DNA from: Lentimicrobiaceae bacterium
GTDB taxonomy: Bacteria > Bacteroidota > Bacteroidia > Bacteroidales > F082
Direction: 5' to 3'
DNA length: 64,000 nt
NCBI GenBank assembly: GCA_015061315.1
Contig: SUWV01000004.1
Span: 1-64,000, forward strand
Below the pieces are notes generated by a model. That model was not told where the DNA came from. It saw nothing but the letters and a program-made list of their open reading frames with translations, and did not search any database. Each line of letters starts with the position of its first letter. Positions within the stretch are counted from its first letter, which is position 1. Shown here in pieces: positions 1-64,000 of the stretch. The translations under genes and the position numbers were made by a program.

Positions 1-493
1 GTATGTTTCCCCGCAAATCTAGCAAGGTGTGCATCTTGACCGCTCCTCGACTGTATTTTCCAGACGCCCACGCTGCAAGGTTGATACTCACCGAAATGGA
101 TGTAGAGTCTAATGCAAATATCGTTTCATCCCAATCAATGAGAGGCGTCCTTTCTTTCGCGAACAATGGTCTGACTTGTTCTATCAAGTGATAACCAAAG
201 TCTTGAAAGATACGGTAATCTCTCTTCTCATTGGCTCTGGACAGGCTTGATTGGTTCACCTGCTGCCTGATCCCCAAGTGGTAAAGGTTGTTTTGGTGCG
301 CTTTGAGGCACAGACAAATATCTCTCAACGAGGTGCAGGAGGTGATTTGTCCGAAGATGAGTTGAAGTAAGTGATTGTATGAGTTTAGGCTCTTTGTATG
401 AAAGTCGCCTTTGTATCTTTTAACACACTTTTCGAACTCATAACGAGGTAGAAACTCCACTATTTGAGCGAATACAAATTTGCCGAGATGCAT
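1..493 (-). mobile_element. IS4-family transposase, N-terminal part, running off the window start
   Basis: Reverse strand from ATG at 493 is open to base 1: MHLGKFVFAQIVEFLPRYEFEKCVKRYKGDFHTKSLNSYNHLLQLIFGQITSCTSLRDICLCLKAHQNNLYHLGIRQQVNQSSLSRANEKRDYRIFQDFGYHLIEQ...LDSTSISVSINLAAWASGKYSRGAVKMHTLLDLRGN; typical DUF4372/IS4 transposase. Missing from the ORF track because it has no stop in the window. Confidence 0.88.
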
Positions 494-614
494 AACTTTG
501 ATGTTTTGACTGCAAAGTTACCATCAACAATTTCAAATCAAAAAATCAAAGAACGCTTGTAATTAATTTATATTTAATAATTTAACTACTACTTGGCGAA
601 TTTTATCGCATCAG

Positions 615-662
615 TAGTAATTGTCAATTGTTAATTGTTAATTGTCAATTGTTAATTCTTAA
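615..662 (+). repeat. Heptamer tandem repeat (TAATTGT) abutting the OPT transporter stop codon
   Basis: gtaattgtcaattgttaattgttaattgtcaattgttaattcttaac. Confidence 0.88.
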
Positions 663-2655
663 CTCTTTTTGAATCCCATATCATATAGATGATGATTGCG
701 ACATACATGAACAAGGCTACCAAAGAAGCCCATGGCGTTTGTGCAAAAGCAGTTCCGTCGGCTGTTCTTACAATCAAATCTACGTTAGCGAACTTCAAGA
801 TTGCGCTGACAACACCCATCAAGGCACCGCCTGCAATGAAACCTGAAGCAATCAAAGTACCTCTGTTGTTACGTGCGTTATTGAGAGCCTCGTCTTTGCT
901 GCGAGTGCTTACGTACCATGAAATTGCGCCACCTATTAATAAAGGTATATTAAGGTCGATTGGGATAAACATACCGAGAGCGAATGGTAATGCTGGAATC
1001 TTAGCGACGGTCAATATCAATGCTATAACTGCGCCAATGCCGTATAACAGCCATGGTGCGCTACCGCCCGACATCATAGGTTCGATGACAGCCGACATCG
1101 CATTTGCCTGAGGAGCCACTAATGCGTCGTCGCCGACAAAACCGTAAGCTTTGTTCAAAACCATGATGACGCCTGCTACCGTTGCTGCTGCTACTGCCAC
1201 GCCGACGAACTTCCATATCTCCTGATTCTTAGGTGTCGTTCCAATCCAATATCCAACTTTCAAGTCGGTGATGAATGCGCCAGCGACTGCCAAAGCGGTA
1301 CATACCACGCCGCCAATAATAAGAGCTGCTGTCATTCCCATCGCGCCGCTCAAACCTGCAGCCACCATCACCAAAGAGGCTAATATCAATGTCATAAGTG
1401 TCATGCCACTGACAGGATTTGAACCTACGATAGCGATAGCGTTAGCAGCTACTGTCGTGAATAAGAATGAAATCACTGCCACGACTAAGATACCAACCAA
1501 AGCGTGTTTTACATTACCAACCACGCCGAACCAGAAGAAGAAGAAAGTAATGATTAAAACGACGATGATACCTATCACGACGAATTTCATCGAGAGGTCG
1601 CTGTCGGTGCGAGACTCAACTACATTGTTTTTCTTGCCTTTAAATTCGTTGGCAGCCAAGCCGACAGACGATTTTATCACGCCCCACGACTTGATGATAC
1701 TTACCACGCCAGCCATCGCGATACCGCCGATACCGATATGACGTGCGTATTCTTTGAATATCATCTCTGGCTCCATCTGCCCTATCGTCATGCTGATACC
1801 AGAGTTCATAAGGTCGATGACTTCATTACCCCAGAAGATATTCATTCCTGGAATGATGACAAACCATACCAACATTGAGCCGCAACAAATTATGAAAGCG
1901 TATTTCAAGCCGATGATGTAACCGAGACCTAAGACAGCGGCGCCGACATTGACTTTAAACATAAGCTTTGCGCTGTCAGCTACTGCGAGTCCCCATGTCA
2001 TGACTTTCGTTGACAATGTCTCAGTCCATAAACCGAAAGTAGAAACTAAGAAATCGTAGACGCCGCCAATCAAACCGCTGACGACCAACAATAAAGAATC
2101 CTTTCCTTTTTTCTGTCCGCTGACGAGCACCTGTGTCGTCGCTGTTGCTTCAGGGAACGGGAACTTGCCATGCTGTTCCTTGACGAAATATTTTCTGAAA
2201 GGAATTAAAAAAAGTATTCCCAAAATGCCGCCGAGGAGCGAAGCGAGGAATACCTGCATATAGTTGATTTCAATTTCGTAGCCTTTACCCTGTAAGATGT
2301 AAAGCGCTGGCAATGTGAAGATAGCACCTGCCACCACGCCGCCAGAGCAGCCACCGATAGATTGGATGATGACGTTTTGTGAGAGAGCGTCGTTTTTCTT
2401 AGCCACGCCAGAGAGACCGATGGCGATGATAGCGATTGGGATAGCAGCTTCAAACACCTGTCCCACTTTAAGACCAAGATAAGCCGCTGCTGCAGAGAAC
2501 AATATCGTCATCAAAAGACCAATGGTGACGGACCACACCGTCACTTCTTTATATTTCTTATCGGCAGATAAGATAGGTTTATACACCTCACCTGGAGCGA
2601 GTTCGCGCTGCGCGTTTTCCGGCAGACTCATGTTTTCGTTGTCGATTTTTTCCAT
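652..2655 (-). CDS. OPT family oligopeptide transporter
   Basis: 667 aa multi-TM protein; KKYKEVTVWSVTIGLLMTILFSAAAAYLGLKVGQVFEAAIPIAI and FPFPEATATTQVL are OPT-like. Confidence 0.9.
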   Translation of the reverse strand: MEKIDNENMSLPENAQRELAPGEVYKPILSADKKYKEVTVWSVTIGLLMTILFSAAAAYLGLKVGQVFEAAIPIAIIAIGLSGVAKKNDALSQNVIIQSIGGCSGGVVAGAIFTLPALYILQGKGYEIEINYMQVFLASLLGGILGILFLIPFRKYFVKEQHGKFPFPEATATTQVLVSGQKKGKDSLLLVVSGLIGGVYDFLVSTFGLWTETLSTKVMTWGLAVADSAKLMFKVNVGAAVLGLGYIIGLKYAFIICCGSMLVWFVIIPGMNIFWGNEVIDLMNSGISMTIGQMEPEMIFKEYARHIGIGGIAMAGVVSIIKSWGVIKSSVGLAANEFKGKKNNVVESRTDSDLSMKFVVIGIIVVLIITFFFFWFGVVGNVKHALVGILVVAVISFLFTTVAANAIAIVGSNPVSGMTLMTLILASLVMVAAGLSGAMGMTAALIIGGVVCTALAVAGAFITDLKVGYWIGTTPKNQEIWKFVGVAVAAATVAGVIMVLNKAYGFVGDDALVAPQANAMSAVIEPMMSGGSAPWLLYGIGAVIALILTVAKIPALPFALGMFIPIDLNIPLLIGGAISWYVSTRSKDEALNNARNNRGTLIASGFIAGGALMGVVSAILKFANVDLIVRTADGTAFAQTPWASLVALFMYVAIIIYMIWDSKRVKN

Positions 2656-2743
2656 AGTTTTTTACTTTAATTTTAAAAAGCAAATATAATAAAAGTCTGC
2701 AGTCTACGGTCTATAGTCTACAGATTTTTTTAAGTCTACAATG

Positions 2744-2852
2744 TCCATGAATTAAGGCGAATTTGCCGCTAATGATTTTGTCCGCGAATTAACACGAAAT
2801 TTGCGCTAATGATTATTCAGTTCCGTGTATCGCGAGAATCAGCGCGGATATT
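2744..2852 (+). repeat. Dispersed family B ('CCACGAATGGGCG..TACGCTAATGATTTTTATCTCCNCGTATCGCGA..'), divergent copy
   Basis: Shares GCTAATGATT and GTATCGCGAGAATCAGCGCGGATAT with copies at 4767, 34194, 34367, 35236 and 56139. Confidence 0.7.
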
Positions 2853-2904
2853 AAACCATCCGTTGTTAATTGTACATTGTTAATTGTTAATTGTACATTG
2901 TTTT

Positions 2905-2988
2905 GGGCGTTCCGGCTATCGCCGTCGGGCTTTCCGCTATATCTTTTTCCGCTGCGCTCCAAAAGGATGCCGCTCCAATCCCTAACGC
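2905..2988 (+). repeat. Dispersed hairpin element family A, copy 1
   Basis: GGGCGTTCCGGC-TATC-GCCGTCGGGCTTTCCGCTATATCTTTTTCCGCTGCGCTCCAAAAGGATGCCGCTCCAATCCCTAACGC; six copies in the window. Confidence 0.9.
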
Positions 2989-3135
2989 ATGGCGGCTGCC
3001 ATAATATAAATGCTTCTCTCGGACTTGATACGGACTTGGTACGGACTTGATACGGAGGAAGTCGTCATTCAAAGAATATAACATCGCCGAGGTTGTATCC
3101 GTAGGTTGAGGTGACATTGGCACTGTTGTCTAATT

Positions 3136-4548
3136 CTATCTTCTCTTAGATTTTATAGATTGTGTAACTTCCCAGTGGCCGTTATTTCCTCTACCTATGT
3201 ATTTGACATGTGGCATCTTCGCTATGTGACGTTTGATTGTTTTAGATGTTTTATCAGATAGTTTTGCCAATTCGTCCGTTGTTATTTTAGGATTAATTCT
3301 TATTTGTTCTTCTATCCATAAATCAAGAGATTTGTCGCTGCTGTGAGGGACATTCTGAGGGACATTCTGAGGGACACTCTGAGGGACATTTAAGTCTTCT
3401 TGTTTGCAATTATTATTAGGAATTTCTGTAAAAAACGACTCGTATTGAGAACGAAAGTTAGGTTGCTTTTCCGTGGAATATCCAGGCAACTTTGCTGTTT
3501 CATTACGTATTTTTCGCAATCCACTACCTCTTTTCTCCATATAACCAAATTGAGTAAACACGTCTGCTATAATAGGATTACGGCGTTTGGAAGGCACCTC
3601 GTTCAAATCCCTATTTTGAATCAGACTACCGTCAAACATACCGCCAGGAGAATATATAACCAAACGATTGTCATAAATATCAATGTGAATCTCACTGCCT
3701 AATATTGAATAATCACGATGTATGAGCGCATTAACCAATGCTTCAAATATGGCACGATCTGAATAATCGGGTGTGTCTAATCGTTTATTTGGTAATTTTA
3801 TCCAGCCTTTTTTATTGTGCAATGTGGTAAATTGAACCCCTGCTTCTAACAATGTGAGCAGATTACCTTGATATTCACGAGAATCTGAAGCATCGTCCTT
3901 TTCAAAACCATCCCAACGTGTACAATACAGACTGGAATGACGATATGGACATTGGTCTGAGAATAATACACCAGCTTGAGTAAGATAACCATCTTCTGTT
4001 ACTAAAGAAAATGATTGTAACAATTTTTGTTCAAAATGTAATCTTGTCTGTTTATTGTAAATTTTTGATAATGCGTCAAATGTCATATCTCCTATTCTGT
4101 ATTCTGTGACCAACGAGTCGTATGTGCGATTCCTTCCTTTCAAAACAAGAGAACTCAGTTGATGTGAGGTGGCGACAACGCTCTCGTCTCCAACACGTAT
4201 AAACGCAGTGCGTGTGCCGCTATTGACATAATAATAAGGAGTCATTTCACCTGCAGGAATATGAACTTCTAATATAGAACGACCGTTATCAGCTGGTTTT
4301 GTTATCAAGTCAAACTCTGGTATTGGATCTATTAAAGCTTTGATGCGGTCGCTGATAAATTCTGTATCTGATTTGACATCATCTAAACCAACTATATCTC
4401 CATTGTCATTTACGCCGAAGACCAAACTGCCACCCATTCCATTAGCAAACGCACTGATGCTTTTGAGCCAACTCTTTGGTTGTTTGCGTTCTACAGATTC
4501 TTTGAAATCGCAGGCAGAATCTTCCCCGTACAGTTGTTTAATTTTCAT
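3136..4548 (-). CDS. AlbA_2/Schlafen-type ATP-binding putative DNA-binding protein
   Basis: ISAFANGMGGSLVFGVNDNGDIVGLDD, then ALVNALIHRDYSILGSEIHIDIYDNRLVIYSPGGMFDG and a C-terminal HTH; typical divergent AAA_4/AlbA_2 regulator. Confidence 0.8.
   Translation of the reverse strand: MKIKQLYGEDSACDFKESVERKQPKSWLKSISAFANGMGGSLVFGVNDNGDIVGLDDVKSDTEFISDRIKALIDPIPEFDLITKPADNGRSILEVHIPAGEMTPYYYVNSGTRTAFIRVGDESVVATSHQLSSLVLKGRNRTYDSLVTEYRIGDMTFDALSKIYNKQTRLHFEQKLLQSFSLVTEDGYLTQAGVLFSDQCPYRHSSLYCTRWDGFEKDDASDSREYQGNLLTLLEAGVQFTTLHNKKGWIKLPNKRLDTPDYSDRAIFEALVNALIHRDYSILGSEIHIDIYDNRLVIYSPGGMFDGSLIQNRDLNEVPSKRRNPIIADVFTQFGYMEKRGSGLRKIRNETAKLPGYSTEKQPNFRSQYESFFTEIPNNNCKQEDLNVPQSVPQNVPQNVPHSSDKSLDLWIEEQIRINPKITTDELAKLSDKTSKTIKRHIAKMPHVKYIGRGNNGHWEVTQSIKSKRR
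3344..3391 (-). repeat. In-frame 12-bp tandem repeat (VPQN/VPQS)n
   Basis: CTGAGGGACATT-type units on +; protein NVPQSVPQNVPQNVPH between catalytic-like region and HTH. Confidence 0.85.
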
Positions 4549-4766
4549 AAATATTTGGTGTTTAATTCAAAAAGTGATGCAAAACTAACCCCTTCTTTGT
4601 TATCTTCCAAATATTTTTAGTTAATATTTATTTACTTTCAAAACAATTCTCATTTTTATGTAATTCTTTAAGTTTTTTTCTTAAAAAGGATTAACATATA
4701 TGCTTTGTGTTATCGAAAACATGCCTACTTATGTCACGAACTTGCACAGATTGGCAGGAAATATCT

Positions 4767-4849
4767 TGTCCACGAATGGGCGTGAATTATACGCTAATGA
4801 TTTTTATTTCCTCGTATCGCGATGTATTTGCACGTATATTTTCCGAGCT
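4767..4849 (+). repeat. Dispersed family B copy
   Basis: GTCCACGAATGGGCGTGAATTATACGCTAATGATTTTTATTTCCTCGTATCGCGATGTATTTGCACGTATATTTT. Confidence 0.8.
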
Positions 4850-4947
4850 AAACAGGAACTTGGTAGGAACTTGACAAGAAGATGACAGGAAGATGGTAGG
4901 AAGATGGGTACTATGACTTCCGCTTACTTTAGACTTTTGCCATTTGT

Positions 4948-5727
4948 CTATTTTTCAAGTATTAAGGTTGTATTGCTGCTTTGCAATTTCTCTTGCATAG
5001 TTCGTTGGTATTGCAACCAAGATTGGTAATATTCTTTATCTATGGCTGACAGTTGCGTATCAGCCATGTCTGACTCGTTCATAAAGGTTTTATACACTAC
5101 ATATTGTGCTATGGGTCTTTCTTTTGAATCTTCACTTTTTACCAGTTGCATATCTGTCAGTGTGAAGCAGAATCCGTCTCTTACACGATATCCGTACATT
5201 GCGCCTTCTCCGTATTTGTCTAAACGCCTGTTAATCTCATCATTCATTTCAATTGGCATTGCTTTATCTTTGTTTCTTGACAGATATATGCAAGCGATAT
5301 CATTTGCATTGAGTGAGATGTCTTTATATCTTGGTTCTTTGTTTAACCAGCGTTCTTTATATCTAGCAAAAAAGTGAGTTGTATATAGTTGTATTTCTCT
5401 GAGAAGCATCATTTCTCCACCATCTGGCACAAAACATCTTGCGCCCCACTTAATTACATTTCTGCCTTCATCATCGTATGCAAGGCAAAAATAATCTGTT
5501 TTAGGATTTTCAATAGAGAATTTGTTATCTGCATAGAAGAATATTACATATTTATTACCAGTGGAAGGAATTGTGTATTCATAACATCTCCAAGCAGGAA
5601 ATCTCATCTCCTTTTTGAGTTCCTTAACAGCCCTCGGCAATAGATATTCTTTCTTTATATTAATCTTTTCAAGGTCTGCAGCGAGACAATCATACATTTC
5701 TTTATATGTCATTGATGGAAGGAGCAT
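4948..5727 (-). CDS. Uncharacterised last gene of the seven-gene operon
   Basis: 259 aa; start overlaps the upstream DUF3732 stop (TAATG). No family recognised. Confidence 0.7.
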   Translation of the reverse strand: MLLPSMTYKEMYDCLAADLEKINIKKEYLLPRAVKELKKEMRFPAWRCYEYTIPSTGNKYVIFFYADNKFSIENPKTDYFCLAYDDEGRNVIKWGARCFVPDGGEMMLLREIQLYTTHFFARYKERWLNKEPRYKDISLNANDIACIYLSRNKDKAMPIEMNDEINRRLDKYGEGAMYGYRVRDGFCFTLTDMQLVKSEDSKERPIAQYVVYKTFMNESDMADTQLSAIDKEYYQSWLQYQRTMQEKLQSSNTTLILEK

Positions 5728-7769
5728 TATTCTATTTTATTATCTTCATTTTTTGAATTATTAATTTTATTTATATCTATAAATCCCTCATCTTTTCCTC
5801 TCCATCTACATACAACAAAATCATCGAAATTATATTTTCCTAAATCTAAATAATCTGCATGGTCTGATATTATAATTTGAGGTTTAAATCCGTACTCTTC
5901 ATTTATTGAATTTATAACATCAACTATTTGCACAAAGAGATTTGTTACAGCTTTAAGATCCTCATCAGCTGACTTGTTTTCTAAGTTTTTAAGGCCTTCG
6001 GCATCAAATCCGTCTTCACTGACATCTATGGTTGCAGGAAAATATACTTGACTAGGTTGATCTAAAAACAGAATGGATGGAACCAAAGCTTTATCTCCCA
6101 ATGATGCAAAATATTTTAGTATTGCTAAAAACAAACAAATATGAGAATATAACCAATTTGCGCCACTACCCATAGATCTTAAATATACTTTTGCATTTGT
6201 ATTGGAATCTCTTAAATGATATAACTCAAAAGTACGAATATCAAAATGAAGATTAATAGGCATATATGATGATTCAAAATCTAATTTACCGCCTATTTCA
6301 TTCATAGTTTTATTAATGAATTCTTCAGCTTTACGCAACTTCTGCTCAACATTATATTGATTTTGCAATACTGATTCTATTTCTTTAATTCGGTTCTTTA
6401 TGAAATCGATATTATCATTATCCAAACTAATAGACTTATCTCTAGACCATTCTAATTCATTCTCAATCTGAAGTCTTATTTTTAATGATTGTTCCTCTAA
6501 AGATTTATTTTGTTCTAAGTTTCTATTACTATCATTTATTTTGGATATCTCTTTAATTACATCCTTTATTTTCTGATCAATTTCTCGTATTTCACTCTCA
6601 TACTCTCGTTTCTTTGGCATGAATGAATCTATTATCAAAGGAGACTTTTTCAACTCGGAATTCAACCAATTTATCGCATTTGCCATTTTATTAGCTTCTA
6701 TTCCTATTTTTGTGTTTGGGTTATTACAAAATGGACAAACCGAAGGATTATTAATAGCCTCTCTTATAGGATTGTAACTATCCATTTTTTTCGCATATAA
6801 TTTTGCATATTCAATGGATGAATTTACTTTTTCTAAATTAAGTATTATCTCTCTTTTTTTAGCAAGCAGATTATTTTTTTCTTTTGTAAGAGATGCATAT
6901 TGACATCTAAACTGCTCCGAATCCTCATTTACAACAACTTCACATTCATTCAATTTATCAAGATATTGTTGAGGTGCATCAAGTATATGTGAACTTTCTA
7001 TTTCAGGGAATAACTCATTTCCACTAATAGTAAAATAATCTTCTCTTAACTTGTTTATATATGCTTCCTTTTCTTTCTTATCTTCTTCAAAACGATTTCG
7101 TTCATTTTGACATCTATCTAGTTTGATTCTCCACTCTTCTAACTCCTTAGACAAGATATAATATTGCTGGTCAACCATTCCTGCAAATATCTTAAATTCA
7201 TCGATGACTTTTTCCCGTTTTTCTTTCTCATCAAATCTATAAAACAATGAATGTTTATTGGCAATTAAATTTTGATGTTGAAGCATAAAAGAGACCATAT
7301 TTCTGAAAGACGGATGTCCTTTTTTAACACTTCTCTTGTTTAAACGAGTATCTGTTTCGTCCATATCAGATATATCAATTCCACAAAAATATCCCAACGC
7401 TTTTTTAAAAGCCTCAATATCTATAAAATACTCATCACTAAAATAAGAAGCGTTCAACTCATTAATATTCAACTCTTGAGATTCAATTTTAAAAAACAGT
7501 TTTCTTGTTCTAGCAGTCTGCTCACGAGCTAATACCAATTGTGAGTCACCTTTATACAATACAATAAAATATATACGAGCATTATCTGTAATAACACCTG
7601 ATGGGATTGTGTTATCTGAACTTCCTGTGCAATAATCAAACAACTCTATAATAGCACTTTTCCCAGTTGAAGATCTACCTGTTATTATATTCAAGCCTTC
7701 ATGCATATCAATATGATGGCAATTATCATATTGATCTATAATACCCATATATTTAATATAACTTCTCAT
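5727..7769 (-). CDS. DUF3732-type SMC/ABC-like ATPase (ABC-three-component large subunit)
   Basis: Walker [22 protein letters not shown], Walker [18 protein letters not shown], coiled coils, central CPFC (6726-6737). Confidence 0.85.
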
Positions 7770-8227
7770 AACTTCTTTATTCCAAATTCATAATATGTAT
7801 TGACAACATCCTTTGTAAAAACCCTATATAATTTAGCGGCCATTTCATTGCTTTTGATTAATTGAGGAGCAATAAACCTATTATCATCATATATAACAGT
7901 CACTCTAAGATTATCATCAACTTCTATATATCCACTATCAATAGCATATTGCAAACACATGTTCGTTTGTTCCTTATAGTAATCAAAGCGTTCTTCAAAT
8001 CCAGCCATTATATCTTTGTCTCTCGTTATTCTACTCAAATTAGATGCGGTAGTAATTTTCTGAATCTTTTCTAAGAACTCATTATTGAGAACTAATGGAA
8101 GAACAAAATAAGCCAATAGAATATTCTTATCCGTTGGTTTCAGGTTCTTATAAAAAGAAACTAGTAACGGAGTTAGAGCAAATGTATTATTTTGCAATGT
8201 TGATATGTTTTCTATAAACTTACTCAT
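7766..8227 (-). CDS. Small protein, probable ABC-three-component middle component
   Basis: 153 aa, overlaps both neighbours by 4-8 bp; position between DUF3732 and the nuclease-like protein matches ABC-3C architecture. Confidence 0.6.
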
Positions 8228-9350
8228 TTGCTTTATCTTTTAACAACCATACTAATTCGTCATTTTCATCAGCCATTATATGTAGCATACCATTATGAAA
8301 ATATAAATCTACATTATTATAGGTGTGAAAAGTGATATCACTACTTCCCGTCATGTCATCATAAAAGTCTTGTGATTTGGCAATTCGCTCACCATCATTG
8401 TAGTTCCTTGATGCTTTCCTATATTTTGCGGTATAACTCCCCTTTAAGTTCTTTTCATATTGTAATAGCGATTTCTTCTTTGTTTCTGACTTTTCTAACT
8501 CTTGTTGAATCATACTTGCAGTATGTACATAGTCATCAATGGCTCCAGAAATAGCTTCATCATATTTTATGTCCTTGATTTTCTCTACAAAAGTATAACT
8601 GTCATAGTCACTATCCTTTATATCTGCCAGTTTTACTTTTGTAGGGAACACTGCAGTATTTTCCACCAATGTTTTTGTTACTTCTTCTACCTCTCGCGCA
8701 AAATCATTGTAAGTAATTCTCCAATTTTGATTTACAATGTCAGGGTTAAGTATATAACCAAACATAAGATTTATATATTTCCCCTTCTGTATATCGGGGA
8801 TCCCCTTTCCGTATTTTTCTTGAAGAGATTTATGGTATTGATTTCCATCCATACTAATGCTATCAATGTATAACATCTTTGTTATCTGAGATAGTCTCGT
8901 CGCATTTTTAACATCAAAAATGACATTCATGTATGTTGCTATATCCTTATCTTTTCTTTTGCGTGAGTCAAAATTCGTTTTGATATTTCTAAGGACTTCC
9001 ATCCTTTCAGATGGATTTTTCCTATTCCAATTCAACCATGCAGAATTAATAGACACTTTCTGAGTTGTAAGCAATACCAAAGATCCAAACTGCTCAATAG
9101 GAAACTCATCTCTCATCCAATTATAAATACTCTTCCATACATTCTTGTCTGTGTCCGTTAATGCTTTCTTATAAAGTTTTGATTCAATCTGTTTGCTATC
9201 GGACAGATTTCCCAATACAGAGACATCACCATATGTTTCTATATATGCAGATTGTCCTTCTTGCATTTCAAAGCACCTTTCTAATGCAACAAGAAATTGG
9301 AATAAAACGCCTTTAATAGGTGATGTTGAATCAAACTTTAGTTTTGACAT
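8220..9350 (-). CDS. ABC-three-component effector-like protein with putative N-terminal PD-(D/E)XK nuclease
   Basis: GVLFQFLVALERCFEMQ...IETYGDVSVLGNLSDSKQIESKLYKKALTDTDKNVWKSIYNW: D...ExK arrangement similar to Cap4/DUF4297-like nucleases. Confidence 0.6.
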   Translation of the reverse strand: MSKLKFDSTSPIKGVLFQFLVALERCFEMQEGQSAYIETYGDVSVLGNLSDSKQIESKLYKKALTDTDKNVWKSIYNWMRDEFPIEQFGSLVLLTTQKVSINSAWLNWNRKNPSERMEVLRNIKTNFDSRKRKDKDIATYMNVIFDVKNATRLSQITKMLYIDSISMDGNQYHKSLQEKYGKGIPDIQKGKYINLMFGYILNPDIVNQNWRITYNDFAREVEEVTKTLVENTAVFPTKVKLADIKDSDYDSYTFVEKIKDIKYDEAISGAIDDYVHTASMIQQELEKSETKKKSLLQYEKNLKGSYTAKYRKASRNYNDGERIAKSQDFYDDMTGSSDITFHTYNNVDLYFHNGMLHIMADENDELVWLLKDKANE

Positions 9351-9365
9351 TATTATGTGGATTTT

Positions 9366-11288
9366 TTATAGTTTACCTTTGATTAAAGTGCCATGATCAT
9401 ACAATACATCCAATAGGGCTATATTGGAATCTGCCCCATATTTTTCACAATAAGACTCGTACGCATTGTATATGGAGTCGAATGATACTTCTGGTGTTAT
9501 CTCCGTATGTACTCCGGCATCAATAACCTTGTATACCAAACATTTTGTATAATATGAGACTCTACTTGCACCGTTATACTCTATAATATTCAGTTTATTA
9601 CTTCTAATATCAATACAAACAGTTATAGCCCTACCATCATTGGCTTTTAATTCTATACCTAATTGACGATTAACTCCAATCGTCTTTTTATCAGTTGCTA
9701 TTTGGCTTAATTTTGATAGGATTCTCATTATTGATAATATCTCATTGCCATAAATTGGAGAAGACACATCATAATGAGACGCCAGGTTAAGGACATTGTC
9801 TTTATATATTTTAAGGTCTTTAAATTCATTAAAATCAATTGATTCATTTATGCAATAATCATTTAATCTGACAATTCTATCATTTAACGATGTATCAATA
9901 GTCTTTCCAGTAGTACCATCTATGCTTTTTAATAAAGCACTAGGATACAAACGTTCAAAAATATCTTCACACCATTTTCTCAACCTCTGTCCACAAGCAG
10001 GGTAATCATGCATTATATAATATTCTCTCGCACTTAACAGCGCATCCTTTTCTTCTATAAAAATAGGATAAGGATTACATAAATTGAAATCAATAGAATT
10101 ATCCCTATCATGCATATATACTCCACCGCAAAGCCAATCTTCTTGTAGTTTATCCGCGTTAATCCGTTTTTTGAATGAAGTAAATAAAAGTCTATCATGG
10201 GTGAAGATATATAGTTTATATTTCGGTAAAACTTCCTTAAAAATGTAATCTATTACCTTCATTCGATTACTCATATCAAGGCTAATAAGCATATCGTCAA
10301 GAGCTAGAAAACGACCATCTGCAGGCTTGTCTAGATTCAGCAGTGCAAAACGAACAGATAATGCTATTGCCGTTAATTTTGCTTCGTTAAAATATATATG
10401 CGGCTTAACAATCTTTCGTAGATTACCATCAGACATCTTCTCAGAAATCTCTAAGCCAATAAATGGTTCATTTAGTTTCTTGTAATAAGACTTACGTTCT
10501 TTTATTTCCCCATTCTCTTTAACTAATTCTATAATATTGTCATACTTTAACCAATACTCATTAGTGTCATCATCGGGTTTATCAAAATTCGAATCGTATC
10601 GCAATCTTATAACCAACTCATTATCATCTTCATCCTTAAAAGACTCATTATATCGATCGGAGGCATAAATGTTAATGTCTTCAACGACCTTCTTGACTGC
10701 TTTGTTAAAATATTCAATATTAGAAATATAATCAGGGTGTATATGTCGTCCCTTCTTGATAATTGATGCTGTTATTTCATCATACATTTCGCCAATATGA
10801 AGTCCAGTATGGTCATCTTTACAAAATGGCAAAATATCTTTTATAAATACAGGAAATAGGTTTATTCTCTGAGAATTTCTAAAATTGAAAAAATGAAATA
10901 AGAATTGATGATTTACAAAACAACCATTAATATGTCCAGGTAGCGGACGCAAGCCATTCAGAAACTGCATCTTATACCCATTTTTATCCACAATATATAT
11001 AAACGGATGTCTCCCGTCAAAATCTATCCATATTTTGGAATCAACATCAAAATTATTTAAGTTCTTTAGATGCTGCTCACTGGCAGGGTCAAAGTATTTT
11101 TTACCTGCATCTGACTTTAAGGGTGCTTGAAACATACAATGTAAAGCATAGTAGATGGAAGATTTTCCGCTACCATTCTCGCCATACATTAAAAGATTCT
11201 TTCCTTCTATGACTAATTCAAAATCATTTGGAAAAGCCTTAAAACCACATATATGTATTCTATTTATTGCTGGCATATTATCCTTCAA
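9366..11288 (-). CDS. SMC/RecF-like AAA ATPase
   Basis: IHICGFKAFPNDFELVIEGKNLLMYGENGSGKSSIYYALHCMFQ (Walker A) and RFLALDDMLISLD (Walker B). Confidence 0.8.
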   Translation of the reverse strand: MKDNMPAINRIHICGFKAFPNDFELVIEGKNLLMYGENGSGKSSIYYALHCMFQAPLKSDAGKKYFDPASEQHLKNLNNFDVDSKIWIDFDGRHPFIYIVDKNGYKMQFLNGLRPLPGHINGCFVNHQFLFHFFNFRNSQRINLFPVFIKDILPFCKDDHTGLHIGEMYDEITASIIKKGRHIHPDYISNIEYFNKAVKKVVEDINIYASDRYNESFKDEDDNELVIRLRYDSNFDKPDDDTNEYWLKYDNIIELVKENGEIKERKSYYKKLNEPFIGLEISEKMSDGNLRKIVKPHIYFNEAKLTAIALSVRFALLNLDKPADGRFLALDDMLISLDMSNRMKVIDYIFKEVLPKYKLYIFTHDRLLFTSFKKRINADKLQEDWLCGGVYMHDRDNSIDFNLCNPYPIFIEEKDALLSAREYYIMHDYPACGQRLRKWCEDIFERLYPSALLKSIDGTTGKTIDTSLNDRIVRLNDYCINESIDFNEFKDLKIYKDNVLNLASHYDVSSPIYGNEILSIMRILSKLSQIATDKKTIGVNRQLGIELKANDGRAITVCIDIRSNKLNIIEYNGASRVSYYTKCLVYKVIDAGVHTEITPEVSFDSIYNAYESYCEKYGADSNIALLDVLYDHGTLIKGKL

Positions 11289-14200
11289 TTATAAGTTTGA
11301 GTATTTCAGGGCTTCTTAATGTAAATAAATCTAATCTGTTTCGTATAGAATTATCAGTTTTCTTGATATTCATAAATACATCAAGTATCATATCTGCTTT
11401 TTCTTTATCTGAGGATAGTTGTGTGATTGGCTTTATGAGTTCCAACGATGAATCAATTATATTGATTTCTTGCTCTTTCATATGCTCTTCAAAGTATAAT
11501 TCATATACGCATCCATCAATTATTTTCTCAAAGAACGATGCTATTGTTTCATTAGAGACTAATTCTGATAAGTTTTCTTTTGTAGAACTAGCTATCATTA
11601 CATAATCAACAATTGTTGCAATCAATTCTTGTACATTGATTGCTGGTGTAACAATAGGAATTTGTTGCAAAGGTTCTTTGTCTATTTGAAAATTTGCCCC
11701 CTGCATTTTCCCTCTATGTTTTAGCCAATACTTTATTAGTGTTGAGTTCAACAATCCAGTTAGATATTTCTGGTTTACTCTATTCGTTTTAATAATTAAA
11801 TAAGCTCTAGAAACAAAACTATCAAAATTCACATAAGAGAACGCTGGACTATTTACACACTTTCTTAATGCTAAGATTTTTTCTCCTTCAAAACTTTCTT
11901 TTTTTCTAGCACGATGTAACCCATAAGGTTTATTTACTGATGTAATAACTTTAAAAAATTGATCTAAATGCTTTTGTATATTTGGATAAAGTGAAATACT
12001 ATCATTTGTAGAAGAATCTGTATATATTATCCATTCAGAATTCTTTTTGCATACTGAATATCTGTTTATCTGTTTTGACGTATAATATGGCTTCACAAGA
12101 GCCTTTTCATTTCCATTAAGATTTAGGCTATCATATTCTTGTTGACTTAATACAAAAATACCATCTCCAATTTGTTTCTTATTGTTTAAAAGCTGTTGAG
12201 ACTTTTTATTTACATAATCTTGCAAAACATCAATACCAGAAGATATCTCCTTAAGTCCATCTTGATCGTTTAAGAGAATATGTTTTGCATTACTTATTAA
12301 TTGCAATATTTGGTCATTCTCTGTAGATGCGAATGTCAATAGCTGATTTGAGAAATGCTCTCTATTAAATAATGGCATAAAGTACACATTGCTATCATCA
12401 TGGATTTTCTCTAATAAATTAATAGCAACCTGTTTATTAGCATGTTTTTGTTGTACTTTTCGATAATCAAAAAAATAATTATCAGCAACGCTATCTTTCT
12501 GAAATAGCATAATCATTGTTTGTATACTTGCACTGTCAAAGACCATAGCATCAAAGAAATCTATTAGTTGTATGATTTTGACATCTGAAACAATCTTGTT
12601 GCGTAAGATACTTGCTCCGTCATTGGTAACCCAATTATTTGTGGCAATATAACATAAACACGCATTAGACTTTAATAAGTCTATTCCTTTACAAGCGAAA
12701 ATATACCAAAGATCCATTTTCCCTTGGTAATATTCAGTGTTTCTTAACCCATCAAATGCGTTTTTATCAGTTGCTTCTTTAATATATGGCGGATTTCCTA
12801 TTATTATATCAAACCCAATAAATTTTCCATTTTCATCAAGCAATTGTGGGAATTCAAATCTCCATTCAAAGGCATCTTCGTAGACCTTGTTATTTAAAAC
12901 ATCTTCTCTTTCAGACTCTAACTTCTCAAGTTTAGCCTTCAGTTTCTTCAATTCGCTTTTTTGTGTTTTGGTTAGTTCTTCACCAAAAAGATTTGGTTGT
13001 TCTAAATCGTAAATATCCTTCTTAACACTAACTATCTTATTGATTTCCTTCTTGCTTAATTCTGTCTTAAATGTTTTCTTTATCTCTTCAATTGTCTTTC
13101 TAAACAAATCTTTCTTCGCATGATTGGAAGTGTTTGTGTAATCATTTACGAGTTGTTTGTATTTTGCTAAAGACAACTTATCATCATCGTTCTTATCCTT
13201 GTTGTATTCTATAAACACATTATCCAAAGGCGTATCTAATGCATATCTATTCAATAACGAATTTCCACAAGTGATTTTATAATCCAAGTTAGGCAATGGC
13301 TGTGGTTCATCTGCATCTACTACCAATGCTAACCAGAAACGCAGACGTGCTATGTCAACAGCTCCTTGTTCAATGTCAACGCCAAAGATATTGTTCTGTA
13401 TTATATTTCGTTTTGTCTTTGTAGAATCAAAACTTTTGTTTGGTTCGGCATGTGACTGCAGATGATGAAGCGCATAATATAAAACATACAAAATTCCCAT
13501 TGGGAAAGCTCCAGAGCCAATCGCTGGGTCGCATACCTTAACGTTCTTTAACAATTCAATAAAACGCGTGGCGGTTTCCTTATTCTGCAACACAGGTTCA
13601 ACAACACTTTCGTTAATAAGTCGCTCTATTGCAAGAGAATATTTTTCGTCGGCTTCGTGTGCCTTCAAATATTGTATAACGCTCTGACGGCACATATACT
13701 GCACAATTTCCTTAGGCGTATAGAAAGCTCCTTTGTCTTTGTTGTCTTCCAAAAGATTCTCAAAGATATGTCCAAGCATTTCAGGGTCAACGCCGACTTC
13801 GGCATCGTCGGGGTCGTTTTCGTCTATGGTGAAATTATATCCGTTAAAGAACTCCATCAAATCTTCAAAATAGGAATATGGGAAGTCTATATCCAAAGCA
13901 TCGGTTTTGTCCTTATCAAACAATCCGCCGTTGAGATATGGTATTTTTATATTATCGCCGAGTCTGCAATCTGCAATATCTCCTACCCTTTCCTTATTCA
14001 GAGTCTCGAAGAACAAAGGTTCCAAAACATCACTCAGAATCCTATCGTTGCCTTTGTATCTTTCAATCAGGTTTGCCAGATAATTCTTGTCACCACCTTC
14101 CCAATTCTCGTTAGTCGCAGAAACGCCCATCCAACCTTTCTTCTGAAGGAATTGTAAAAACACCAAGCGACCGAGCATTTTCTTAACATAATCGCGATGC

Positions 14201-14808
14201 TGTTTTTTATCTTCAAGAAGTTTGAGGAATTTAGCATATTGCGCTTTGTATCCATTGAAAAACTCTTTGTTGAGTCGTTCAACAGAGAATGCATCGGTAA
14301 CATCTGTTAAATAAATGGAGCCATAGGTCCTCTTATCAGCCAATTCTTTAAGTCGGCTTGCTGCTGTGGTACAAGGCTCGTTCTTGCCTAACAAGAATGT
14401 ATATCGTTTAGGAGCTGTTTCCTTCTTTACTAATTCTCCGCTTTCATTGAAATATGTCTGTTTGGCAATGAATGTCAAGCGATAGTCATTTAGGTTTTGC
14501 GAATAATAGAAAACCAAAGCTCCATGAATCAAGCCTTGATCTACATATTTTGCAGCAATATCGCGCAAACTTTTACGGTTGCGGGATATTTGCACATTGT
14601 CGGCTACCTCAAAGCGGAATATAGCCAATGAACGTCCGTCATCTAAACGGATGTTTCCTACATGACCACCATCTTTCACATGTGAATCTGTAATTTTAGC
14701 AACACTTGTAAAGATTTCGACTTTGGGGAAGATCTTTTCCAACAAATCTTTCCAGATATCAAAATCAAATTGTGCAGATAGTATATTTTTCAAATATGCT
14801 TGATTCAT
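11278..14808 (-). CDS. Eco57I-like restriction-modification methylase (class I SAM, N6-adenine type)
   Basis: 1176 aa; MLGHIFENLLEDNKDKGAFYTPKEIVQYM, VCDPAIGSGAFPMGIL, DIIIGNPPYIKEATDKNAFDGL. Confidence 0.92.
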   Translation of the reverse strand: MNQAYLKNILSAQFDFDIWKDLLEKIFPKVEIFTSVAKITDSHVKDGGHVGNIRLDDGRSLAIFRFEVADNVQISRNRKSLRDIAAKYVDQGLIHGALVFYYSQNLNDYRLTFIAKQTYFNESGELVKKETAPKRYTFLLGKNEPCTTAASRLKELADKRTYGSIYLTDVTDAFSVERLNKEFFNGYKAQYAKFLKLLEDKKQHRDYVKKMLGRLVFLQFLQKKGWMGVSATNENWEGGDKNYLANLIERYKGNDRILSDVLEPLFFETLNKERVGDIADCRLGDNIKIPYLNGGLFDKDKTDALDIDFPYSYFEDLMEFFNGYNFTIDENDPDDAEVGVDPEMLGHIFENLLEDNKDKGAFYTPKEIVQYMCRQSVIQYLKAHEADEKYSLAIERLINESVVEPVLQNKETATRFIELLKNVKVCDPAIGSGAFPMGILYVLYYALHHLQSHAEPNKSFDSTKTKRNIIQNNIFGVDIEQGAVDIARLRFWLALVVDADEPQPLPNLDYKITCGNSLLNRYALDTPLDNVFIEYNKDKNDDDKLSLAKYKQLVNDYTNTSNHAKKDLFRKTIEEIKKTFKTELSKKEINKIVSVKKDIYDLEQPNLFGEELTKTQKSELKKLKAKLEKLESEREDVLNNKVYEDAFEWRFEFPQLLDENGKFIGFDIIIGNPPYIKEATDKNAFDGLRNTEYYQGKMDLWYIFACKGIDLLKSNACLCYIATNNWVTNDGASILRNKIVSDVKIIQLIDFFDAMVFDSASIQTMIMLFQKDSVADNYFFDYRKVQQKHANKQVAINLLEKIHDDSNVYFMPLFNREHFSNQLLTFASTENDQILQLISNAKHILLNDQDGLKEISSGIDVLQDYVNKKSQQLLNNKKQIGDGIFVLSQQEYDSLNLNGNEKALVKPYYTSKQINRYSVCKKNSEWIIYTDSSTNDSISLYPNIQKHLDQFFKVITSVNKPYGLHRARKKESFEGEKILALRKCVNSPAFSYVNFDSFVSRAYLIIKTNRVNQKYLTGLLNSTLIKYWLKHRGKMQGANFQIDKEPLQQIPIVTPAINVQELIATIVDYVMIASSTKENLSELVSNETIASFFEKIIDGCVYELYFEEHMKEQEINIIDSSLELIKPITQLSSDKEKADMILDVFMNIKKTDNSIRNRLDLFTLRSPEILKLIIEG

Positions 14809-14820
14809 AATAATATTGTG

Positions 14821-17800
14821 TTAGATGTTAAAACTCTCTGAAATAATAATCTCAGGTATAAAATCTTTAGTCGTTTTGAGGACTTCCATCTGTTTGCCAA
14901 CACATTCACTTTGGACGTGTTCCAATGGATATCCTGATATAATCTTTATCAATTGCTCAAGTAAAACCACCGGCTTGACAGGTGTTTTCTTTGTTGCTGT
15001 TTTCAGTTTATTTATATCACGCTGCAACTGCTGGAACTTACCTGTTGTTATCGCTCGTTTCGCTTTATTTATCAATTCAAGTTCTTGTTCTGTGATGTTG
15101 GGAATACTGACAAAGCCATCGAGATATGCAATTGCCTTTTTCTCATTAGGACCTTGTGTAGGATTAACTTTCTGCTTTGCAGACTTGTTTTCCTCTTCTT
15201 GCATAGCGAAAGCATCGAGTGCAATTTTCACCTGTTCGTGGTGATTCCCATGTAATGGTATAGATTTCTCGTCAATACGGGCTTCAAACTCCTTGACAGC
15301 TTCCAGGAAAGTTAGCTCCTCAATAGTTCCGTCTTCTCTGACGAAGGTAAAGGCATCACGACGTTTGTTGCGTATAAACACTATAGTACTTCCTGGAATA
15401 AACTTGCTCTTGCGTCCAGTACGAGCCCGCAACGGCATTTTGCTGATACGTTTTATCAAATCAGGGTCATCCTGTTTAAGTTGTCTGAGCCACATCAGAT
15501 AGCGTAATTTCTCATCACGTTCCTCATCAACATCCTTATCAAAAAGACCAAAACTTTCAGGATTCTCGTCAGTGGAATATATCTGACTATCTTCGCCGAG
15601 CGCAGCATGGAATGCGAAGAGTTTCATTTTAGCTTTTTTCTCCAACTCAATATCATTATTCACTTTCGATGTCGGGAAGAAGTTAAATATATGTATTTCT
15701 TTTGCTGTGCTACCGATACGGTTCACACGACCGATACGCTGCATGAGTCTTGTCGAGTTCCAAGGAGTATCGTAGTTTACGATAACATTGGCACGATGGA
15801 GGTTTACTCCTTCGGCAAGTACCTCGGTAGAAATCACAATATCGTAGTCGTTTTTCTTTTCGCCTTTATAGTTTGCGTCAAAGTTCTCTTTCAGCAGAGA
15901 CATCTGCGAATCTCTATTATCGCTCTGCACAGTCATAATCTTGCCAAATCCATGACTTTTTAGAGAGTCATATAGATATTTGGTGGTTTCTTTTGATTCT
16001 GAGAATATGACTAACTTACCTTCGTGATTAATAGACTTGTCAAATAAAGTTTCTTCAAGATATTTGATAAACTCATTTAATTTAGGATCGACATCTACGG
16101 ATTCCCACTTAGAAACAAGTTCTTTGAGGATAGCATCGTCTTTCTCTACTCCTTCCTTAAAACCATATTCAAAATCATCGGGTGTACAAACCTCAATAGT
16201 CGGGTCGGTGTATTTTGCTTCTTCGATAAGTTTAATCAATTCATCTTCTTTACCTTCGCTAAGTAGCTCATTGACTTTCAGATTGGGAGCAATGTATATA
16301 GTACCATTGCTGAACATATCGAGCATAACCTTATTAGCCTCATAATATCGCCTCAGTGATTGTTTGAATGCATAGAAACTACTGTCTATTCGCTTGACAA
16401 GCAATGTCTTCATAATACCTGCCAACTGAATAGAAATCATATCAGCCTTCTTATACTTGCTTTTTTTATTTGCTTTAAGATATTTTATAGCTTGATATCT
16501 GTTGTATGAGAGCCCATCTTTCTTGTCGCTAAGACATCTGATGGTCTTATCATATAAATCTTCTAATTCAGAATCAAGTTGATAATAAATCTTACAAGGT
16601 GATTTTACATCTGGAAACTGTATATTTTGATTTTCCAAATCTTCGCGATAAGCGTCATTTTCTTTCAAGTCTTTGCGAGTACGACGTACTGTCAATGGTT
16701 CCACAACCTTGACGCGTATTTTTTCGTAGATAGCTTTAACTTCATCCGCTATGAGAACTATGTTTTTCTCCTTTTTTAATTTGTTATACTTGTCGATATG
16801 CTCACGGAAGAAACGCTGCAAATTACCTTCTTCCAAAGTACTGTCTTTAGAATCTTGAAATAGATAAACCAAATTTGCAATATCTTCAGGTTTGTTATTC
16901 AATGGTGTTGCTGATACGAGTATAAGCTTCTTATCGTGCAGACTGCCATCATAGCGTTTGGTCTTAGTCTTACACAATTTTTGTAATTCGTTATACATCG
17001 ATGCTGTATCGCTTCTGAATTTATGAGCCTCATCAACAATAATCAAATCATAAAGTTCCGGATTCTTTATCTTATGAAGACTTCCGTTAGTAATAACTTT
17101 AAAGTTGTCCAACTTAAACTCAGAAAGAGTCTCGTCCCAATTGTCTTTCATTGCAGGAGGCACAATCACCAATGTATGAGAGCGATGTGTTGGGAATCCG
17201 TTAGAGAAGAAGAATTTCTTTGCTATAAGAGCAGACACAACGGTTTTGCCTAATCCGACGACATCAGACAAGAAAAATCCGTTATGTTTCATCATTTTGG
17301 CATATCCATCATTAACTGCATCTATTTGATACGACAACTTTTTATAGCCTGGAGGTAAATCGGAGACAGAATTTGGGTCAAAATCAATGCTCTTTCCGAA
17401 GTATTCTAACAAGAACTTCAGATATACTTCATACGGAGTAAAGTTCGGATTAAGATACGAATCACTCTTTATCTTTTCTATGTGCGTTATGTCTATCTCC
17501 ACAGATTCTTCCCATAATCTTTCAAATGTTTCGGTAGCGAACTGTATATCGTCATCATATCTCAATTCTACATTGAACTCGAAGTTCTTTTCGAGTCCAG
17601 CTTCAGTTAAATTGCTAGAACCAGTGATAACAGAACCATAACCATGAGGATGATAAACTTCCTCACGGAATATATAAATCTTAGCATGAATGTTTTGTTT
17701 AGGATGGATGCGCATAGTTATTCTACCAGTTACAATATCTTCTATGAACTGATACATACCATCCTCAACTTCTTTGTCATATTTCGCTTCCTGTATGTTG

Positions 17801-18081
17801 CGCTTGATATCATTAAAGAACTCTTCCTGAGACTGCTCTGCATTAGGATTGAAAAGTAGCCCCTGCTGATTTGCTTGATAAGTGAGTTTATCTACATTGA
17901 TACCAACCAAAATGCGAATCATGGGAGTCTGTTGTATAAACTTCCTGATACGGAAATAGCCTGACGCTCGGAAATAACCTACAAGCGCATCAAAGAAATG
18001 CACTTTCTTATATTTAAAAACTCCTTCTATTTTTTCAAGAAGAGTATTTTCTTTTTCATTTGTGAAAAAGTTTGTTCCCAT
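14821..18081 (-). CDS. Phospholipase D-like / SNF2-type superfamily II helicase
   Basis: PLD-like HAKIYIFREEVYHPHGYGSVITGSSNLTEAGL; helicase DVVGLGKTVVSALIAKKFF, LIIVDEAHKF, QRIGRVNRIG. Confidence 0.92.
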   Translation of the reverse strand: MGTNFFTNEKENTLLEKIEGVFKYKKVHFFDALVGYFRASGYFRIRKFIQQTPMIRILVGINVDKLTYQANQQGLLFNPNAEQSQEEFFNDIKRNIQEAKYDKEVEDGMYQFIEDIVTGRITMRIHPKQNIHAKIYIFREEVYHPHGYGSVITGSSNLTEAGLEKNFEFNVELRYDDDIQFATETFERLWEESVEIDITHIEKIKSDSYLNPNFTPYEVYLKFLLEYFGKSIDFDPNSVSDLPPGYKKLSYQIDAVNDGYAKMMKHNGFFLSDVVGLGKTVVSALIAKKFFFSNGFPTHRSHTLVIVPPAMKDNWDETLSEFKLDNFKVITNGSLHKIKNPELYDLIIVDEAHKFRSDTASMYNELQKLCKTKTKRYDGSLHDKKLILVSATPLNNKPEDIANLVYLFQDSKDSTLEEGNLQRFFREHIDKYNKLKKEKNIVLIADEVKAIYEKIRVKVVEPLTVRRTRKDLKENDAYREDLENQNIQFPDVKSPCKIYYQLDSELEDLYDKTIRCLSDKKDGLSYNRYQAIKYLKANKKSKYKKADMISIQLAGIMKTLLVKRIDSSFYAFKQSLRRYYEANKVMLDMFSNGTIYIAPNLKVNELLSEGKEDELIKLIEEAKYTDPTIEVCTPDDFEYGFKEGVEKDDAILKELVSKWESVDVDPKLNEFIKYLEETLFDKSINHEGKLVIFSESKETTKYLYDSLKSHGFGKIMTVQSDNRDSQMSLLKENFDANYKGEKKNDYDIVISTEVLAEGVNLHRANVIVNYDTPWNSTRLMQRIGRVNRIGSTAKEIHIFNFFPTSKVNNDIELEKKAKMKLFAFHAALGEDSQIYSTDENPESFGLFDKDVDEERDEKLRYLMWLRQLKQDDPDLIKRISKMPLRARTGRKSKFIPGSTIVFIRNKRRDAFTFVREDGTIEELTFLEAVKEFEARIDEKSIPLHGNHHEQVKIALDAFAMQEEENKSAKQKVNPTQGPNEKKAIAYLDGFVSIPNITEQELELINKAKRAITTGKFQQLQRDINKLKTATKKTPVKPVVLLEQLIKIISGYPLEHVQSECVGKQMEVLKTTKDFIPEIIISESFNI

Positions 18082-18090
18082 ATTCCTTTA

Positions 18091-18104
18091 TTTAAGCGCT
18101 TAAA
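18091..18104. promoter_or_regulatory. Perfect palindrome TTTAAGCGCTTAAA just upstream of the seven-gene operon start codon
   Basis: 14-bp perfect palindrome, about 10 bp before the helicase ATG. Confidence 0.5.
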
Positions 18105-18217
18105 CAGTTGTAAAAGTAATATTAATATTCTTCCACAAATTTATGAATAATTATCTGATTCCTTAAATTTATTCAGAAAAAAATAATGGATTTTTATCAA
18201 CAATCCTTTTTTTAAAG

Positions 18218-18380
18218 TTTAGAGTTCATAGTTTAGAGCAATTTTAGAGTTGAGAGTTTTATAGTTGAATGATGTCTAAAGTCTAAAGATGAAAGTCTAA
18301 AGGATTGTATAAATGCTTACAGCTCACGTCTCATAGCTCACAGCAAAACCTTAAACTTTAGGCCTTAAACTTTAAACCAA
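18218..18380. repeat. Intergenic 7-mer type low-complexity tract (AGTTTAGAG / GTCTAAA / GCTCACA units)
   Basis: Runs such as agtttagagttcatagtttagag, gtctaaagtctaaagatgaaagtctaaagg, agctcacgtctcatagctcacagc. Confidence 0.7.
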
Positions 18381-18388
18381 AACACTAT

Positions 18389-18508
18389 TGTCTTAAAATC
18401 CTTTAACATCTCTCCCACTCTTTCATTAACATCTACGTTAAAAATTGTTAAAATCGAAATATTTCCTTTACAAATGCTTGACAAATGTAAGGTGATGGTT
18501 TAATTTTG
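18389..18508 (+). promoter_or_regulatory. Shared upstream module copy 1 with TAnnTTTG -7 box (18501-18508)
   Basis: AACATCTCTCCCACTCTTTCATTAACATCTACGTTAAAAATTGTTAAAATCG...CTTGACAAATG...TAATTTTG; same module at 45679 and 48060. Confidence 0.7.
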
Positions 18509-18538
18509 CAAGGAGAATTAACCAAAGTTTATGATGTT

Positions 18539-18886
18539 ATGACTGCACTTATTAAAATTGATGGCGAGTATGCCAACTGGATTAAGGATTTTTTCAAAAA
18601 CTTAAGTCGTGATTTACAGAATGCGCTACCTGGAGCCAGAGGGTTCTCTGAAAAGAATTTATATTACATGAAACTAATGTATCTTCTTTATAGAGAATGC
18701 TTTGAAAAGTTCCCACAAGATGTGGGAAAAATCGGCAATCATAATTTATTTAACCCTGATGATTTATTCTCTATATCATGGAGTCACCATCGTTACATTA
18801 TCGACAAATGTAAAAAAGATACTGACAAGGCTCTTTTCTATGTGAGAAAAACTCTTGAAAACAATTGGTCTCGTAATATATATTGA
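18539..18886 (+). pseudogene. DUF1016/YhcG-family remnant with internal deletion and truncated C-terminus
   Basis: MTALIKIDGEYANWIKD/FFKNLSRDLQNALPG versus paralog at 47008 (...WIKDLSLRFKQSQIKAAIRVNSEMLRFYFNLGADIVNKKAESRWGDGFFANLSRDLQNELPG); ends after KTLENNWSRN. The track start at 18506 is a TTG inside the promoter. Confidence 0.85.
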
Positions 18887-19093
18887 TGGTTTCTTTTTTT
18901 CTGTATCTCTTTAAAAACTCTAACGACTTATTGAGAATTGCAATTATCCTTTAATCAGACGAATTTAAAATTACAACGATTTGTTGGAATGGTCTAAACA
19001 AATCTGCTTTAATCAACTGTTCTAAATCTAACATTAAAATTTTTCTTATTTAAATATTATCATCTTTCAAAAAATAATTGTACCTTTACAATC

Positions 19094-20365
19094 GTGATTA
19101 ACCAATTAATTTTTAATGTTATGGATAATGCTAAACTAATATCAGAATATGGTCTTCCATTGGAAGTAGAACTCAGCACTCAGATTTATAACGCCTTGCA
19201 GGGTAATGTCGTTGAAGAGATCATCAAAATGGCTAAGATTCCTTTCTCGGATAATTATTACCGTAGCATGCTCGAAGGTCATAGCTTCAAGGTAGAAGAA
19301 GGCACTCTGTCGCGCTACTACAACATATTCAATGAGATAAAAGAGACGCTGCAGTTTACAGAGCCTGTCGATTTCTACATCACCGGCGACCCTTCTGTCA
19401 ATGCTTTTGCCATCGCTTCTCAAGAAGAGGGCGAACCTAATATCATCAACGTAAACTCTTCTCTCATACAGCTTATGACCGACGATGAGTTACGTTTCGT
19501 CATCGGTCACGAGATGGGACATCTCATCAATAAAAACGCTACTCTCGTGAAACTCATCAACTTCGTCTTCCCTCATGGCGCTACTATTCCTATCACGCTT
19601 CAATATAAAATCAGACTTTGGCAGCAGCTCTCTGAACTCGTCGCCGACCGCTTCGGCTATATGGCGATGCCTAACCTTAACGTCTGCATCTCTGCTTTCT
19701 TTAAGATGTCGTCGGGCTTGGATTTCAACAAGATGGACATGAAAGTGGAGGCTTTCCTCGAAGATAACAAAAAACGCTTGGAATATTTTCGTAACGACAA
19801 AGGTATCAACTTCGCGACACATCCTATCAATCCTATCAGAGTGGAGGCTTTGAACCAATTCTCTAAAAGTGTGTTCTTCAACGAGAAAGGTACAAGTAAG
19901 GAGGACCTCGAAAACGGCATGAACGAGTTAATAGAAATATTATTAAAGGTGAGAAACACTGAACTCGACTCTAATATGGCGAAGTTCATCGCGACAGCCG
20001 GCTTGATAATAGCCAACTGCGACGAGAATATCAGTGAAAACGAAATCGACTTGATATTCAGCGAGCTGTCGGTCTTGGAGATCTTCCCTAAGACTTATTT
20101 GGAAGATATCGCTCAGAGCGACGTGGTGGAGACTTTCAAGGAATCTATCAAGAAACTGCTTGAATTGAATCCTGAGACAAGAGAGGCGATGCTGAGATAT
20201 TTGATTTCTATCGCTTTGGCTGACAAAGACATCAACGTCAAGGAAGTGGAGTTGATTTTCAATATCGCTGCAGGTGAACTCGGCTACTCTCCTATGGAGA
20301 CGGCTCAAATCTTCTCGCAGATGATTCAAATAGATTTCACCCCAAGTATGAATGCGCTATGTTAA
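19094..20365 (+). CDS. M48-family metallopeptidase with C-terminal TerB-like domain
   Basis: RFVIGHEMGHLINKN (HExxH) and ELVADRFG; C-terminal GLIIANCDENISENEIDLIFSEL...LALADKDINVKEVELIFNIA. Confidence 0.85.
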   Translation: MINQLIFNVMDNAKLISEYGLPLEVELSTQIYNALQGNVVEEIIKMAKIPFSDNYYRSMLEGHSFKVEEGTLSRYYNIFNEIKETLQFTEPVDFYITGDPSVNAFAIASQEEGEPNIINVNSSLIQLMTDDELRFVIGHEMGHLINKNATLVKLINFVFPHGATIPITLQYKIRLWQQLSELVADRFGYMAMPNLNVCISAFFKMSSGLDFNKMDMKVEAFLEDNKKRLEYFRNDKGINFATHPINPIRVEALNQFSKSVFFNEKGTSKEDLENGMNELIEILLKVRNTELDSNMAKFIATAGLIIANCDENISENEIDLIFSELSVLEIFPKTYLEDIAQSDVVETFKESIKKLLELNPETREAMLRYLISIALADKDINVKEVELIFNIAAGELGYSPMETAQIFSQMIQIDFTPSMNALC

Positions 20366-20401
20366 GTCAACGAGACTACATGACTACAAGTCAACAAGTA
20401 T

Positions 20402-20446
20402 AGACGCGTCAATTACAAAGACAAATATACAATAATTGACGCGTCT
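20402..20446. repeat. Palindromic element AGACGCGTCAATTA...TAATTGACGCGTCT (terminator-like)
   Basis: 14-bp perfect inverted repeat between two plus-strand genes. Confidence 0.85.
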
Positions 20447-20467
20447 CAAAAAGCCTAAATATAAACT

Positions 20468-21370
20468 ATGATTGATTTTAAAGATATTACATTAGAAGAT
20501 AAAGAGATAATTACGTCGTACATTTTTCCTAACGATTGTTGTAATTGTGAGCTTTCTTTTTCAAATCTCATCTCGTGGCGTTTCTTATACAACACGAAAT
20601 ATGCTGTCGTTGATGATTTTCTGATACTTTTCTATCATAATCAGCAATATGGCGATATTTACATGATGCCTATCGGTAAAGGTAATGCTGATGCAATAGT
20701 GAATAAGTTGATAGACGACGCCCATGCTCGTGGCAACAAGTTTATGATGCACGCGGCTTGTCATTTCGTTGAGAATCAGCTCAGCGATGAGATGAAAGAA
20801 CGACTTCTCTTAGAGCCTAATCGAGACAGCTTTGATTATGTGTATAACAGAGAAGACTTGGCCACATTGAAAGGTAATAAGTTCCAACAGAAACGTAATC
20901 ACGTCAACCGTTTTAAGAAGACTTATCCTAACTGGGAATATAAGTCGGCGACGCCAGAATTGATAAGACTTTGTATCGAGAAAGAAAACGAATGGTACGA
21001 GAGCAACGATGATTATAAACATCAGGATATTGGCAACGAGCGACAAGCCTTGTTATTTGCCATGACTCATGCTGAGGAGATTGGTGTGAAAGGCGGAGTG
21101 TTGTTTGTCGATAATGAAGTCGTCGCCTTCACTTTCGGTTATCCTATCAACCACAAGACTTTCGGTGTTCATTTCGAGAAGGCTGACATCAACTATACAG
21201 GAGCTTTTACTGTTATAAATCAGATGTTTGCGAACGACATTCCTGAGGAGTTTGAATATATAAATCGTGAAGAAGACTTAGGAATAGAAGGACTAAGGAA
21301 AGCGAAGACTTCATATAATCCAGCGTTTCTGATAACAAAAGGCTTGATACAGCTGAAGGTTGAGAGTTGA
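20468..21370 (+). CDS. DUF2156-family protein
   Basis: MIDFKDITLEDKEIITSYIFPNDCCNCELSFSNLISWRFLYNTKYAVVDDFLIL; GNAT-fold DUF2156 pattern. Confidence 0.8.
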   Translation: MIDFKDITLEDKEIITSYIFPNDCCNCELSFSNLISWRFLYNTKYAVVDDFLILFYHNQQYGDIYMMPIGKGNADAIVNKLIDDAHARGNKFMMHAACHFVENQLSDEMKERLLLEPNRDSFDYVYNREDLATLKGNKFQQKRNHVNRFKKTYPNWEYKSATPELIRLCIEKENEWYESNDDYKHQDIGNERQALLFAMTHAEEIGVKGGVLFVDNEVVAFTFGYPINHKTFGVHFEKADINYTGAFTVINQMFANDIPEEFEYINREEDLGIEGLRKAKTSYNPAFLITKGLIQLKVES

Positions 21371-21406
21371 GGGTTGAGAGTTTGAAAATTTTCATATCTT
21401 TGTGTC

Positions 21407-21727
21407 ATGGTAATTTTAGATAAATATAAACCTGGAAGTCACAGCATAAATCATTCACTTTTATGGGAATATGATATTGACAACTTTGACTGGCATAATT
21501 CTAAATCGTTGGTGGTTCAACGGGTTATAGAATTAGGGGAACCTGAAGATTACTATGCCGCTTTCGATTTATATGACGGTATTGAAGGCTTCAGAGAAAT
21601 AATAAAGACATTACCATACCTTAGTGATATAGATATCAATTTTGTATGCTTATTTTTTAATCTAAAAAGAGAAGAATTGAGATGTTGTACAAGGAGACAG
21701 TCGAACCAAAAACATTGGAACTTTTGA
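21407..21727 (+). CDS. DUF6922-like putative antitoxin
   Basis: SLLWEYDIDNFDWHNSKSLVVQRVIELGEPEDYYAAFDLYDGIEGFREIIKTLPYLSDIDINFV; directly upstream of and overlapping the AbiEii-like gene. Confidence 0.7.
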   Translation: MVILDKYKPGSHSINHSLLWEYDIDNFDWHNSKSLVVQRVIELGEPEDYYAAFDLYDGIEGFREIIKTLPYLSDIDINFVCLFFNLKREELRCCTRRQSNQKHWNF

Positions 21728-22320
21728 TTGATTTACAAAGAGAACCATTGTTAACGTCATTTAATCTTGTCGGTGGAACAGCTTTAGCCTTACATTTAGG
21801 ACATCGCAAGAGTATCGACCTCGATTTTTTTACATCAGAACAGTTTGACTTAGAAGAATTGAAAATGATGCTAACTAAGAAATATGACTTTAAAATTGCA
21901 TACAACAGATCACAGACTCTTAAAGGATTTATCAACGGTATTAAAATTGATTTCATAAGATTCGACTATCCACATTTATGCAATTGTGATATTATCGATG
22001 GTATCAGGTTTGAAAGTATTCCAGATATAATAGCAATGAAGTTGTTAAGCATCACTGATAATGGTTCTAGGATAAAAGATTTCATAGATATTGCATTCTT
22101 GTCATCAAAGTTCTCGTTAGAGGAAATGCTTAAGTTTTATGTTAATAAAATTCCTAATTCAAATGTTATGATACCTCTTAAAGCATTAACATATTTTGAT
22201 GATATAAACTTTAATGAAACAATAGTGATGCTGAACTTTGATTATAATTGGGAAAAAGTTTCAGAAAGATTAATTAACATGACAAAAGAACCAAACAAAA
22301 TATTTGAGAAATTACAATAA
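21682..22320 (+). CDS. AbiEii/AbiGii-type nucleotidyltransferase toxin
   Basis: LLTSFNLVGGTALALHLGHRKSIDLDFFTSEQFDLEELKMML. Confidence 0.88.
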   Translation: MLYKETVEPKTLELLIDLQREPLLTSFNLVGGTALALHLGHRKSIDLDFFTSEQFDLEELKMMLTKKYDFKIAYNRSQTLKGFINGIKIDFIRFDYPHLCNCDIIDGIRFESIPDIIAMKLLSITDNGSRIKDFIDIAFLSSKFSLEEMLKFYVNKIPNSNVMIPLKALTYFDDINFNETIVMLNFDYNWEKVSERLINMTKEPNKIFEKLQ

Positions 22321-22328
22321 CTAAAGAA

Positions 22329-22826
22329 ATGACAATAACATTATATCACGGATCTTATATAGAAGTTAAAAATCCTTTGGTGAATGTCGGAAGAAAAAAT
22401 CTCGATTTCGGGCAGGGTTTTTATCTTTATAACTCTAAGTCGGAAGCTGAGTCGTGGGCAAAGATTGCATCAAATCGTGAAGGCGATGATGTTAAACCAA
22501 TTGTAAATGTCTATAACTTTGATTATTTCAGGACTAAAAACATAGGCTATCGTTTCAATGAATTTGAAACCTATAATATCGAATGGCTGAATTTTGTCGT
22601 CGATTGCCGCAAAGGTAAAGATGTGTTTTCTGATTATGACATTGTCATCGCTGGCAGCATCGACGACGAGATTGCTAATATCGTTGTGGATTATGAAAAA
22701 GGTGTCATCACCGCTGAACAGGCTCTCGAGCAGTTAAGATATAAAGATGTCAAGCATCAGATTTGCATTTTAAATCAAGAGATTATTGATTATTGTTTGG
22801 AATTTGTTGAAAGTTATACATTATGA
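22329..22826 (+). CDS. DUF3990-family protein (ADP-ribosyltransferase-like fold suspected)
   Basis: MTITLYHGSYIEVKNPLVNVGRKNLDFGQGFYLYNSKSEAESWAK. Confidence 0.8.
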   Translation: MTITLYHGSYIEVKNPLVNVGRKNLDFGQGFYLYNSKSEAESWAKIASNREGDDVKPIVNVYNFDYFRTKNIGYRFNEFETYNIEWLNFVVDCRKGKDVFSDYDIVIAGSIDDEIANIVVDYEKGVITAEQALEQLRYKDVKHQICILNQEIIDYCLEFVESYTL

Positions 22827-23959
22827 ACGACAGAATAAAAAACGAGACTCGCGTCTTGTGGGACAAATGTTTTAGCGAGGAAGACAAACGTTTTGTGGAT
22901 TTTTATTTCGAGAAACGATATAACGAAAATGATAATATCTTTATCGAGAAGGACGGCAAAGTCGTCTCTGCATTGCAGCTCATCTCCTACCCTTTCTCTT
23001 ATTATGGCAAGACGATAGGCTGCTCCTACCTATCAGGCTGCTGCACTGATCCTGATTATCGCTCGCAAGGCTTGATGAACGACCTGATCATCAAAGCACT
23101 GAAGCAAGCAAAGAACAACGGCGCTTGTTTCGCAGCTCTTATCCCTGCATCGGAAAGTCTCTTCAACTATTACGCAGGAACTAACTTCGTCACAACTTTC
23201 GATTATTCTAAGATAAGGATTAATTTAAGTCAACAAGTCAACGAGACTACAAGTCAACAAGTGAGCAATTCAGTAATATCAGATTTCCAACAGCTAATAG
23301 CTAATAGCCAACAGCCAACAGCTGATTTTTACGAAGTGTATGAATATTTTAACAATAAAATGAGAGCTCGTAACTGTTGCATCCAGCATAATGAATATGA
23401 TTTTAAAGTCATTACAGACGACTTGGAGTTGTTCGATAATCATCTGCTTGTTGCGAGATATGGAGAAGATATTTGCGGCTTGGCTTTCTGTTATTTAAGA
23501 AACGACGAGATCTATATCAAAGATGTCTTCGCCAAATCGAGTGCTATCTTCAGCGACTTGATATCAGCTGCAGGGAAAATGACGAAAGGCGAAAGTCTAA
23601 AGTCTAAAGCGTCAGAGTCAGTGTCAATAAACATTCTAGTTCCTCCTGTTGCGGGACAGAAGACGCATCGTCTCGGGATGGCGCGTCTTATAGATGCGGA
23701 GACAATGTTACGACTTTACGCGATGTCGCATCCGAAGATGAAAATTGAGATTTCTTTAGTCGATACTATCTTGCCAGAAAACAACGGCACATATTATATT
23801 AATAATGGCACGTTGGATAAGAAAAACTCTATCGGGACAAACGTCGTTGATATTGAGCAGCTGACGCAGGCTTTGTTCGGCTACAAAACAGAAACGCTGC
23901 CCGAGAAGTTAAAAGCGTTTAACAACCAAGCAACGTTTATGAGTCTGATGTTGGATTGA
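22823..23959 (+). CDS. GNAT-family acetyltransferase (two-domain, Eis-like layout)
   Basis: VSALQLISYPFSYYGKTIGCSYLSGCCTDPDYRSQGLMNDLIIKAL; contains in-frame repeat tracts. Confidence 0.8.
   Translation: MNDRIKNETRVLWDKCFSEEDKRFVDFYFEKRYNENDNIFIEKDGKVVSALQLISYPFSYYGKTIGCSYLSGCCTDPDYRSQGLMNDLIIKALKQAKNNGACFAALIPASESLFNYYAGTNFVTTFDYSKIRINLSQQVNETTSQQVSNSVISDFQQLIANSQQPTADFYEVYEYFNNKMRARNCCIQHNEYDFKVITDDLELFDNHLLVARYGEDICGLAFCYLRNDEIYIKDVFAKSSAIFSDLISAAGKMTKGESLKSKASESVSINILVPPVAGQKTHRLGMARLIDAETMLRLYAMSHPKMKIEISLVDTILPENNGTYYINNGTLDKKNSIGTNVVDIEQLTQALFGYKTETLPEKLKAFNNQATFMSLMLD
23228..23263 (+). repeat. Octamer-type repeat inside the GNAT gene
   Basis: agtcaacaagtcaacgagactacaagtcaacaagtgag -> SQQVNETTSQQVS. 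Confidence 0.9.
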
Positions 23960-23996
23960 GATTGTTCTGATTTGAACATTTTCTTTCCTTGTTCGT

Positions 23997-25553
23997 TTGT
24001 CATATCAAACGAAACATCATCAGGTTATGAGACCTTTTTTACTTTTATTAACGGGTTTAATAAGTCAACAAATCAACGGGACTACGAGTCGACAAGCTGA
24101 GTCGCTGAGTTATAATGACACAGTGTCGCAAAGTTCAACAGCTACGAGCCAAGATCTGACAGCTAATATAGATTTCAGAACAGCTGTCAGATTGATGCTC
24201 GAGAACAACAACGCCATCAAAGCTGCTGAGAAAAATACCGAGTTGGCAAGACGTCAGTCGCAGCTCATCAACGCGAGCTGGTTCCCAACAATCACGATGA
24301 CTGGTACTTACGCCATGATGTCGAATAAGATCAGCGTTAATCAAGAATACGCTCCACTACTCGACCCTCTCAAAGAAAAATATGCCGATGACTTCCTCGT
24401 GCCTAATGTTTTAAATTTCATTTCTAAGGAGTTAGGTGATTTGTCATTTGATGTTCCCGTCATCGACGACGACTTCGGCTCAATAGATTTGGAAGTCATA
24501 TATCCTTTGTTTACAGGAGTTAAAAGAATTTATGCCAATAAGTTAGCCAAAGATAACGAATCGCTTTCGGAGATCACTAAAGAGTCGATTGGTGCAACGA
24601 AATATTTGGAACTTGCCAATATTTATTTTTCTTTAAGTCTTAATGAATCAATGATAAAAGTCCTTAACGAATCTCACGATATGACAAAACATCATTATTC
24701 GCAGGCTGTCAAGATGGAAAATATCGGCATGTTCGACAAAGCAGAACGTCTCATTGTGAAAGTAGCACTCGACGAAAGCGACAGAAATCTCAAAAGCGCA
24801 GAAAATCAGAATGAAGTCTTGAAGAATGCTCTGTATACTATTATAGGACTACGAGACAACAAGTCAACAAGTCAACAAGTTGGTCAGCAAGTCGACAATA
24901 CAACAGACAACGGACAAAACATTTCTACTTCCACTTCATTGTTTCTCAATGAACAATATCCGTCATTAGATTGGTTTAAAGATATGATGCGTAAAAACTC
25001 TTACGTATACAAACAGTCGGAGCTTCATAATGATATTTCTAAAAATACTTTAAGAATGAGTAGGTCTAATTATTTCCCGGTTATTTCAGTCTTTGGCAAA
25101 CAGACAATCGCTTCGTATCATGTCCCTAACAACCTGATACCTAATACTGTTGGCGGTATAAATCTCGCTTGGGATATTTTCGATGGACTTGCGAGAGAGC
25201 GTAACATACAGATGACTAAGATAGAATCTGAGATTATCAGCGAGACGCAGCAGAACCTGAAAAATGAATTGGAAATAGCTGTCGATGAATGGCATGCCAA
25301 TCTTAAGCAAGCTGTCGTCAATGCAAAAGATTTACAATCCTCATTGGATTTAGCGGAAGAAGTCTATAAGATAAGAAAGAAATCATTTGCCGAAGGTCTA
25401 TGCACATCGCAGCAAGTCCTTGACGCATTAAATCTTTTAAACAAGACTAAGTTATTGTTGCTCACGACCTATTTTGAATACGACATCGCTTTGGCGAACC
25501 TATGCTGTCTCTGCGGAATACCAGAATATTTCGAAGCGTTTATCAATGAATAG
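23997..25553 (+). CDS. TolC-family outer membrane efflux protein
   Basis: AVRLMLENNNAIKAAEKNTELARRQSQLINASWFPTITMTGTYAMMSNK; paired C-terminal repeat; followed by HlyD and permeases. Confidence 0.88.
   Translation: MSYQTKHHQVMRPFLLLLTGLISQQINGTTSRQAESLSYNDTVSQSSTATSQDLTANIDFRTAVRLMLENNNAIKAAEKNTELARRQSQLINASWFPTITMTGTYAMMSNKISVNQEYAPLLDPLKEKYADDFLVPNVLNFISKELGDLSFDVPVIDDDFGSIDLEVIYPLFTGVKRIYANKLAKDNESLSEITKESIGATKYLELANIYFSLSLNESMIKVLNESHDMTKHHYSQAVKMENIGMFDKAERLIVKVALDESDRNLKSAENQNEVLKNALYTIIGLRDNKSTSQQVGQQVDNTTDNGQNISTSTSLFLNEQYPSLDWFKDMMRKNSYVYKQSELHNDISKNTLRMSRSNYFPVISVFGKQTIASYHVPNNLIPNTVGGINLAWDIFDGLARERNIQMTKIESEIISETQQNLKNELEIAVDEWHANLKQAVVNAKDLQSSLDLAEEVYKIRKKSFAEGLCTSQQVLDALNLLNKTKLLLLTTYFEYDIALANLCCLCGIPEYFEAFINE
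24848..24897 (+). repeat. Octamer-type repeat inside the TolC gene
   Basis: ctacgagacaacaagtcaacaagtcaacaagttggtcagcaagtcgaca -> RDNKSTSQQVGQQVDN; second tract at 24062-24108. Confidence 0.9.
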
Positions 25554-25580
25554 TTTATAGTTTATAGTTTTATAATTAAG

Positions 25581-26597
25581 TTGATAATGAAAATATCTAA
25601 CAAAATATTATTTACGGCATTTGTGGTTATATTATTGATAATATTGACCTTATCTATTCTCGGCATTTTCTTGATGAAGGAAAGAGACATTGTTTTGCAA
25701 GGACAGATTGAAGCTGAAGAATATAATATTTCAGGTTTGTTGCCTGGAAGGATTGAAGAGATATATGTCGAAAAAGGACAGCATGTAAAAAAAGGCGACA
25801 TCTTAGTACATATTATCTCTAATGAAGTTATTGCTGAATATGAAGCTCAGAAATCGTTGGAGAAAGCAGCTAAGCTACAGAGCGAGAAACTCGACTCAGG
25901 CTCACGTAAGGAATTGGTTTCCATTGCCAAGGAATTATGGGACGGCACTAAAGCCGATTTAAACTTAGCAAAAACGACTTACGAAAGAATATCCGCCTTG
26001 TATGAAGATTCTATCGTCAGCCAGCAGCGCAGAGATGAAGTCGAGGCAATTTACAAGTCAGCATTGGCAGCTGAACGTGCTGCATATCATCAATATAAGA
26101 TTGCTAAAGAAGGTGCGCAGGAACAAGATAAAGCATCGGCAAAAGAGATGGCAAAAGCTGCTCGAAGTAACGCCGAAGTCGTGAAGGCACTGCTGAAAGA
26201 CTCAAAACTCGCAGCTCCTATTTCTGGACAGGTAGCTACTATAGCATTGAACAAAGGAGAGTTATCGTCGATAGGTACTTCCATCATGACCATTGTCGAT
26301 ATAGAAAACCCTTATTTAGTCATGAATGTACGCGAGGATTTGTTAAAATATTTTAAGATGGGAAACGACATCTTATGCGAGATACCAGCCTTAGGATTGA
26401 AAGACATTCCTTTCAGCATCAACTACATATCTCCACTCGGCAGCTTCGCCACATGGAAAGCCACCAAAGACAGCGGCGGCTACGACCTAAGAACATTTGA
26501 AATACAAGCAGTTCCAAAATATAAAATAGAAGACCTACGACCTGGAATGACATGTTTGTTGACAATTGACAATGAACAATTTACAATGAACAATTAA
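25581..26597 (+). CDS. HlyD-family periplasmic adaptor
   Basis: N-terminal TM; YNISGLLPGRIEEIYVEKGQHVKKGDILVHI; AAPISGQVATIALNKGELSSIGTSIMTIVD. Confidence 0.9.
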   Translation: MIMKISNKILFTAFVVILLIILTLSILGIFLMKERDIVLQGQIEAEEYNISGLLPGRIEEIYVEKGQHVKKGDILVHIISNEVIAEYEAQKSLEKAAKLQSEKLDSGSRKELVSIAKELWDGTKADLNLAKTTYERISALYEDSIVSQQRRDEVEAIYKSALAAERAAYHQYKIAKEGAQEQDKASAKEMAKAARSNAEVVKALLKDSKLAAPISGQVATIALNKGELSSIGTSIMTIVDIENPYLVMNVREDLLKYFKMGNDILCEIPALGLKDIPFSINYISPLGSFATWKATKDSGGYDLRTFEIQAVPKYKIEDLRPGMTCLLTIDNEQFTMNN

Positions 26598-26632
26598 CAA
26601 TTAACAATTAACAATTAACAATGTATAATATG
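26562..26632 (+). repeat. Heptamer tandem repeat (AATTAAC/AATGAAC) spanning the HlyD stop codon
   Basis: gacaattgacaatgaacaatttacaatgaacaattaacaattaacaattaacaattaacaatg. Confidence 0.92.
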
Positions 26633-26682
26633 TAATTATCTCATTGACTTATTGTCTTAATGACTTATTGACTTAAAATAAA

Positions 26683-27849
26683 ATGAACAAAACGAATCAT
26701 CATAGTGGATTTTTTGCTGTCGTCAAGAGAGAGTGCGGTATCTTGGTATCGAGGCCTCTGTATCTTTTCACGGCATTGATATTTCCATTATTCGCTTTGT
26801 TTTTCATGACGACGATTTTTGGCAACGGCATGATCGACAGCATTCCTGTAGGCATAGTCGATGAGGATAACAGTACGATGTCGCGTGATATAGAGCGGCT
26901 TTGCTCGGCGGTACCCGAAATTCGTGTGACAGAAAAATTCTCCAACACCGCCGAGGCTCGCGATGCTCTTCTCTCAAAGAAAATATACGGCTATCTCATA
27001 ATACCGCATGACTTCCAGAAAGACGTGGAGGCAAACAGAAACACCACGCTAACACTATGTTATCATTACGCTTTTCTGAGCGTCGGCTCCGAGGTGATGC
27101 AAGGTTTCCTCAACGCATTAAGAATCATAGCTGTCGCTCCATTACAACAGACGACCGACTTCCTCGGTATCGACGACGAGACATTAGAGACGTTGGCATC
27201 GCCCATCAGCATAGCAGCTCATCCTTTATATAACCCTGCCTTAAATTACTCTTCATATCTCACATTCCCTTACTTCTGGGTTCTGTTTCAAATCTTGATT
27301 TTACTTAACATAGCATATTCCTTCGGCATGGATTTCAAAGACATAAGGAAGACAAGAGAATGTCTGAAAGCTGGTAACAATAAAATGCTCAATGTGGTCT
27401 TCGGAAAACTTACACCTTATATATTAATATTTACCGCCATAGCCATCTTCGCCGACGTACTGATGTTCGACATCATGGACTTCGACTTACATGCTAACAT
27501 CGTCTCAATAATAGCAGTCTGTTTTCTGTTCATCATGGCGACATGTTCTGTCTCGCTTTTCCTTTTCTCTATATATCCCAACCTGCCGATTATCATCAGT
27601 TTCATCTCGATGTTCGGCTCGTTGGGAGCCACTTTTGCCGGCGTGACTTTCCCCGTAAACGCGATGTACCCAATCTTCGAAAAATTATCACTGCTCTTCC
27701 CTATCCGTCACTTCGTCGTAATAACCGACTACCTTCGCTATGAAAGCCACGCCTTTTTATATTGCTGGAAATCAGTCTTGATATTAATAAGCTTTAACAT
27801 TCTGATAATAATAGCGAGTTTACTTTTAAAATTAAGAATGAAAAATTAA
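26683..27849 (+). CDS. ABC-2 type transporter permease
   Basis: RECGILVSRPLYLFTALIFPLFALFFMTTIFGNGMIDSIPVGIVDEDNSTMSRDIERL. Confidence 0.88.
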   Translation: MNKTNHHSGFFAVVKRECGILVSRPLYLFTALIFPLFALFFMTTIFGNGMIDSIPVGIVDEDNSTMSRDIERLCSAVPEIRVTEKFSNTAEARDALLSKKIYGYLIIPHDFQKDVEANRNTTLTLCYHYAFLSVGSEVMQGFLNALRIIAVAPLQQTTDFLGIDDETLETLASPISIAAHPLYNPALNYSSYLTFPYFWVLFQILILLNIAYSFGMDFKDIRKTRECLKAGNNKMLNVVFGKLTPYILIFTAIAIFADVLMFDIMDFDLHANIVSIIAVCFLFIMATCSVSLFLFSIYPNLPIIISFISMFGSLGATFAGVTFPVNAMYPIFEKLSLLFPIRHFVVITDYLRYESHAFLYCWKSVLILISFNILIIIASLLLKLRMKN

Positions 27850-27930
27850 GAATGAAGAATTAAGAATGAAGAATTACAAACATCTCATAACTTATTATCT
27901 TATTGACTCATTGACTTGTAGACTTAAAAC

Positions 27931-29079
27931 ATGAACGACATTATCAAAATAATATGCTCTGAATTTAAGGCGATCGGGACCAACATTCCGATTCTTATTG
28001 TATTGATTCTCGGCAATGTAGGTTACGGTTTTCTATATAACTTACTATATAACACAAACGTATATCGCGAAGCACCTATTGCAATCGTTGATATGTCGCA
28101 GAGCGATTTGAGCCGTCATTTCATTGATTATATTGACGCTACACAGCAAGTCGATGTCGTCATGAAGACTCAAGACTTTCATCAAGCCAAAGAAAAACTC
28201 GTCGAGAAAGAGATTATCGGCTTCCTTTATATTCCTTCCGAGCTGAAAGAAAATGTGATGCGAGGCAGACAGACCGAATGTACCATTTACGGCTCAACGC
28301 TTTCATTCTTAGATTATCTTAACATTTCAGAAGCTGTCAATTTCGCTTGCTTGGAAATTAATTCAGAGTTACTCCCTGAGATGATAAAATCTCTTAATAT
28401 GATTGACGTTCTTTTTCTTGCTAACGACAAGGCTGTCAATATCGTAAGCGAGCCGCTTTATAACAGCACTGAAGGTTACGGCACATATCTCATTCCGCCA
28501 GTGATGGTGATTATAATTTTCCAGACCATGATGATAACAATGGCGATGAGGCTTGGAGGAGAAAAAGTCAACAAGACCACAAGACCACAAGTCATTAAGT
28601 CATATAAAATCGTTCTCGGCAAAGCAATCACCAATGTGATGATTTATATTGTATTTTCGGTTTTCTTCTTAGGCTTGCTACCATTGATATTTCATCTTCC
28701 ACATCTCGGTAATTACTTAAACATCACAATCATGATGATACCATATCTTTTTGCGACTGCGTTCTTCTGTCTGTGTTTAGCTCCATTTTTCACCGATGCC
28801 GACATGCCATTGTTTCTCATCGTCTTCATGTCGGTGCCATTGGTCTTTCTGACTGGCATCTCCTACCCTTTGGAGCTTATGCCTTGGCATTGGAAGATTC
28901 TGCATTATCTCTTTCCTGTCGCACCCGCCACCTTAGCCTTTGTGAAGTTAGACTGTATGGGCGGCGATCTAAGTAATATACGTCCAGAACTGCTGACACT
29001 CTGGATACAATGCGCTGTTTATTTCTTAGTCGCGGTTTTAGTATGGAGAAGAGGGACAAGATGTATTAATAACTTATAA
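27931..29079 (+). CDS. ABC-2 type transporter permease
   Basis: ILGNVGYGFLYNLLYNTNVYREAPIAIVDMSQSDLSRHFIDYIDATQQV; YPLELMPWHWKILHYLFPVAPAT. Confidence 0.88.
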   Translation: MNDIIKIICSEFKAIGTNIPILIVLILGNVGYGFLYNLLYNTNVYREAPIAIVDMSQSDLSRHFIDYIDATQQVDVVMKTQDFHQAKEKLVEKEIIGFLYIPSELKENVMRGRQTECTIYGSTLSFLDYLNISEAVNFACLEINSELLPEMIKSLNMIDVLFLANDKAVNIVSEPLYNSTEGYGTYLIPPVMVIIIFQTMMITMAMRLGGEKVNKTTRPQVIKSYKIVLGKAITNVMIYIVFSVFFLGLLPLIFHLPHLGNYLNITIMMIPYLFATAFFCLCLAPFFTDADMPLFLIVFMSVPLVFLTGISYPLELMPWHWKILHYLFPVAPATLAFVKLDCMGGDLSNIRPELLTLWIQCAVYFLVAVLVWRRGTRCINNL

Positions 29080-29179
29080 AAAAGACTTACGGACAAGCAT
29101 AAACCAAAATCGCTTGTCCGTAAGTCGAATAATTTACAATAACAGTTAGAGTTTTTGTATATCGTATTGTTACTCCGTA

Positions 29180-31516
29180 TTACCTAATCACTGTTATTTT
29201 TTCTGTAACAAAACCTGTTTCCGTTGTAATATGAACTACATAAATTCCAGCCTCATATTGAGTTAGGTCGATTATTTGTTCATTGTCAATGACTTCATTA
29301 TTATACATTACTTGACCGAAAGCATTGACAATAGTGATACGTGTCATTTTCTCAGCTGCAATCGTAAGCTTATCTTTAACTGGGTTAGGATAAATGCTTA
29401 ACACATTTGAATCGTTTTCCGCTAAGCCAACATATTCTATAGTCAAGTTTTGTGGACATGATATTGCATAATTGGTATAAACCACTCTGATGTCATATTC
29501 GTATGTACCAAGTTCTGTCATTGGATCAGAATATGTTTCTTCCGAAATAATATCATTCACAACCAATTCACCATCACGATAAAGAACAACTCCAAGCGGA
29601 TCTGCGCCACGTTCTATGAAGCCTCGCACCTGCCATGTCATTGGAAGACCAAACACATCAGATGCCTTAAACCATTGTTCTCCGTCTATTGAAATCCAGT
29701 CACCGTTTTTGCTTTCGACATCAGAGAATGGTGCCACTTGTGTAGAGCCATCAGTGTTTGTAAACACAATCCACAGATTCTCTGTACCATTAATAACAAC
29801 AGGTTTTAACAAATTGAAATCAACATATTCTCCTGTTCCATTACACTCGTATTCTTGTTTGGTAACCAATGTTTCAGGAATTGTATCGCCGCCTAAGTAT
29901 ATGAAGAACTCACCAGAGTGAGCTTCCCCGTCGAACATCATGATTTTCGTCAGATTGCCTGGCATCATATCTAATGCAGGGAACATTACTCCCCAGTAGA
30001 AACTACTGCCGTCAGTTTGACCAATATAATTGAAGTTAAGGCTGTCGTCATAATTCAAGAAATCTGTCATATAATTACCTTCTGGGAGTTTCCAAGTAAG
30101 TATTGCATTACCATCTGAACATGTAGATGCAAGGTCTGACACGCCTTCAAATTCATCACAAGCCACACATGTCCAAGTGTATTCCGTTGCTTCGGCATCA
30201 CCGGTGTTATAGTTGGCAATGACTGATGTCGTGTACTTTTCACCTGGCGTTACGTCCTCATGCTGATAATATGATGTAGTCACTGTCGCCTCTTCAACGC
30301 CATTTAACAGCACTGTGTAGCTTTCTATAGCACGGGTATCAGCGTTTTCGTTTTCCCATTTTGCAAAGCCGGTCGGCGACACATACAAATCTTTAGCCGC
30401 ATTTATTATTTCAGTGAGTACGCACTCTAACGCGGTTTCATCTGTAATTTCTATAACCTCCGCTGTAGCGCACGACTCATATCCTTTCTTGTATACAGTA
30501 TATTCGTATGTGCCCTTGCGGAATTCTGTCCATTCATAACTTGCTGTAGCATCTAATACTGCCTCATAGTCAAATCCCGTCTCATAAAGATTGACAAATT
30601 TGACTGTCGTTCCGCTCATACTTTCCGTCGCATTCGATGTAACTGTCACTGCAACAGTAGTGTACATGTCTTTGTCGAGTGTATTCGACCACACTATTTT
30701 TGGTTCTATTGAATTGAGTACAATATTATCAACGCCAATACCGTAACCGTTATAATCTTCATTCTCGAAAGCGACATAAATTGTCTGACCTATAAACTGT
30801 GTGAGGTCTATTGTTTTATAAGTCCATTCGTTAGCGTATGAATCAGCTGTTGAGAATACCGTTTCCCATGGACCTTCTTGCGATGTGCCGACTTTCACAT
30901 TCAAAACACATTTATCGCCTAAAAACTCAACGTTGGCATAGTCGAATGACAAAGCAGCTGATATAGAGGTTGTAAGGTCAACAGCGCTTGTAATCATCTC
31001 ATAACGCAAGCCATCGTATGCAGTGCCGTTTGAAAATGCGGCATATTTTCCTTTTGCCGGAAAATTGGTGTAAGCGAGTCTTTCCGAAACGCTCCATTCC
31101 GAAGTGGTCTGATATATCTGCTGCGATGTAGTGACCCAACCTTCAGGCATCATGCCATCTTCAAAATCTACATTTATTATATTGACATTATTATCATTAG
31201 TCTCACTTACTACCTCAACGCCCCATTGATAGACTCCGAAAGGCGCTTCTGCCCATGTAGTATCAACTATAACTGTACCAGTCACTTTCTCCGCAAAAAG
31301 CTCCACGTCCTTCCCTTTTATGACATTTTTCTTGTAAACATTATATTCACATGTGTCACAATTAGTTGACTCATCCCAACTCCATACCACTTCAACTTTA
31401 TCGTCATTGATTTGTCTCGCGCATACTTCCGCTACGGTATCCGCTTCCCTGTTAAATGCAAATGCTGATGAAGCGATTAACGACATCAGCAAAGTAAATG
31501 TTAAAAATCTTTTCAT
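29180..31516 (-). CDS. Secreted protein with choice-of-anchor/FN3-like domains and T9SS type A C-terminal sorting domain
   Basis: Signal peptide MKRFLTFTLLMSLIASSAFA; C-terminus NVLSIYPNPVKDKLTIAAEKMTRITIVNAFGQVMY...GIYVVHITTETGFVTEKITVIR. Confidence 0.92.
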   Translation of the reverse strand: MKRFLTFTLLMSLIASSAFAFNREADTVAEVCARQINDDKVEVVWSWDESTNCDTCEYNVYKKNVIKGKDVELFAEKVTGTVIVDTTWAEAPFGVYQWGVEVVSETNDNNVNIINVDFEDGMMPEGWVTTSQQIYQTTSEWSVSERLAYTNFPAKGKYAAFSNGTAYDGLRYEMITSAVDLTTSISAALSFDYANVEFLGDKCVLNVKVGTSQEGPWETVFSTADSYANEWTYKTIDLTQFIGQTIYVAFENEDYNGYGIGVDNIVLNSIEPKIVWSNTLDKDMYTTVAVTVTSNATESMSGTTVKFVNLYETGFDYEAVLDATASYEWTEFRKGTYEYTVYKKGYESCATAEVIEITDETALECVLTEIINAAKDLYVSPTGFAKWENENADTRAIESYTVLLNGVEEATVTTSYYQHEDVTPGEKYTTSVIANYNTGDAEATEYTWTCVACDEFEGVSDLASTCSDGNAILTWKLPEGNYMTDFLNYDDSLNFNYIGQTDGSSFYWGVMFPALDMMPGNLTKIMMFDGEAHSGEFFIYLGGDTIPETLVTKQEYECNGTGEYVDFNLLKPVVINGTENLWIVFTNTDGSTQVAPFSDVESKNGDWISIDGEQWFKASDVFGLPMTWQVRGFIERGADPLGVVLYRDGELVVNDIISEETYSDPMTELGTYEYDIRVVYTNYAISCPQNLTIEYVGLAENDSNVLSIYPNPVKDKLTIAAEKMTRITIVNAFGQVMYNNEVIDNEQIIDLTQYEAGIYVVHITTETGFVTEKITVIR

Positions 31517-31652
31517 CTTGTAAAAAAGTTAGTTAATAATTAAGTTTTATAAAGTGTTTGTTAAAATTCATGTCTCGCAAATATATAAATATTTTGTCAA
31601 TGATGTAAGGCTTTAATTTATTTTTATCACACTTTATTTATTCAGTTGATTT

Positions 31653-31734
31653 GGGCGTTCCGGCAAGCCGTCGGGCTTTCCGCTATATCTTTTTCCGCTA
31701 CGCTCCAAAAGGATGCCGCTCCAATCCCTAACGC
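31653..31734 (+). repeat. Dispersed hairpin element family A, copy 2
   Basis: GGGCGTTCCGGC-AA-GCCGTCGGGC...CTTTTTCCGCTACGCTCCAAAAGG...CCCTAACGC. Confidence 0.9.
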
Positions 31735-31871
31735 ATTGGCGGCTACTGAAAATAAGTAATATCTTTTGCGTATCCCAACGACGTAATCGTGATGACTACT
31801 GAGACCCAAATCTTCACATCTACATCTTTAACATTTTTTAAGTTAACGGACAACATTAGTTTATAAATCAC

Positions 31872-31879
31872 TATCTTTG
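31872..31879 (+). promoter_or_regulatory. Bacteroidetes -7 box TATCTTTG
   Basis: TAnnTTTG 22 bp before the flavodoxin-like gene start. Confidence 0.6.
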
Positions 31880-31901
31880 CATAACAAATAATTTCAGATA
31901 A

Positions 31902-32477
31902 ATGAAAAAGTTATTTTACATCGACGCTTGTTTGAGAGATGGTTCTAACACCAAGAAGATTGCTGATGCTGTCATTTCAGAACTTTCTAAACGATATGAT
32001 ATTGAGACGATACGACTGTCGGATCATAATTTCCCTGTCGTGAATAACGACATTCTCAATGATCGTAACAACGGCTATGTTCCTGAGGAATATGTTGAGA
32101 TTGCGAGAAAGATTGCCGCAGCCGACCGTCTCGTTATTGCAGCTCCTTTCTGGGACATGAGTTTCCCGAGTGCGATGAAAGTCTTTTTCGAGAACATGTC
32201 GCTGTTCAACGTCACATTCGGCAGCAACGAGAAAGAATGTTATGGCTTATGTAAGGCTGAGAAAGTGTTGTATATCACCACGCGAGGCATGAACATCAGC
32301 ACCGGTGACGAGTTGGAGCAGGCAACGCCTTATATCAAGGCACTCAGTAAGTTATGGGGCTTAGGCGAGTTATTTATCATCTCTGCCCAGAACATGGATT
32401 ACAGCACAGAGGAAGAGAAATGCGACAAAATCAAAAAAGCAATAGACGAAGGATTGAGACTCTGCGAAGAGTTTTGA
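31902..32477 (+). CDS. NAD(P)H-dependent FMN oxidoreductase / azoreductase-like flavodoxin fold
   Basis: KKLFYIDACLRDGSNTKKIADAVISEL...AADRLVIAAPFWDMSFPSAMKVFFENMSL. Confidence 0.85.
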   Translation: MKKLFYIDACLRDGSNTKKIADAVISELSKRYDIETIRLSDHNFPVVNNDILNDRNNGYVPEEYVEIARKIAAADRLVIAAPFWDMSFPSAMKVFFENMSLFNVTFGSNEKECYGLCKAEKVLYITTRGMNISTGDELEQATPYIKALSKLWGLGELFIISAQNMDYSTEEEKCDKIKKAIDEGLRLCEEF

Positions 32478-32529
32478 TTATGAGATGAGATAATAATTTA
32501 GATTTTCACATTTTGTCTTTAAATTTTAT

Positions 32530-32537
32530 TATATTTG
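32530..32537 (+). promoter_or_regulatory. Bacteroidetes -7 box TATATTTG
   Basis: TAnnTTTG about 44 bp before the AAA/DUF4143 gene. Confidence 0.55.
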
Positions 32538-32580
32538 CACTGAGTAAAAATACTCAACACACTGAGTAAAATGTAATATA

Positions 32581-33765
32581 ATGTATAAAAGAAGTGAATA
32601 TCACATAATTACACAACGTCTTAAAGAGAAGCGGAAATTCATACAAGTCGTAATGGGTGCTCGTCAAATAGGGAAATCAACGGTTGTCAAACAAGTATTG
32701 AAAGACATTGACCTACCCTATCAGTTTTTCTCTGCCGACAATATTCCTGCCACTAAACAATCCTGGATTTCAGATTGTTGGGATGCTGTCAGGAGTATCA
32801 AGAAGAGCAATAATTACGAGAGTATGATTCTTGTAATTGACGAGATACAGAAGATCTCAAATTGGAGTGAGGCTGTAAAGAAGGAATGGGACGCTGATAC
32901 TTTTAACGACTGCGATATCAAGGTGTTGCTTTTGGGAAGCAGTAGAGTTATGTTGGAGAAAGGATTGTCGGAATCGTTAGCAGGACGCTTCGAAGAGATT
33001 AGAATGAGTCATTGGAGTTTTCTTGAGATGAAAGAATGCTTTGACTTCAGTCTCGAACAATACATATATTACGGTGGTTATCCTGGTGCCGCATCATTAA
33101 TAAATGACAACGACCGCTTTAGTCAGTATATACAGTCGGCAATCATCGATGCGACTATCAACAAAGACATACTGATGGACACTCCCATTAACAAACCTGC
33201 TCTGTTGAGACAAACATTCGAACTTGGAGCTTCGTATTCTGGAGAGTTGCTCTCGTTGAACAAAATGTTAGGTTCTTTGCAAGATGCAGGTAACACAGTG
33301 ACATTAGCGGGATATATCAATCTACTGAACGAAAGCGGCTTACTTTGTGGCCTACAGAAATTCAGCATTGACAATGCAAGAAGAAAAGCCAGTATTCCTA
33401 AATTGCAGGTATATAACAATGCGCTAAAAATGGTTTATAATTCATCGTCATTCGAACAGTCTTTGATAGACAGAAAACATTGGGGACGAATATTCGAGTC
33501 AGGGATCGGTGCATATTTGGTCAGTCAGGCTTTTACTCATCGTTTTGAAGTTTATTATTGGAGAGAACGTAACGACGAAGTAGATTTCATATTGCGCAAA
33601 AACAACTCATTGATCGCTATTGAAGTAAAAAGCAATGCTGAGAAAAACACTTCAGGATTAGACAGGTTCCGTCAGAACTTCAATCCTGATAAAGCTTTCA
33701 TAGTTGGTGAAGGAGGCATCACTCCTGAAGAATTTCTCTCAATGAACATAAAGAAGCTGTTTTAA
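32581..33765 (+). CDS. AAA ATPase with DUF4143 domain
   Basis: VVMGARQIGKSTVVKQVLKD, MILVIDEIQKISNWSEAVK, C-terminal EVDFILRKNNSLIAIEVKSNAEKNTSGLDRF. Confidence 0.9.
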   Translation: MYKRSEYHIITQRLKEKRKFIQVVMGARQIGKSTVVKQVLKDIDLPYQFFSADNIPATKQSWISDCWDAVRSIKKSNNYESMILVIDEIQKISNWSEAVKKEWDADTFNDCDIKVLLLGSSRVMLEKGLSESLAGRFEEIRMSHWSFLEMKECFDFSLEQYIYYGGYPGAASLINDNDRFSQYIQSAIIDATINKDILMDTPINKPALLRQTFELGASYSGELLSLNKMLGSLQDAGNTVTLAGYINLLNESGLLCGLQKFSIDNARRKASIPKLQVYNNALKMVYNSSSFEQSLIDRKHWGRIFESGIGAYLVSQAFTHRFEVYYWRERNDEVDFILRKNNSLIAIEVKSNAEKNTSGLDRFRQNFNPDKAFIVGEGGITPEEFLSMNIKKLF

Positions 33766-33789
33766 TAGAATCTAATAAATTCAATACTT

Positions 33790-34191
33790 ATGAACAAACA
33801 AGAATACATTCAAGCCAACAGAGATTGGTTGAAGGCTAAGGCTCAGGAAGATGGCGTCAAGGCTCTTCCTCACGGAATATATTACAAGGTTATCAGCGAA
33901 GGCAAAAACGACGGCGTACATCCATCGCCACGCAGTGTCGTCACGGCACATTACACCGGCTGGACTATCGACGGTAAGGTATTCGACAGCAGCCGCGACG
34001 AGAACGTCCCTATCGCATTCCGTCTTAACGAGTTAATAGAAGGCTGGATCATCGCGATGCAGCAGATGTGCGTCGGCGACAAATGGGAGATATATCTTCC
34101 TGCCGAGATGGCTTACGGCAACTATTCGCAACCAGGAATCCCTGGCGGCTCGACGCTTATATTCGAGATAGAACTGTTCGGGATAGCGTGA
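33790..34191 (+). CDS. FKBP-type peptidyl-prolyl cis-trans isomerase
   Basis: VVTAHYTGWTIDGKVFDSSRDENVPIAFRLNELIEGWIIAMQQMCVGDKWEIYLPAEMAYG. Confidence 0.92.
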   Translation: MNKQEYIQANRDWLKAKAQEDGVKALPHGIYYKVISEGKNDGVHPSPRSVVTAHYTGWTIDGKVFDSSRDENVPIAFRLNELIEGWIIAMQQMCVGDKWEIYLPAEMAYGNYSQPGIPGGSTLIFEIELFGIA

Positions 34192-34193
34192 GG
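34147..34193 (+). repeat. 47-bp perfect direct repeat, copy 1 (FKBP 3' end)
   Basis: GGCTCGACGCTTATATTCGAGATAGAACTGTTCGGGATAGCGTGAGG, identical to 35190-35236. Confidence 0.95.
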
Positions 34194-34241
34194 ATGTTTT
34201 TTATCTCCACGTATCGCGATGTATTTGCACGTATATTTTTG
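34194..34241 (+). repeat. Dispersed family B, partial copy
   Basis: TTTTTTATCTCCACGTATCGCGATGTATTTGCACGTATATTTTT. Confidence 0.75.
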
Positions 34242-34330
34242 GAATCTGAGAAATTGAGAATCTGAAAATCTGAGAATTTATTTCTGCTAAATCCATGAAA
34301 ATCCGTTGAATCCGTGGGAGAATGGATTAA

Positions 34331-34362
34331 GACCCACAGATGGCACAGATTGACACAGATTA
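34331..34362 (+). repeat. 'CCCACAGATGGCACAGATTGACACAGATT' repeat tract
   Basis: ACAGAT-type units; related tracts at about 34477-34492 and 56116-56132. Confidence 0.65.
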
Positions 34363-34366
34363 TTTT

Positions 34367-34448
34367 GTCCACGAATGGGCGTAAATTATACGCTAATGAT
34401 TTTTATCTCCACGTATCGCGAGGTATCTGAGCGAATATTTTCCGAGCT
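34367..34448 (+). repeat. Dispersed family B copy
   Basis: GTCCACGAATGGGCGTAAATTATACGCTAATGATTTTTATCTCCACGTATCGCGAGGTATCTGAGCGAATATTTTCCGAGC. Confidence 0.8.
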
Positions 34449-34567
34449 TGTCTCGAATGTGATACGAAAGAGGTTTAACCACAGATAAGACAGATTTATA
34501 GAATCGAAAGTTGAGATTTGAAAACTAAAAATTATGCATTGTGAATTATGCATTATAAATTAATCTT

Positions 34568-34651
34568 GGGCGTTCCGGCTATCGCCGTCGGGCTTTCCGC
34601 TATATCTTTTTCCGCTACGCTCCAAAAGGATGCCGCTCCAATCCCTAACGC
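34568..34651 (+). repeat. Dispersed hairpin element family A, copy 3
   Basis: GGGCGTTCCGGC-TATC-GCCGTCGGGC...CTTTTTCCGCTACGCTCCAAAAGG...CCCTAACGC. Confidence 0.9.
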
Positions 34652-34765
34652 GACCTCCCCGATTAAAAATTAAAAGTTCTATTATTGAAAATTTAAGAAT
34701 TTTATGGTGATATAATATATAATGATTTAACTATTGTTAGAGTTCAGGTATTTTTTAATTACGCG

Positions 34766-35098
34766 TTACGCCACCTGTGACTGAACTCTATAACCAAGAG
34801 CAATGATCATATCAAGATTATAGTGAGCGATTTTTCGTTTCACCTGTCTGTTCCCCTCTTGTCGAACTAATAAGAAATCCTTATAAGTTCGATTTTCTTC
34901 CAGTTCTTTATCTGCATAAATATTGCTAATATGCATAGAGATATTTTCCTGAGTTGTACAGTATATCTCTGCCAACTGATTCTGTGTCAACCATAAGTCC
35001 TCGTCGGAGAATCTTACCGACACTCTTGTTATCTCGTTATCGTCCTGATAAATAATAATTTTATTTTCATCTTTCATCATCAACCTCCTTCTTTGCAA
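34766..35098 (-). pseudogene. RhuM-family N-terminal fragment
   Basis: DEDLWLTQNQLAEIYCTTQENISMHISNIYADKELEENRTYKDFLLVRQEGNRQVKRKIAHYNLDMIIALGYRVQSQVA* stops where the full-length paralog (48280) continues for about 230 aa. Confidence 0.8.
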
Positions 35099-35189
35099 AA
35101 GTATAAAGAAAAATCTTCACTTATACAATTTTAACATTTTTTAACTTTTGTGTTCCTAAATGGAAAGTTAACGGGCAAAAGTACATAAT

Positions 35190-35236
35190 GGCTCGACGCT
35201 TATATTCGAGATAGAACTGTTCGGGATAGCGTGAGG
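35190..35236 (+). repeat. 47-bp perfect direct repeat, copy 2
   Basis: Identical to 34147-34193. Confidence 0.95.
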
Positions 35237-35296
35237 TCCGCGAAATTACGCTAATGTTATCTCTGCGTATCGCGAGTATCGGCACGGATATTTTTA
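35236..35296 (+). repeat. Dispersed family B, partial copy
   Basis: GTCCGCGAAATTACGCTAATGTTATCTCTGCGTATCGCGAGTATCGGCACGGATATTTTT. Confidence 0.7.
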
Positions 35297-35347
35297 GGAC
35301 TTAACAGTAATGATTGGAAGTTGGAAGGTATGCAGATTTAAGTTATT

Positions 35348-36373
35348 TTATAGTTCTTCGTTATAATATACTTTGTAATATTTTCCTTTTGCGTCTTCGC
35401 CTTGTTCTATATGGTCGCGGTTGCCGTCGATGATAATCTGTATCTTATCGTCGAGACGAATCACGCGTTTGTAGGAACGTTGCTGTTTCTTGAAGGCGTT
35501 GTTTGAAATAGCGAAGTTATCGTCGATAGTGATGTCATTATCAGCTTCATAGTTCTTTTTAAAGTTATGAAAGCTCTCAATGACAGCAGATTGTTCTATG
35601 ACTTCATTAGCGAACTCTTCGATATCGAAAGTGTCTTTATCTTTAAAAAATTGTAAAGATTTATTAAGAAGATCTATCTGGTCAGCTTTCGACACCTCAA
35701 ATTCCTTTGGTAGTTCCTGTGTCACAAAGTTCTTAGCCATCGCCATGACATTCTGAGTGTTAGCGTACTCATCTTTACGCTGACGCACATGTAAGAAATC
35801 ATCGGTCCAGTACAGAGCTTCAGTACCTTTATTAGTGTTATCGACTATGGAAACAACGTAGCCCTCTTCCCTATCCTTATTGAAAATCAGGCAACCCTTA
35901 TCGAGTTTCTTGATATTGATACCCTGTTCGCTCTCGAGGTTCATCTTACCGCCAGAATGTTGCACTTTAAGGAAAGTGTCTTTGTTTTCGGTCTTGAAGA
36001 TACCTATCGCATCGACGGTGGTACCGCTCATGATGCAGTCGGAGAAGTAAGCCACGTAGAACTCGCCGCCTTTGATTTTAGGGTGCGTGCTTTGTTCGTA
36101 GAGATGGCGAGCTAACTTCACCGACTCCTCGTGGAGCGACGAAGGATCCTCGAATATCTTGGAAGCTGCGCCATGCGCCACATTATATTCTATACCGCTG
36201 TCGTGATAAAGGTGGAAGAACTCACCTATGTTAAAGGCATTTAAGAAAAACTTGGTCAAGATGTTACGCATTTCCTCGTCGAGAGAGACATTCGACTTTG
36301 CAAGATGCACGCCCTCCTCTTCCGACTTATTACCAACAAGATGCAAGGCTATATGAGTGAGTTTTGTTTCCAT
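35348..36373 (-). CDS. Nucleoid-associated protein (YejK/NdpA family)
   Basis: ALHLVGNKSEEEGVHLAKSNVSLDEEMRNILTKFFLNAF...YFSDCIMSGTTVDAIGIFKTENKDTFLKV. Confidence 0.88.
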   Translation of the reverse strand: METKLTHIALHLVGNKSEEEGVHLAKSNVSLDEEMRNILTKFFLNAFNIGEFFHLYHDSGIEYNVAHGAASKIFEDPSSLHEESVKLARHLYEQSTHPKIKGGEFYVAYFSDCIMSGTTVDAIGIFKTENKDTFLKVQHSGGKMNLESEQGINIKKLDKGCLIFNKDREEGYVVSIVDNTNKGTEALYWTDDFLHVRQRKDEYANTQNVMAMAKNFVTQELPKEFEVSKADQIDLLNKSLQFFKDKDTFDIEEFANEVIEQSAVIESFHNFKKNYEADNDITIDDNFAISNNAFKKQQRSYKRVIRLDDKIQIIIDGNRDHIEQGEDAKGKYYKVYYNEEL

Positions 36374-36547
36374 AAGATTATATTGATTCGCAAAATTAGG
36401 AAAAAATCCATTATCAATTGAAAGTTGAAAATTGAAAATTGAAAATTGAAAGTTGAGAATTAGGAATTGTTAAGGGGATTAGTTGAGTTGGTATGGAAAA
36501 GAGTCTCTACTAATTTACACTTTATATTTTTCTTTTACATTGATTCT

Positions 36548-36707
36548 TTTCTCTTTTTTTCCGCAAAAAAGAGAAACAGAAAAAGCTCGCCGCTACGGAT
36601 AAATCTGCTAAAATTTTCTTGTCTTCGCTGAACAAAAATAAACTCGCTGCGATCAGACAGTATTTTTGTTTTAACCGCTACGACAATAAAATTTCTTAAC
36701 GCGATTT
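36548..36707. repeat. Nested inverted-repeat element
   Basis: 12-bp perfect hairpin TTTCTCTTTTTT/AAAAAAGAGAAA (36548-36576), then nested arms 36601-36623/36682-36707 and AACAAAAATA/TATTTTTGTT (36631-36640/36661-36670). Confidence 0.75.
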
Positions 36708-36819
36708 CTCCAAGGCGGCAGGGAGCGTCCTGGATTTAAAAGTTGAGATTTGAAAACTGAAAGTTGTTAATTGCAAACTGTTAATTGTAAATTGTACATT
36801 GTTAATTGTCAATTATTTT

Positions 36820-36947
36820 GGGCGTTCCGGCTATCGCCGTCGGGCTTTCCGCTATATCTTTGCTCGCTCAACCTCCACCCCGCTTCCAAAATCCCGTCCC
36901 CGTTCCCAAAAGAAGCTCGCAAAGGATGCCGCTCCAATCCCTAACGC
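36820..36947 (+). repeat. Dispersed hairpin element family A, copy 4, with expanded second loop
   Basis: Second stem changed to CTTTGC (36858-36863) / GCAAAG (36919-36924) around a roughly 55-nt apical insertion. Confidence 0.88.
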
Positions 36948-37020
36948 ATGGAGGCTGCTATAAAAGTGAAAGGGTAAAATCAGACAATAAGGGATTAGGA
37001 AAAAACATTCAAATATCAAG

Positions 37021-38016
37021 CTATTTTCTCGGTATATCTTTTAGTTTAATTTTTCCACTTTTAACAGATGCGCCATCAGCATTCAAGCACCAACTAATTT
37101 CAACATCTTGATTAAGATTTGCATTAGGGTGTATAATTATTCCTTTATGCACTCCCGTCATACCAGGAAGTATCGGCACAATACGAGGAAGTCCATACTT
37201 TATATTTGTTGGAGTACTACCTTCCAAAATATCGCAATACAAGTTTTCACGACGCATAGTTACAAAACCGTCTTTCACTTCTGCAATATCAAACTCTTGT
37301 CCTATGGCTACGATATTTTCAGGTAATTTTACGAAATAGTGGACATGTTCTGCTACAACTGTTCCAATATTTCTAGGAATACAATTTAGAACCAATATTG
37401 CTCTTTGCACAATTTGCGGATGAGCTGGTAGAGGTGAACCATATAGAGGATTATATGTTGGTTGTATCCAATATAATTCCTGTTTGGTTATTTGCCTTAA
37501 CTCAAAGTCTAAAGTTATATCAGGGTGGACGTTACGATTCATAATATCTCGAATCTCATAATCCTCCATTGAATCAACAGTTGTTGAATAACGCTTATGA
37601 TATTGCTTTGTTTTCAAATTTTGATGGGCCGTACTGCTTTGTGGTATAGTTATAATATAAACGACCTCATTCGGTTTGCTCACATCTACTACTAAACAAT
37701 TAATTTCTAATCCTTTAATCTTAGGACTAATATTACTTGATATAACTTGAGCGATTGTTTCTTTTGAGATTTTTGTAGTGTCTAAGGGTGTTATCTGTGA
37801 TGGAATATGACGTTTATCCTTTTCGTCAAACTCTTTTACCCCATATATTATTACTCCACCATTAGCATTAGCCATTGCACTAACATCCTTGGCCATTTCA
37901 CCTTTCCATTTAGCATCAGCGATATTAATTCCACTCTTATACTCTATCGTAGTGTTTTCTTCAACACCTGCTGCAATTAATGCTTTGACATCTTCAATTG
38001 TAGTGATTTTATTCAT
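37021..38016 (-). CDS. AlbA_2-domain putative DNA-binding protein
   Basis: ENTTIEYKSGINIADAKWKGEMAKDVSAMANANGGVIIYGVKEFDEK. Confidence 0.8.
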   Translation of the reverse strand: MNKITTIEDVKALIAAGVEENTTIEYKSGINIADAKWKGEMAKDVSAMANANGGVIIYGVKEFDEKDKRHIPSQITPLDTTKISKETIAQVISSNISPKIKGLEINCLVVDVSKPNEVVYIITIPQSSTAHQNLKTKQYHKRYSTTVDSMEDYEIRDIMNRNVHPDITLDFELRQITKQELYWIQPTYNPLYGSPLPAHPQIVQRAILVLNCIPRNIGTVVAEHVHYFVKLPENIVAIGQEFDIAEVKDGFVTMRRENLYCDILEGSTPTNIKYGLPRIVPILPGMTGVHKGIIIHPNANLNQDVEISWCLNADGASVKSGKIKLKDIPRK

Positions 38017-38099
38017 ATCAAAATATACTTGTTAGCATAACCTATCATAAAATATGAAATAATTACGGTTTTTTATATCATATGATAGGTTAAGCAAAA

Positions 38100-38618
38100 T
38101 TACTTATTATTTGTTAAGCTATTTTTCAAAGCAATACCCTTTGCTGTGAGACGATATTTCTGATATTGACTATTAGGCTTATCTGGAATAGTAAGTTCTA
38201 TATAACCATTACTAATAGCAGGATTCAAATAATCAGTTCTAAAATAATCTCTATTCTTGATAGATAGTAATTCTTGTAATTCAGAACGTCCCATCTCTCC
38301 TATCAATGCATAAACAAGTTTCTCAACTTGCGCACTTGCATGGTCACTTGCATGGTCACTTGCATGGTCATGAGCACTAATAGGCAAAGTAATGCGTATG
38401 AAGTTGTCGGTAAACTTGAAGCAATCTTCACCGTATGCACGCAAGATACGAGGAATGCCGGAGCCTAACGACTCCACCAACTCCACATCACGGTAGATAT
38501 CAATTCCAAAATAGATGTATCCGCCCTCCTTGTAGTTAAGGAACGCCACAACCTCCTTCTCAATATCAAGTTCAGGAGTTAATTATCTTTTATATTCTAT
38601 GCGGTTGGTTTCAGTCAT
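38100..38618 (-). pseudogene. AlbA_2/RecG-like ATP-binding protein remnant
   Basis: Upstream in-frame MTETNRIEYKR*LTPELDIEKEVVAFLNYKEGGYIYFGID (TAA at 38583-38585), then fused directly to IYRDVELVESLGSGIPRILRAYG, so the middle is deleted. Confidence 0.82.
38333..38371 (-). repeat. In-frame 12-bp tandem repeat (DHAS)3
   Basis: CACTTGCATGGT x3 encodes HDHASDHASDHASAQVEKL ahead of the C-terminal HTH. Confidence 0.85.
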
Positions 38619-38653
38619 AAATAATAATCGTTATATGTTTAAAAATATTATGT

Positions 38654-39385
38654 TTAAACTAGTTCATTATCTAGTTTACACATCAACATACTGGCAAAAT
38701 GTAATTTTCTAATAGCATCTGCTTTTGATAATGTTTGATTGCTATGAGCTTTGGGGTTTCTTATGCCAATCATTGCTCCCACAAACATTTCCATATATCC
38801 TTGTTGTACATTTGTACCTGTTTCAGTTGAAATATCTCCTAATTTTATTATTGGATTTTGAGGAGAAAATGCCGATTGCATTAATTTTACACCATCTTTT
38901 TCAATGGATGTCCTATTCTTATAAATTCCTTTAACTCTAGTATTTACTTCCTTAAATGCAGCTTCTACTGCATCTGCATAATAACTATCATCAAAACGAC
39001 CTTTAGCGACTGAAACTATCTGTGGGTGTATATTGTCCCAAAAAGATGATGAATTATTATTACTATATCCATTTAGATAGGCAATAGTTGCAATAACTTC
39101 ACCAAACAAATATGGGTTAATGCCATTTTGAGGCGTAGATAATGGTTGCCCAAATTGATTCACAGAAATAAAATCAGGCATTTTAAGATTAGGTAATATT
39201 TTGTCTCTAAGCCTATCACTAAATACTTTATATTCTACTGGAACCAAAGGTATCAATTTATACAACTCATTGTATAGCTCAGTGCAACTAATATTATTGC
39301 TTTGAATGTGTTGCATATTGATCATATGACGGATACGATCAATAATCTGTTTACAGATTTCTAATTGTGCTAAATATCTGTCCAT
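38654..39385 (-). CDS. TIGR02391-like protein (Abi-associated family)
   Basis: NIHPQIVSVAKGRFDDSYYADAVEAAFKEVNTRVKGIY...GYMEMFVGAMIGIRNPKAHSNQTLSKADAIRKLHFASMLMCKLD. Confidence 0.78.
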   Translation of the reverse strand: MDRYLAQLEICKQIIDRIRHMINMQHIQSNNISCTELYNELYKLIPLVPVEYKVFSDRLRDKILPNLKMPDFISVNQFGQPLSTPQNGINPYLFGEVIATIAYLNGYSNNNSSSFWDNIHPQIVSVAKGRFDDSYYADAVEAAFKEVNTRVKGIYKNRTSIEKDGVKLMQSAFSPQNPIIKLGDISTETGTNVQQGYMEMFVGAMIGIRNPKAHSNQTLSKADAIRKLHFASMLMCKLDNELV

Positions 39386-40212
39386 TATTCTAATTGTTTT
39401 CTATAAACTGAATCTAAAGTATTACCTTCTTTATCTTTCCATTCTATCCAACCGTTTGCAGAACGACCCAAACAAAAACATGCAGCAGTACTTGGACTTG
39501 TAAAAGTTTTATCCGATGTCATTATTATTTTACCATCTTCTATAGCTGAATATTCTTGAAGCATCTTTTCCCTATGCTCGATTCCTTTAAAAGAAGATGT
39601 TGTGTTTTGTGCTATGACACTTCCTTTCAATACAGTAAAGCCATTTGAACTATAGAAACCTTTTGCATTACATCCACGACCAGTGGCGTAAAACAAATGT
39701 TCTTTTTCCTCTTGTACCACTTCAAATATGTTACAACCGACAAACGCTGCCAAAAACTTCACATCCTCAAAGAACTCATCCATTGAGTCTTTCTGATATT
39801 CAGGCAAGTTTGGAGCTTTGGGAGTTTGTTTGTTGTCGTTCAATACAAATGTGTTTGCATTTTTAGCTTCTGATATTGCTTTGTATTCTAAATACTGAAC
39901 ATCAGCTTTTGTCATATCTGCGTCTTTTGAAACAAAAATGAGTGCTTTTTGCCAAAATGACTTCTTGCTATCGTGATCTTTAACACGCTCACGGAAGTTC
40001 TCTGTTTCACCTATATATGCTTGCGGTTTTGTCATTTCATCTTCGCCAAGTAATATGTAAAACGCTGGTTTCTGTAGTTTATCCTGCGTATTAAGATATG
40101 CAAGATTCGAGCGTGGCACAACAAACATCTGGCAAATCTTGTTGCTGATGAATGCGTATTGAGTTCCTTTCGGATCTCCATCAATTAAGTATGTGGTTAC
40201 TGTTTTGCCCAT
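39385..40212 (-). CDS. GIY-YIG nuclease family protein with C-terminal DUF4357
   Basis: PAFYILLGEDEMTKPQAYIGETENFRERVKDHDSKKSFW and SDKTFTSPSTAACFCLGRSANGWIEWKDKEG. Confidence 0.85.
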   Translation of the reverse strand: MGKTVTTYLIDGDPKGTQYAFISNKICQMFVVPRSNLAYLNTQDKLQKPAFYILLGEDEMTKPQAYIGETENFRERVKDHDSKKSFWQKALIFVSKDADMTKADVQYLEYKAISEAKNANTFVLNDNKQTPKAPNLPEYQKDSMDEFFEDVKFLAAFVGCNIFEVVQEEKEHLFYATGRGCNAKGFYSSNGFTVLKGSVIAQNTTSSFKGIEHREKMLQEYSAIEDGKIIMTSDKTFTSPSTAACFCLGRSANGWIEWKDKEGNTLDSVYRKQLE

Positions 40213-40223
40213 AATGTATTTAG

Positions 40224-41900
40224 TTATATAGTGATGGTTTCATTTATCTTTGCCTTATCAAAAGATGTAAATTTCAGTAACAGTCCCTCTTTGTTTATTG
40301 TTCCAACTATGCGACTCATAGAAGAATTGATGGTTGTTGCTGATAATGTTTTGATTATTGTAAACGACTTTCTCGAAGGTTCTTTTTTTACTATAATAAT
40401 ACCACCACGCATTGTTTTAATCGTGGTTAATAGCATTTTATTTTGATTTCGGGCATTCACAATAAAGAATCCGTTTTCATTCTCCTCAATAAAATATTTG
40501 CCAGAATTAAAAGGTTTGCTTTTAATTGAAAAATGAGAAATGATATCAGGCTTATGAGTGGAAATATCTTCTGTCGGGATAACAGGAATTACAGTAGATA
40601 TTTCTTCTACTACCTCTTCGACAACTTTAGGTATTTCTAAATCTTGTATAAGGATCATTTCCTCGTTGCCTTCGCTCAAATCTGTTTCCACATACTCTCT
40701 TAAGTTACCATTGTTGCGAGAATATCCTTTTGTAGAAGAGGTTTCTTTATCTTCTCCATAGAAGAAAGACTCCCAATCTCGTTCCTCATCAGGCAGACCA
40801 AAGCGAGAGTACATACCTACGTTATCAAGTATTATACACTTCTTATCACCATTCTTTCGCAAACCTCTTCCGACTTGTTGTATGTATTTGACTAATGATT
40901 TTGTAGGTCTTGCTAATTGAATAAATTCAATATCAGGGCAATCAAAACCTTCTGAGAAAATATCAACATTTACAATAATATCAATTTCTCCATTTCTAAA
41001 AGCTTTTATAACTTTTTCTCTGACCTTTGCAGGAGTCTTGCTATCAATATTTTCAATTGCTAAACCGCGATTGCGATATTGCAAGCATATGTGCTCACTA
41101 TGTTCTCTTGAGATGCTATAAATAATACCTTTCTTGCCTAAGACATTTTTTTCATAACTATCATAAAGCTGAGCTCGAATCTTTGATGTATCACACACTT
41201 CTACCAATGCACTGTTCTTATAATCACCGTCTATATCAAATTCCCTAATAGACTCAATAGATTTGACAAGTTCGGAACTTGTAGGAATAGAATAATATTG
41301 ATATGTTGCCAACCATCCTTTTTGTATAAAATCCTTAATTGACATAGAAGGAATATACGCATCAAAGATTTGTGCAAAACCACTATTATTCATTCTCCAA
41401 GGGGTTGCAGTTACGCCCAACTTTTTAGCATCAGGGCAATACTCCCATAATTTCTGATATGAATTTGCAACTGCGTGATGAGCTTCATCTATGATTATAA
41501 AGTCAAATTTCAGATCATCTATCATACATTGATTAGCAGGATGTGTGATGGTTTGAATAGAGGCTACTTGTATAGCTTGAGTCAAATCACGCTTATCCAT
41601 CATCGTGCCAGCTAGCACACCATGTTTAATGCGATATTTATCTAGGCTACGAGAACTTTGCTCGATCAATTCACTACGATGAGCTATGATTAATATACGA
41701 TAATTAATATTATGTCTTAATCCCCAAATGCTTATATCACGGATAATAGATGTAAATAATCGAGTTTTGCCAGTTCCTGTTGGCATCTGATATAGGATAT
41801 TGTCAACACAATTCCACTTGCTAAAGATCTCCTCTTTGGCAAATTGCTGATAATCACGCAATGTGATATCATTTTGACAAAACTCGTTATAATCAATCAT
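40224..41900 (-). CDS. DEAD/DEAH-box superfamily II helicase
   Basis: QMPTGTGKTRLFTSII, FDFIIIDEAHHAVANSYQ, VTATPWRMNN, QQVGRGLRK. Confidence 0.92.
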   Translation of the reverse strand: MIDYNEFCQNDITLRDYQQFAKEEIFSKWNCVDNILYQMPTGTGKTRLFTSIIRDISIWGLRHNINYRILIIAHRSELIEQSSRSLDKYRIKHGVLAGTMMDKRDLTQAIQVASIQTITHPANQCMIDDLKFDFIIIDEAHHAVANSYQKLWEYCPDAKKLGVTATPWRMNNSGFAQIFDAYIPSMSIKDFIQKGWLATYQYYSIPTSSELVKSIESIREFDIDGDYKNSALVEVCDTSKIRAQLYDSYEKNVLGKKGIIYSISREHSEHICLQYRNRGLAIENIDSKTPAKVREKVIKAFRNGEIDIIVNVDIFSEGFDCPDIEFIQLARPTKSLVKYIQQVGRGLRKNGDKKCIILDNVGMYSRFGLPDEERDWESFFYGEDKETSSTKGYSRNNGNLREYVETDLSEGNEEMILIQDLEIPKVVEEVVEEISTVIPVIPTEDISTHKPDIISHFSIKSKPFNSGKYFIEENENGFFIVNARNQNKMLLTTIKTMRGGIIIVKKEPSRKSFTIIKTLSATTINSSMSRIVGTINKEGLLLKFTSFDKAKINETITI

Positions 41901-44236
41901 TAGAATTCCTCAGTAGGTGCTAAACTTTGTAATATCGATTGCATTTCATTAACCTCTGCTTGTGATAGAGGTCTTCCTTTAGTGGTAGTCCATGCTTTAC
42001 TGAATGCAATAAGGTCATTTATCCATTTCAGTTTGTCAGTCTTTGTTCTAAATGAATCTGACACCTGTATCGCAAACTCATCCTCAAATGTAACGAATGA
42101 CTCATCATCCTCTTTCTTTACACTCCAGTTACTTTCAATAATTTCTTTGTAATCCTGTAATGTCATTAGGTCTGTCCAATCTTGGTTGTCAACATCCTCA
42201 TCGTCACCCATGCGCTGAAGACATTTGCCCATAATCTTTTTTACCTTACTCTCCCAGATGCTTCCGTATAGTTCTTCAAGTTTTCTGAGAATGGTCTCTT
42301 TTATGTGTTTTTCAATCTGGTGGCCATACTCTTTTCCTTCCTCTTGCAAGTCTTTATCCTGTGTTTCAAGCCAAGCTTCTAGGCCTTCTGGATTATATTC
42401 AGACATCTGTTTGTGAATGGAATTTTGATACATTCGAAGCCATAGAGTATCCGCACCTTGACCTTTGATTAAGCGAATTTGCGTTTGTTCATCTATCGGC
42501 ATATTGCACAAATAATTGATTAGCACATCAAAATATGGAGCCATTGCATCTACCTGCTCTTTGGTGCTAGATTTTTGCGATAACTTCTCACTTCTGATTA
42601 GACTCTCATTTAAAGATGCAATTAAAGAAACGAAAGCATATGTACCGCGATTACACTCAATAAAGGTCTCATATTCTTCTTTATGCTCATTGATCATTTT
42701 GTAATAAACATAAGCATAGCAATCCTTTATTAAATTCGATATTCGTTTCTGTGCATCCAACATTGCTTTGTTATGCTCAACGCAGTTAGTGTTGTATAGA
42801 CAAACATCCGTATGATCTGTAAATTCTTTCTTGGTCGCTTTAGGTAGCAGTGATGATTTAGACAGCGCTGTATCAAATGGCTTTAATTGCAGTTTCGCAG
42901 TATCTTCTCCAATTGCAATCTTGCGGGCCAAAACACTGCTATTATCCCTGCCAAGTTGTTTAATAATGGATGAACGCAACGCCTTTAAACGCGAATCCAA
43001 ATGTGGAGACTCCCAGTTCAAATCCTCGTTTAAATCCAAACGCAAGCTCGGGCTAACAGCCTTTTGATGCTCATTGATATCCATAAATATTCTGAGCTGT
43101 TCATCTGATGGCAAACCATCAAAAGCTACTACAGGGATCGTATTCGTATCTTTATATTTTGAGCCTGCGTAACCATATACGCGATGTTGGCCATCTATGA
43201 TATATGCAATGCAATAGGCGTTCGGAATGGTAAGGTATCCTAATTTTGTTCTCGTATCATCAGATCCGCCAGAAGCCAAATCAAACTGAATCCTATTTTT
43301 CCTCTCAGAATCATCAAAATTGATAATTACAGAGTTAGGAAAGTATCCATTTTTCTTATCAATAAATTCCCCAATACCCTTCAATCGAGAAGGTACAAGC
43401 AACCTCTGATATGTTGGCATAGTGATTTGCGTATTGACTCTTGTTCGATGCAACACAAAGCCAATCTTTAGCAGTGTGGCTGGCTCGATAGAAAGCATAT
43501 AATACGTGTGACCACCCATAGTACCTTTTAATGCCGGGATACGAATTTTATCATTATTGATGCGTTCGTGTCGGAACATCAAACCATAAAATTGGTATAT
43601 AACAGTTGAGTTATATGCCTTTATGAGACTATTCACATAGTCGTATGTATTGTCAGTAAACTGGAATATCTTATTTTCTGCCAATCTCTTCTCGTCCTCA
43701 CATCCCTCTGCAAATGTGTAATTGCGTGTCGCAAAAATAAACTTAACCTTTTTGTCCTCTCCGTATATTTGACGCAAAGCCTTCATTACACCATCCCTAT
43801 ATAAGCGCATATCGTCTATATCTTTTTTGAATGATGCGGGCTTAATGTTTTCAGTGGCCTTACACTCAACAACAAATATAGCTTCTTCGCCAATAGCAAC
43901 AACATCAAGTTGATGTTTATCTCCTGGATTTTCTCCCCAAGGAATCTCTAACTTCTCATCATAATTAAGATGTCTAAAGCCAAGATTATAAAACATACAC
44001 CAAATATCATCCTCAAATCTTACTCCTGCAGGTTTGAGTTTTTGGATCTTTGCCTTATATTTTGTTCGAGAAACTTCTTCCCATCCTTCATTAACATAAT
44101 CTTCTAGCTCATTGATTAAAATACTTTGTGTGAAGTATGGGTTCTTTTTTGCTTTAAATTTTTTCGTTAACATGGACTCATCATGAGTCATATGTTCCTT
44201 AATTGCTTGAATCTGCGAGATAGTCAAAGAAGCCAT
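41900..44236 (-). CDS. DGQHR-domain (DndB-like) protein with N-terminal PD-(D/E)XK-like nuclease
   Basis: N-terminal KHQLDVVAIGEEAIFVVECKATENIK; central YIIDGQHRVYGYAGS...FDGLPSDEQLRIFMDINEHQKAVSPSLRLDL. Confidence 0.85.
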   Translation of the reverse strand: MASLTISQIQAIKEHMTHDESMLTKKFKAKKNPYFTQSILINELEDYVNEGWEEVSRTKYKAKIQKLKPAGVRFEDDIWCMFYNLGFRHLNYDEKLEIPWGENPGDKHQLDVVAIGEEAIFVVECKATENIKPASFKKDIDDMRLYRDGVMKALRQIYGEDKKVKFIFATRNYTFAEGCEDEKRLAENKIFQFTDNTYDYVNSLIKAYNSTVIYQFYGLMFRHERINNDKIRIPALKGTMGGHTYYMLSIEPATLLKIGFVLHRTRVNTQITMPTYQRLLVPSRLKGIGEFIDKKNGYFPNSVIINFDDSERKNRIQFDLASGGSDDTRTKLGYLTIPNAYCIAYIIDGQHRVYGYAGSKYKDTNTIPVVAFDGLPSDEQLRIFMDINEHQKAVSPSLRLDLNEDLNWESPHLDSRLKALRSSIIKQLGRDNSSVLARKIAIGEDTAKLQLKPFDTALSKSSLLPKATKKEFTDHTDVCLYNTNCVEHNKAMLDAQKRISNLIKDCYAYVYYKMINEHKEEYETFIECNRGTYAFVSLIASLNESLIRSEKLSQKSSTKEQVDAMAPYFDVLINYLCNMPIDEQTQIRLIKGQGADTLWLRMYQNSIHKQMSEYNPEGLEAWLETQDKDLQEEGKEYGHQIEKHIKETILRKLEELYGSIWESKVKKIMGKCLQRMGDDEDVDNQDWTDLMTLQDYKEIIESNWSVKKEDDESFVTFEDEFAIQVSDSFRTKTDKLKWINDLIAFSKAWTTTKGRPLSQAEVNEMQSILQSLAPTEEF

Positions 44237-44270
44237 ATTAAATTCATTTATTTGTTAACACTACGATATA

Positions 44271-45179
44271 TTAGTAATTCATAATGAGTAATTCTATTTC
44301 CTTTTCCCGTTTCCCTGCATGAGCATTTATGAAACGATGGGCTAAAATTTGATTGATATTATACGTATTATATAATTTGACAAAATATAATTCTCCATTA
44401 TCGTCTAACGATTTTGAATTACTTAGCATAATCTTACATCCTTCTTGGGTTAATCTATCACAATAAGCTTTCAGTTTTTCCTGCTCTGCGTCATCAAATA
44501 CATTATGTGTATACTCAATAAAGCATGCTGAACCAGAGAGCGGTCGATATGGTGGATCGATATAAATAAAGTTGTACTTTCCACCTAAACGATTTGTGAT
44601 ATTTTGATATCCTCCAACATATATATCTACCTTCTGCAACGCCTTGTGGTCTGTCATAATGAGTTCTTCGTCACAAATGTTAGGATGATCATATTGGCCA
44701 AATGGCACATTGAATTTTCCACTAGTATTGACCCTATAAAGACCATTAAAACAAGTCTTATTAAGAAATATAAAACAAGCTGCCCGCTTTTCTTTTGTCA
44801 GTTCTTCATTATTATACTTCTCTCGTATTTGATAATAGTACTGCGATTTTGTTTCTATGGTAGTTAGTCGATAATACTCTTCTTTTATTTCCCGTAATGA
44901 TGCTATGAGTTTTTCAGGGTCATTTTTTATTAACAAATAACAATTTATCAAGTCCTCATTAACATCATTAATTACAGCTCGTTTTATGTTAGGGTAATGT
45001 ACTAACATATAAAAGAGCATGGCACCACCTCCAACAAAGGGCTCAATATAAGTCACATTTTGCTGTTTCTCAAAGTCCTGTGGCAAGTACTCTACAAGTT
45101 GACTTATTATAGAACCTTTACCACCAGCCCATTTCACGAATGGCTTAGCAACAGCTCTGTTAATTTGTTTTTTTGACAT
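44271..45179 (-). CDS. DNA adenine methylase, D12 class (Dam family)
   Basis: KPFVKWAGGKGSIISQLVEYLP, TYIEPFVGGGAMLFYML, NFIYIDPPYRPLS. Confidence 0.94.
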   Translation of the reverse strand: MSKKQINRAVAKPFVKWAGGKGSIISQLVEYLPQDFEKQQNVTYIEPFVGGGAMLFYMLVHYPNIKRAVINDVNEDLINCYLLIKNDPEKLIASLREIKEEYYRLTTIETKSQYYYQIREKYNNEELTKEKRAACFIFLNKTCFNGLYRVNTSGKFNVPFGQYDHPNICDEELIMTDHKALQKVDIYVGGYQNITNRLGGKYNFIYIDPPYRPLSGSACFIEYTHNVFDDAEQEKLKAYCDRLTQEGCKIMLSNSKSLDDNGELYFVKLYNTYNINQILAHRFINAHAGKREKEIELLIMNY

Positions 45180-45502
45180 ATATCAAAAACAATCTATTCT
45201 TTTTTTATAATTTTTAAGTTCTTCTTATCCTCTAAATAGAAAACATATTGGTTATTAAGAAATGAGAATTACATTCACAAAGAAAATTAATATCTTACGC
45301 TCAAATCTAACCTTCTTTTAATTGCAAATTTAAAAAAATATTATAAAACTATAATATCTCTTAAAAAATATTTCTTTGCTACATTATTTGTAATTCTAAG
45401 TTTGTTTTAAATGATTAAAATAATTATTAAAACATTTAGCACCATAATTATCATTTGTAAACTATTAATCATACCCATCATTTTCTATTCAGTAGCCGTC
45501 CT

Positions 45503-45585
45503 GCGTTAGGGATTGGAGCGGCATCCTTTTGGAGCGTAGCGGAAAAAGACATAGCGGAAAGCCCGACGGCAGAGCCGGAACGCCC
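45503..45585 (-). repeat. Dispersed hairpin element family A, copy 5 (reverse orientation)
   Basis: Reverse complement reads GGGCGTTCCGGC-TCT-GCCGTCGGGC...CTTTTTCCGCTACGCTCCAAAAGG...CCCTAACGC. Confidence 0.9.
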
Positions 45586-45678
45586 AAAGTCAATTCATAA
45601 TTGAAAGTTTAAAGTATTTAAGTTTTAAAGTTTATTTACTCAGATCTCAAGCCCAAAGTCCGTTGTCTATTGTCTATT

Positions 45679-45805
45679 GTCTATTGTCTTAAAATCCTTT
45701 AACATCTCTCCCACTCTTTCATTAACATTTACGTTAGAAATTGTTAAAAACGTGATTTTGTCGGGGAAAAGTATTGACAAAAGGAATGGGATTGTTGTAA
45801 CTTTG
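45679..45805 (+). promoter_or_regulatory. Shared upstream module copy 2 with TAACTTTG (45798-45805)
   Basis: AACATCTCTCCCACTCTTTCATTAACATTTACGTTAGAAATTGTTAA...ATTGACAAAAGGAATGGGATTGTTGTAACTTTG. Confidence 0.75.
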
Positions 45806-45837
45806 TGAGAGAGAATATTACCAAAATTTATGATGAT

Positions 45838-46971
45838 ATGAGTAGTGATAGAAAAGATTCCGAACAGGATTTATCGCAATATGTTTCAGCGGTAAAAGAG
45901 ATTAAAAACGCTATACTTGACAGCCGCTATCGTGTGGCAAGACAAGCTAATAAAGAGGTGCTGCAACTTAACTATGGCATTGGCAGGTTTATATCTGTTA
46001 ATAGCAGATCTGCAAAATGGGGAAGTAACGCCATAACAGTGATTTCTAAAATGCTTCAACAGGAATTGCCTGGATTAAAAGGTTTTTCAGAAGCAAGCAT
46101 AAAGATGATGAGAATCTTCTATGAAGAATGGTGTCACATATTCGAAAATCGTCAATTGGCAATTGACGATTTAGGTAATCCAATAATTGATAGTATATCA
46201 AGTGATAACATAAGGATAGAAGAATTTGATACGGATAAATTATCAGAATCAGATTTGTCTTATTTTTTAAATGTCGGCTTTACCAACCATTACATAATAA
46301 TCAGCAGAACCACAACATTAGAAGAACGACTTTATTATATCCGACGATGTGCCACTGAATTTTGGAAGGTGGAGACAACGAAGTATTATCTTAAAGAAGA
46401 TCTTTATCACAAGGAAGGTAGCATTCAGCAGACTAACTTCGAGAAAACCATTGAAGAATCTGATTTTAAAAGGAGAGCTTTACAATCGTTCAAAGAGGAA
46501 TATCAACTTGATTTTATCAACACTGAGGATATAAGCGAAAAGGTCATCGAACAACAGGTGGTGCTGAATATCAAGAATTTCATCATGGCGTTCGGTCCAG
46601 AGTTTACCTTTATGGGAAATCAATACAGATTAGAAGTTTCCGGAAAAGAATTCTTCATCGACTTGCTTTTCTTTTCGCGTCGCTTGAAATCGCTTGTCGC
46701 TTTTGAATTGAAACGTGGAGAATTCAAACCTGAATATACTGGAAAAATGAACTTCTATCTCGCGGCATTAGATAAATATGTTAAACTTCCTGACGAGAAT
46801 CCTTCTATCGGAATAATTTTATGTAAAAGCAAAAATGAGGAAATCGTGGAATTGTCTTTCTCCGATACTTCAAAGCCAATGGGAGTTGCGACATTTAGGA
46901 CTTCGCAAGAACTGCCAAAACGTTTCAGAAAGGCTTTGCCAAATATAGAGGATTTGAAGAAGTTGTTATAA
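45838..46971 (+). CDS. DUF1016/YhcG-family PD-(D/E)XK nuclease-like protein, intact
   Basis: VLQLNYGIGRFISVNSRSAKWGSNAITVISKMLQQELPGLKGFSEASIKMM...YRLEVSGKEFFIDLLFFSRRLKSLVAFELKRGEFKPEYTGKMNFYL. Track start at 45805 is a GTG overlapping the -7 box; ATG at 45838 is preferred. Confidence 0.9.
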   Translation: MSSDRKDSEQDLSQYVSAVKEIKNAILDSRYRVARQANKEVLQLNYGIGRFISVNSRSAKWGSNAITVISKMLQQELPGLKGFSEASIKMMRIFYEEWCHIFENRQLAIDDLGNPIIDSISSDNIRIEEFDTDKLSESDLSYFLNVGFTNHYIIISRTTTLEERLYYIRRCATEFWKVETTKYYLKEDLYHKEGSIQQTNFEKTIEESDFKRRALQSFKEEYQLDFINTEDISEKVIEQQVVLNIKNFIMAFGPEFTFMGNQYRLEVSGKEFFIDLLFFSRRLKSLVAFELKRGEFKPEYTGKMNFYLAALDKYVKLPDENPSIGIILCKSKNEEIVELSFSDTSKPMGVATFRTSQELPKRFRKALPNIEDLKKLL

Positions 46972-46976
46972 CTTTG
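46969..46976 (+). promoter_or_regulatory. TAACTTTG -7 box overlapping the stop codon of the upstream DUF1016 gene
   Basis: TAA stop at 46969-46971 is part of TAACTTTG; leader GGAAGGAATTTTACCAAAATTTATGATGATATG matches that of 45838. Confidence 0.55.
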
Positions 46977-47007
46977 CGGAAGGAATTTTACCAAAATTTA
47001 TGATGAT

Positions 47008-48048
47008 ATGGGAAAGTTAATTAAAATTGATGGCGAATATGCCAATTGGATTAAGGATTTAAGTTTACGTTTTAAGCAGAGTCAGATCAAAGCGGCAATC
47101 AGAGTCAATAGCGAGATGCTGAGATTCTATTTTAATTTAGGTGCCGATATTGTTAACAAGAAAGCCGAGAGTCGTTGGGGCGATGGTTTCTTTGCCAATT
47201 TAAGTCGAGATTTGCAGAATGAATTGCCTGGCGTAAAAGGGTTTTCTGAAACAAATTTAAGATATTCAAAATATTTCTATCTATTATATAATCAAACGCT
47301 TACAATTCATCCCCAAGTTGGGGACGAATTTGGTGTTTTTAAGATTCCTTGGGGTCACCACAAATATATCATCGACAAATGTAAGAAAGATACAGACAAG
47401 GCTCTTTTCTATGTCAGAAAAACTCTTGAAAACAATTGGTAGCGAAGTGTCTTGCTGAATTTTTTAGACACTGATTTGTACGAGCGACAAGGTAAGGCTG
47501 TTAGTAATTTCAAAAATACTTTGCCAGAAGTGAACAGCGATTTGGCGCAACAATTGGTGAAGGATCCTTATTGTTTTGACTTCGCTTCATTGACTGACCG
47601 TTATAACGAAAAAGAATTAAAAGATGCTCTCGTTAAAAACATAGAGAATTTCCTCATTGAATTGGGTAACGGTTTCGCTTATATGGGACGGGAATATCGT
47701 ATTGAAGTCGGCAATACGGAGTTGTTTGCTGATATGATGTTCTACAACACTGTTTTACATTGTTACGTAGTCATAGAAGTAAAAACAAAAAAATTCGAGC
47801 CTTCGTTTTTAGGACAACTTAGCGGTTATGTCTCATGCGCCAATCATGTTCTGAGAAGAGATGGCGATAATCCCACAGTAGGATTGCTGATTTGCAAGGA
47901 TAAAGATGACGTGATGGCTCGTTATGCTCTTGAAGGTTATAACAATCCGCTTGGTATTTCAGAGTATGAGTTATCGAAGTTGTTCCCTCAAGATTTCAAA
48001 AGCACCTTGCCAAGTATCGAAGATCTTGAAAAGGAACTTGAAGATTGA
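47008..48048 (+). pseudogene. DUF1016/YhcG paralog interrupted by one amber codon
   Basis: ORFs 47008-47442 and 47452-48048 are in the same frame; ...KTLENNW*RSVLLNFLDTDLYERQGKAV with TAG at 47440-47442. Confidence 0.85.
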
Positions 48049-48059
48049 AATGAGGAATC

Positions 48060-48176
48060 TTAACAAATCTTAACATCTCTCCCACTCTTTCATTAACATT
48101 CACGTTAAAAATTGTTAAAATCGTGATTTTGTTAATAAAAAGTCTTGACAAAAGAAATGGGATTGTTGTAAATTTG
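48060..48176 (+). promoter_or_regulatory. Shared upstream module copy 3 with TAAATTTG (48169-48176)
   Basis: AACATCTCTCCCACTCTTTCATTAACATTCACGTTAAAAATTGTTAAAATCGTGATTTTG...CTTGACAAAAGAAATGGGATTGTTGTAAATTTG, upstream of RhuM. Confidence 0.72.
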
Positions 48177-48279
48177 TAGAAGTTATGATAATTATCGTTC
48201 GAGGATGAAAATAATAGAATTATCAGTTATTGTATTTTAGAAATATTCTTTATCTTCGCAAACAAAAAAACTAAGAAAT

Positions 48280-49287
48280 ATGAAACAGGAATTAGCACCA
48301 ATTCAAGACGAAATAGTCATTTACCAATCGGAAGATGGTAACGTTAAAGTCGATGTTTTATTTCAAGATGAAACCGTCTGGCTTACACAGGATCAGATGG
48401 CATTGTTGTTCGGGAAATCCAAATCAACAGTAAATGAACACATACTCCATATTTTTCAAGAAGGAGAATTGCAAGAAGAACTAAGTGTAAGAAAAATCGG
48501 AATTTCCGATTTTTCCACAAAACCGACTAATTTTTATAATCTCGATGTCATCATCTCTGTGGGTTATCGTGTAAAATCGCGTCAAGGCACGATGTTCCGA
48601 ATCTGGGCTACCCAGCGATTACGCGATTACATAATACGAGGTTACGCCTTGAATGAAGAGCGTTTCAAGAAAGGTTCTTCCATGAACTATTTCAAAGAGT
48701 TGATGGAGAAAATTCGTGAAATAAGAGTCGAAGAGAAAGTTTTCTATCAACAGATAAAAGACATCTATAAAACCAGCATAGATTACGACCCTTCTGACGA
48801 GATGACTCTGAGCTTTTTCAAAGAGGTACAAAACAAATTGTTATGGGCTGTCAGTGAGAAAACCGCTGCTGAACTGATTTATTATCGCGCTAATGCTTCT
48901 TTGCCATTGATGGGAGTGACATCAACAAGCGCAGTGTCGAAAGTAAGGAAACAGGATATAACAATCGGCAAGAATTATCTTAGAGAAGATGAGTTGCAAG
49001 CTTTAAAATTAATTGTCGAACAATATTTGGCTTTCGCAGAAGCTCAGGCTTTGGCTCATCGCCCCATGTATATGAAAGACTGGAAAGAGCGTTTGGATCT
49101 CATCTTGAAGCTTAATGAGAGAAATGTGTTGGAAGGTCCCGGAAAAATATCCCATGAATTGGCTTTGGAAAAAGCTGAAACAGAATACCATAAATTCAAA
49201 GAAATTGAAAAAGAAAAGGTTCATTTAGAAAGTATCAAGGAATTAGACCGTGATATTCGATTGATTAATAAAGAACATTTACGTTAA
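48280..49287 (+). CDS. RhuM-family protein, full length
   Basis: VDVLFQDETVWLTQDQMALLFGKSKSTVNEHILHIFQEGELQEE...NLDVIISVGYRVKSRQGTMFRIWATQRLRDYIIRGYALNEERFKKG. Confidence 0.9.
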   Translation: MKQELAPIQDEIVIYQSEDGNVKVDVLFQDETVWLTQDQMALLFGKSKSTVNEHILHIFQEGELQEELSVRKIGISDFSTKPTNFYNLDVIISVGYRVKSRQGTMFRIWATQRLRDYIIRGYALNEERFKKGSSMNYFKELMEKIREIRVEEKVFYQQIKDIYKTSIDYDPSDEMTLSFFKEVQNKLLWAVSEKTAAELIYYRANASLPLMGVTSTSAVSKVRKQDITIGKNYLREDELQALKLIVEQYLAFAEAQALAHRPMYMKDWKERLDLILKLNERNVLEGPGKISHELALEKAETEYHKFKEIEKEKVHLESIKELDRDIRLINKEHLR

Positions 49288-49321
49288 TAATTGTTAAAAT
49301 CATATTTTAATCCATCAAAAT

Positions 49322-49370
49322 TTAAACGCACCAATCACACAGTATATCCCTGCGTAATTGATGCGTTTAA
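49322..49370. terminator. Palindrome TTAAACGCACCAAT...ATTGATGCGTTTAA between convergent genes
   Basis: 13 of 14 bp arms; lies between RhuM (+) and kamA (-). Confidence 0.6.
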
Positions 49371-49430
49371 TATCATGATAGTCTCACAATTGTACTCAAC
49401 AATTATGAATTATGCATTATAAATTATGCA

Positions 49431-50702
49431 TTATTTATTGTGTCTCTCGTGTCTCTTGATATGTGCTGGCTCGATATTCATCTTCTCACCATGTAACAAC
49501 GAGATAATGCCGTCAACAGCCTTGCCTTCTGCCACCTTACCTTTGTTTTCTCTGCGTTTCTGACATTCTGGACAGTCACAGTCGTTGTGGTATTCTGTTG
49601 GCTCTGTATAAGTTGTGATGACGCCTTCAAAGTTACGTAACACGACCTTACCTGGAACTTGTGAGATGACATATTGTGGCATGACTGGTGTCTTGCCGCC
49701 GCCACCTGGAGCATCGACGACGAATGTTGGCACTGCATATCCTGAAGTGTGACCGCGTAAGCCTTCGATGATCTCGATACCTTTAGATACTGGTGTACGG
49801 AAGTGTTCCAATCCCATTGAAAGGTCACATTGATATATATAATAAGGTCTAACACGCATCTTAACCAAAAGATGAACGAGTCTCTTCATGACGTGTACGC
49901 AGTCGTTGACGCCTCTTAACAAAACGCTCTGGTTACCTAATGGCACGCCAGCGTTTGCGAGTCTGTTACATGCTTCGATAGCTTCTGGTGTGACTTCATT
50001 TGGATGGTTGAAGTGTGTGTTGATCCATATTGGATGGTATTTCTTCAACATATCGCAGAGTTCTGGAGTTATACGTTGTGGACATACTACAGGAGTACGT
50101 GTTCCGAGACGTACTATCTCGACATGAGGGATAGCGCGCAAACGGCTGATGATATATTCCAACTTAGCATCGCTGACCATGAGAGCATCGCCGCCTGAGA
50201 GAAGGACGTCGCGTACCTCTGGTGTTCTCTCGATATATTCTAATGCTTTTTCTATTCTGTCTTGTGGCGACTCATCGTCTTTCTGTCCTGCGAAACGACG
50301 GCGTGTGCAGTGACGGCAATACATCGAACACATGTCGGTGATGAGGAACAAAACTCTGTCTGGATAACGGTGTGTCAAACCTGGGACCGGCGAGTCTTCG
50401 TCTTCGTGCAATGGGTCTAACAAGTCAGCATCGGCTTTGTGTGTCTCCAATGCTGTAGGGATACATTGACGACGTACTGGGTCTTTTGGGTTGTTTGGGT
50501 CGATGAGGCTTAAATAATAAGGTGTGATAGCCATACGTAATGTCGATAAAACACTGCGCACGCCATCTTCTTCTTCAGGAGTGAGCTGAACGTATTGCTT
50601 CAACTGTTCCAAAGTCTCGATACGATTCTTGACTTGCCATTTCCAGTCATTCCATTGTTCGTCGGTGACGTTAGGAAATAATTGTTTTCTTCTTGATTCC
50701 AT
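49431..50702 (-). CDS. kamA: Lysine 2,3-aminomutase (radical SAM)
   Basis: MESRRKQLFPNVTDEQWNDWKWQVKNRIETLEQL; VLFLITDMCSMYCRHCTRRRFAGQ (CxxxCxxC); PYYIYQCDLSMGLEHFRTPVSKGIEIIEGLRGHTSGYAVPTFVVDAPGGGGKTP. ORF extends to 50750 but MESRR is the likely start. Confidence 0.95.
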   Translation of the reverse strand: MESRRKQLFPNVTDEQWNDWKWQVKNRIETLEQLKQYVQLTPEEEDGVRSVLSTLRMAITPYYLSLIDPNNPKDPVRRQCIPTALETHKADADLLDPLHEDEDSPVPGLTHRYPDRVLFLITDMCSMYCRHCTRRRFAGQKDDESPQDRIEKALEYIERTPEVRDVLLSGGDALMVSDAKLEYIISRLRAIPHVEIVRLGTRTPVVCPQRITPELCDMLKKYHPIWINTHFNHPNEVTPEAIEACNRLANAGVPLGNQSVLLRGVNDCVHVMKRLVHLLVKMRVRPYYIYQCDLSMGLEHFRTPVSKGIEIIEGLRGHTSGYAVPTFVVDAPGGGGKTPVMPQYVISQVPGKVVLRNFEGVITTYTEPTEYHNDCDCPECQKRRENKGKVAEGKAVDGIISLLHGEKMNIEPAHIKRHERHNK

Positions 50703-50764
50703 CTTATATATGTTAAAGAAAAATGAAAGTCGAGAGACATAAGCTCTCAACTTCCTACTATAAT

Positions 50765-51838
50765 TTATGCGTATAATTCTTCAAATATCTTACGGAGTTC
50801 TGGGCATTCGCGGAGTTCTTGTAATGTGAATTCTGCGTGGCCTTTAGTGTAGCCGTTACCGATAATCATATTGACGTCTGAGCCGATGCCTTCTGCGCCG
50901 AGAGCTGCCTTTGTAAAGCTTGTTGCCATTGAGAAGAAATAAACAACGCCGTCGTCTTTTGTGCAGAGAACTGCTGTCATCTCTTGATCTGGAACATTGA
51001 CGCAGTTGATTGTGACGTCTGCCATCTTACCGTCGGTGAGTTTGTAAATAAGTTCATAAACTTGAACCGGTGTCATGCCAGCTACGCTTTCCACTACATC
51101 GCAGAAACCGAGTTCCTTGATACGGTTGGTGCTCTTAGGGCTGTTAGCCAAACCGATGACCTTACCTGTGACGCCGACGCGTTTCTTAGCTTCGTAGCAG
51201 CAGAGCATACCTGACTTACCGCCTGCGCCGAGGATAACGACGTTTTGTCCGTATTGGCACAACTTAGCTGTCTGTGCTGGAGCGCCTGCTACGTCTAATG
51301 CTGAAAGAGCTAATTTCTCTGGCATGTCGTTAGGAATCTTAGCGTAGATGCCGCTTTCGAAGAGGATAGCCTTACCTTTGATGTCAACTTGGTCAACGTC
51401 TTTACGGATTTCGATGATTTCGTCGATGCGGAGAGGTGTCAATGACAATGAAACTAATGTTGCGATACGGTCGCCTTCTTGCAAGTCGATTTTGCCTTTC
51501 AAAGCGTCACCGATTTTCTCTACCTTACCGAGTAACATACCGCCTGAGCCTGTTCTGCGGTTACGGTGTTTACCTTGAAGTTCAACGTTGAGGAACATTT
51601 CCTTCTTCACTTCTTCAAGAATACGTTCGTCGCTTGCGCCTTCGCCAGCTTGTTGAACTGCATAGTTATATATGTCTGTAAATGATGCTGAGTCGATATT
51701 TAAAGTCTGGACGTCGATGAGTATTTCGTTATCCCAGATTTCGTCCATATTGTTATCCAATTTGTTAGCTGGTTGTGGAAGAACGCCGACAGGTTCAATC
51801 ACGCGGTGTGTACCGTACTTGTTTCCTTTTTTCTGCAT
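50765..51838 (-). CDS. kdd: L-erythro-3,5-diaminohexanoate dehydrogenase
   Basis: GTHRVIEPVGVLPQPANKLDN, RTGSGGMLLGKVEKIG, VILGAGGKSGMLCCYEAKKRVG; adjacent to kamA. Confidence 0.9.
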   Translation of the reverse strand: MQKKGNKYGTHRVIEPVGVLPQPANKLDNNMDEIWDNEILIDVQTLNIDSASFTDIYNYAVQQAGEGASDERILEEVKKEMFLNVELQGKHRNRRTGSGGMLLGKVEKIGDALKGKIDLQEGDRIATLVSLSLTPLRIDEIIEIRKDVDQVDIKGKAILFESGIYAKIPNDMPEKLALSALDVAGAPAQTAKLCQYGQNVVILGAGGKSGMLCCYEAKKRVGVTGKVIGLANSPKSTNRIKELGFCDVVESVAGMTPVQVYELIYKLTDGKMADVTINCVNVPDQEMTAVLCTKDDGVVYFFSMATSFTKAALGAEGIGSDVNMIIGNGYTKGHAEFTLQELRECPELRKIFEELYA

Positions 51839-51967
51839 AGTATTTAGTGTTTTTATAGGTTAAATATTCTTTATTTAAAAATTTCACAAATGCTCGCAAA
51901 GATAAAAAGAAATATTCAAAAATACAACGAAAGTGTTAATTCTTTTTTAAGGTAAAATTAACACTCA

Positions 51968-53095
51968 TTAAAACACATATTGCAACCCAATCTGATAACC
52001 TACATACATTCGCTGAGCATTATCGTTTGTGTCTTTGCTCCAGAGGTATTTCTTTGGCAACAAATTATCGGAATCGACGTAATTAGAATTAAGATAGTTA
52101 AAACTCACACCACCAAAAACATTATAATGATTCCAGAATGTAACAGAAGGTGCGAGAAGGTACGCAAAATTATAACAAGTCTTGTCGTTTGAAAAACCGA
52201 CGGATGTTGCTTTAAATTCATTATTGATTTCAAACAAATGATTTACAGGAATATGAATACCATAACCTGCCTCTGCCATAATCTTACTTCCGTCATTCAC
52301 CTTGACATTATAACCGACACCCAAAATACCGTATGTATATTTGCCTCCCGATCTGAATGACAAGACTGTGTTATTCAAGATGTCGTAAGAAAGAGAGACA
52401 CCCATTTTACCATTTTTTATGATATTGATAAAAGCAATAGGAAAATCGCTATCGTCAGCAATATTGATTATCGATGCGAATTGAACGCCTTTGACATTCT
52501 TCGCGACGTTCATCACTCCAGCGAATTGAAATCCTGTGAAATCACCTGAAATATTGCTTATGCCGCCTAACATAAGACCTTTAGCTAAACCAGAATAATT
52601 TACGATGCCTCCAATCTGCAACCCGATATTCGAATCTTTTGTAATATTCGCAATACCACCCAACATAAGACCTTTAGTCGAACCTGAATAATTTGCGATG
52701 CCACCGATTTGCAATCCGATATTCGAATCTTTCGTAAAGTTTGATATGCCGCCTATTTGAATTCCATTATAAAAACCCGCTGTATTTGCAATGCCTGCCA
52801 CCGCTATTCCATATCCTTTATTACCGATGTGATTTGAGATTCCCGCAATCTGCAAGCCTGTCGCGTCATTTGCCACGATATTGCTCAAACAAGACAAAGA
52901 CAAACTTCTCTCATTCTTCGAGATTCCTACCAACAAATTGATAGAAAATGCGTTTGTATAACTCTTCGCCTCTTTCATATTTATCGTACTCAATGGAAAT
53001 CCGAAATTTATCTGAACTGGACGAAATTTATCCTCTTGAGAAAAAACATTAAAAGACAGCAACAAAGATACTATAAGGATGATGATTTTCTTCAT
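51968..53095 (-). CDS. LA_2272-type surface-repeat protein
   Basis: Repeats GISNFTKDSNIGLQIGGIANYSGSTKGLMLGGIANITKDSNIGLQIGGIVNYSGLAKGLMLGGISN; signal peptide. Confidence 0.82.
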   Translation of the reverse strand: MKKIIILIVSLLLSFNVFSQEDKFRPVQINFGFPLSTINMKEAKSYTNAFSINLLVGISKNERSLSLSCLSNIVANDATGLQIAGISNHIGNKGYGIAVAGIANTAGFYNGIQIGGISNFTKDSNIGLQIGGIANYSGSTKGLMLGGIANITKDSNIGLQIGGIVNYSGLAKGLMLGGISNISGDFTGFQFAGVMNVAKNVKGVQFASIINIADDSDFPIAFINIIKNGKMGVSLSYDILNNTVLSFRSGGKYTYGILGVGYNVKVNDGSKIMAEAGYGIHIPVNHLFEINNEFKATSVGFSNDKTCYNFAYLLAPSVTFWNHYNVFGGVSFNYLNSNYVDSDNLLPKKYLWSKDTNDNAQRMYVGYQIGLQYVF

Positions 53096-53153
53096 AAATG
53101 CATGTTTTTTTATATAACAATAATCTAAAATTTACATATTCAAGAAATTAATC

Positions 53154-53657
53154 TCATCTCACATATCTAGAACATGCGTCACTCATAATTTGACCTTCCT
53201 CAGTTCCTCTGATTGTAAGTATATTACCATCATATTCATCAACAGAAACACTTACGTAGCCATCCACTATTATATCAATTTCTTCATTAATGAAAATATC
53301 CTTTTTGACGGCATTTCTAACTTTCTTTGGCAATTCAATCAAATACTCATTTGCTGGAGTCTGACCATGTATGACCTGCGGAATATCTGTTGGTTTTGTT
53401 ACCTTGAACTCCTCCTGATAAACAAGGATTTCATCATTTATTTTAACGCTCAAAAGATTTCCTTCTTCAAATATCAAACAAATCTCTACATCGTAATTGT
53501 CCGCTATCCACACAAAAGTACCTGTTGATGTGGTTGCATTCCACTTCCACGTGCCTTCAATGTCAGGAATGCTTTCGGTTATTTCATGGTTTTCCTTGTT
53601 ACATGAGCATAGAAGTAACAAGAATGTTATAAATAAATACATTTTTTTCATACTCAT
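53154..53657 (-). CDS. Hypothetical lipoprotein
   Basis: Lipobox-like MKKMYLFITFLLLLCSCNKE. Confidence 0.65.
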   Translation of the reverse strand: MSMKKMYLFITFLLLLCSCNKENHEITESIPDIEGTWKWNATTSTGTFVWIADNYDVEICLIFEEGNLLSVKINDEILVYQEEFKVTKPTDIPQVIHGQTPANEYLIELPKKVRNAVKKDIFINEEIDIIVDGYVSVSVDEYDGNILTIRGTEEGQIMSDACSRYVR

Positions 53658-53914
53658 AATTGTTAATTTAAAAATTAGCTAACACGTCTCTACAAATTTT
53701 CAATTGTACATTGTTAACTGTCAATTGTCAATTACCGTCTCTCCTATTTCATATAAAAATTCCGGAGCGAAGTCGGCACCATTTTCCCATTCTATAGTGT
53801 TAAACTTAATAGTAAAACGCTTTCTAAAGACATATCAGTTTATTTTATCCATAAAATCTACTAATTTCTGGCATAATAATTTTTTTAAGATTTCACAATT
53901 TTGTCAGGCTATTA

Positions 53915-53974
53915 ATAGAGACGCATCAACGATACATTATTTAATTATCTTAAATATCGTTGGTACGTCTCTAT
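53915..53974. repeat. Palindromic element ATAGAGACGCATCAACGATA...TATCGTTGGTACGTCTCTAT
   Basis: Long imperfect inverted repeat; same GACGC(A/G)TCAA theme as 20402 and 55290. Confidence 0.78.
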
Positions 53975-54011
53975 ATTTCTAAGATTTTCAGTTTCTCAGT
54001 TTCTCAGATTT

Positions 54012-54845
54012 TCAATTTCTCGGCTTAAGTCCCAAAATCTCTCTCGCTTCGTCTGATGTCGCTACTTCACGACCAAGTTCCTTAGCAAGACGAACTACCT
54101 TAGCGACTAATTCGCCGTTTGATTTTGCAAGGACGCCTCTTGAAAGATAGAGGTTGTCTTCAAAACCGACTCTCACGTTACCGCCCATTGCGATAGCTGC
54201 TGCAGCGATTGGGAAAGCATGACGACCGATACCTGTTGCTGTCCATGTTGAACCTGCTGGTATTGCGTTGACCATCCAACAGAGGTTAGCTACTGTAGCT
54301 GGTGTACAGCCTGGTACGCCGAGAACGAAGTTGAACTGCATTGGTGCGCCTGGCACTTCGCCTTTACGAGCCATATTTAAGATTGTGTCGATGTGACCCA
54401 TCTCGAAACATTCGTATTCTGGCTTGATGCCGCGTTCCATCATACGTTTGCCGAAAGCACGCATCGTTGGCATTGTGTTGTCGAAGATCTCGTCGCCGAA
54501 GTTACAAGTGCCGCAGTCTAATGTAGCCATCTCTGGAAGTGGGTTTGTGTCTGTCGATTGGAGACGTTCGTCTGGTGTCATACCGACAGCTCCGCCTGTT
54601 GAAGGAATCAAGATCACGTTAGGACAAGCCTTGTAGATAGCTTCTTCGCATTCTTGGAAACGAGCGGCGTTTTGTGTTGGTGTGCCGTCGTCGAAACGAA
54701 CGTGAAGGTGAACGATAGCAGCACCAGCATCGACAGCCGACTTAGCTTCTCTTACTATTTCTTCCACTGTATAAGGAACAGCAGGGTTTTGTTCTTTAGT
54801 TACTTCTGCGCCGCAGATAGCAGCGGTGATGATAAGTTTTTCCAT
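54012..54845 (-). CDS. kce: 3-keto-5-aminohexanoate cleavage enzyme
   Basis: MEKLIITAAICGAEVTKEQNPAVPYTVEEIVREAKSAVDAGAAIVHLHVRFDDGTPTQ (BKACE/DUF849). Confidence 0.92.
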   Translation of the reverse strand: MEKLIITAAICGAEVTKEQNPAVPYTVEEIVREAKSAVDAGAAIVHLHVRFDDGTPTQNAARFQECEEAIYKACPNVILIPSTGGAVGMTPDERLQSTDTNPLPEMATLDCGTCNFGDEIFDNTMPTMRAFGKRMMERGIKPEYECFEMGHIDTILNMARKGEVPGAPMQFNFVLGVPGCTPATVANLCWMVNAIPAGSTWTATGIGRHAFPIAAAAIAMGGNVRVGFEDNLYLSRGVLAKSNGELVAKVVRLAKELGREVATSDEAREILGLKPRN

Positions 54846-54856
54846 TGTGTATTTTT

Positions 54857-55255
54857 TTATCTTTCAATTCTTTGACATTTCTTTGGAACTACGCAGGTAC
54901 CGCTCGCACGACAAACGATGATTGGTTCTGGCAATACGTCGGCTGCTGAATCTGAGATGTCTGGACGTGGGATGATAACCTTACGTGCCACGAACTCCAT
55001 CTTACGTGAAGTGTTGCCGATCTTTGTAACCCAACCTTCTGCTTCGATATAATCGCCTGCATAGACAGGAGCCAAGAACTCGATATTGTCGTAAGCGCAG
55101 AAGAGACCTTCGTCGCCGTCTGTCATGATTAATAATTCTGTTGCCACATCGCCGAAGAGATGAACCATGTGAGCACCATCGACTAAGTTACCGCCGTAAT
55201 GAGCGTCTTTTGCACTCATACGCAATCTGATAAGAGATCTATATTCTTTTTCCAT
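54857..55255 (-). CDS. kal: 3-aminobutyryl-CoA ammonia lyase (hotdog fold)
   Basis: [74 protein letters not shown]; next to kce. Confidence 0.9.
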
Positions 55256-55289
55256 TTTCTTAATATTTAATTGTTAATTATTCATCATT

Positions 55290-55336
55290 GAGACGCATCA
55301 ACGTATGTTTATATGCAGGAATCATTGACACGTCTC
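55290..55336. repeat. Palindromic element GAGACGCATCAACG...TCATTGACACGTCTC
   Basis: Imperfect inverted repeat of the GACGC(A/G)TCAA family, intergenic. Confidence 0.65.
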
Positions 55337-55359
55337 TACAATTGTCAATTGTTAATTGT

Positions 55360-56010
55360 TCATTTTTCCAAATAAATTCCGTCAACGAATATACCTGATG
55401 CGTGGATTTGTTCAGGTGCTATTTCGCCACTCTTGACGAGTTTCTCAGCTTCAACAACAACATAATCAGCTGCCATCGCCATGAGTGGATTGAAGTTCTG
55501 TGTTGTTCCTAAGAAAACCATATTGCCGTCTTCATCAACGATGTTAGCGCGTAAGAAAGCGATGTCGGCTTTAAGAGGTTTTTCCAAGATATAATCTTTG
55601 CCATCGACATTGATGATTTGCTTACCTTCTTGAATTACAGTACCTAAACCTGTTGGAGTAAGAACGCCGCCGAGACCTGCGCCGTAGGCTCTGATTCGTT
55701 CAGCGAGAGTACCTTGTGGCACGTATTTCACTTCTAAAGTACCAGCATTTTTCTGTGCTGCGGTTTCTTTATTGGTTCCTGTATGAGACACTATAGCTTT
55801 CTTAACTTGATGATTAGCCACGAGTTTACCGTGTGCCACATTATCGTATGCCGTATCGTTAGCGATGATAGTCAAGTCTTTCACGCCTTTCTCTACAATA
55901 GCGTCGATGATTTGCACTGCGCTGCCAACGCCGAGGAATCCTGCGAACATAATAGTCATACCGTCTTGCACTTTAGCAACGGCTTCTTCCAATGATATTT
56001 GCTTGTTCAT
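55360..56010 (-). CDS. atoD: Acetate/acetoacetate CoA-transferase alpha subunit
   Basis: VQDGMTIMFAGFLGVGSAVQIIDAIVEKGVKDLTIIANDTAYDNVAHGKLVANHQVKKAIVSHTGTN. Confidence 0.9.
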   Translation of the reverse strand: MNKQISLEEAVAKVQDGMTIMFAGFLGVGSAVQIIDAIVEKGVKDLTIIANDTAYDNVAHGKLVANHQVKKAIVSHTGTNKETAAQKNAGTLEVKYVPQGTLAERIRAYGAGLGGVLTPTGLGTVIQEGKQIINVDGKDYILEKPLKADIAFLRANIVDEDGNMVFLGTTQNFNPLMAMAADYVVVEAEKLVKSGEIAPEQIHASGIFVDGIYLEK

Positions 56011-56138
56011 ATATGATAAATTTAATTAATTTCAATCAGTCCAATGAAGCGCAAATATAACTTTTTTTTTGCAAAGTTCAACGTTACAGAAATAATATTT
56101 TTTTGATTGATTCAAGCACAAATTACACAGATTATATT

Positions 56139-56210
56139 ATCCACGAATGGGCGCGAATTTTACGCTAATGATTTTTATCTACTCATATCGCAGGTATCAG
56201 CGTGGATATA
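56139..56210 (+). repeat. Dispersed family B copy
   Basis: TCCACGAATGGGCGCGAATTTTACGCTAATGATTTTTATCTACTCATATCGCAGGTATCAGCGTGGATAT. Confidence 0.78.
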
Positions 56211-56269
56211 AAACTATACATTGTTAATTGTTAATTGTTAACTGTTAACTATTAATTGTACATTGTTTT

Positions 56270-56352
56270 GGGCGTTCCGGCGAAGCCGTCGGGCTTTCCG
56301 CTATATCTTTTTCCGCTTCGCTCCAAAAGGATGCCGCTCCAATCCCTAACGC
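56270..56352 (+). repeat. Dispersed hairpin element family A, copy 6
   Basis: GGGCGTTCCGGC-GAA-GCCGTCGGGC...CTTTTTCCGCTTCGCTCCAAAAGG...CCCTAACGC. Confidence 0.9.
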
Positions 56353-56552
56353 AGAGGGGCTGCTATAAAAAAATCTCAATATCTAAAATAAAAGAAAATA
56401 ATAAGAATCAGAGGGCATTTGAACGTATCATGATAATGGAATATGAACTTATTGGAATTGGCAGAGTAAAAATGACCGTAGGTATTCGCCGTAGAACACG
56501 TGAGAAAATCCAATATTGTATTACCGCTATTTCTACCGAATAAGGTTAGATA

Positions 56553-56578
56553 AAATAAAAAAAGCATCCCACAGATGC
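56553..56578 (-). terminator. Rho-independent terminator
   Basis: GCATCTGTGGGATGCTTTTTTTATTTT on the minus strand. Confidence 0.75.
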
Positions 56579-56684
56579 CTTAGTTATTGTCCCTTATTGC
56601 GTGAGTGAGGTTTACACCAAAGTGTGATGCCATGCTGGCGGGGACTTCGCTCTACCCACTACATCGTCATCTCACGACTTGTCT
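56556..56684 (-). ncRNA. Candidate structured small RNA with its own promoter and terminator
   Basis: Minus strand: TATCTTTG box at 56690-56697; ends at GCATC-TGTGG-GATGC + T7 (56557-56578). Internal helices listed in findings. Confidence 0.65.
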
Positions 56685-56925
56685 GAGTGCAAAGATACAA
56701 ACATTTTTATAACGACAACGTAAAAACGGATTTATTTTTCATTTCATTAATTTTGGAAAAATTGTATAGTCTAATCTATTTTGTAGCTCCACACTCAACT
56801 CCAATCGTCGGAGCCTCAACTCAATAAATAATAATTGTCAGAATTACATAGAATAACTCTGTAGGAACATATCTCATATACCCCAAATAAAACGTAGGGT
56901 ATACATTGATTATAACTGATAATAG

Positions 56926-57168
56926 CTAAAACAACATCTCTTCTTTCAGATTCACATATTTTGCAAGTTTCGTTCCTTTGTATACTTCTCTGGAATAACT
57001 TTCTCTAAGTGATGATTTTTTAACAATATCCTTAATGTTTATTTTGTTATTAGATATTTCTTTAGCGTATTTTATTCCAAACATCTGTATAAAAGCATTG
57101 CTTTCTTTTCTCTTTAATCCTTCATTATAAAACATCTCAAGGATTTGTGCTAATTCTGTTACATTCAT
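56926..57168 (-). CDS. Small hypothetical protein (HTH-like)
   Basis: 80 aa MNVTELAQILEMFYNEGLKRKESNAFIQMFGIKYAKEISNNKINIKDIVKKSSLRESYSREVYKG; AT-rich intergenic flanks. Confidence 0.5.
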   Translation of the reverse strand: MNVTELAQILEMFYNEGLKRKESNAFIQMFGIKYAKEISNNKINIKDIVKKSSLRESYSREVYKGTKLAKYVNLKEEMLF

Positions 57169-57278
57169 AAACTATAATTTTAGTACAAAAGTAAAAAAAA
57201 ATTATTCTCTAAGATATAATACACAAAAAACATAATCGCCACACTATTTTCGTAGCACTGCCATACTTTCTTAACTTC

Positions 57279-57312
57279 ATTAACGTTCACGTTAAAAAAT
57301 GTTAATTGGGGA
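57279..57312 (+). promoter_or_regulatory. Orphan copy of the TTAACGTTCACGTTAA motif
   Basis: CTTCATTAACGTTCACGTTAAAAAATGTTAA matches the core of the module at 18389, 45679 and 48060, but no DUF1016/RhuM gene follows. Confidence 0.5.
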
Positions 57313-57415
57313 AAAGCCATGATAAAAAGTAAAGTGAAGTTGCAGTCTAATAAATGCTGTTCATTACAAACGACTACTCACCATCCATTGTTAATTGTTA
57401 ACTGTTAATTACAAT

Positions 57416-58582
57416 CTAAACAACGCTTTTCTCAAAAATCTTATCGTAATCTTTATCGTATTGCAACGAATGTATCTCACCATCACAAACAGCGGTAAAA
57501 ACTGAAACAAGTTCTTTCTCGTTCTTGTCTTCGCGAATGTATTGTTTCTTGAATTTTGGTTTTATGGTTTGAGATTCCATTTCTTTGAGCTTGCGTTTCA
57601 AGGTCTTCTCGGCTGTTTCACCGAAAGCTACATGCCACCAATATTTCGCCAAGATTTCTTTCTTAGTGTTATAAATTATGAGATGTACCGCTGGATGCAT
57701 GACCTTATTGCCGTTATGAATCTCAAAATGAAGCGCACGCCCTACAATGTTACCTTGCTCGTTTACAAGAGGAAGAAACTCTGTCATTGACGCTGACTTT
57801 GACATGGACGCATTCAATGCGTCCCTACATGATGTTTGTACGGGCACATTTAATGTATCCTTGGGGACTTTGACTATCGACTCTGACGCTGACTCTGACT
57901 TTGATACCAACTCAGGAACAGACTCAGAACTTATTGACTTGTGGTCTTGTAGTCTTATCGACTTCTCCTCTCGTTGACTTGTTGTCTCGTTGTCTTGTGG
58001 TCTTATTGACTTTTCCTCTCGTCGACTTGTTGTCTCGTTGACTTGTGGTCTTATTGACTTTTCCTCTTGGCGACTTAGTGACTCGGTGACTTGGTGACTT
58101 AGTGACTCGTTGACTTGTTGACTTATTTCAAAAATCTCAACAATTTCCGTTCCTCTCGGCACCTTAATCTCAAACTTATCGCCTTTCTTCTTCCCTATCA
58201 ATGCTTTGGCTATCGGCGAAATAAACGAAATCAAACCTTTTGAGGCATCGGCTTCGTCAACGCCAACAATACGAATGACTTTATCGTTGTACTTAACATA
58301 CATTCCGAAACTGACAACATCGGGATTGGCTTTGGTATTATCAATCAAGACTGCACTGTTGATGCGTTCTGATAAAAGTCGCATCTTTGCATCTAAGTAG
58401 TTTTTAGTCACATAGTTAGAACCAGCGTCTGTCCATTCTTTTTTAAGTGTTTCCATCTCGTCCTGAAGTTTTTTCAATCCTTCCGGCGTGACGTAATTAG
58501 GAGTCCCCGATGGCAAAAAAGCTCTCGGCAACACCATCGGAACTTCTTCCTGATCACCTTCTTTTACAAAACCGCGACTCAT
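57416..58582 (-). CDS. GreA/GreB-family protein fused to a degenerate Nudix-like domain through a repeat-rich linker
   Basis: MSRGFVKEGDQEEVPMVLPRAFLPSGTPNYVTPEGLKKLQDEMETLKKEW...GKKKGDKFEIKVPRGTEIVEIFEIS; linker SQQVNESLSHQVTESLSRQEEK...; C-terminus FLPLVNEQGNIVGRALHFEIHNGNKVMHPAVHLIIYNTKKEI...FGETAEKTLKRKLKEM. Confidence 0.85.
   Translation of the reverse strand: MSRGFVKEGDQEEVPMVLPRAFLPSGTPNYVTPEGLKKLQDEMETLKKEWTDAGSNYVTKNYLDAKMRLLSERINSAVLIDNTKANPDVVSFGMYVKYNDKVIRIVGVDEADASKGLISFISPIAKALIGKKKGDKFEIKVPRGTEIVEIFEISQQVNESLSHQVTESLSRQEEKSIRPQVNETTSRREEKSIRPQDNETTSQREEKSIRLQDHKSISSESVPELVSKSESASESIVKVPKDTLNVPVQTSCRDALNASMSKSASMTEFLPLVNEQGNIVGRALHFEIHNGNKVMHPAVHLIIYNTKKEILAKYWWHVAFGETAEKTLKRKLKEMESQTIKPKFKKQYIREDKNEKELVSVFTAVCDGEIHSLQYDKDYDKIFEKSVV
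57806..57824. repeat. Palindrome GGACGCATT-C-AATGCGTCC inside a coding sequence
   Basis: 9-bp perfect arms, 1-nt spacer; same GACGCAT theme as intergenic palindromes. Confidence 0.9.
57952..58132 (-). repeat. In-frame octamer-type repeat tract (AGTCAACA/AGTCAACG/AGACAACG units on the sense strand)
   Basis: + strand gacttgttgtctcgttgtcttgtggtcttattgacttttcctctcgtcgacttg...; encodes SQQVNESLSHQVTESLSRQEEKSIRPQVNETTSRREEKSIRPQDNETTS. Confidence 0.9.
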
Positions 58583-58595
58583 CTTTTTTTAAAGT

Positions 58596-58666
58596 CTATA
58601 AGACAACGAGTCAACAAGTCAACAAGATGCTTGTGGTCTCGTTGACTTGTTGTCTTGTAGTCTTTT
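58596..58666. repeat. Octamer-type repeat, both orientations, upstream of the GreA-like gene
   Basis: gacaacgagtcaacaagtcaacaagatgcttgtggtctcgttgacttgttgtcttgtag. Confidence 0.85.
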
Positions 58667-58859
58667 AGTTAAACATCATCTCTACTTTGCCAAATCGTGT
58701 CTCGACGCAGTCGTATGAAGCAGCGAAACTCATTATCGTACTCAAGGCTTTCTTACTTGGTTTTTCGTTTCTGTAAGTCTCTTTAAGACTTTTTCTGATT
58801 TGGCTTTCTAAAGAATTTTCTGTTGAATAATAAAGTGTAGATTTTATATCCATAGGCAA
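58665..58859 (-). CDS. Small hypothetical protein
   Basis: 64 aa MPMDIKSTLYYSTENSLESQIRKSLKETYRNEKPSKKALSTIMSFAASYDCVETRFGKVEMMFN, positioned between the sigma factor and GreA-like gene. Confidence 0.5.
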   Translation of the reverse strand: MPMDIKSTLYYSTENSLESQIRKSLKETYRNEKPSKKALSTIMSFAASYDCVETRFGKVEMMFN

Positions 58860-58915
58860 ATTTAATTTTCATTTGCCTACTTAACGCAATAAAATCTCAT
58901 TTTATTTTATCAATC

Positions 58916-59515
58916 TTAAAAATTATTTAATGTTAATGTTAAATTGTGTTCTTTCGCCATCTTCCTGAGGTTGATAAGCGCGTAACGCATTCTTCCTAAA
59001 GCAGTATTAATACTAACATTTGTAGCGTCTGCAATCTCCTTGAACGACATATCAGCATACATTCTCATATTCAAGACTTCCTTCTGTTCTTCAGGAAGAA
59101 GCTCTATCATCTTACGTAAATCACTGTAAACCTGTTCTGTAACCATAGAATCTTCCACCGAAGGATCGCTGAGTTTAGCATTATTCAACAAATCATAGTC
59201 ATTGTCTTTGTTGACAGGATCCACCATCGGCAGTCTGTTTGCCTTACGAAAATGATCTATAACGAGATTATGGGCGATACGCATCGCAAACTGTATGAAC
59301 TTACCTTCTTCCTTATACGCGCCAGCTTTTATAGTACGTATAATCTTTAAGAATGTATCTTGAAAAATATCATCAGCAAGCTGTCTGTCTTTGACAAGCA
59401 TTAAGATGTATGAAAAAACTTTATTTTGATGACGCTCTACCAACAATTCAAAATTAGCGACGTTACCATTCTTGTAACCGTCGACTAATTGTTTGTCGCT
59501 TAATATTTCTAACAT
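58916..59515 (-). CDS. RNA polymerase sigma-70 factor, ECF subfamily
   Basis: LVERHQNKVFSYILMLVKDRQLADDIFQDTFLKIIRTI...LPEEQKEVLNMRMYADMSFKEIADATNVSINTALGRMRYAL. Confidence 0.94.
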   Translation of the reverse strand: MLEILSDKQLVDGYKNGNVANFELLVERHQNKVFSYILMLVKDRQLADDIFQDTFLKIIRTIKAGAYKEEGKFIQFAMRIAHNLVIDHFRKANRLPMVDPVNKDNDYDLLNNAKLSDPSVEDSMVTEQVYSDLRKMIELLPEEQKEVLNMRMYADMSFKEIADATNVSINTALGRMRYALINLRKMAKEHNLTLTLNNF

Positions 59516-59704
59516 AATTTCTCTTTGTTTTAATTAAAAGAGTAAAGTATATTCGATAGTGCGTCTCCTATTTTTTGAGGTTATACAATAAATTGAAAAT
59601 TCTTTCGTAGAAAGTTTTGCAAATATAATAATCTTTTCGTTACGAACAAATGTTTTTTTCGTAAATTCGTAAACTTTTTTTCAGGCTTATAATTTTGGTA
59701 ATTA

Positions 59705-62551
59705 ATGAAGAAGTTAGAATCAATCAGCATACAGGGAGCAAGAGTTAATAACTTAAAAAACATAAGTTTAAGTATTCCCAAGAACAAGTTCGTAGTGATA
59801 ACAGGCTTGTCGGGTTCAGGCAAGTCATCGCTCGCTTTCGACACTATTTATGCCGAAGGTCAGCGTCGTTATGTGGAAAGTCTGAGTGCTTACGCCCGTC
59901 AGTTTTTGGGACGTATGACGAAACCCGATGTCGATCTGATTACCGGACTGTCTCCTGCCATCGCGATTGAGCAGAAAGTCAACTCGAGCAACCCACGCTC
60001 TACAGTCGGCACAAGCACAGAGATTTACGAATATCTCAAACTTCTTTACGCAAGAATTGGTCGCACCTTCTCCCCTATCTCCGGCATCGAAGTCAAACGT
60101 CATCAAATCAATGATGTGATAGATTTTATCCTCGAACAGAAAGGTTGCGCCGTTTATATTTTATCGCCTATAATTTTGCCTGAAGGAAGAAAAATCGAAG
60201 AACATTTCAACATTCTTCTGCAACAAGGTTTTAACCGTCTTTACATAGAAAATAAGATGGTACGTATCGAGGATTTTCTCAAAGAAAAGAACTTCGACAA
60301 TATTAATAATGTAAGGATTCTTATCGACAGATTGAAGGTCAACGACAAGACTTCTGAGTTGATTCCGCAGATTTCCGATTCGGTACAGACCGCCTTTTAT
60401 GAAGGCAAGGATAGCTGTATCATATTGGTTGACAACACCGAACATTATTTCTCTTCACGTTTTGAAGCAGACGGAATAACTTTTGAGACGCCTACAACAC
60501 ATCTTTTCTCTTTCAATAATCCTTACGGCGCTTGTCCGAGATGCGAAGGCTTCGGCGACATTATCGGCATCGATCCCGACTTGGTCATTCCCGACAAATC
60601 GCTGTCGATTTACGACAATGCTGTGGCGTGTTGGCGCGGCGATAAAATGAGTGCGTGGCGCGACCAACTGATTCGCAACGCTCGTCATTTCGACTTCCCT
60701 ATCCATAAGCCTTATTATGAACTGACGAAAGAACAGAAAGAACTTCTTTGGAAAGGCAACAGATACTTTGGAGGCATCGAAGATTTCTTCAGAGAAGTTG
60801 AATCACAATCATATAAGATTCAATATCGAGTGATGTTATCGCGTTATCGTGGAAAGACGACATGTCCTGAATGTAACGGATTACGTCTTAGAAAAGAGGC
60901 GAGTTACGTCAAGATTAACGGCAAGAGCATCAGCGAGTTATGCGAGATGCCTTTGTCGAAATTAAAAATATTTTTCGATGAATTGACTTTGACAAAGACA
61001 GAACACTACATTGCAGAACGTCTCTTAACAGAAATTAAGAATCGTCTTAACTTCTTGATAGAAGTAGGTTTAGAATATCTCACCTTAAATCGTGCAGCCA
61101 ACACTCTTTCTGGCGGTGAGTCACAGAGGATCAACCTCGCCACTTCATTAGGTAGCACTCTCGTCGGCTCCACATATATCTTAGACGAGCCAAGTATCGG
61201 ACTTCACTCGCGTGATACGCAACGACTTATAAAGGTCTTACGCAGATTACGCGACATCGGCAACACAGTCATCGTGGTTGAACACGACGAGGAGATAATT
61301 CGCAGCGCCGACCATATAATCGACATTGGACCTTACGCTGGCGTCAATGGCGGCGAAGTAGTTTTTGAAGGCGACATTGAGAAGATGATGAAGATAAACG
61401 CTGACCATGACTCTAACAATGACAATGAAACTAAGTCGATGACGGCGAAATATATTTGTGGCGAGAAGCAGATTCCTGTGCCAACGAAACGACGTAAGTG
61501 GAACAACGCAATTGAGTTTGTCGGATGCGCCGAGCATAACTTAAAAAACATTAACGTCAAGATTCCATTGAATGTGATGACTGTCGTTACTGGCGTCAGC
61601 GGCTCTGGCAAATCTACATTGGTCAACGAAATCATTTATAAATCCTTAAAGAAACATTTTGAAGGAACGTCAGACAAGGTCGGTTCTTTTGGCAAGATAC
61701 AAGGCAGCCTGATGGCGATACAGAATGTAGAATTTATAAATCAAAATCCAATAGAACGTTCATCGCGTTCAAATCCTGTCACTTACGTCAAGGCTTTTGA
61801 TGACATACGCCAGCTTTTCGCCGAGCAGAAGTTAGCTAAGAACCGTAACTTGAAACCCGGATATTTCTCTTTCAACGTTGCTGGAGGTCGCTGCGACAAC
61901 TGTCAGGGCAGCGGTACACTGAAGGTCGAGATGCAGTTCATGGCTGACATATATCTGAAATGCGACGTATGTAATGGCAGCCGCTACAAAGAAGAGGCGC
62001 TTGAGATAAAATTCAAAGGCAAGAACATCAGCGACATCTTGAATATGAGTATTGATGAAGTCGTTGAGTTTTTAAATAACAACAAAGAAGGAGAATTTAA
62101 GACTATCATCGAGCGTATCATTGCGAAGATGAAGCCTTTACAAGATGTTGGTCTCGGTTATCTTCAGGCGGGGCAGCCATCATCGACGCTGAGTGGCGGG
62201 GAAGCGCAGCGTATCAAACTCGCTTCTTTCCTCATCAACGGCAACAACGAAAAACCGACATTATTTATCTTCGACGAGCCGACAACAGGACTTCATTTCC
62301 ATGACATCAACAAACTGTTAAAAGCTTTCGACGCATTAATTAATAATGGACATTCGCTCATCGTCATCGAACACGACCCTGATGTAATCAAGGTTGCAGA
62401 TTGGATCATCGACTTAGGACCAGAAGGCGGCGACAAAGGCGGAGAGCTCGTCTTTGAAGGGACACCAGAAGAATTGAAGAAGTGCGAGAGATCGTTTACG
62501 GCGAGAGTGTTAAAAGTCAACAAGTCAACAAGTCAACAAGTCAAAGAGTAA
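59705..62551 (+). CDS. uvrA: Excinuclease ABC subunit A
   Basis: SIQGARVNNLKNISLSIPKNKFVVITGLSGSGKSSLAFDTIYAEGQRRYVESLSAYARQFL; TLSGGESQRINLATSLGS; second ATPase half. Confidence 0.97.
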   Translation: MKKLESISIQGARVNNLKNISLSIPKNKFVVITGLSGSGKSSLAFDTIYAEGQRRYVESLSAYARQFLGRMTKPDVDLITGLSPAIAIEQKVNSSNPRSTVGTSTEIYEYLKLLYARIGRTFSPISGIEVKRHQINDVIDFILEQKGCAVYILSPIILPEGRKIEEHFNILLQQGFNRLYIENKMVRIEDFLKEKNFDNINNVRILIDRLKVNDKTSELIPQISDSVQTAFYEGKDSCIILVDNTEHYFSSRFEADGITFETPTTHLFSFNNPYGACPRCEGFGDIIGIDPDLVIPDKSLSIYDNAVACWRGDKMSAWRDQLIRNARHFDFPIHKPYYELTKEQKELLWKGNRYFGGIEDFFREVESQSYKIQYRVMLSRYRGKTTCPECNGLRLRKEASYVKINGKSISELCEMPLSKLKIFFDELTLTKTEHYIAERLLTEIKNRLNFLIEVGLEYLTLNRAANTLSGGESQRINLATSLGSTLVGSTYILDEPSIGLHSRDTQRLIKVLRRLRDIGNTVIVVEHDEEIIRSADHIIDIGPYAGVNGGEVVFEGDIEKMMKINADHDSNNDNETKSMTAKYICGEKQIPVPTKRRKWNNAIEFVGCAEHNLKNINVKIPLNVMTVVTGVSGSGKSTLVNEIIYKSLKKHFEGTSDKVGSFGKIQGSLMAIQNVEFINQNPIERSSRSNPVTYVKAFDDIRQLFAEQKLAKNRNLKPGYFSFNVAGGRCDNCQGSGTLKVEMQFMADIYLKCDVCNGSRYKEEALEIKFKGKNISDILNMSIDEVVEFLNNNKEGEFKTIIERIIAKMKPLQDVGLGYLQAGQPSSTLSGGEAQRIKLASFLINGNNEKPTLFIFDEPTTGLHFHDINKLLKAFDALINNGHSLIVIEHDPDVIKVADWIIDLGPEGGDKGGELVFEGTPEELKKCERSFTARVLKVNKSTSQQVKE
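62514..62548 (+). repeat. Octamer tandem repeat (AGTCAACA)n forming the UvrA C-terminus
   Basis: aaaagtcaacaagtcaacaagtcaacaagtcaaagagtaa encodes KVNKSTSQQVKE*. Confidence 0.92.
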
Positions 62552-62702
62552 TAACACCTCAAATGTGTCAAAAAAAACGACATTATTTTTTTTATAATTT
62601 GATAATAAAATATCATTATAATAATTATATTTGCAGAAAGCTATTTAACAAGCTCTGAACTTATAATTAGACATTTAATAACCATTTAAACAATAAAACA
62701 TC

Positions 62703-63137
62703 ATGGAAGTATGGCAGATTTGGGTTATAGCAGCCCTTGTTTTTATCATCGTTGAAATTTTCACGAGCGGATTCGCAATCGCATGTTTATCTGTAGGTTG
62801 TCTTTTAGCAGCTGCAGGAGCGGCATTAGAATGGGCATTAGCATGGCAAGTGACATTATTCGCCGTAGGCACATTCCTCGCTTTCATTTTGATACGTCCT
62901 TTTGTATTGAAGCTCATGAATAAAAACACTGATAAGAATAATGTTAAGACAAACATGGACAATCTTATCGGTCGCAAGGCTATAGTCACAGAAAAGATTG
63001 AAAGCGATGGATTTGGTCGCGTCAAGATTGATGGCGATGACTGGAAGGCTCGTTTTGAAGACGAAAGCGAAGCAGAAGTTGGAGAAAAAGTCACTATCGT
63101 ATCGTACGAAAGCATTATATTAACCGTTAAAAAATAA
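62703..63137 (+). CDS. NfeD-family membrane protein
   Basis: MEVWQIWVIAALVFIIVEIFTSGFAIACLSVGCLLAAAGAALEWALAWQVTLFAVGTFLAFILIRP...IGRKAIVTEKI. Confidence 0.9.
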   Translation: MEVWQIWVIAALVFIIVEIFTSGFAIACLSVGCLLAAAGAALEWALAWQVTLFAVGTFLAFILIRPFVLKLMNKNTDKNNVKTNMDNLIGRKAIVTEKIESDGFGRVKIDGDDWKARFEDESEAEVGEKVTIVSYESIILTVKK

Positions 63138-63142
63138 ACAAT

Positions 63143-64000
63143 ATGGAAGGAACATTAATTATTGTAGGCATCATTGCCTTTATCGTAATAATCTTCGCCT
63201 TAAACGGCTTGAAGGTTGTGCCACAATCAGAGACAAAGGTCATAGAACGTCTCGGTAAGTTTCAGGGAGTTTTACCAGCAGGTCTTAACATAATCTGGCC
63301 TATCATCGACCGTCCTAAGTTAGTGACAGTGAGAGATCACAGAGGCAGAGCATATATGACAAGCAGCATCGACCTCAGAGAACAAGTCTATGATTTCCCA
63401 AAACAAAACGTTATCACAAAAGATAATGTCACTACAGAAATCAATGCGCTTCTTTATTTCCAAATCGTCGATCCTGTCAAGTCGGTCTATGAAATCGAGA
63501 ATCTTCCAAACGCTATCGAGAAGCTGACACAGACCACACTTCGTAACGTCATAGGTGAATTGGAGTTAGATGAGACTTTAACATCACGCGACACTATCAA
63601 TGCAAAATTACGCGCCGTCTTAGACGATGCAACAAACAAATGGGGTGTTAAGGTAAATCGTGTTGAGTTACAAGACATCACACCTCCAGAATCAGTTCGC
63701 GTAGCTATGGAAAAACAAATGCAGGCAGAACGTAACAGACGTGCCGAGATCTTAAACGCCGAAGGTGAAAAGGCTTCTGCAATTCTTAAATCGGAAGGTG
63801 AAAAGACATCACAAATCAACAACGCTGAGGCTGAGAAAGCAGCAGTACTTCTCAAAGCAGAAGGCGAAGCACAAGCTAAGATTTTACAGGCACAAGCTGA
63901 AGCTCAAGCAATTGCTGTGGTAGCAGAAGCTATTAAAAACACCAAGACCGACCCTGCTTCATATCTCTTGGCTACAAAATATATCCAGACATTAGAACAG
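63143..64000 (+). CDS. SPFH/band 7 (stomatin-like) protein, truncated at window end
   Basis: MEGTLIIVGIIAFIVIIFALNGLKVVPQSETKVIERLGKFQGVLPAGLNIIWPIIDRP; open to the window edge; missing from the ORF track because it has no stop. Confidence 0.92.
   Translation, partial: MEGTLIIVGIIAFIVIIFALNGLKVVPQSETKVIERLGKFQGVLPAGLNIIWPIIDRPKLVTVRDHRGRAYMTSSIDLREQVYDFPKQNVITKDNVTTEINALLYFQIVDPVKSVYEIENLPNAIEKLTQTTLRNVIGELELDETLTSRDTINAKLRAVLDDATNKWGVKVNRVELQDITPPESVRVAMEKQMQAERNRRAEILNAEGEKASAILKSEGEKTSQINNAEAEKAAVLLKAEGEAQAKILQAQAEAQAIAVVAEAIKNTKTDPASYLLATKYIQTLEQ

Follow-up and report, generated by a model that had tools for sequence, protein, structure and literature searches.

A five-gene operon in a defence-island setting

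We analysed a stretch of 64,000 nucleotides (hereafter, the window) from the genome of a gut-type Lentimicrobiaceae bacterium. An initial annotation had proposed five contiguous minus-strand genes in one part of it, and both the open reading frames and the family calls hold when compared with profiles: five intact genes span 38654-45179. The features of this operon are the following.

44271..45179, minus strand: D12 N6-adenine DNA methyltransferase, DpnM/Dam-like; first gene of the operon
41900..44236, minus strand: 778-aa nuclease - ParB/DGQHR - (degenerate) HEPN protein; core partner of the methylase
43712..44035, minus strand: predicted PD-(D/E)XK nuclease domain of the 778-aa protein (approximately residues 68-175; D111, E124-C125-K126)
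43037..43564, minus strand: ParB-like DGQHR domain of the 778-aa protein (approximately residues 225-400; TIGR03187, PF14072)
43181-43195, minus strand: DGQHR motif of the 778-aa protein (residues 348-352)
41903..42355, minus strand: C-terminal helical domain of the 778-aa protein, Swt1-like HEPN homologue that lost RxxxxH (PF18731 in relatives)
40224..41900, minus strand: SF2 DNA helicase/translocase, RadD-/SauUSI-like helicase module (ResIII and Helicase_C)
39385..40212, minus strand: GIY-YIG nuclease with DUF4357 (RAMA-like), putative accessory cargo (PADLOC candidate PDC-S14)
38654..39385, minus strand: Ymh-family HEPN protein (RNPKAH, Rx4H), putative accessory cargo (PF09509)

From the methylase onwards, successive genes are separated by 34 bp, a 1-bp overlap, 11 bp, and another 1-bp overlap. 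All five are under purifying selection: compared with the nearest relatives, dN/dS is 0.03-0.09 (DGQHR gene), 0.06-0.13 (methylase), 0.07 (helicase), 0.03 (GIY-YIG), and 0.24 (Ymh). Genes of the YhcG and RhuM families, identified by profile matches, lie upstream of the operon on the opposite strand, a typical defence-island setting.

The surroundings also contain repeats and remnants. A dispersed intergenic repeat of about 120 bp, with 40 matching stretches in the genome, is found in the window at 45491-45610, 36804-36959, 34552, 31646, 2902, and 56247; copies in opposite orientation flank the operon-bearing segment (36.8-45.6 kb). Another intergenic repeat, of 47 bp (AACATTTACGTTA...), occurs at 45724, 48095, and 49274; it precedes the YhcG gene and the RhuM gene, and a further copy is at the RhuM end. 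A second YhcG/DUF1016-type gene (47008-48048) is split by a stop into two open reading frames, and an intact copy adjoins it at 45805-46971. On the other side of the operon, the open reading frame at 38100-38549 resembles an internally deleted AlbA_2/Fic-like_C remnant, represented by two open reading frames in the related locus L002 (10003-11369).

Domains of the 778-aa protein

The initial annotation had described the 778-aa protein as the fusion of an N-terminal D...ECK nuclease with a DndB-like DGQHR domain. Its assignment to the DGQHR family passes the profile search comfortably (TIGR03187, 119.5 bits for a cut-off of 58.85), and Pfam DndB (PF14072) matches it at 5e-15 (56 bits, cut-off 29). 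The protein contains the DGQHR, QR, and FxxxN motifs of the family, and DGQHR, YQR, and FxxIN are invariant in all 29 full-length members of the set described below. No solved structure resembling the DGQHR family was found by sequence, and the matches of the structural model to ParB-N/PadC folds in Foldseek are weak (probability 0.4-0.6).

The nuclease is below the Pfam threshold (NERD, 19.1 vs 22.1 bits), and the fold search with a first structure model (9 alignment rows, pLDDT 62) gave no usable match. A second AlphaFold model, made after adding relatives from viral contigs (17 rows, pLDDT 85), has an N-terminal alpha-beta-beta-beta-alpha-beta unit in which D111 and E124-C125-K126 are on adjacent strands. 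Foldseek matches this model to the PD-(D/E)XK nucleases Cdn1, Can2, and Card1 with probabilities of 0.99-1.00 and E-values of 0.0016-0.017, none of which reaches 0.001. The pattern D-x12-ECK is conserved in 23 of 26 methylase-linked relatives, and the remaining three have QCK, TCK, or ECR at the nuclease site. The fold match and the conserved motif together bear out the proposed nuclease.

The C-terminal part is a third domain, absent from the initial annotation and homologous to the Swt1-like HEPN (RNase) family. The profile PF18731 matches it at 1.3e-5 in L023 and at 8e-4 in L011, below the Pfam cut-off. Outside the clade whose operons encode the helicase (see below), 17 of 19 members have the R-x4-H motif of HEPN domains; inside it, none of the 10 does. 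An early version of this correlation (8/8 vs 0/10) had suggested, as a strict rule, that the helicase replaced the HEPN; the rule is broken by L037 and L038, which have neither the motif nor the helicase. Because the helicase was gained in a single event, the pattern provides no statistical test.

A D12 methylase accompanies the DGQHR protein in most of the family

We assembled a family of 29 full-length proteins, including the one in the window. The scan of species genomes provided nine relatives (46-97% identity, all Bacteroidales), whole-genome searches provided eight (five Bacteroidales, and three belonging to further orders of the class), the scan of viral contigs with an alignment query provided nine (25-38% identity), and plasmids provided two alphaproteobacterial members. 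The window protein alone as a query had no match in the viral contigs, where the alignment did, and DNA queries from two distant relatives had none in E. coli genomes. Among 60 genomes of the window's genus, only the window's own carries the module, which is therefore rare and probably mobile.

A D12 methylase gene adjoins the DGQHR gene, or is one gene off, in 26 of the 29 members, all of these being Bacteroidota or viral-contig loci. It is upstream in the Bacteroidota loci and in L037, L038, L041, and L042, and downstream in L040, L043, L044, and L045; in L007 the contig ends within it, and in L037 it is split into two open reading frames. By comparison, a D12 methylase occurs in 1 of 19 control loci of nuclease-less DGQHR proteins, some of which are near-duplicates and some short. 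The divergence of the methylases correlates with that of the DGQHR proteins (Mantel r 0.76, 0 of 2000 permutations), although common ancestry alone would also raise r. Other genes are occasional: a DUF7226 winged-helix gene between methylase and DGQHR gene (L006, 4829-5272; L007, 388-831) and an upstream gene for a 650-aa HTH protein (L033, L034). Judging from these gene neighbourhoods, in which homologues pair with D12 methylases and are not linked to dnd or dpd genes, the conserved unit is the methylase with the nuclease–DGQHR protein, and the helicase is specific to one clade.

Methylase specificity and the DpnII operon context

The window's methylase matches MethyltransfD12 (PF02086) at 2e-55 and TIGR00571 (dam) with 266 bits; its FxGGG and DPPY motifs are undamaged, and a search of the window's genome revealed no second D12 methylase. 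Its closest solved structure is that of DpnM (2dpm, 176 bits), followed by E. coli Dam (119 bits), and it shares with DpnM the FNGLYRVN...NVP region and most residues of the recognition region. This makes specificity for GATC plausible in the window's clade; "Dam-guided", as the initial annotation had put it, is an inference. We also considered the avoidance of GATC (87 sites in the window, 256 expected), but the counts are also low in loci of genomes in which we detected no copy of the module and are thus uninformative. Members L022-L024 and others have a shorter D12 subfamily starting with FLRWAGGK, so a single specificity cannot be assumed across the family. There is some swapping between the two subfamilies (L022/L024, L032/L035), which fits poorly with a strictly sequence-matched restriction-modification (R-M) pair.

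The methylase and DGQHR genes of L032 and L035 are separated by one for the DpnII restriction endonuclease (PF04556, 1e-95). An N6_N4 methylase gene follows the DGQHR gene, at once in L035 and after a short interval in L032. The arrangement is that of a DpnII-type operon into which the DGQHR gene was inserted. The endonuclease has no match in the window's genome and, among the relatives, is found only in these two loci. The module resembles the DpnII/MboI type II systems (dpnM-dpnA-dpnB) in its DpnM-like methylase and in the position of the DGQHR gene between those of DpnII and the N6_N4 methylase in L032 and L035. It differs from them in the window, where DpnII is missing and the partner of the methylase is the nuclease-ParB/DGQHR-HEPN protein, with a helicase.

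In L032 and L035, where DpnII is at hand as a restriction enzyme, the DGQHR protein would have an accessory role at most. The main rival of the interpretation that we favour, an R-M-type module with the DGQHR protein as effector, is a guard of another R-M system, as PrrC guards EcoprrI. The DGQHR protein would then be a back-up effector (DNase, HEPN RNase, or both), triggered when a phage disables methylation or the resident restriction system. The insertion into the DpnII operon, the swapping of methylase subfamilies, and the HEPN motif, which 17/19 members outside the helicase clade retain in active form, fit this role, and HEPN-ParB fusions are interpreted in this way in a survey of HEPN domains (PMC3710099). 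Yet, most loci show no other restriction enzyme beside the methylase, and the window's clade lost the HEPN motif but retains that of the PD-(D/E)XK nuclease. We regard a guard role as unlikely, if worth keeping in mind.

Helicase, GIY-YIG, and Ymh genes

The helicase matches ResIII (2e-29), Helicase_C, and the PADLOC profile mREase_IV (8e-36); its matches in the PDB include 7clg, which we take to be SauUSI (113 bits), and RadD (68 bits). It is found only in the window's clade, in 10 out of 10 members (the window and L002-L010). This clade is monophyletic (support 97/97), and the helicase joined the module once, within it.

The best matches of the helicase are methyl-directed type IV enzymes. 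One could thus regard the DGQHR protein as a modification-dependent nuclease, as in GmrSD, with a methylase that is incidental or otherwise protective. Type IV enzymes require no partner methylase, and yet one is linked to the family in 26/29 members. The relation between DGQHR and the ParB-like domain of GmrS (PMC4619093) favours the type IV interpretation, and GmrSD also has its ParB-like DUF262 domain fused to, or paired with, a nuclease. That nuclease is HNH instead of PD-(D/E)XK, the motif is DGQQR instead of DGQHR, and there is no partner methylase; Pfam scans revealed no HNH (GmrD) domain in the operon. We thus find a type IV-like activity very improbable.

The next protein has a marginal GIY-YIG match (22.8 bits, cut-off 22.6), a DUF4357 domain (68 bits, 5e-19), and a RAMA match below its cut-off (1e-6), and it corresponds to PADLOC PDC-S14 at 3e-85. 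The last one matches Hypoth_ymh (PF09509/TIGR02391, 104/68 bits; PF09509 4e-30), a family placed among the HEPN RNases in the HEPN survey (PMC3710099). Among the relatives, these two genes follow the helicase only in L002. L003 and L004 match the window over just three genes (40231-45180), and of 198 Bacteroidales genomes 18 contain GIY-YIG homologues, with the four copies inspected away from the module. We therefore reject the single five-gene system of the initial annotation: conservation delineates a two-gene core, a helicase in one clade, and GIY-YIG and Ymh genes that move separately. The latter two are late, independently acquired cargo.

Comparison with named systems

The locus shares with the Dnd and Dpd systems a DGQHR/ParB-like domain (DndB, DpdB) encoded beside a DNA-modifying enzyme. 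It differs in the enzyme, here an N6-adenine methylase, and in the fused nuclease and HEPN. The profile searches found no dndC, dndD, dndE, or dpdA-like gene in the operon, no match to dndC (TIGR03183) in the window's genome, and no second DGQHR gene in it. The 778-aa protein scores far below the cut-offs for DndB-type proteins (TIGR03233, 34 bits vs 328; TIGR04172, 83 vs 450) and for the DpdB equivalog (NF041060, 58 vs 300). With relatives that pair with D12 methylases, this agrees with the earlier proposal of a DGQHR locus outside the phosphorothioate and 7-deazaguanine settings.

PADLOC-DB 2.0 has no dedicated profile for the 778-aa protein, only partial matches to DpdB (63 bits; 62-90 bits in relatives). 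The operon matches no named system, either there or in the literature searched; the latter, which excluded most subscription papers and preprints, also contains no description of a methylase-linked nuclease-DGQHR module. The closest precedent is in the 2013 HEPN survey, which lists a Swt1-type HEPN fused to ParB, Saro_3948 of N. aromaticivorans, among fusions described as "mostly active"; in the part available, it is a table entry, and neither a nuclease at the N-terminus nor an operon with a methylase, an embedding in DpnII operons, or a clade with a helicase is given (PMC3710099). The plasmid pNL1 of this species carries member L011, with ParB/DGQHR and Swt1-type HEPN domains, and Saro_3948 most likely belongs to our family. 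What appears to be new here is thus the methylase-linked module, the ParB–HEPN fusion having been listed in 2013. The BREX-related Hma/DUF499 systems (PMC12839542) also combine an adenine methylase, a helicase, and an NTP-binding protein, with HEPN fused in many, but the window has neither DUF499 nor the BrxC ATPase, its methylase is of another family, and its putative NTP-binding domain is ParB-like instead of AAA+.

A putative restriction-modification-type module

We favour, with a probability of about 0.55, the interpretation of the locus as an R-M-type anti-phage module: the methylase would label self DNA, and the nuclease–DGQHR protein would be a nucleotide-gated restriction effector. The pair probably represents a type of anti-phage restriction system that has received little study. 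The D12 methylase, predicted to have GATC-like specificity in the window's clade, would mark and protect the host DNA. The ParB/DGQHR domain would bind a nucleotide and sense DNA lacking the mark, or another signal of infection, and thereby gate the fused PD-(D/E)XK nuclease, the presumed restriction effector. In most of the family, the C-terminal HEPN RNase may act as a last-resort suicide arm, like PrrC. With its degenerate HEPN arm and a RadD/SauUSI-like helicase gene downstream, the effector of the window's clade probably works as a DNA nuclease assisted by that helicase. Two further effectors, GIY-YIG/DUF4357 and Ymh-HEPN, would have been acquired separately.

Several lines of evidence support this interpretation: the excess of methylase linkage over DGQHR-only controls, the correlated divergence of the two proteins, the embedding in DpnII operons, the conserved nuclease motif with its fold match, and the monophyly of the helicase clade together with purifying selection and the defence-island setting. 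It is also consistent with the binding of ATP and GTP by a DndB-like protein (PMC12704722) and with HEPN domains fused to R-M nucleases, and never to methylases, that are proposed as suicide arms in the HEPN survey (PMC3710099). It is weakened by the altered nuclease sites of three methylase-linked members and by the weak ParB-fold matches in the PDB.

DGQHR domains beyond this module

Nuclease-less DGQHR genes also neighbour modification enzymes. In 12 of 15 viral-contig loci, some of them near-duplicates, an N6_N4 methylase gene is directly upstream of such a gene (located at about 8001 in most of L047-L058). Three nuclease-DGQHR members have a radical-SAM partner gene and lost the nuclease lysine (ECR, ECR, ECT). 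Together, these loci suggest that DGQHR domains partner DNA modification enzymes generally, beyond sulphur and deazaguanine marks.

Such neighbourhoods, from DndB and DpdB to D12 methylases, N6_N4 methylases, and radical-SAM enzymes, also fit a role in controlling or assisting the modification enzyme, of the kind proposed for DndB and DpdB. In that case, the DGQHR protein would be an ATP-dependent regulator or assembly factor with a secondary nuclease, as the radical-SAM-linked members without the lysine might indicate. D12 methylases such as Dam and DpnM work without a partner, however, and the methylase-linked members conserve the ECK site under strong purifying selection. This role therefore seems to us quite unlikely for the protein of the window, and we retain the interpretation as a restriction effector.

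If so, the range of DGQHR/DndB-like proteins would come to include ordinary N6-adenine methylation, in addition to marks based on sulphur and deazaguanine, and a widespread, poorly understood domain would acquire one testable role, that of a nucleotide-gated reader of DNA marks. We tentatively envisage that DGQHR/ParB domains are general nucleotide-gated partners and that this family is a separate class (D12 methylase and PD-(D/E)XK–DGQHR–HEPN) with an exchangeable effector arm, mostly an RNase suicide arm but here a helicase-assisted DNase, and with a radical-SAM branch marking DNA by some other chemistry; this broader scenario is possible but doubtful. For work at the bench, the two-gene form of the module is conveniently small, and nature provides versions of its effector with a HEPN and with a helicase that can be compared.

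The radical-SAM gene is found with one or two DGQHR proteins in L011 (pNL1, 8857-19173), L012 (5185-15573), and L039 (7968-11493), which are possibly another DGQHR-linked DNA modification system. The active site of the nuclease-DGQHR member is degraded in all three, and on the two plasmids (L011, L012), HATPase genes and a PIN_8 gene are also beside the radical-SAM and DGQHR genes.
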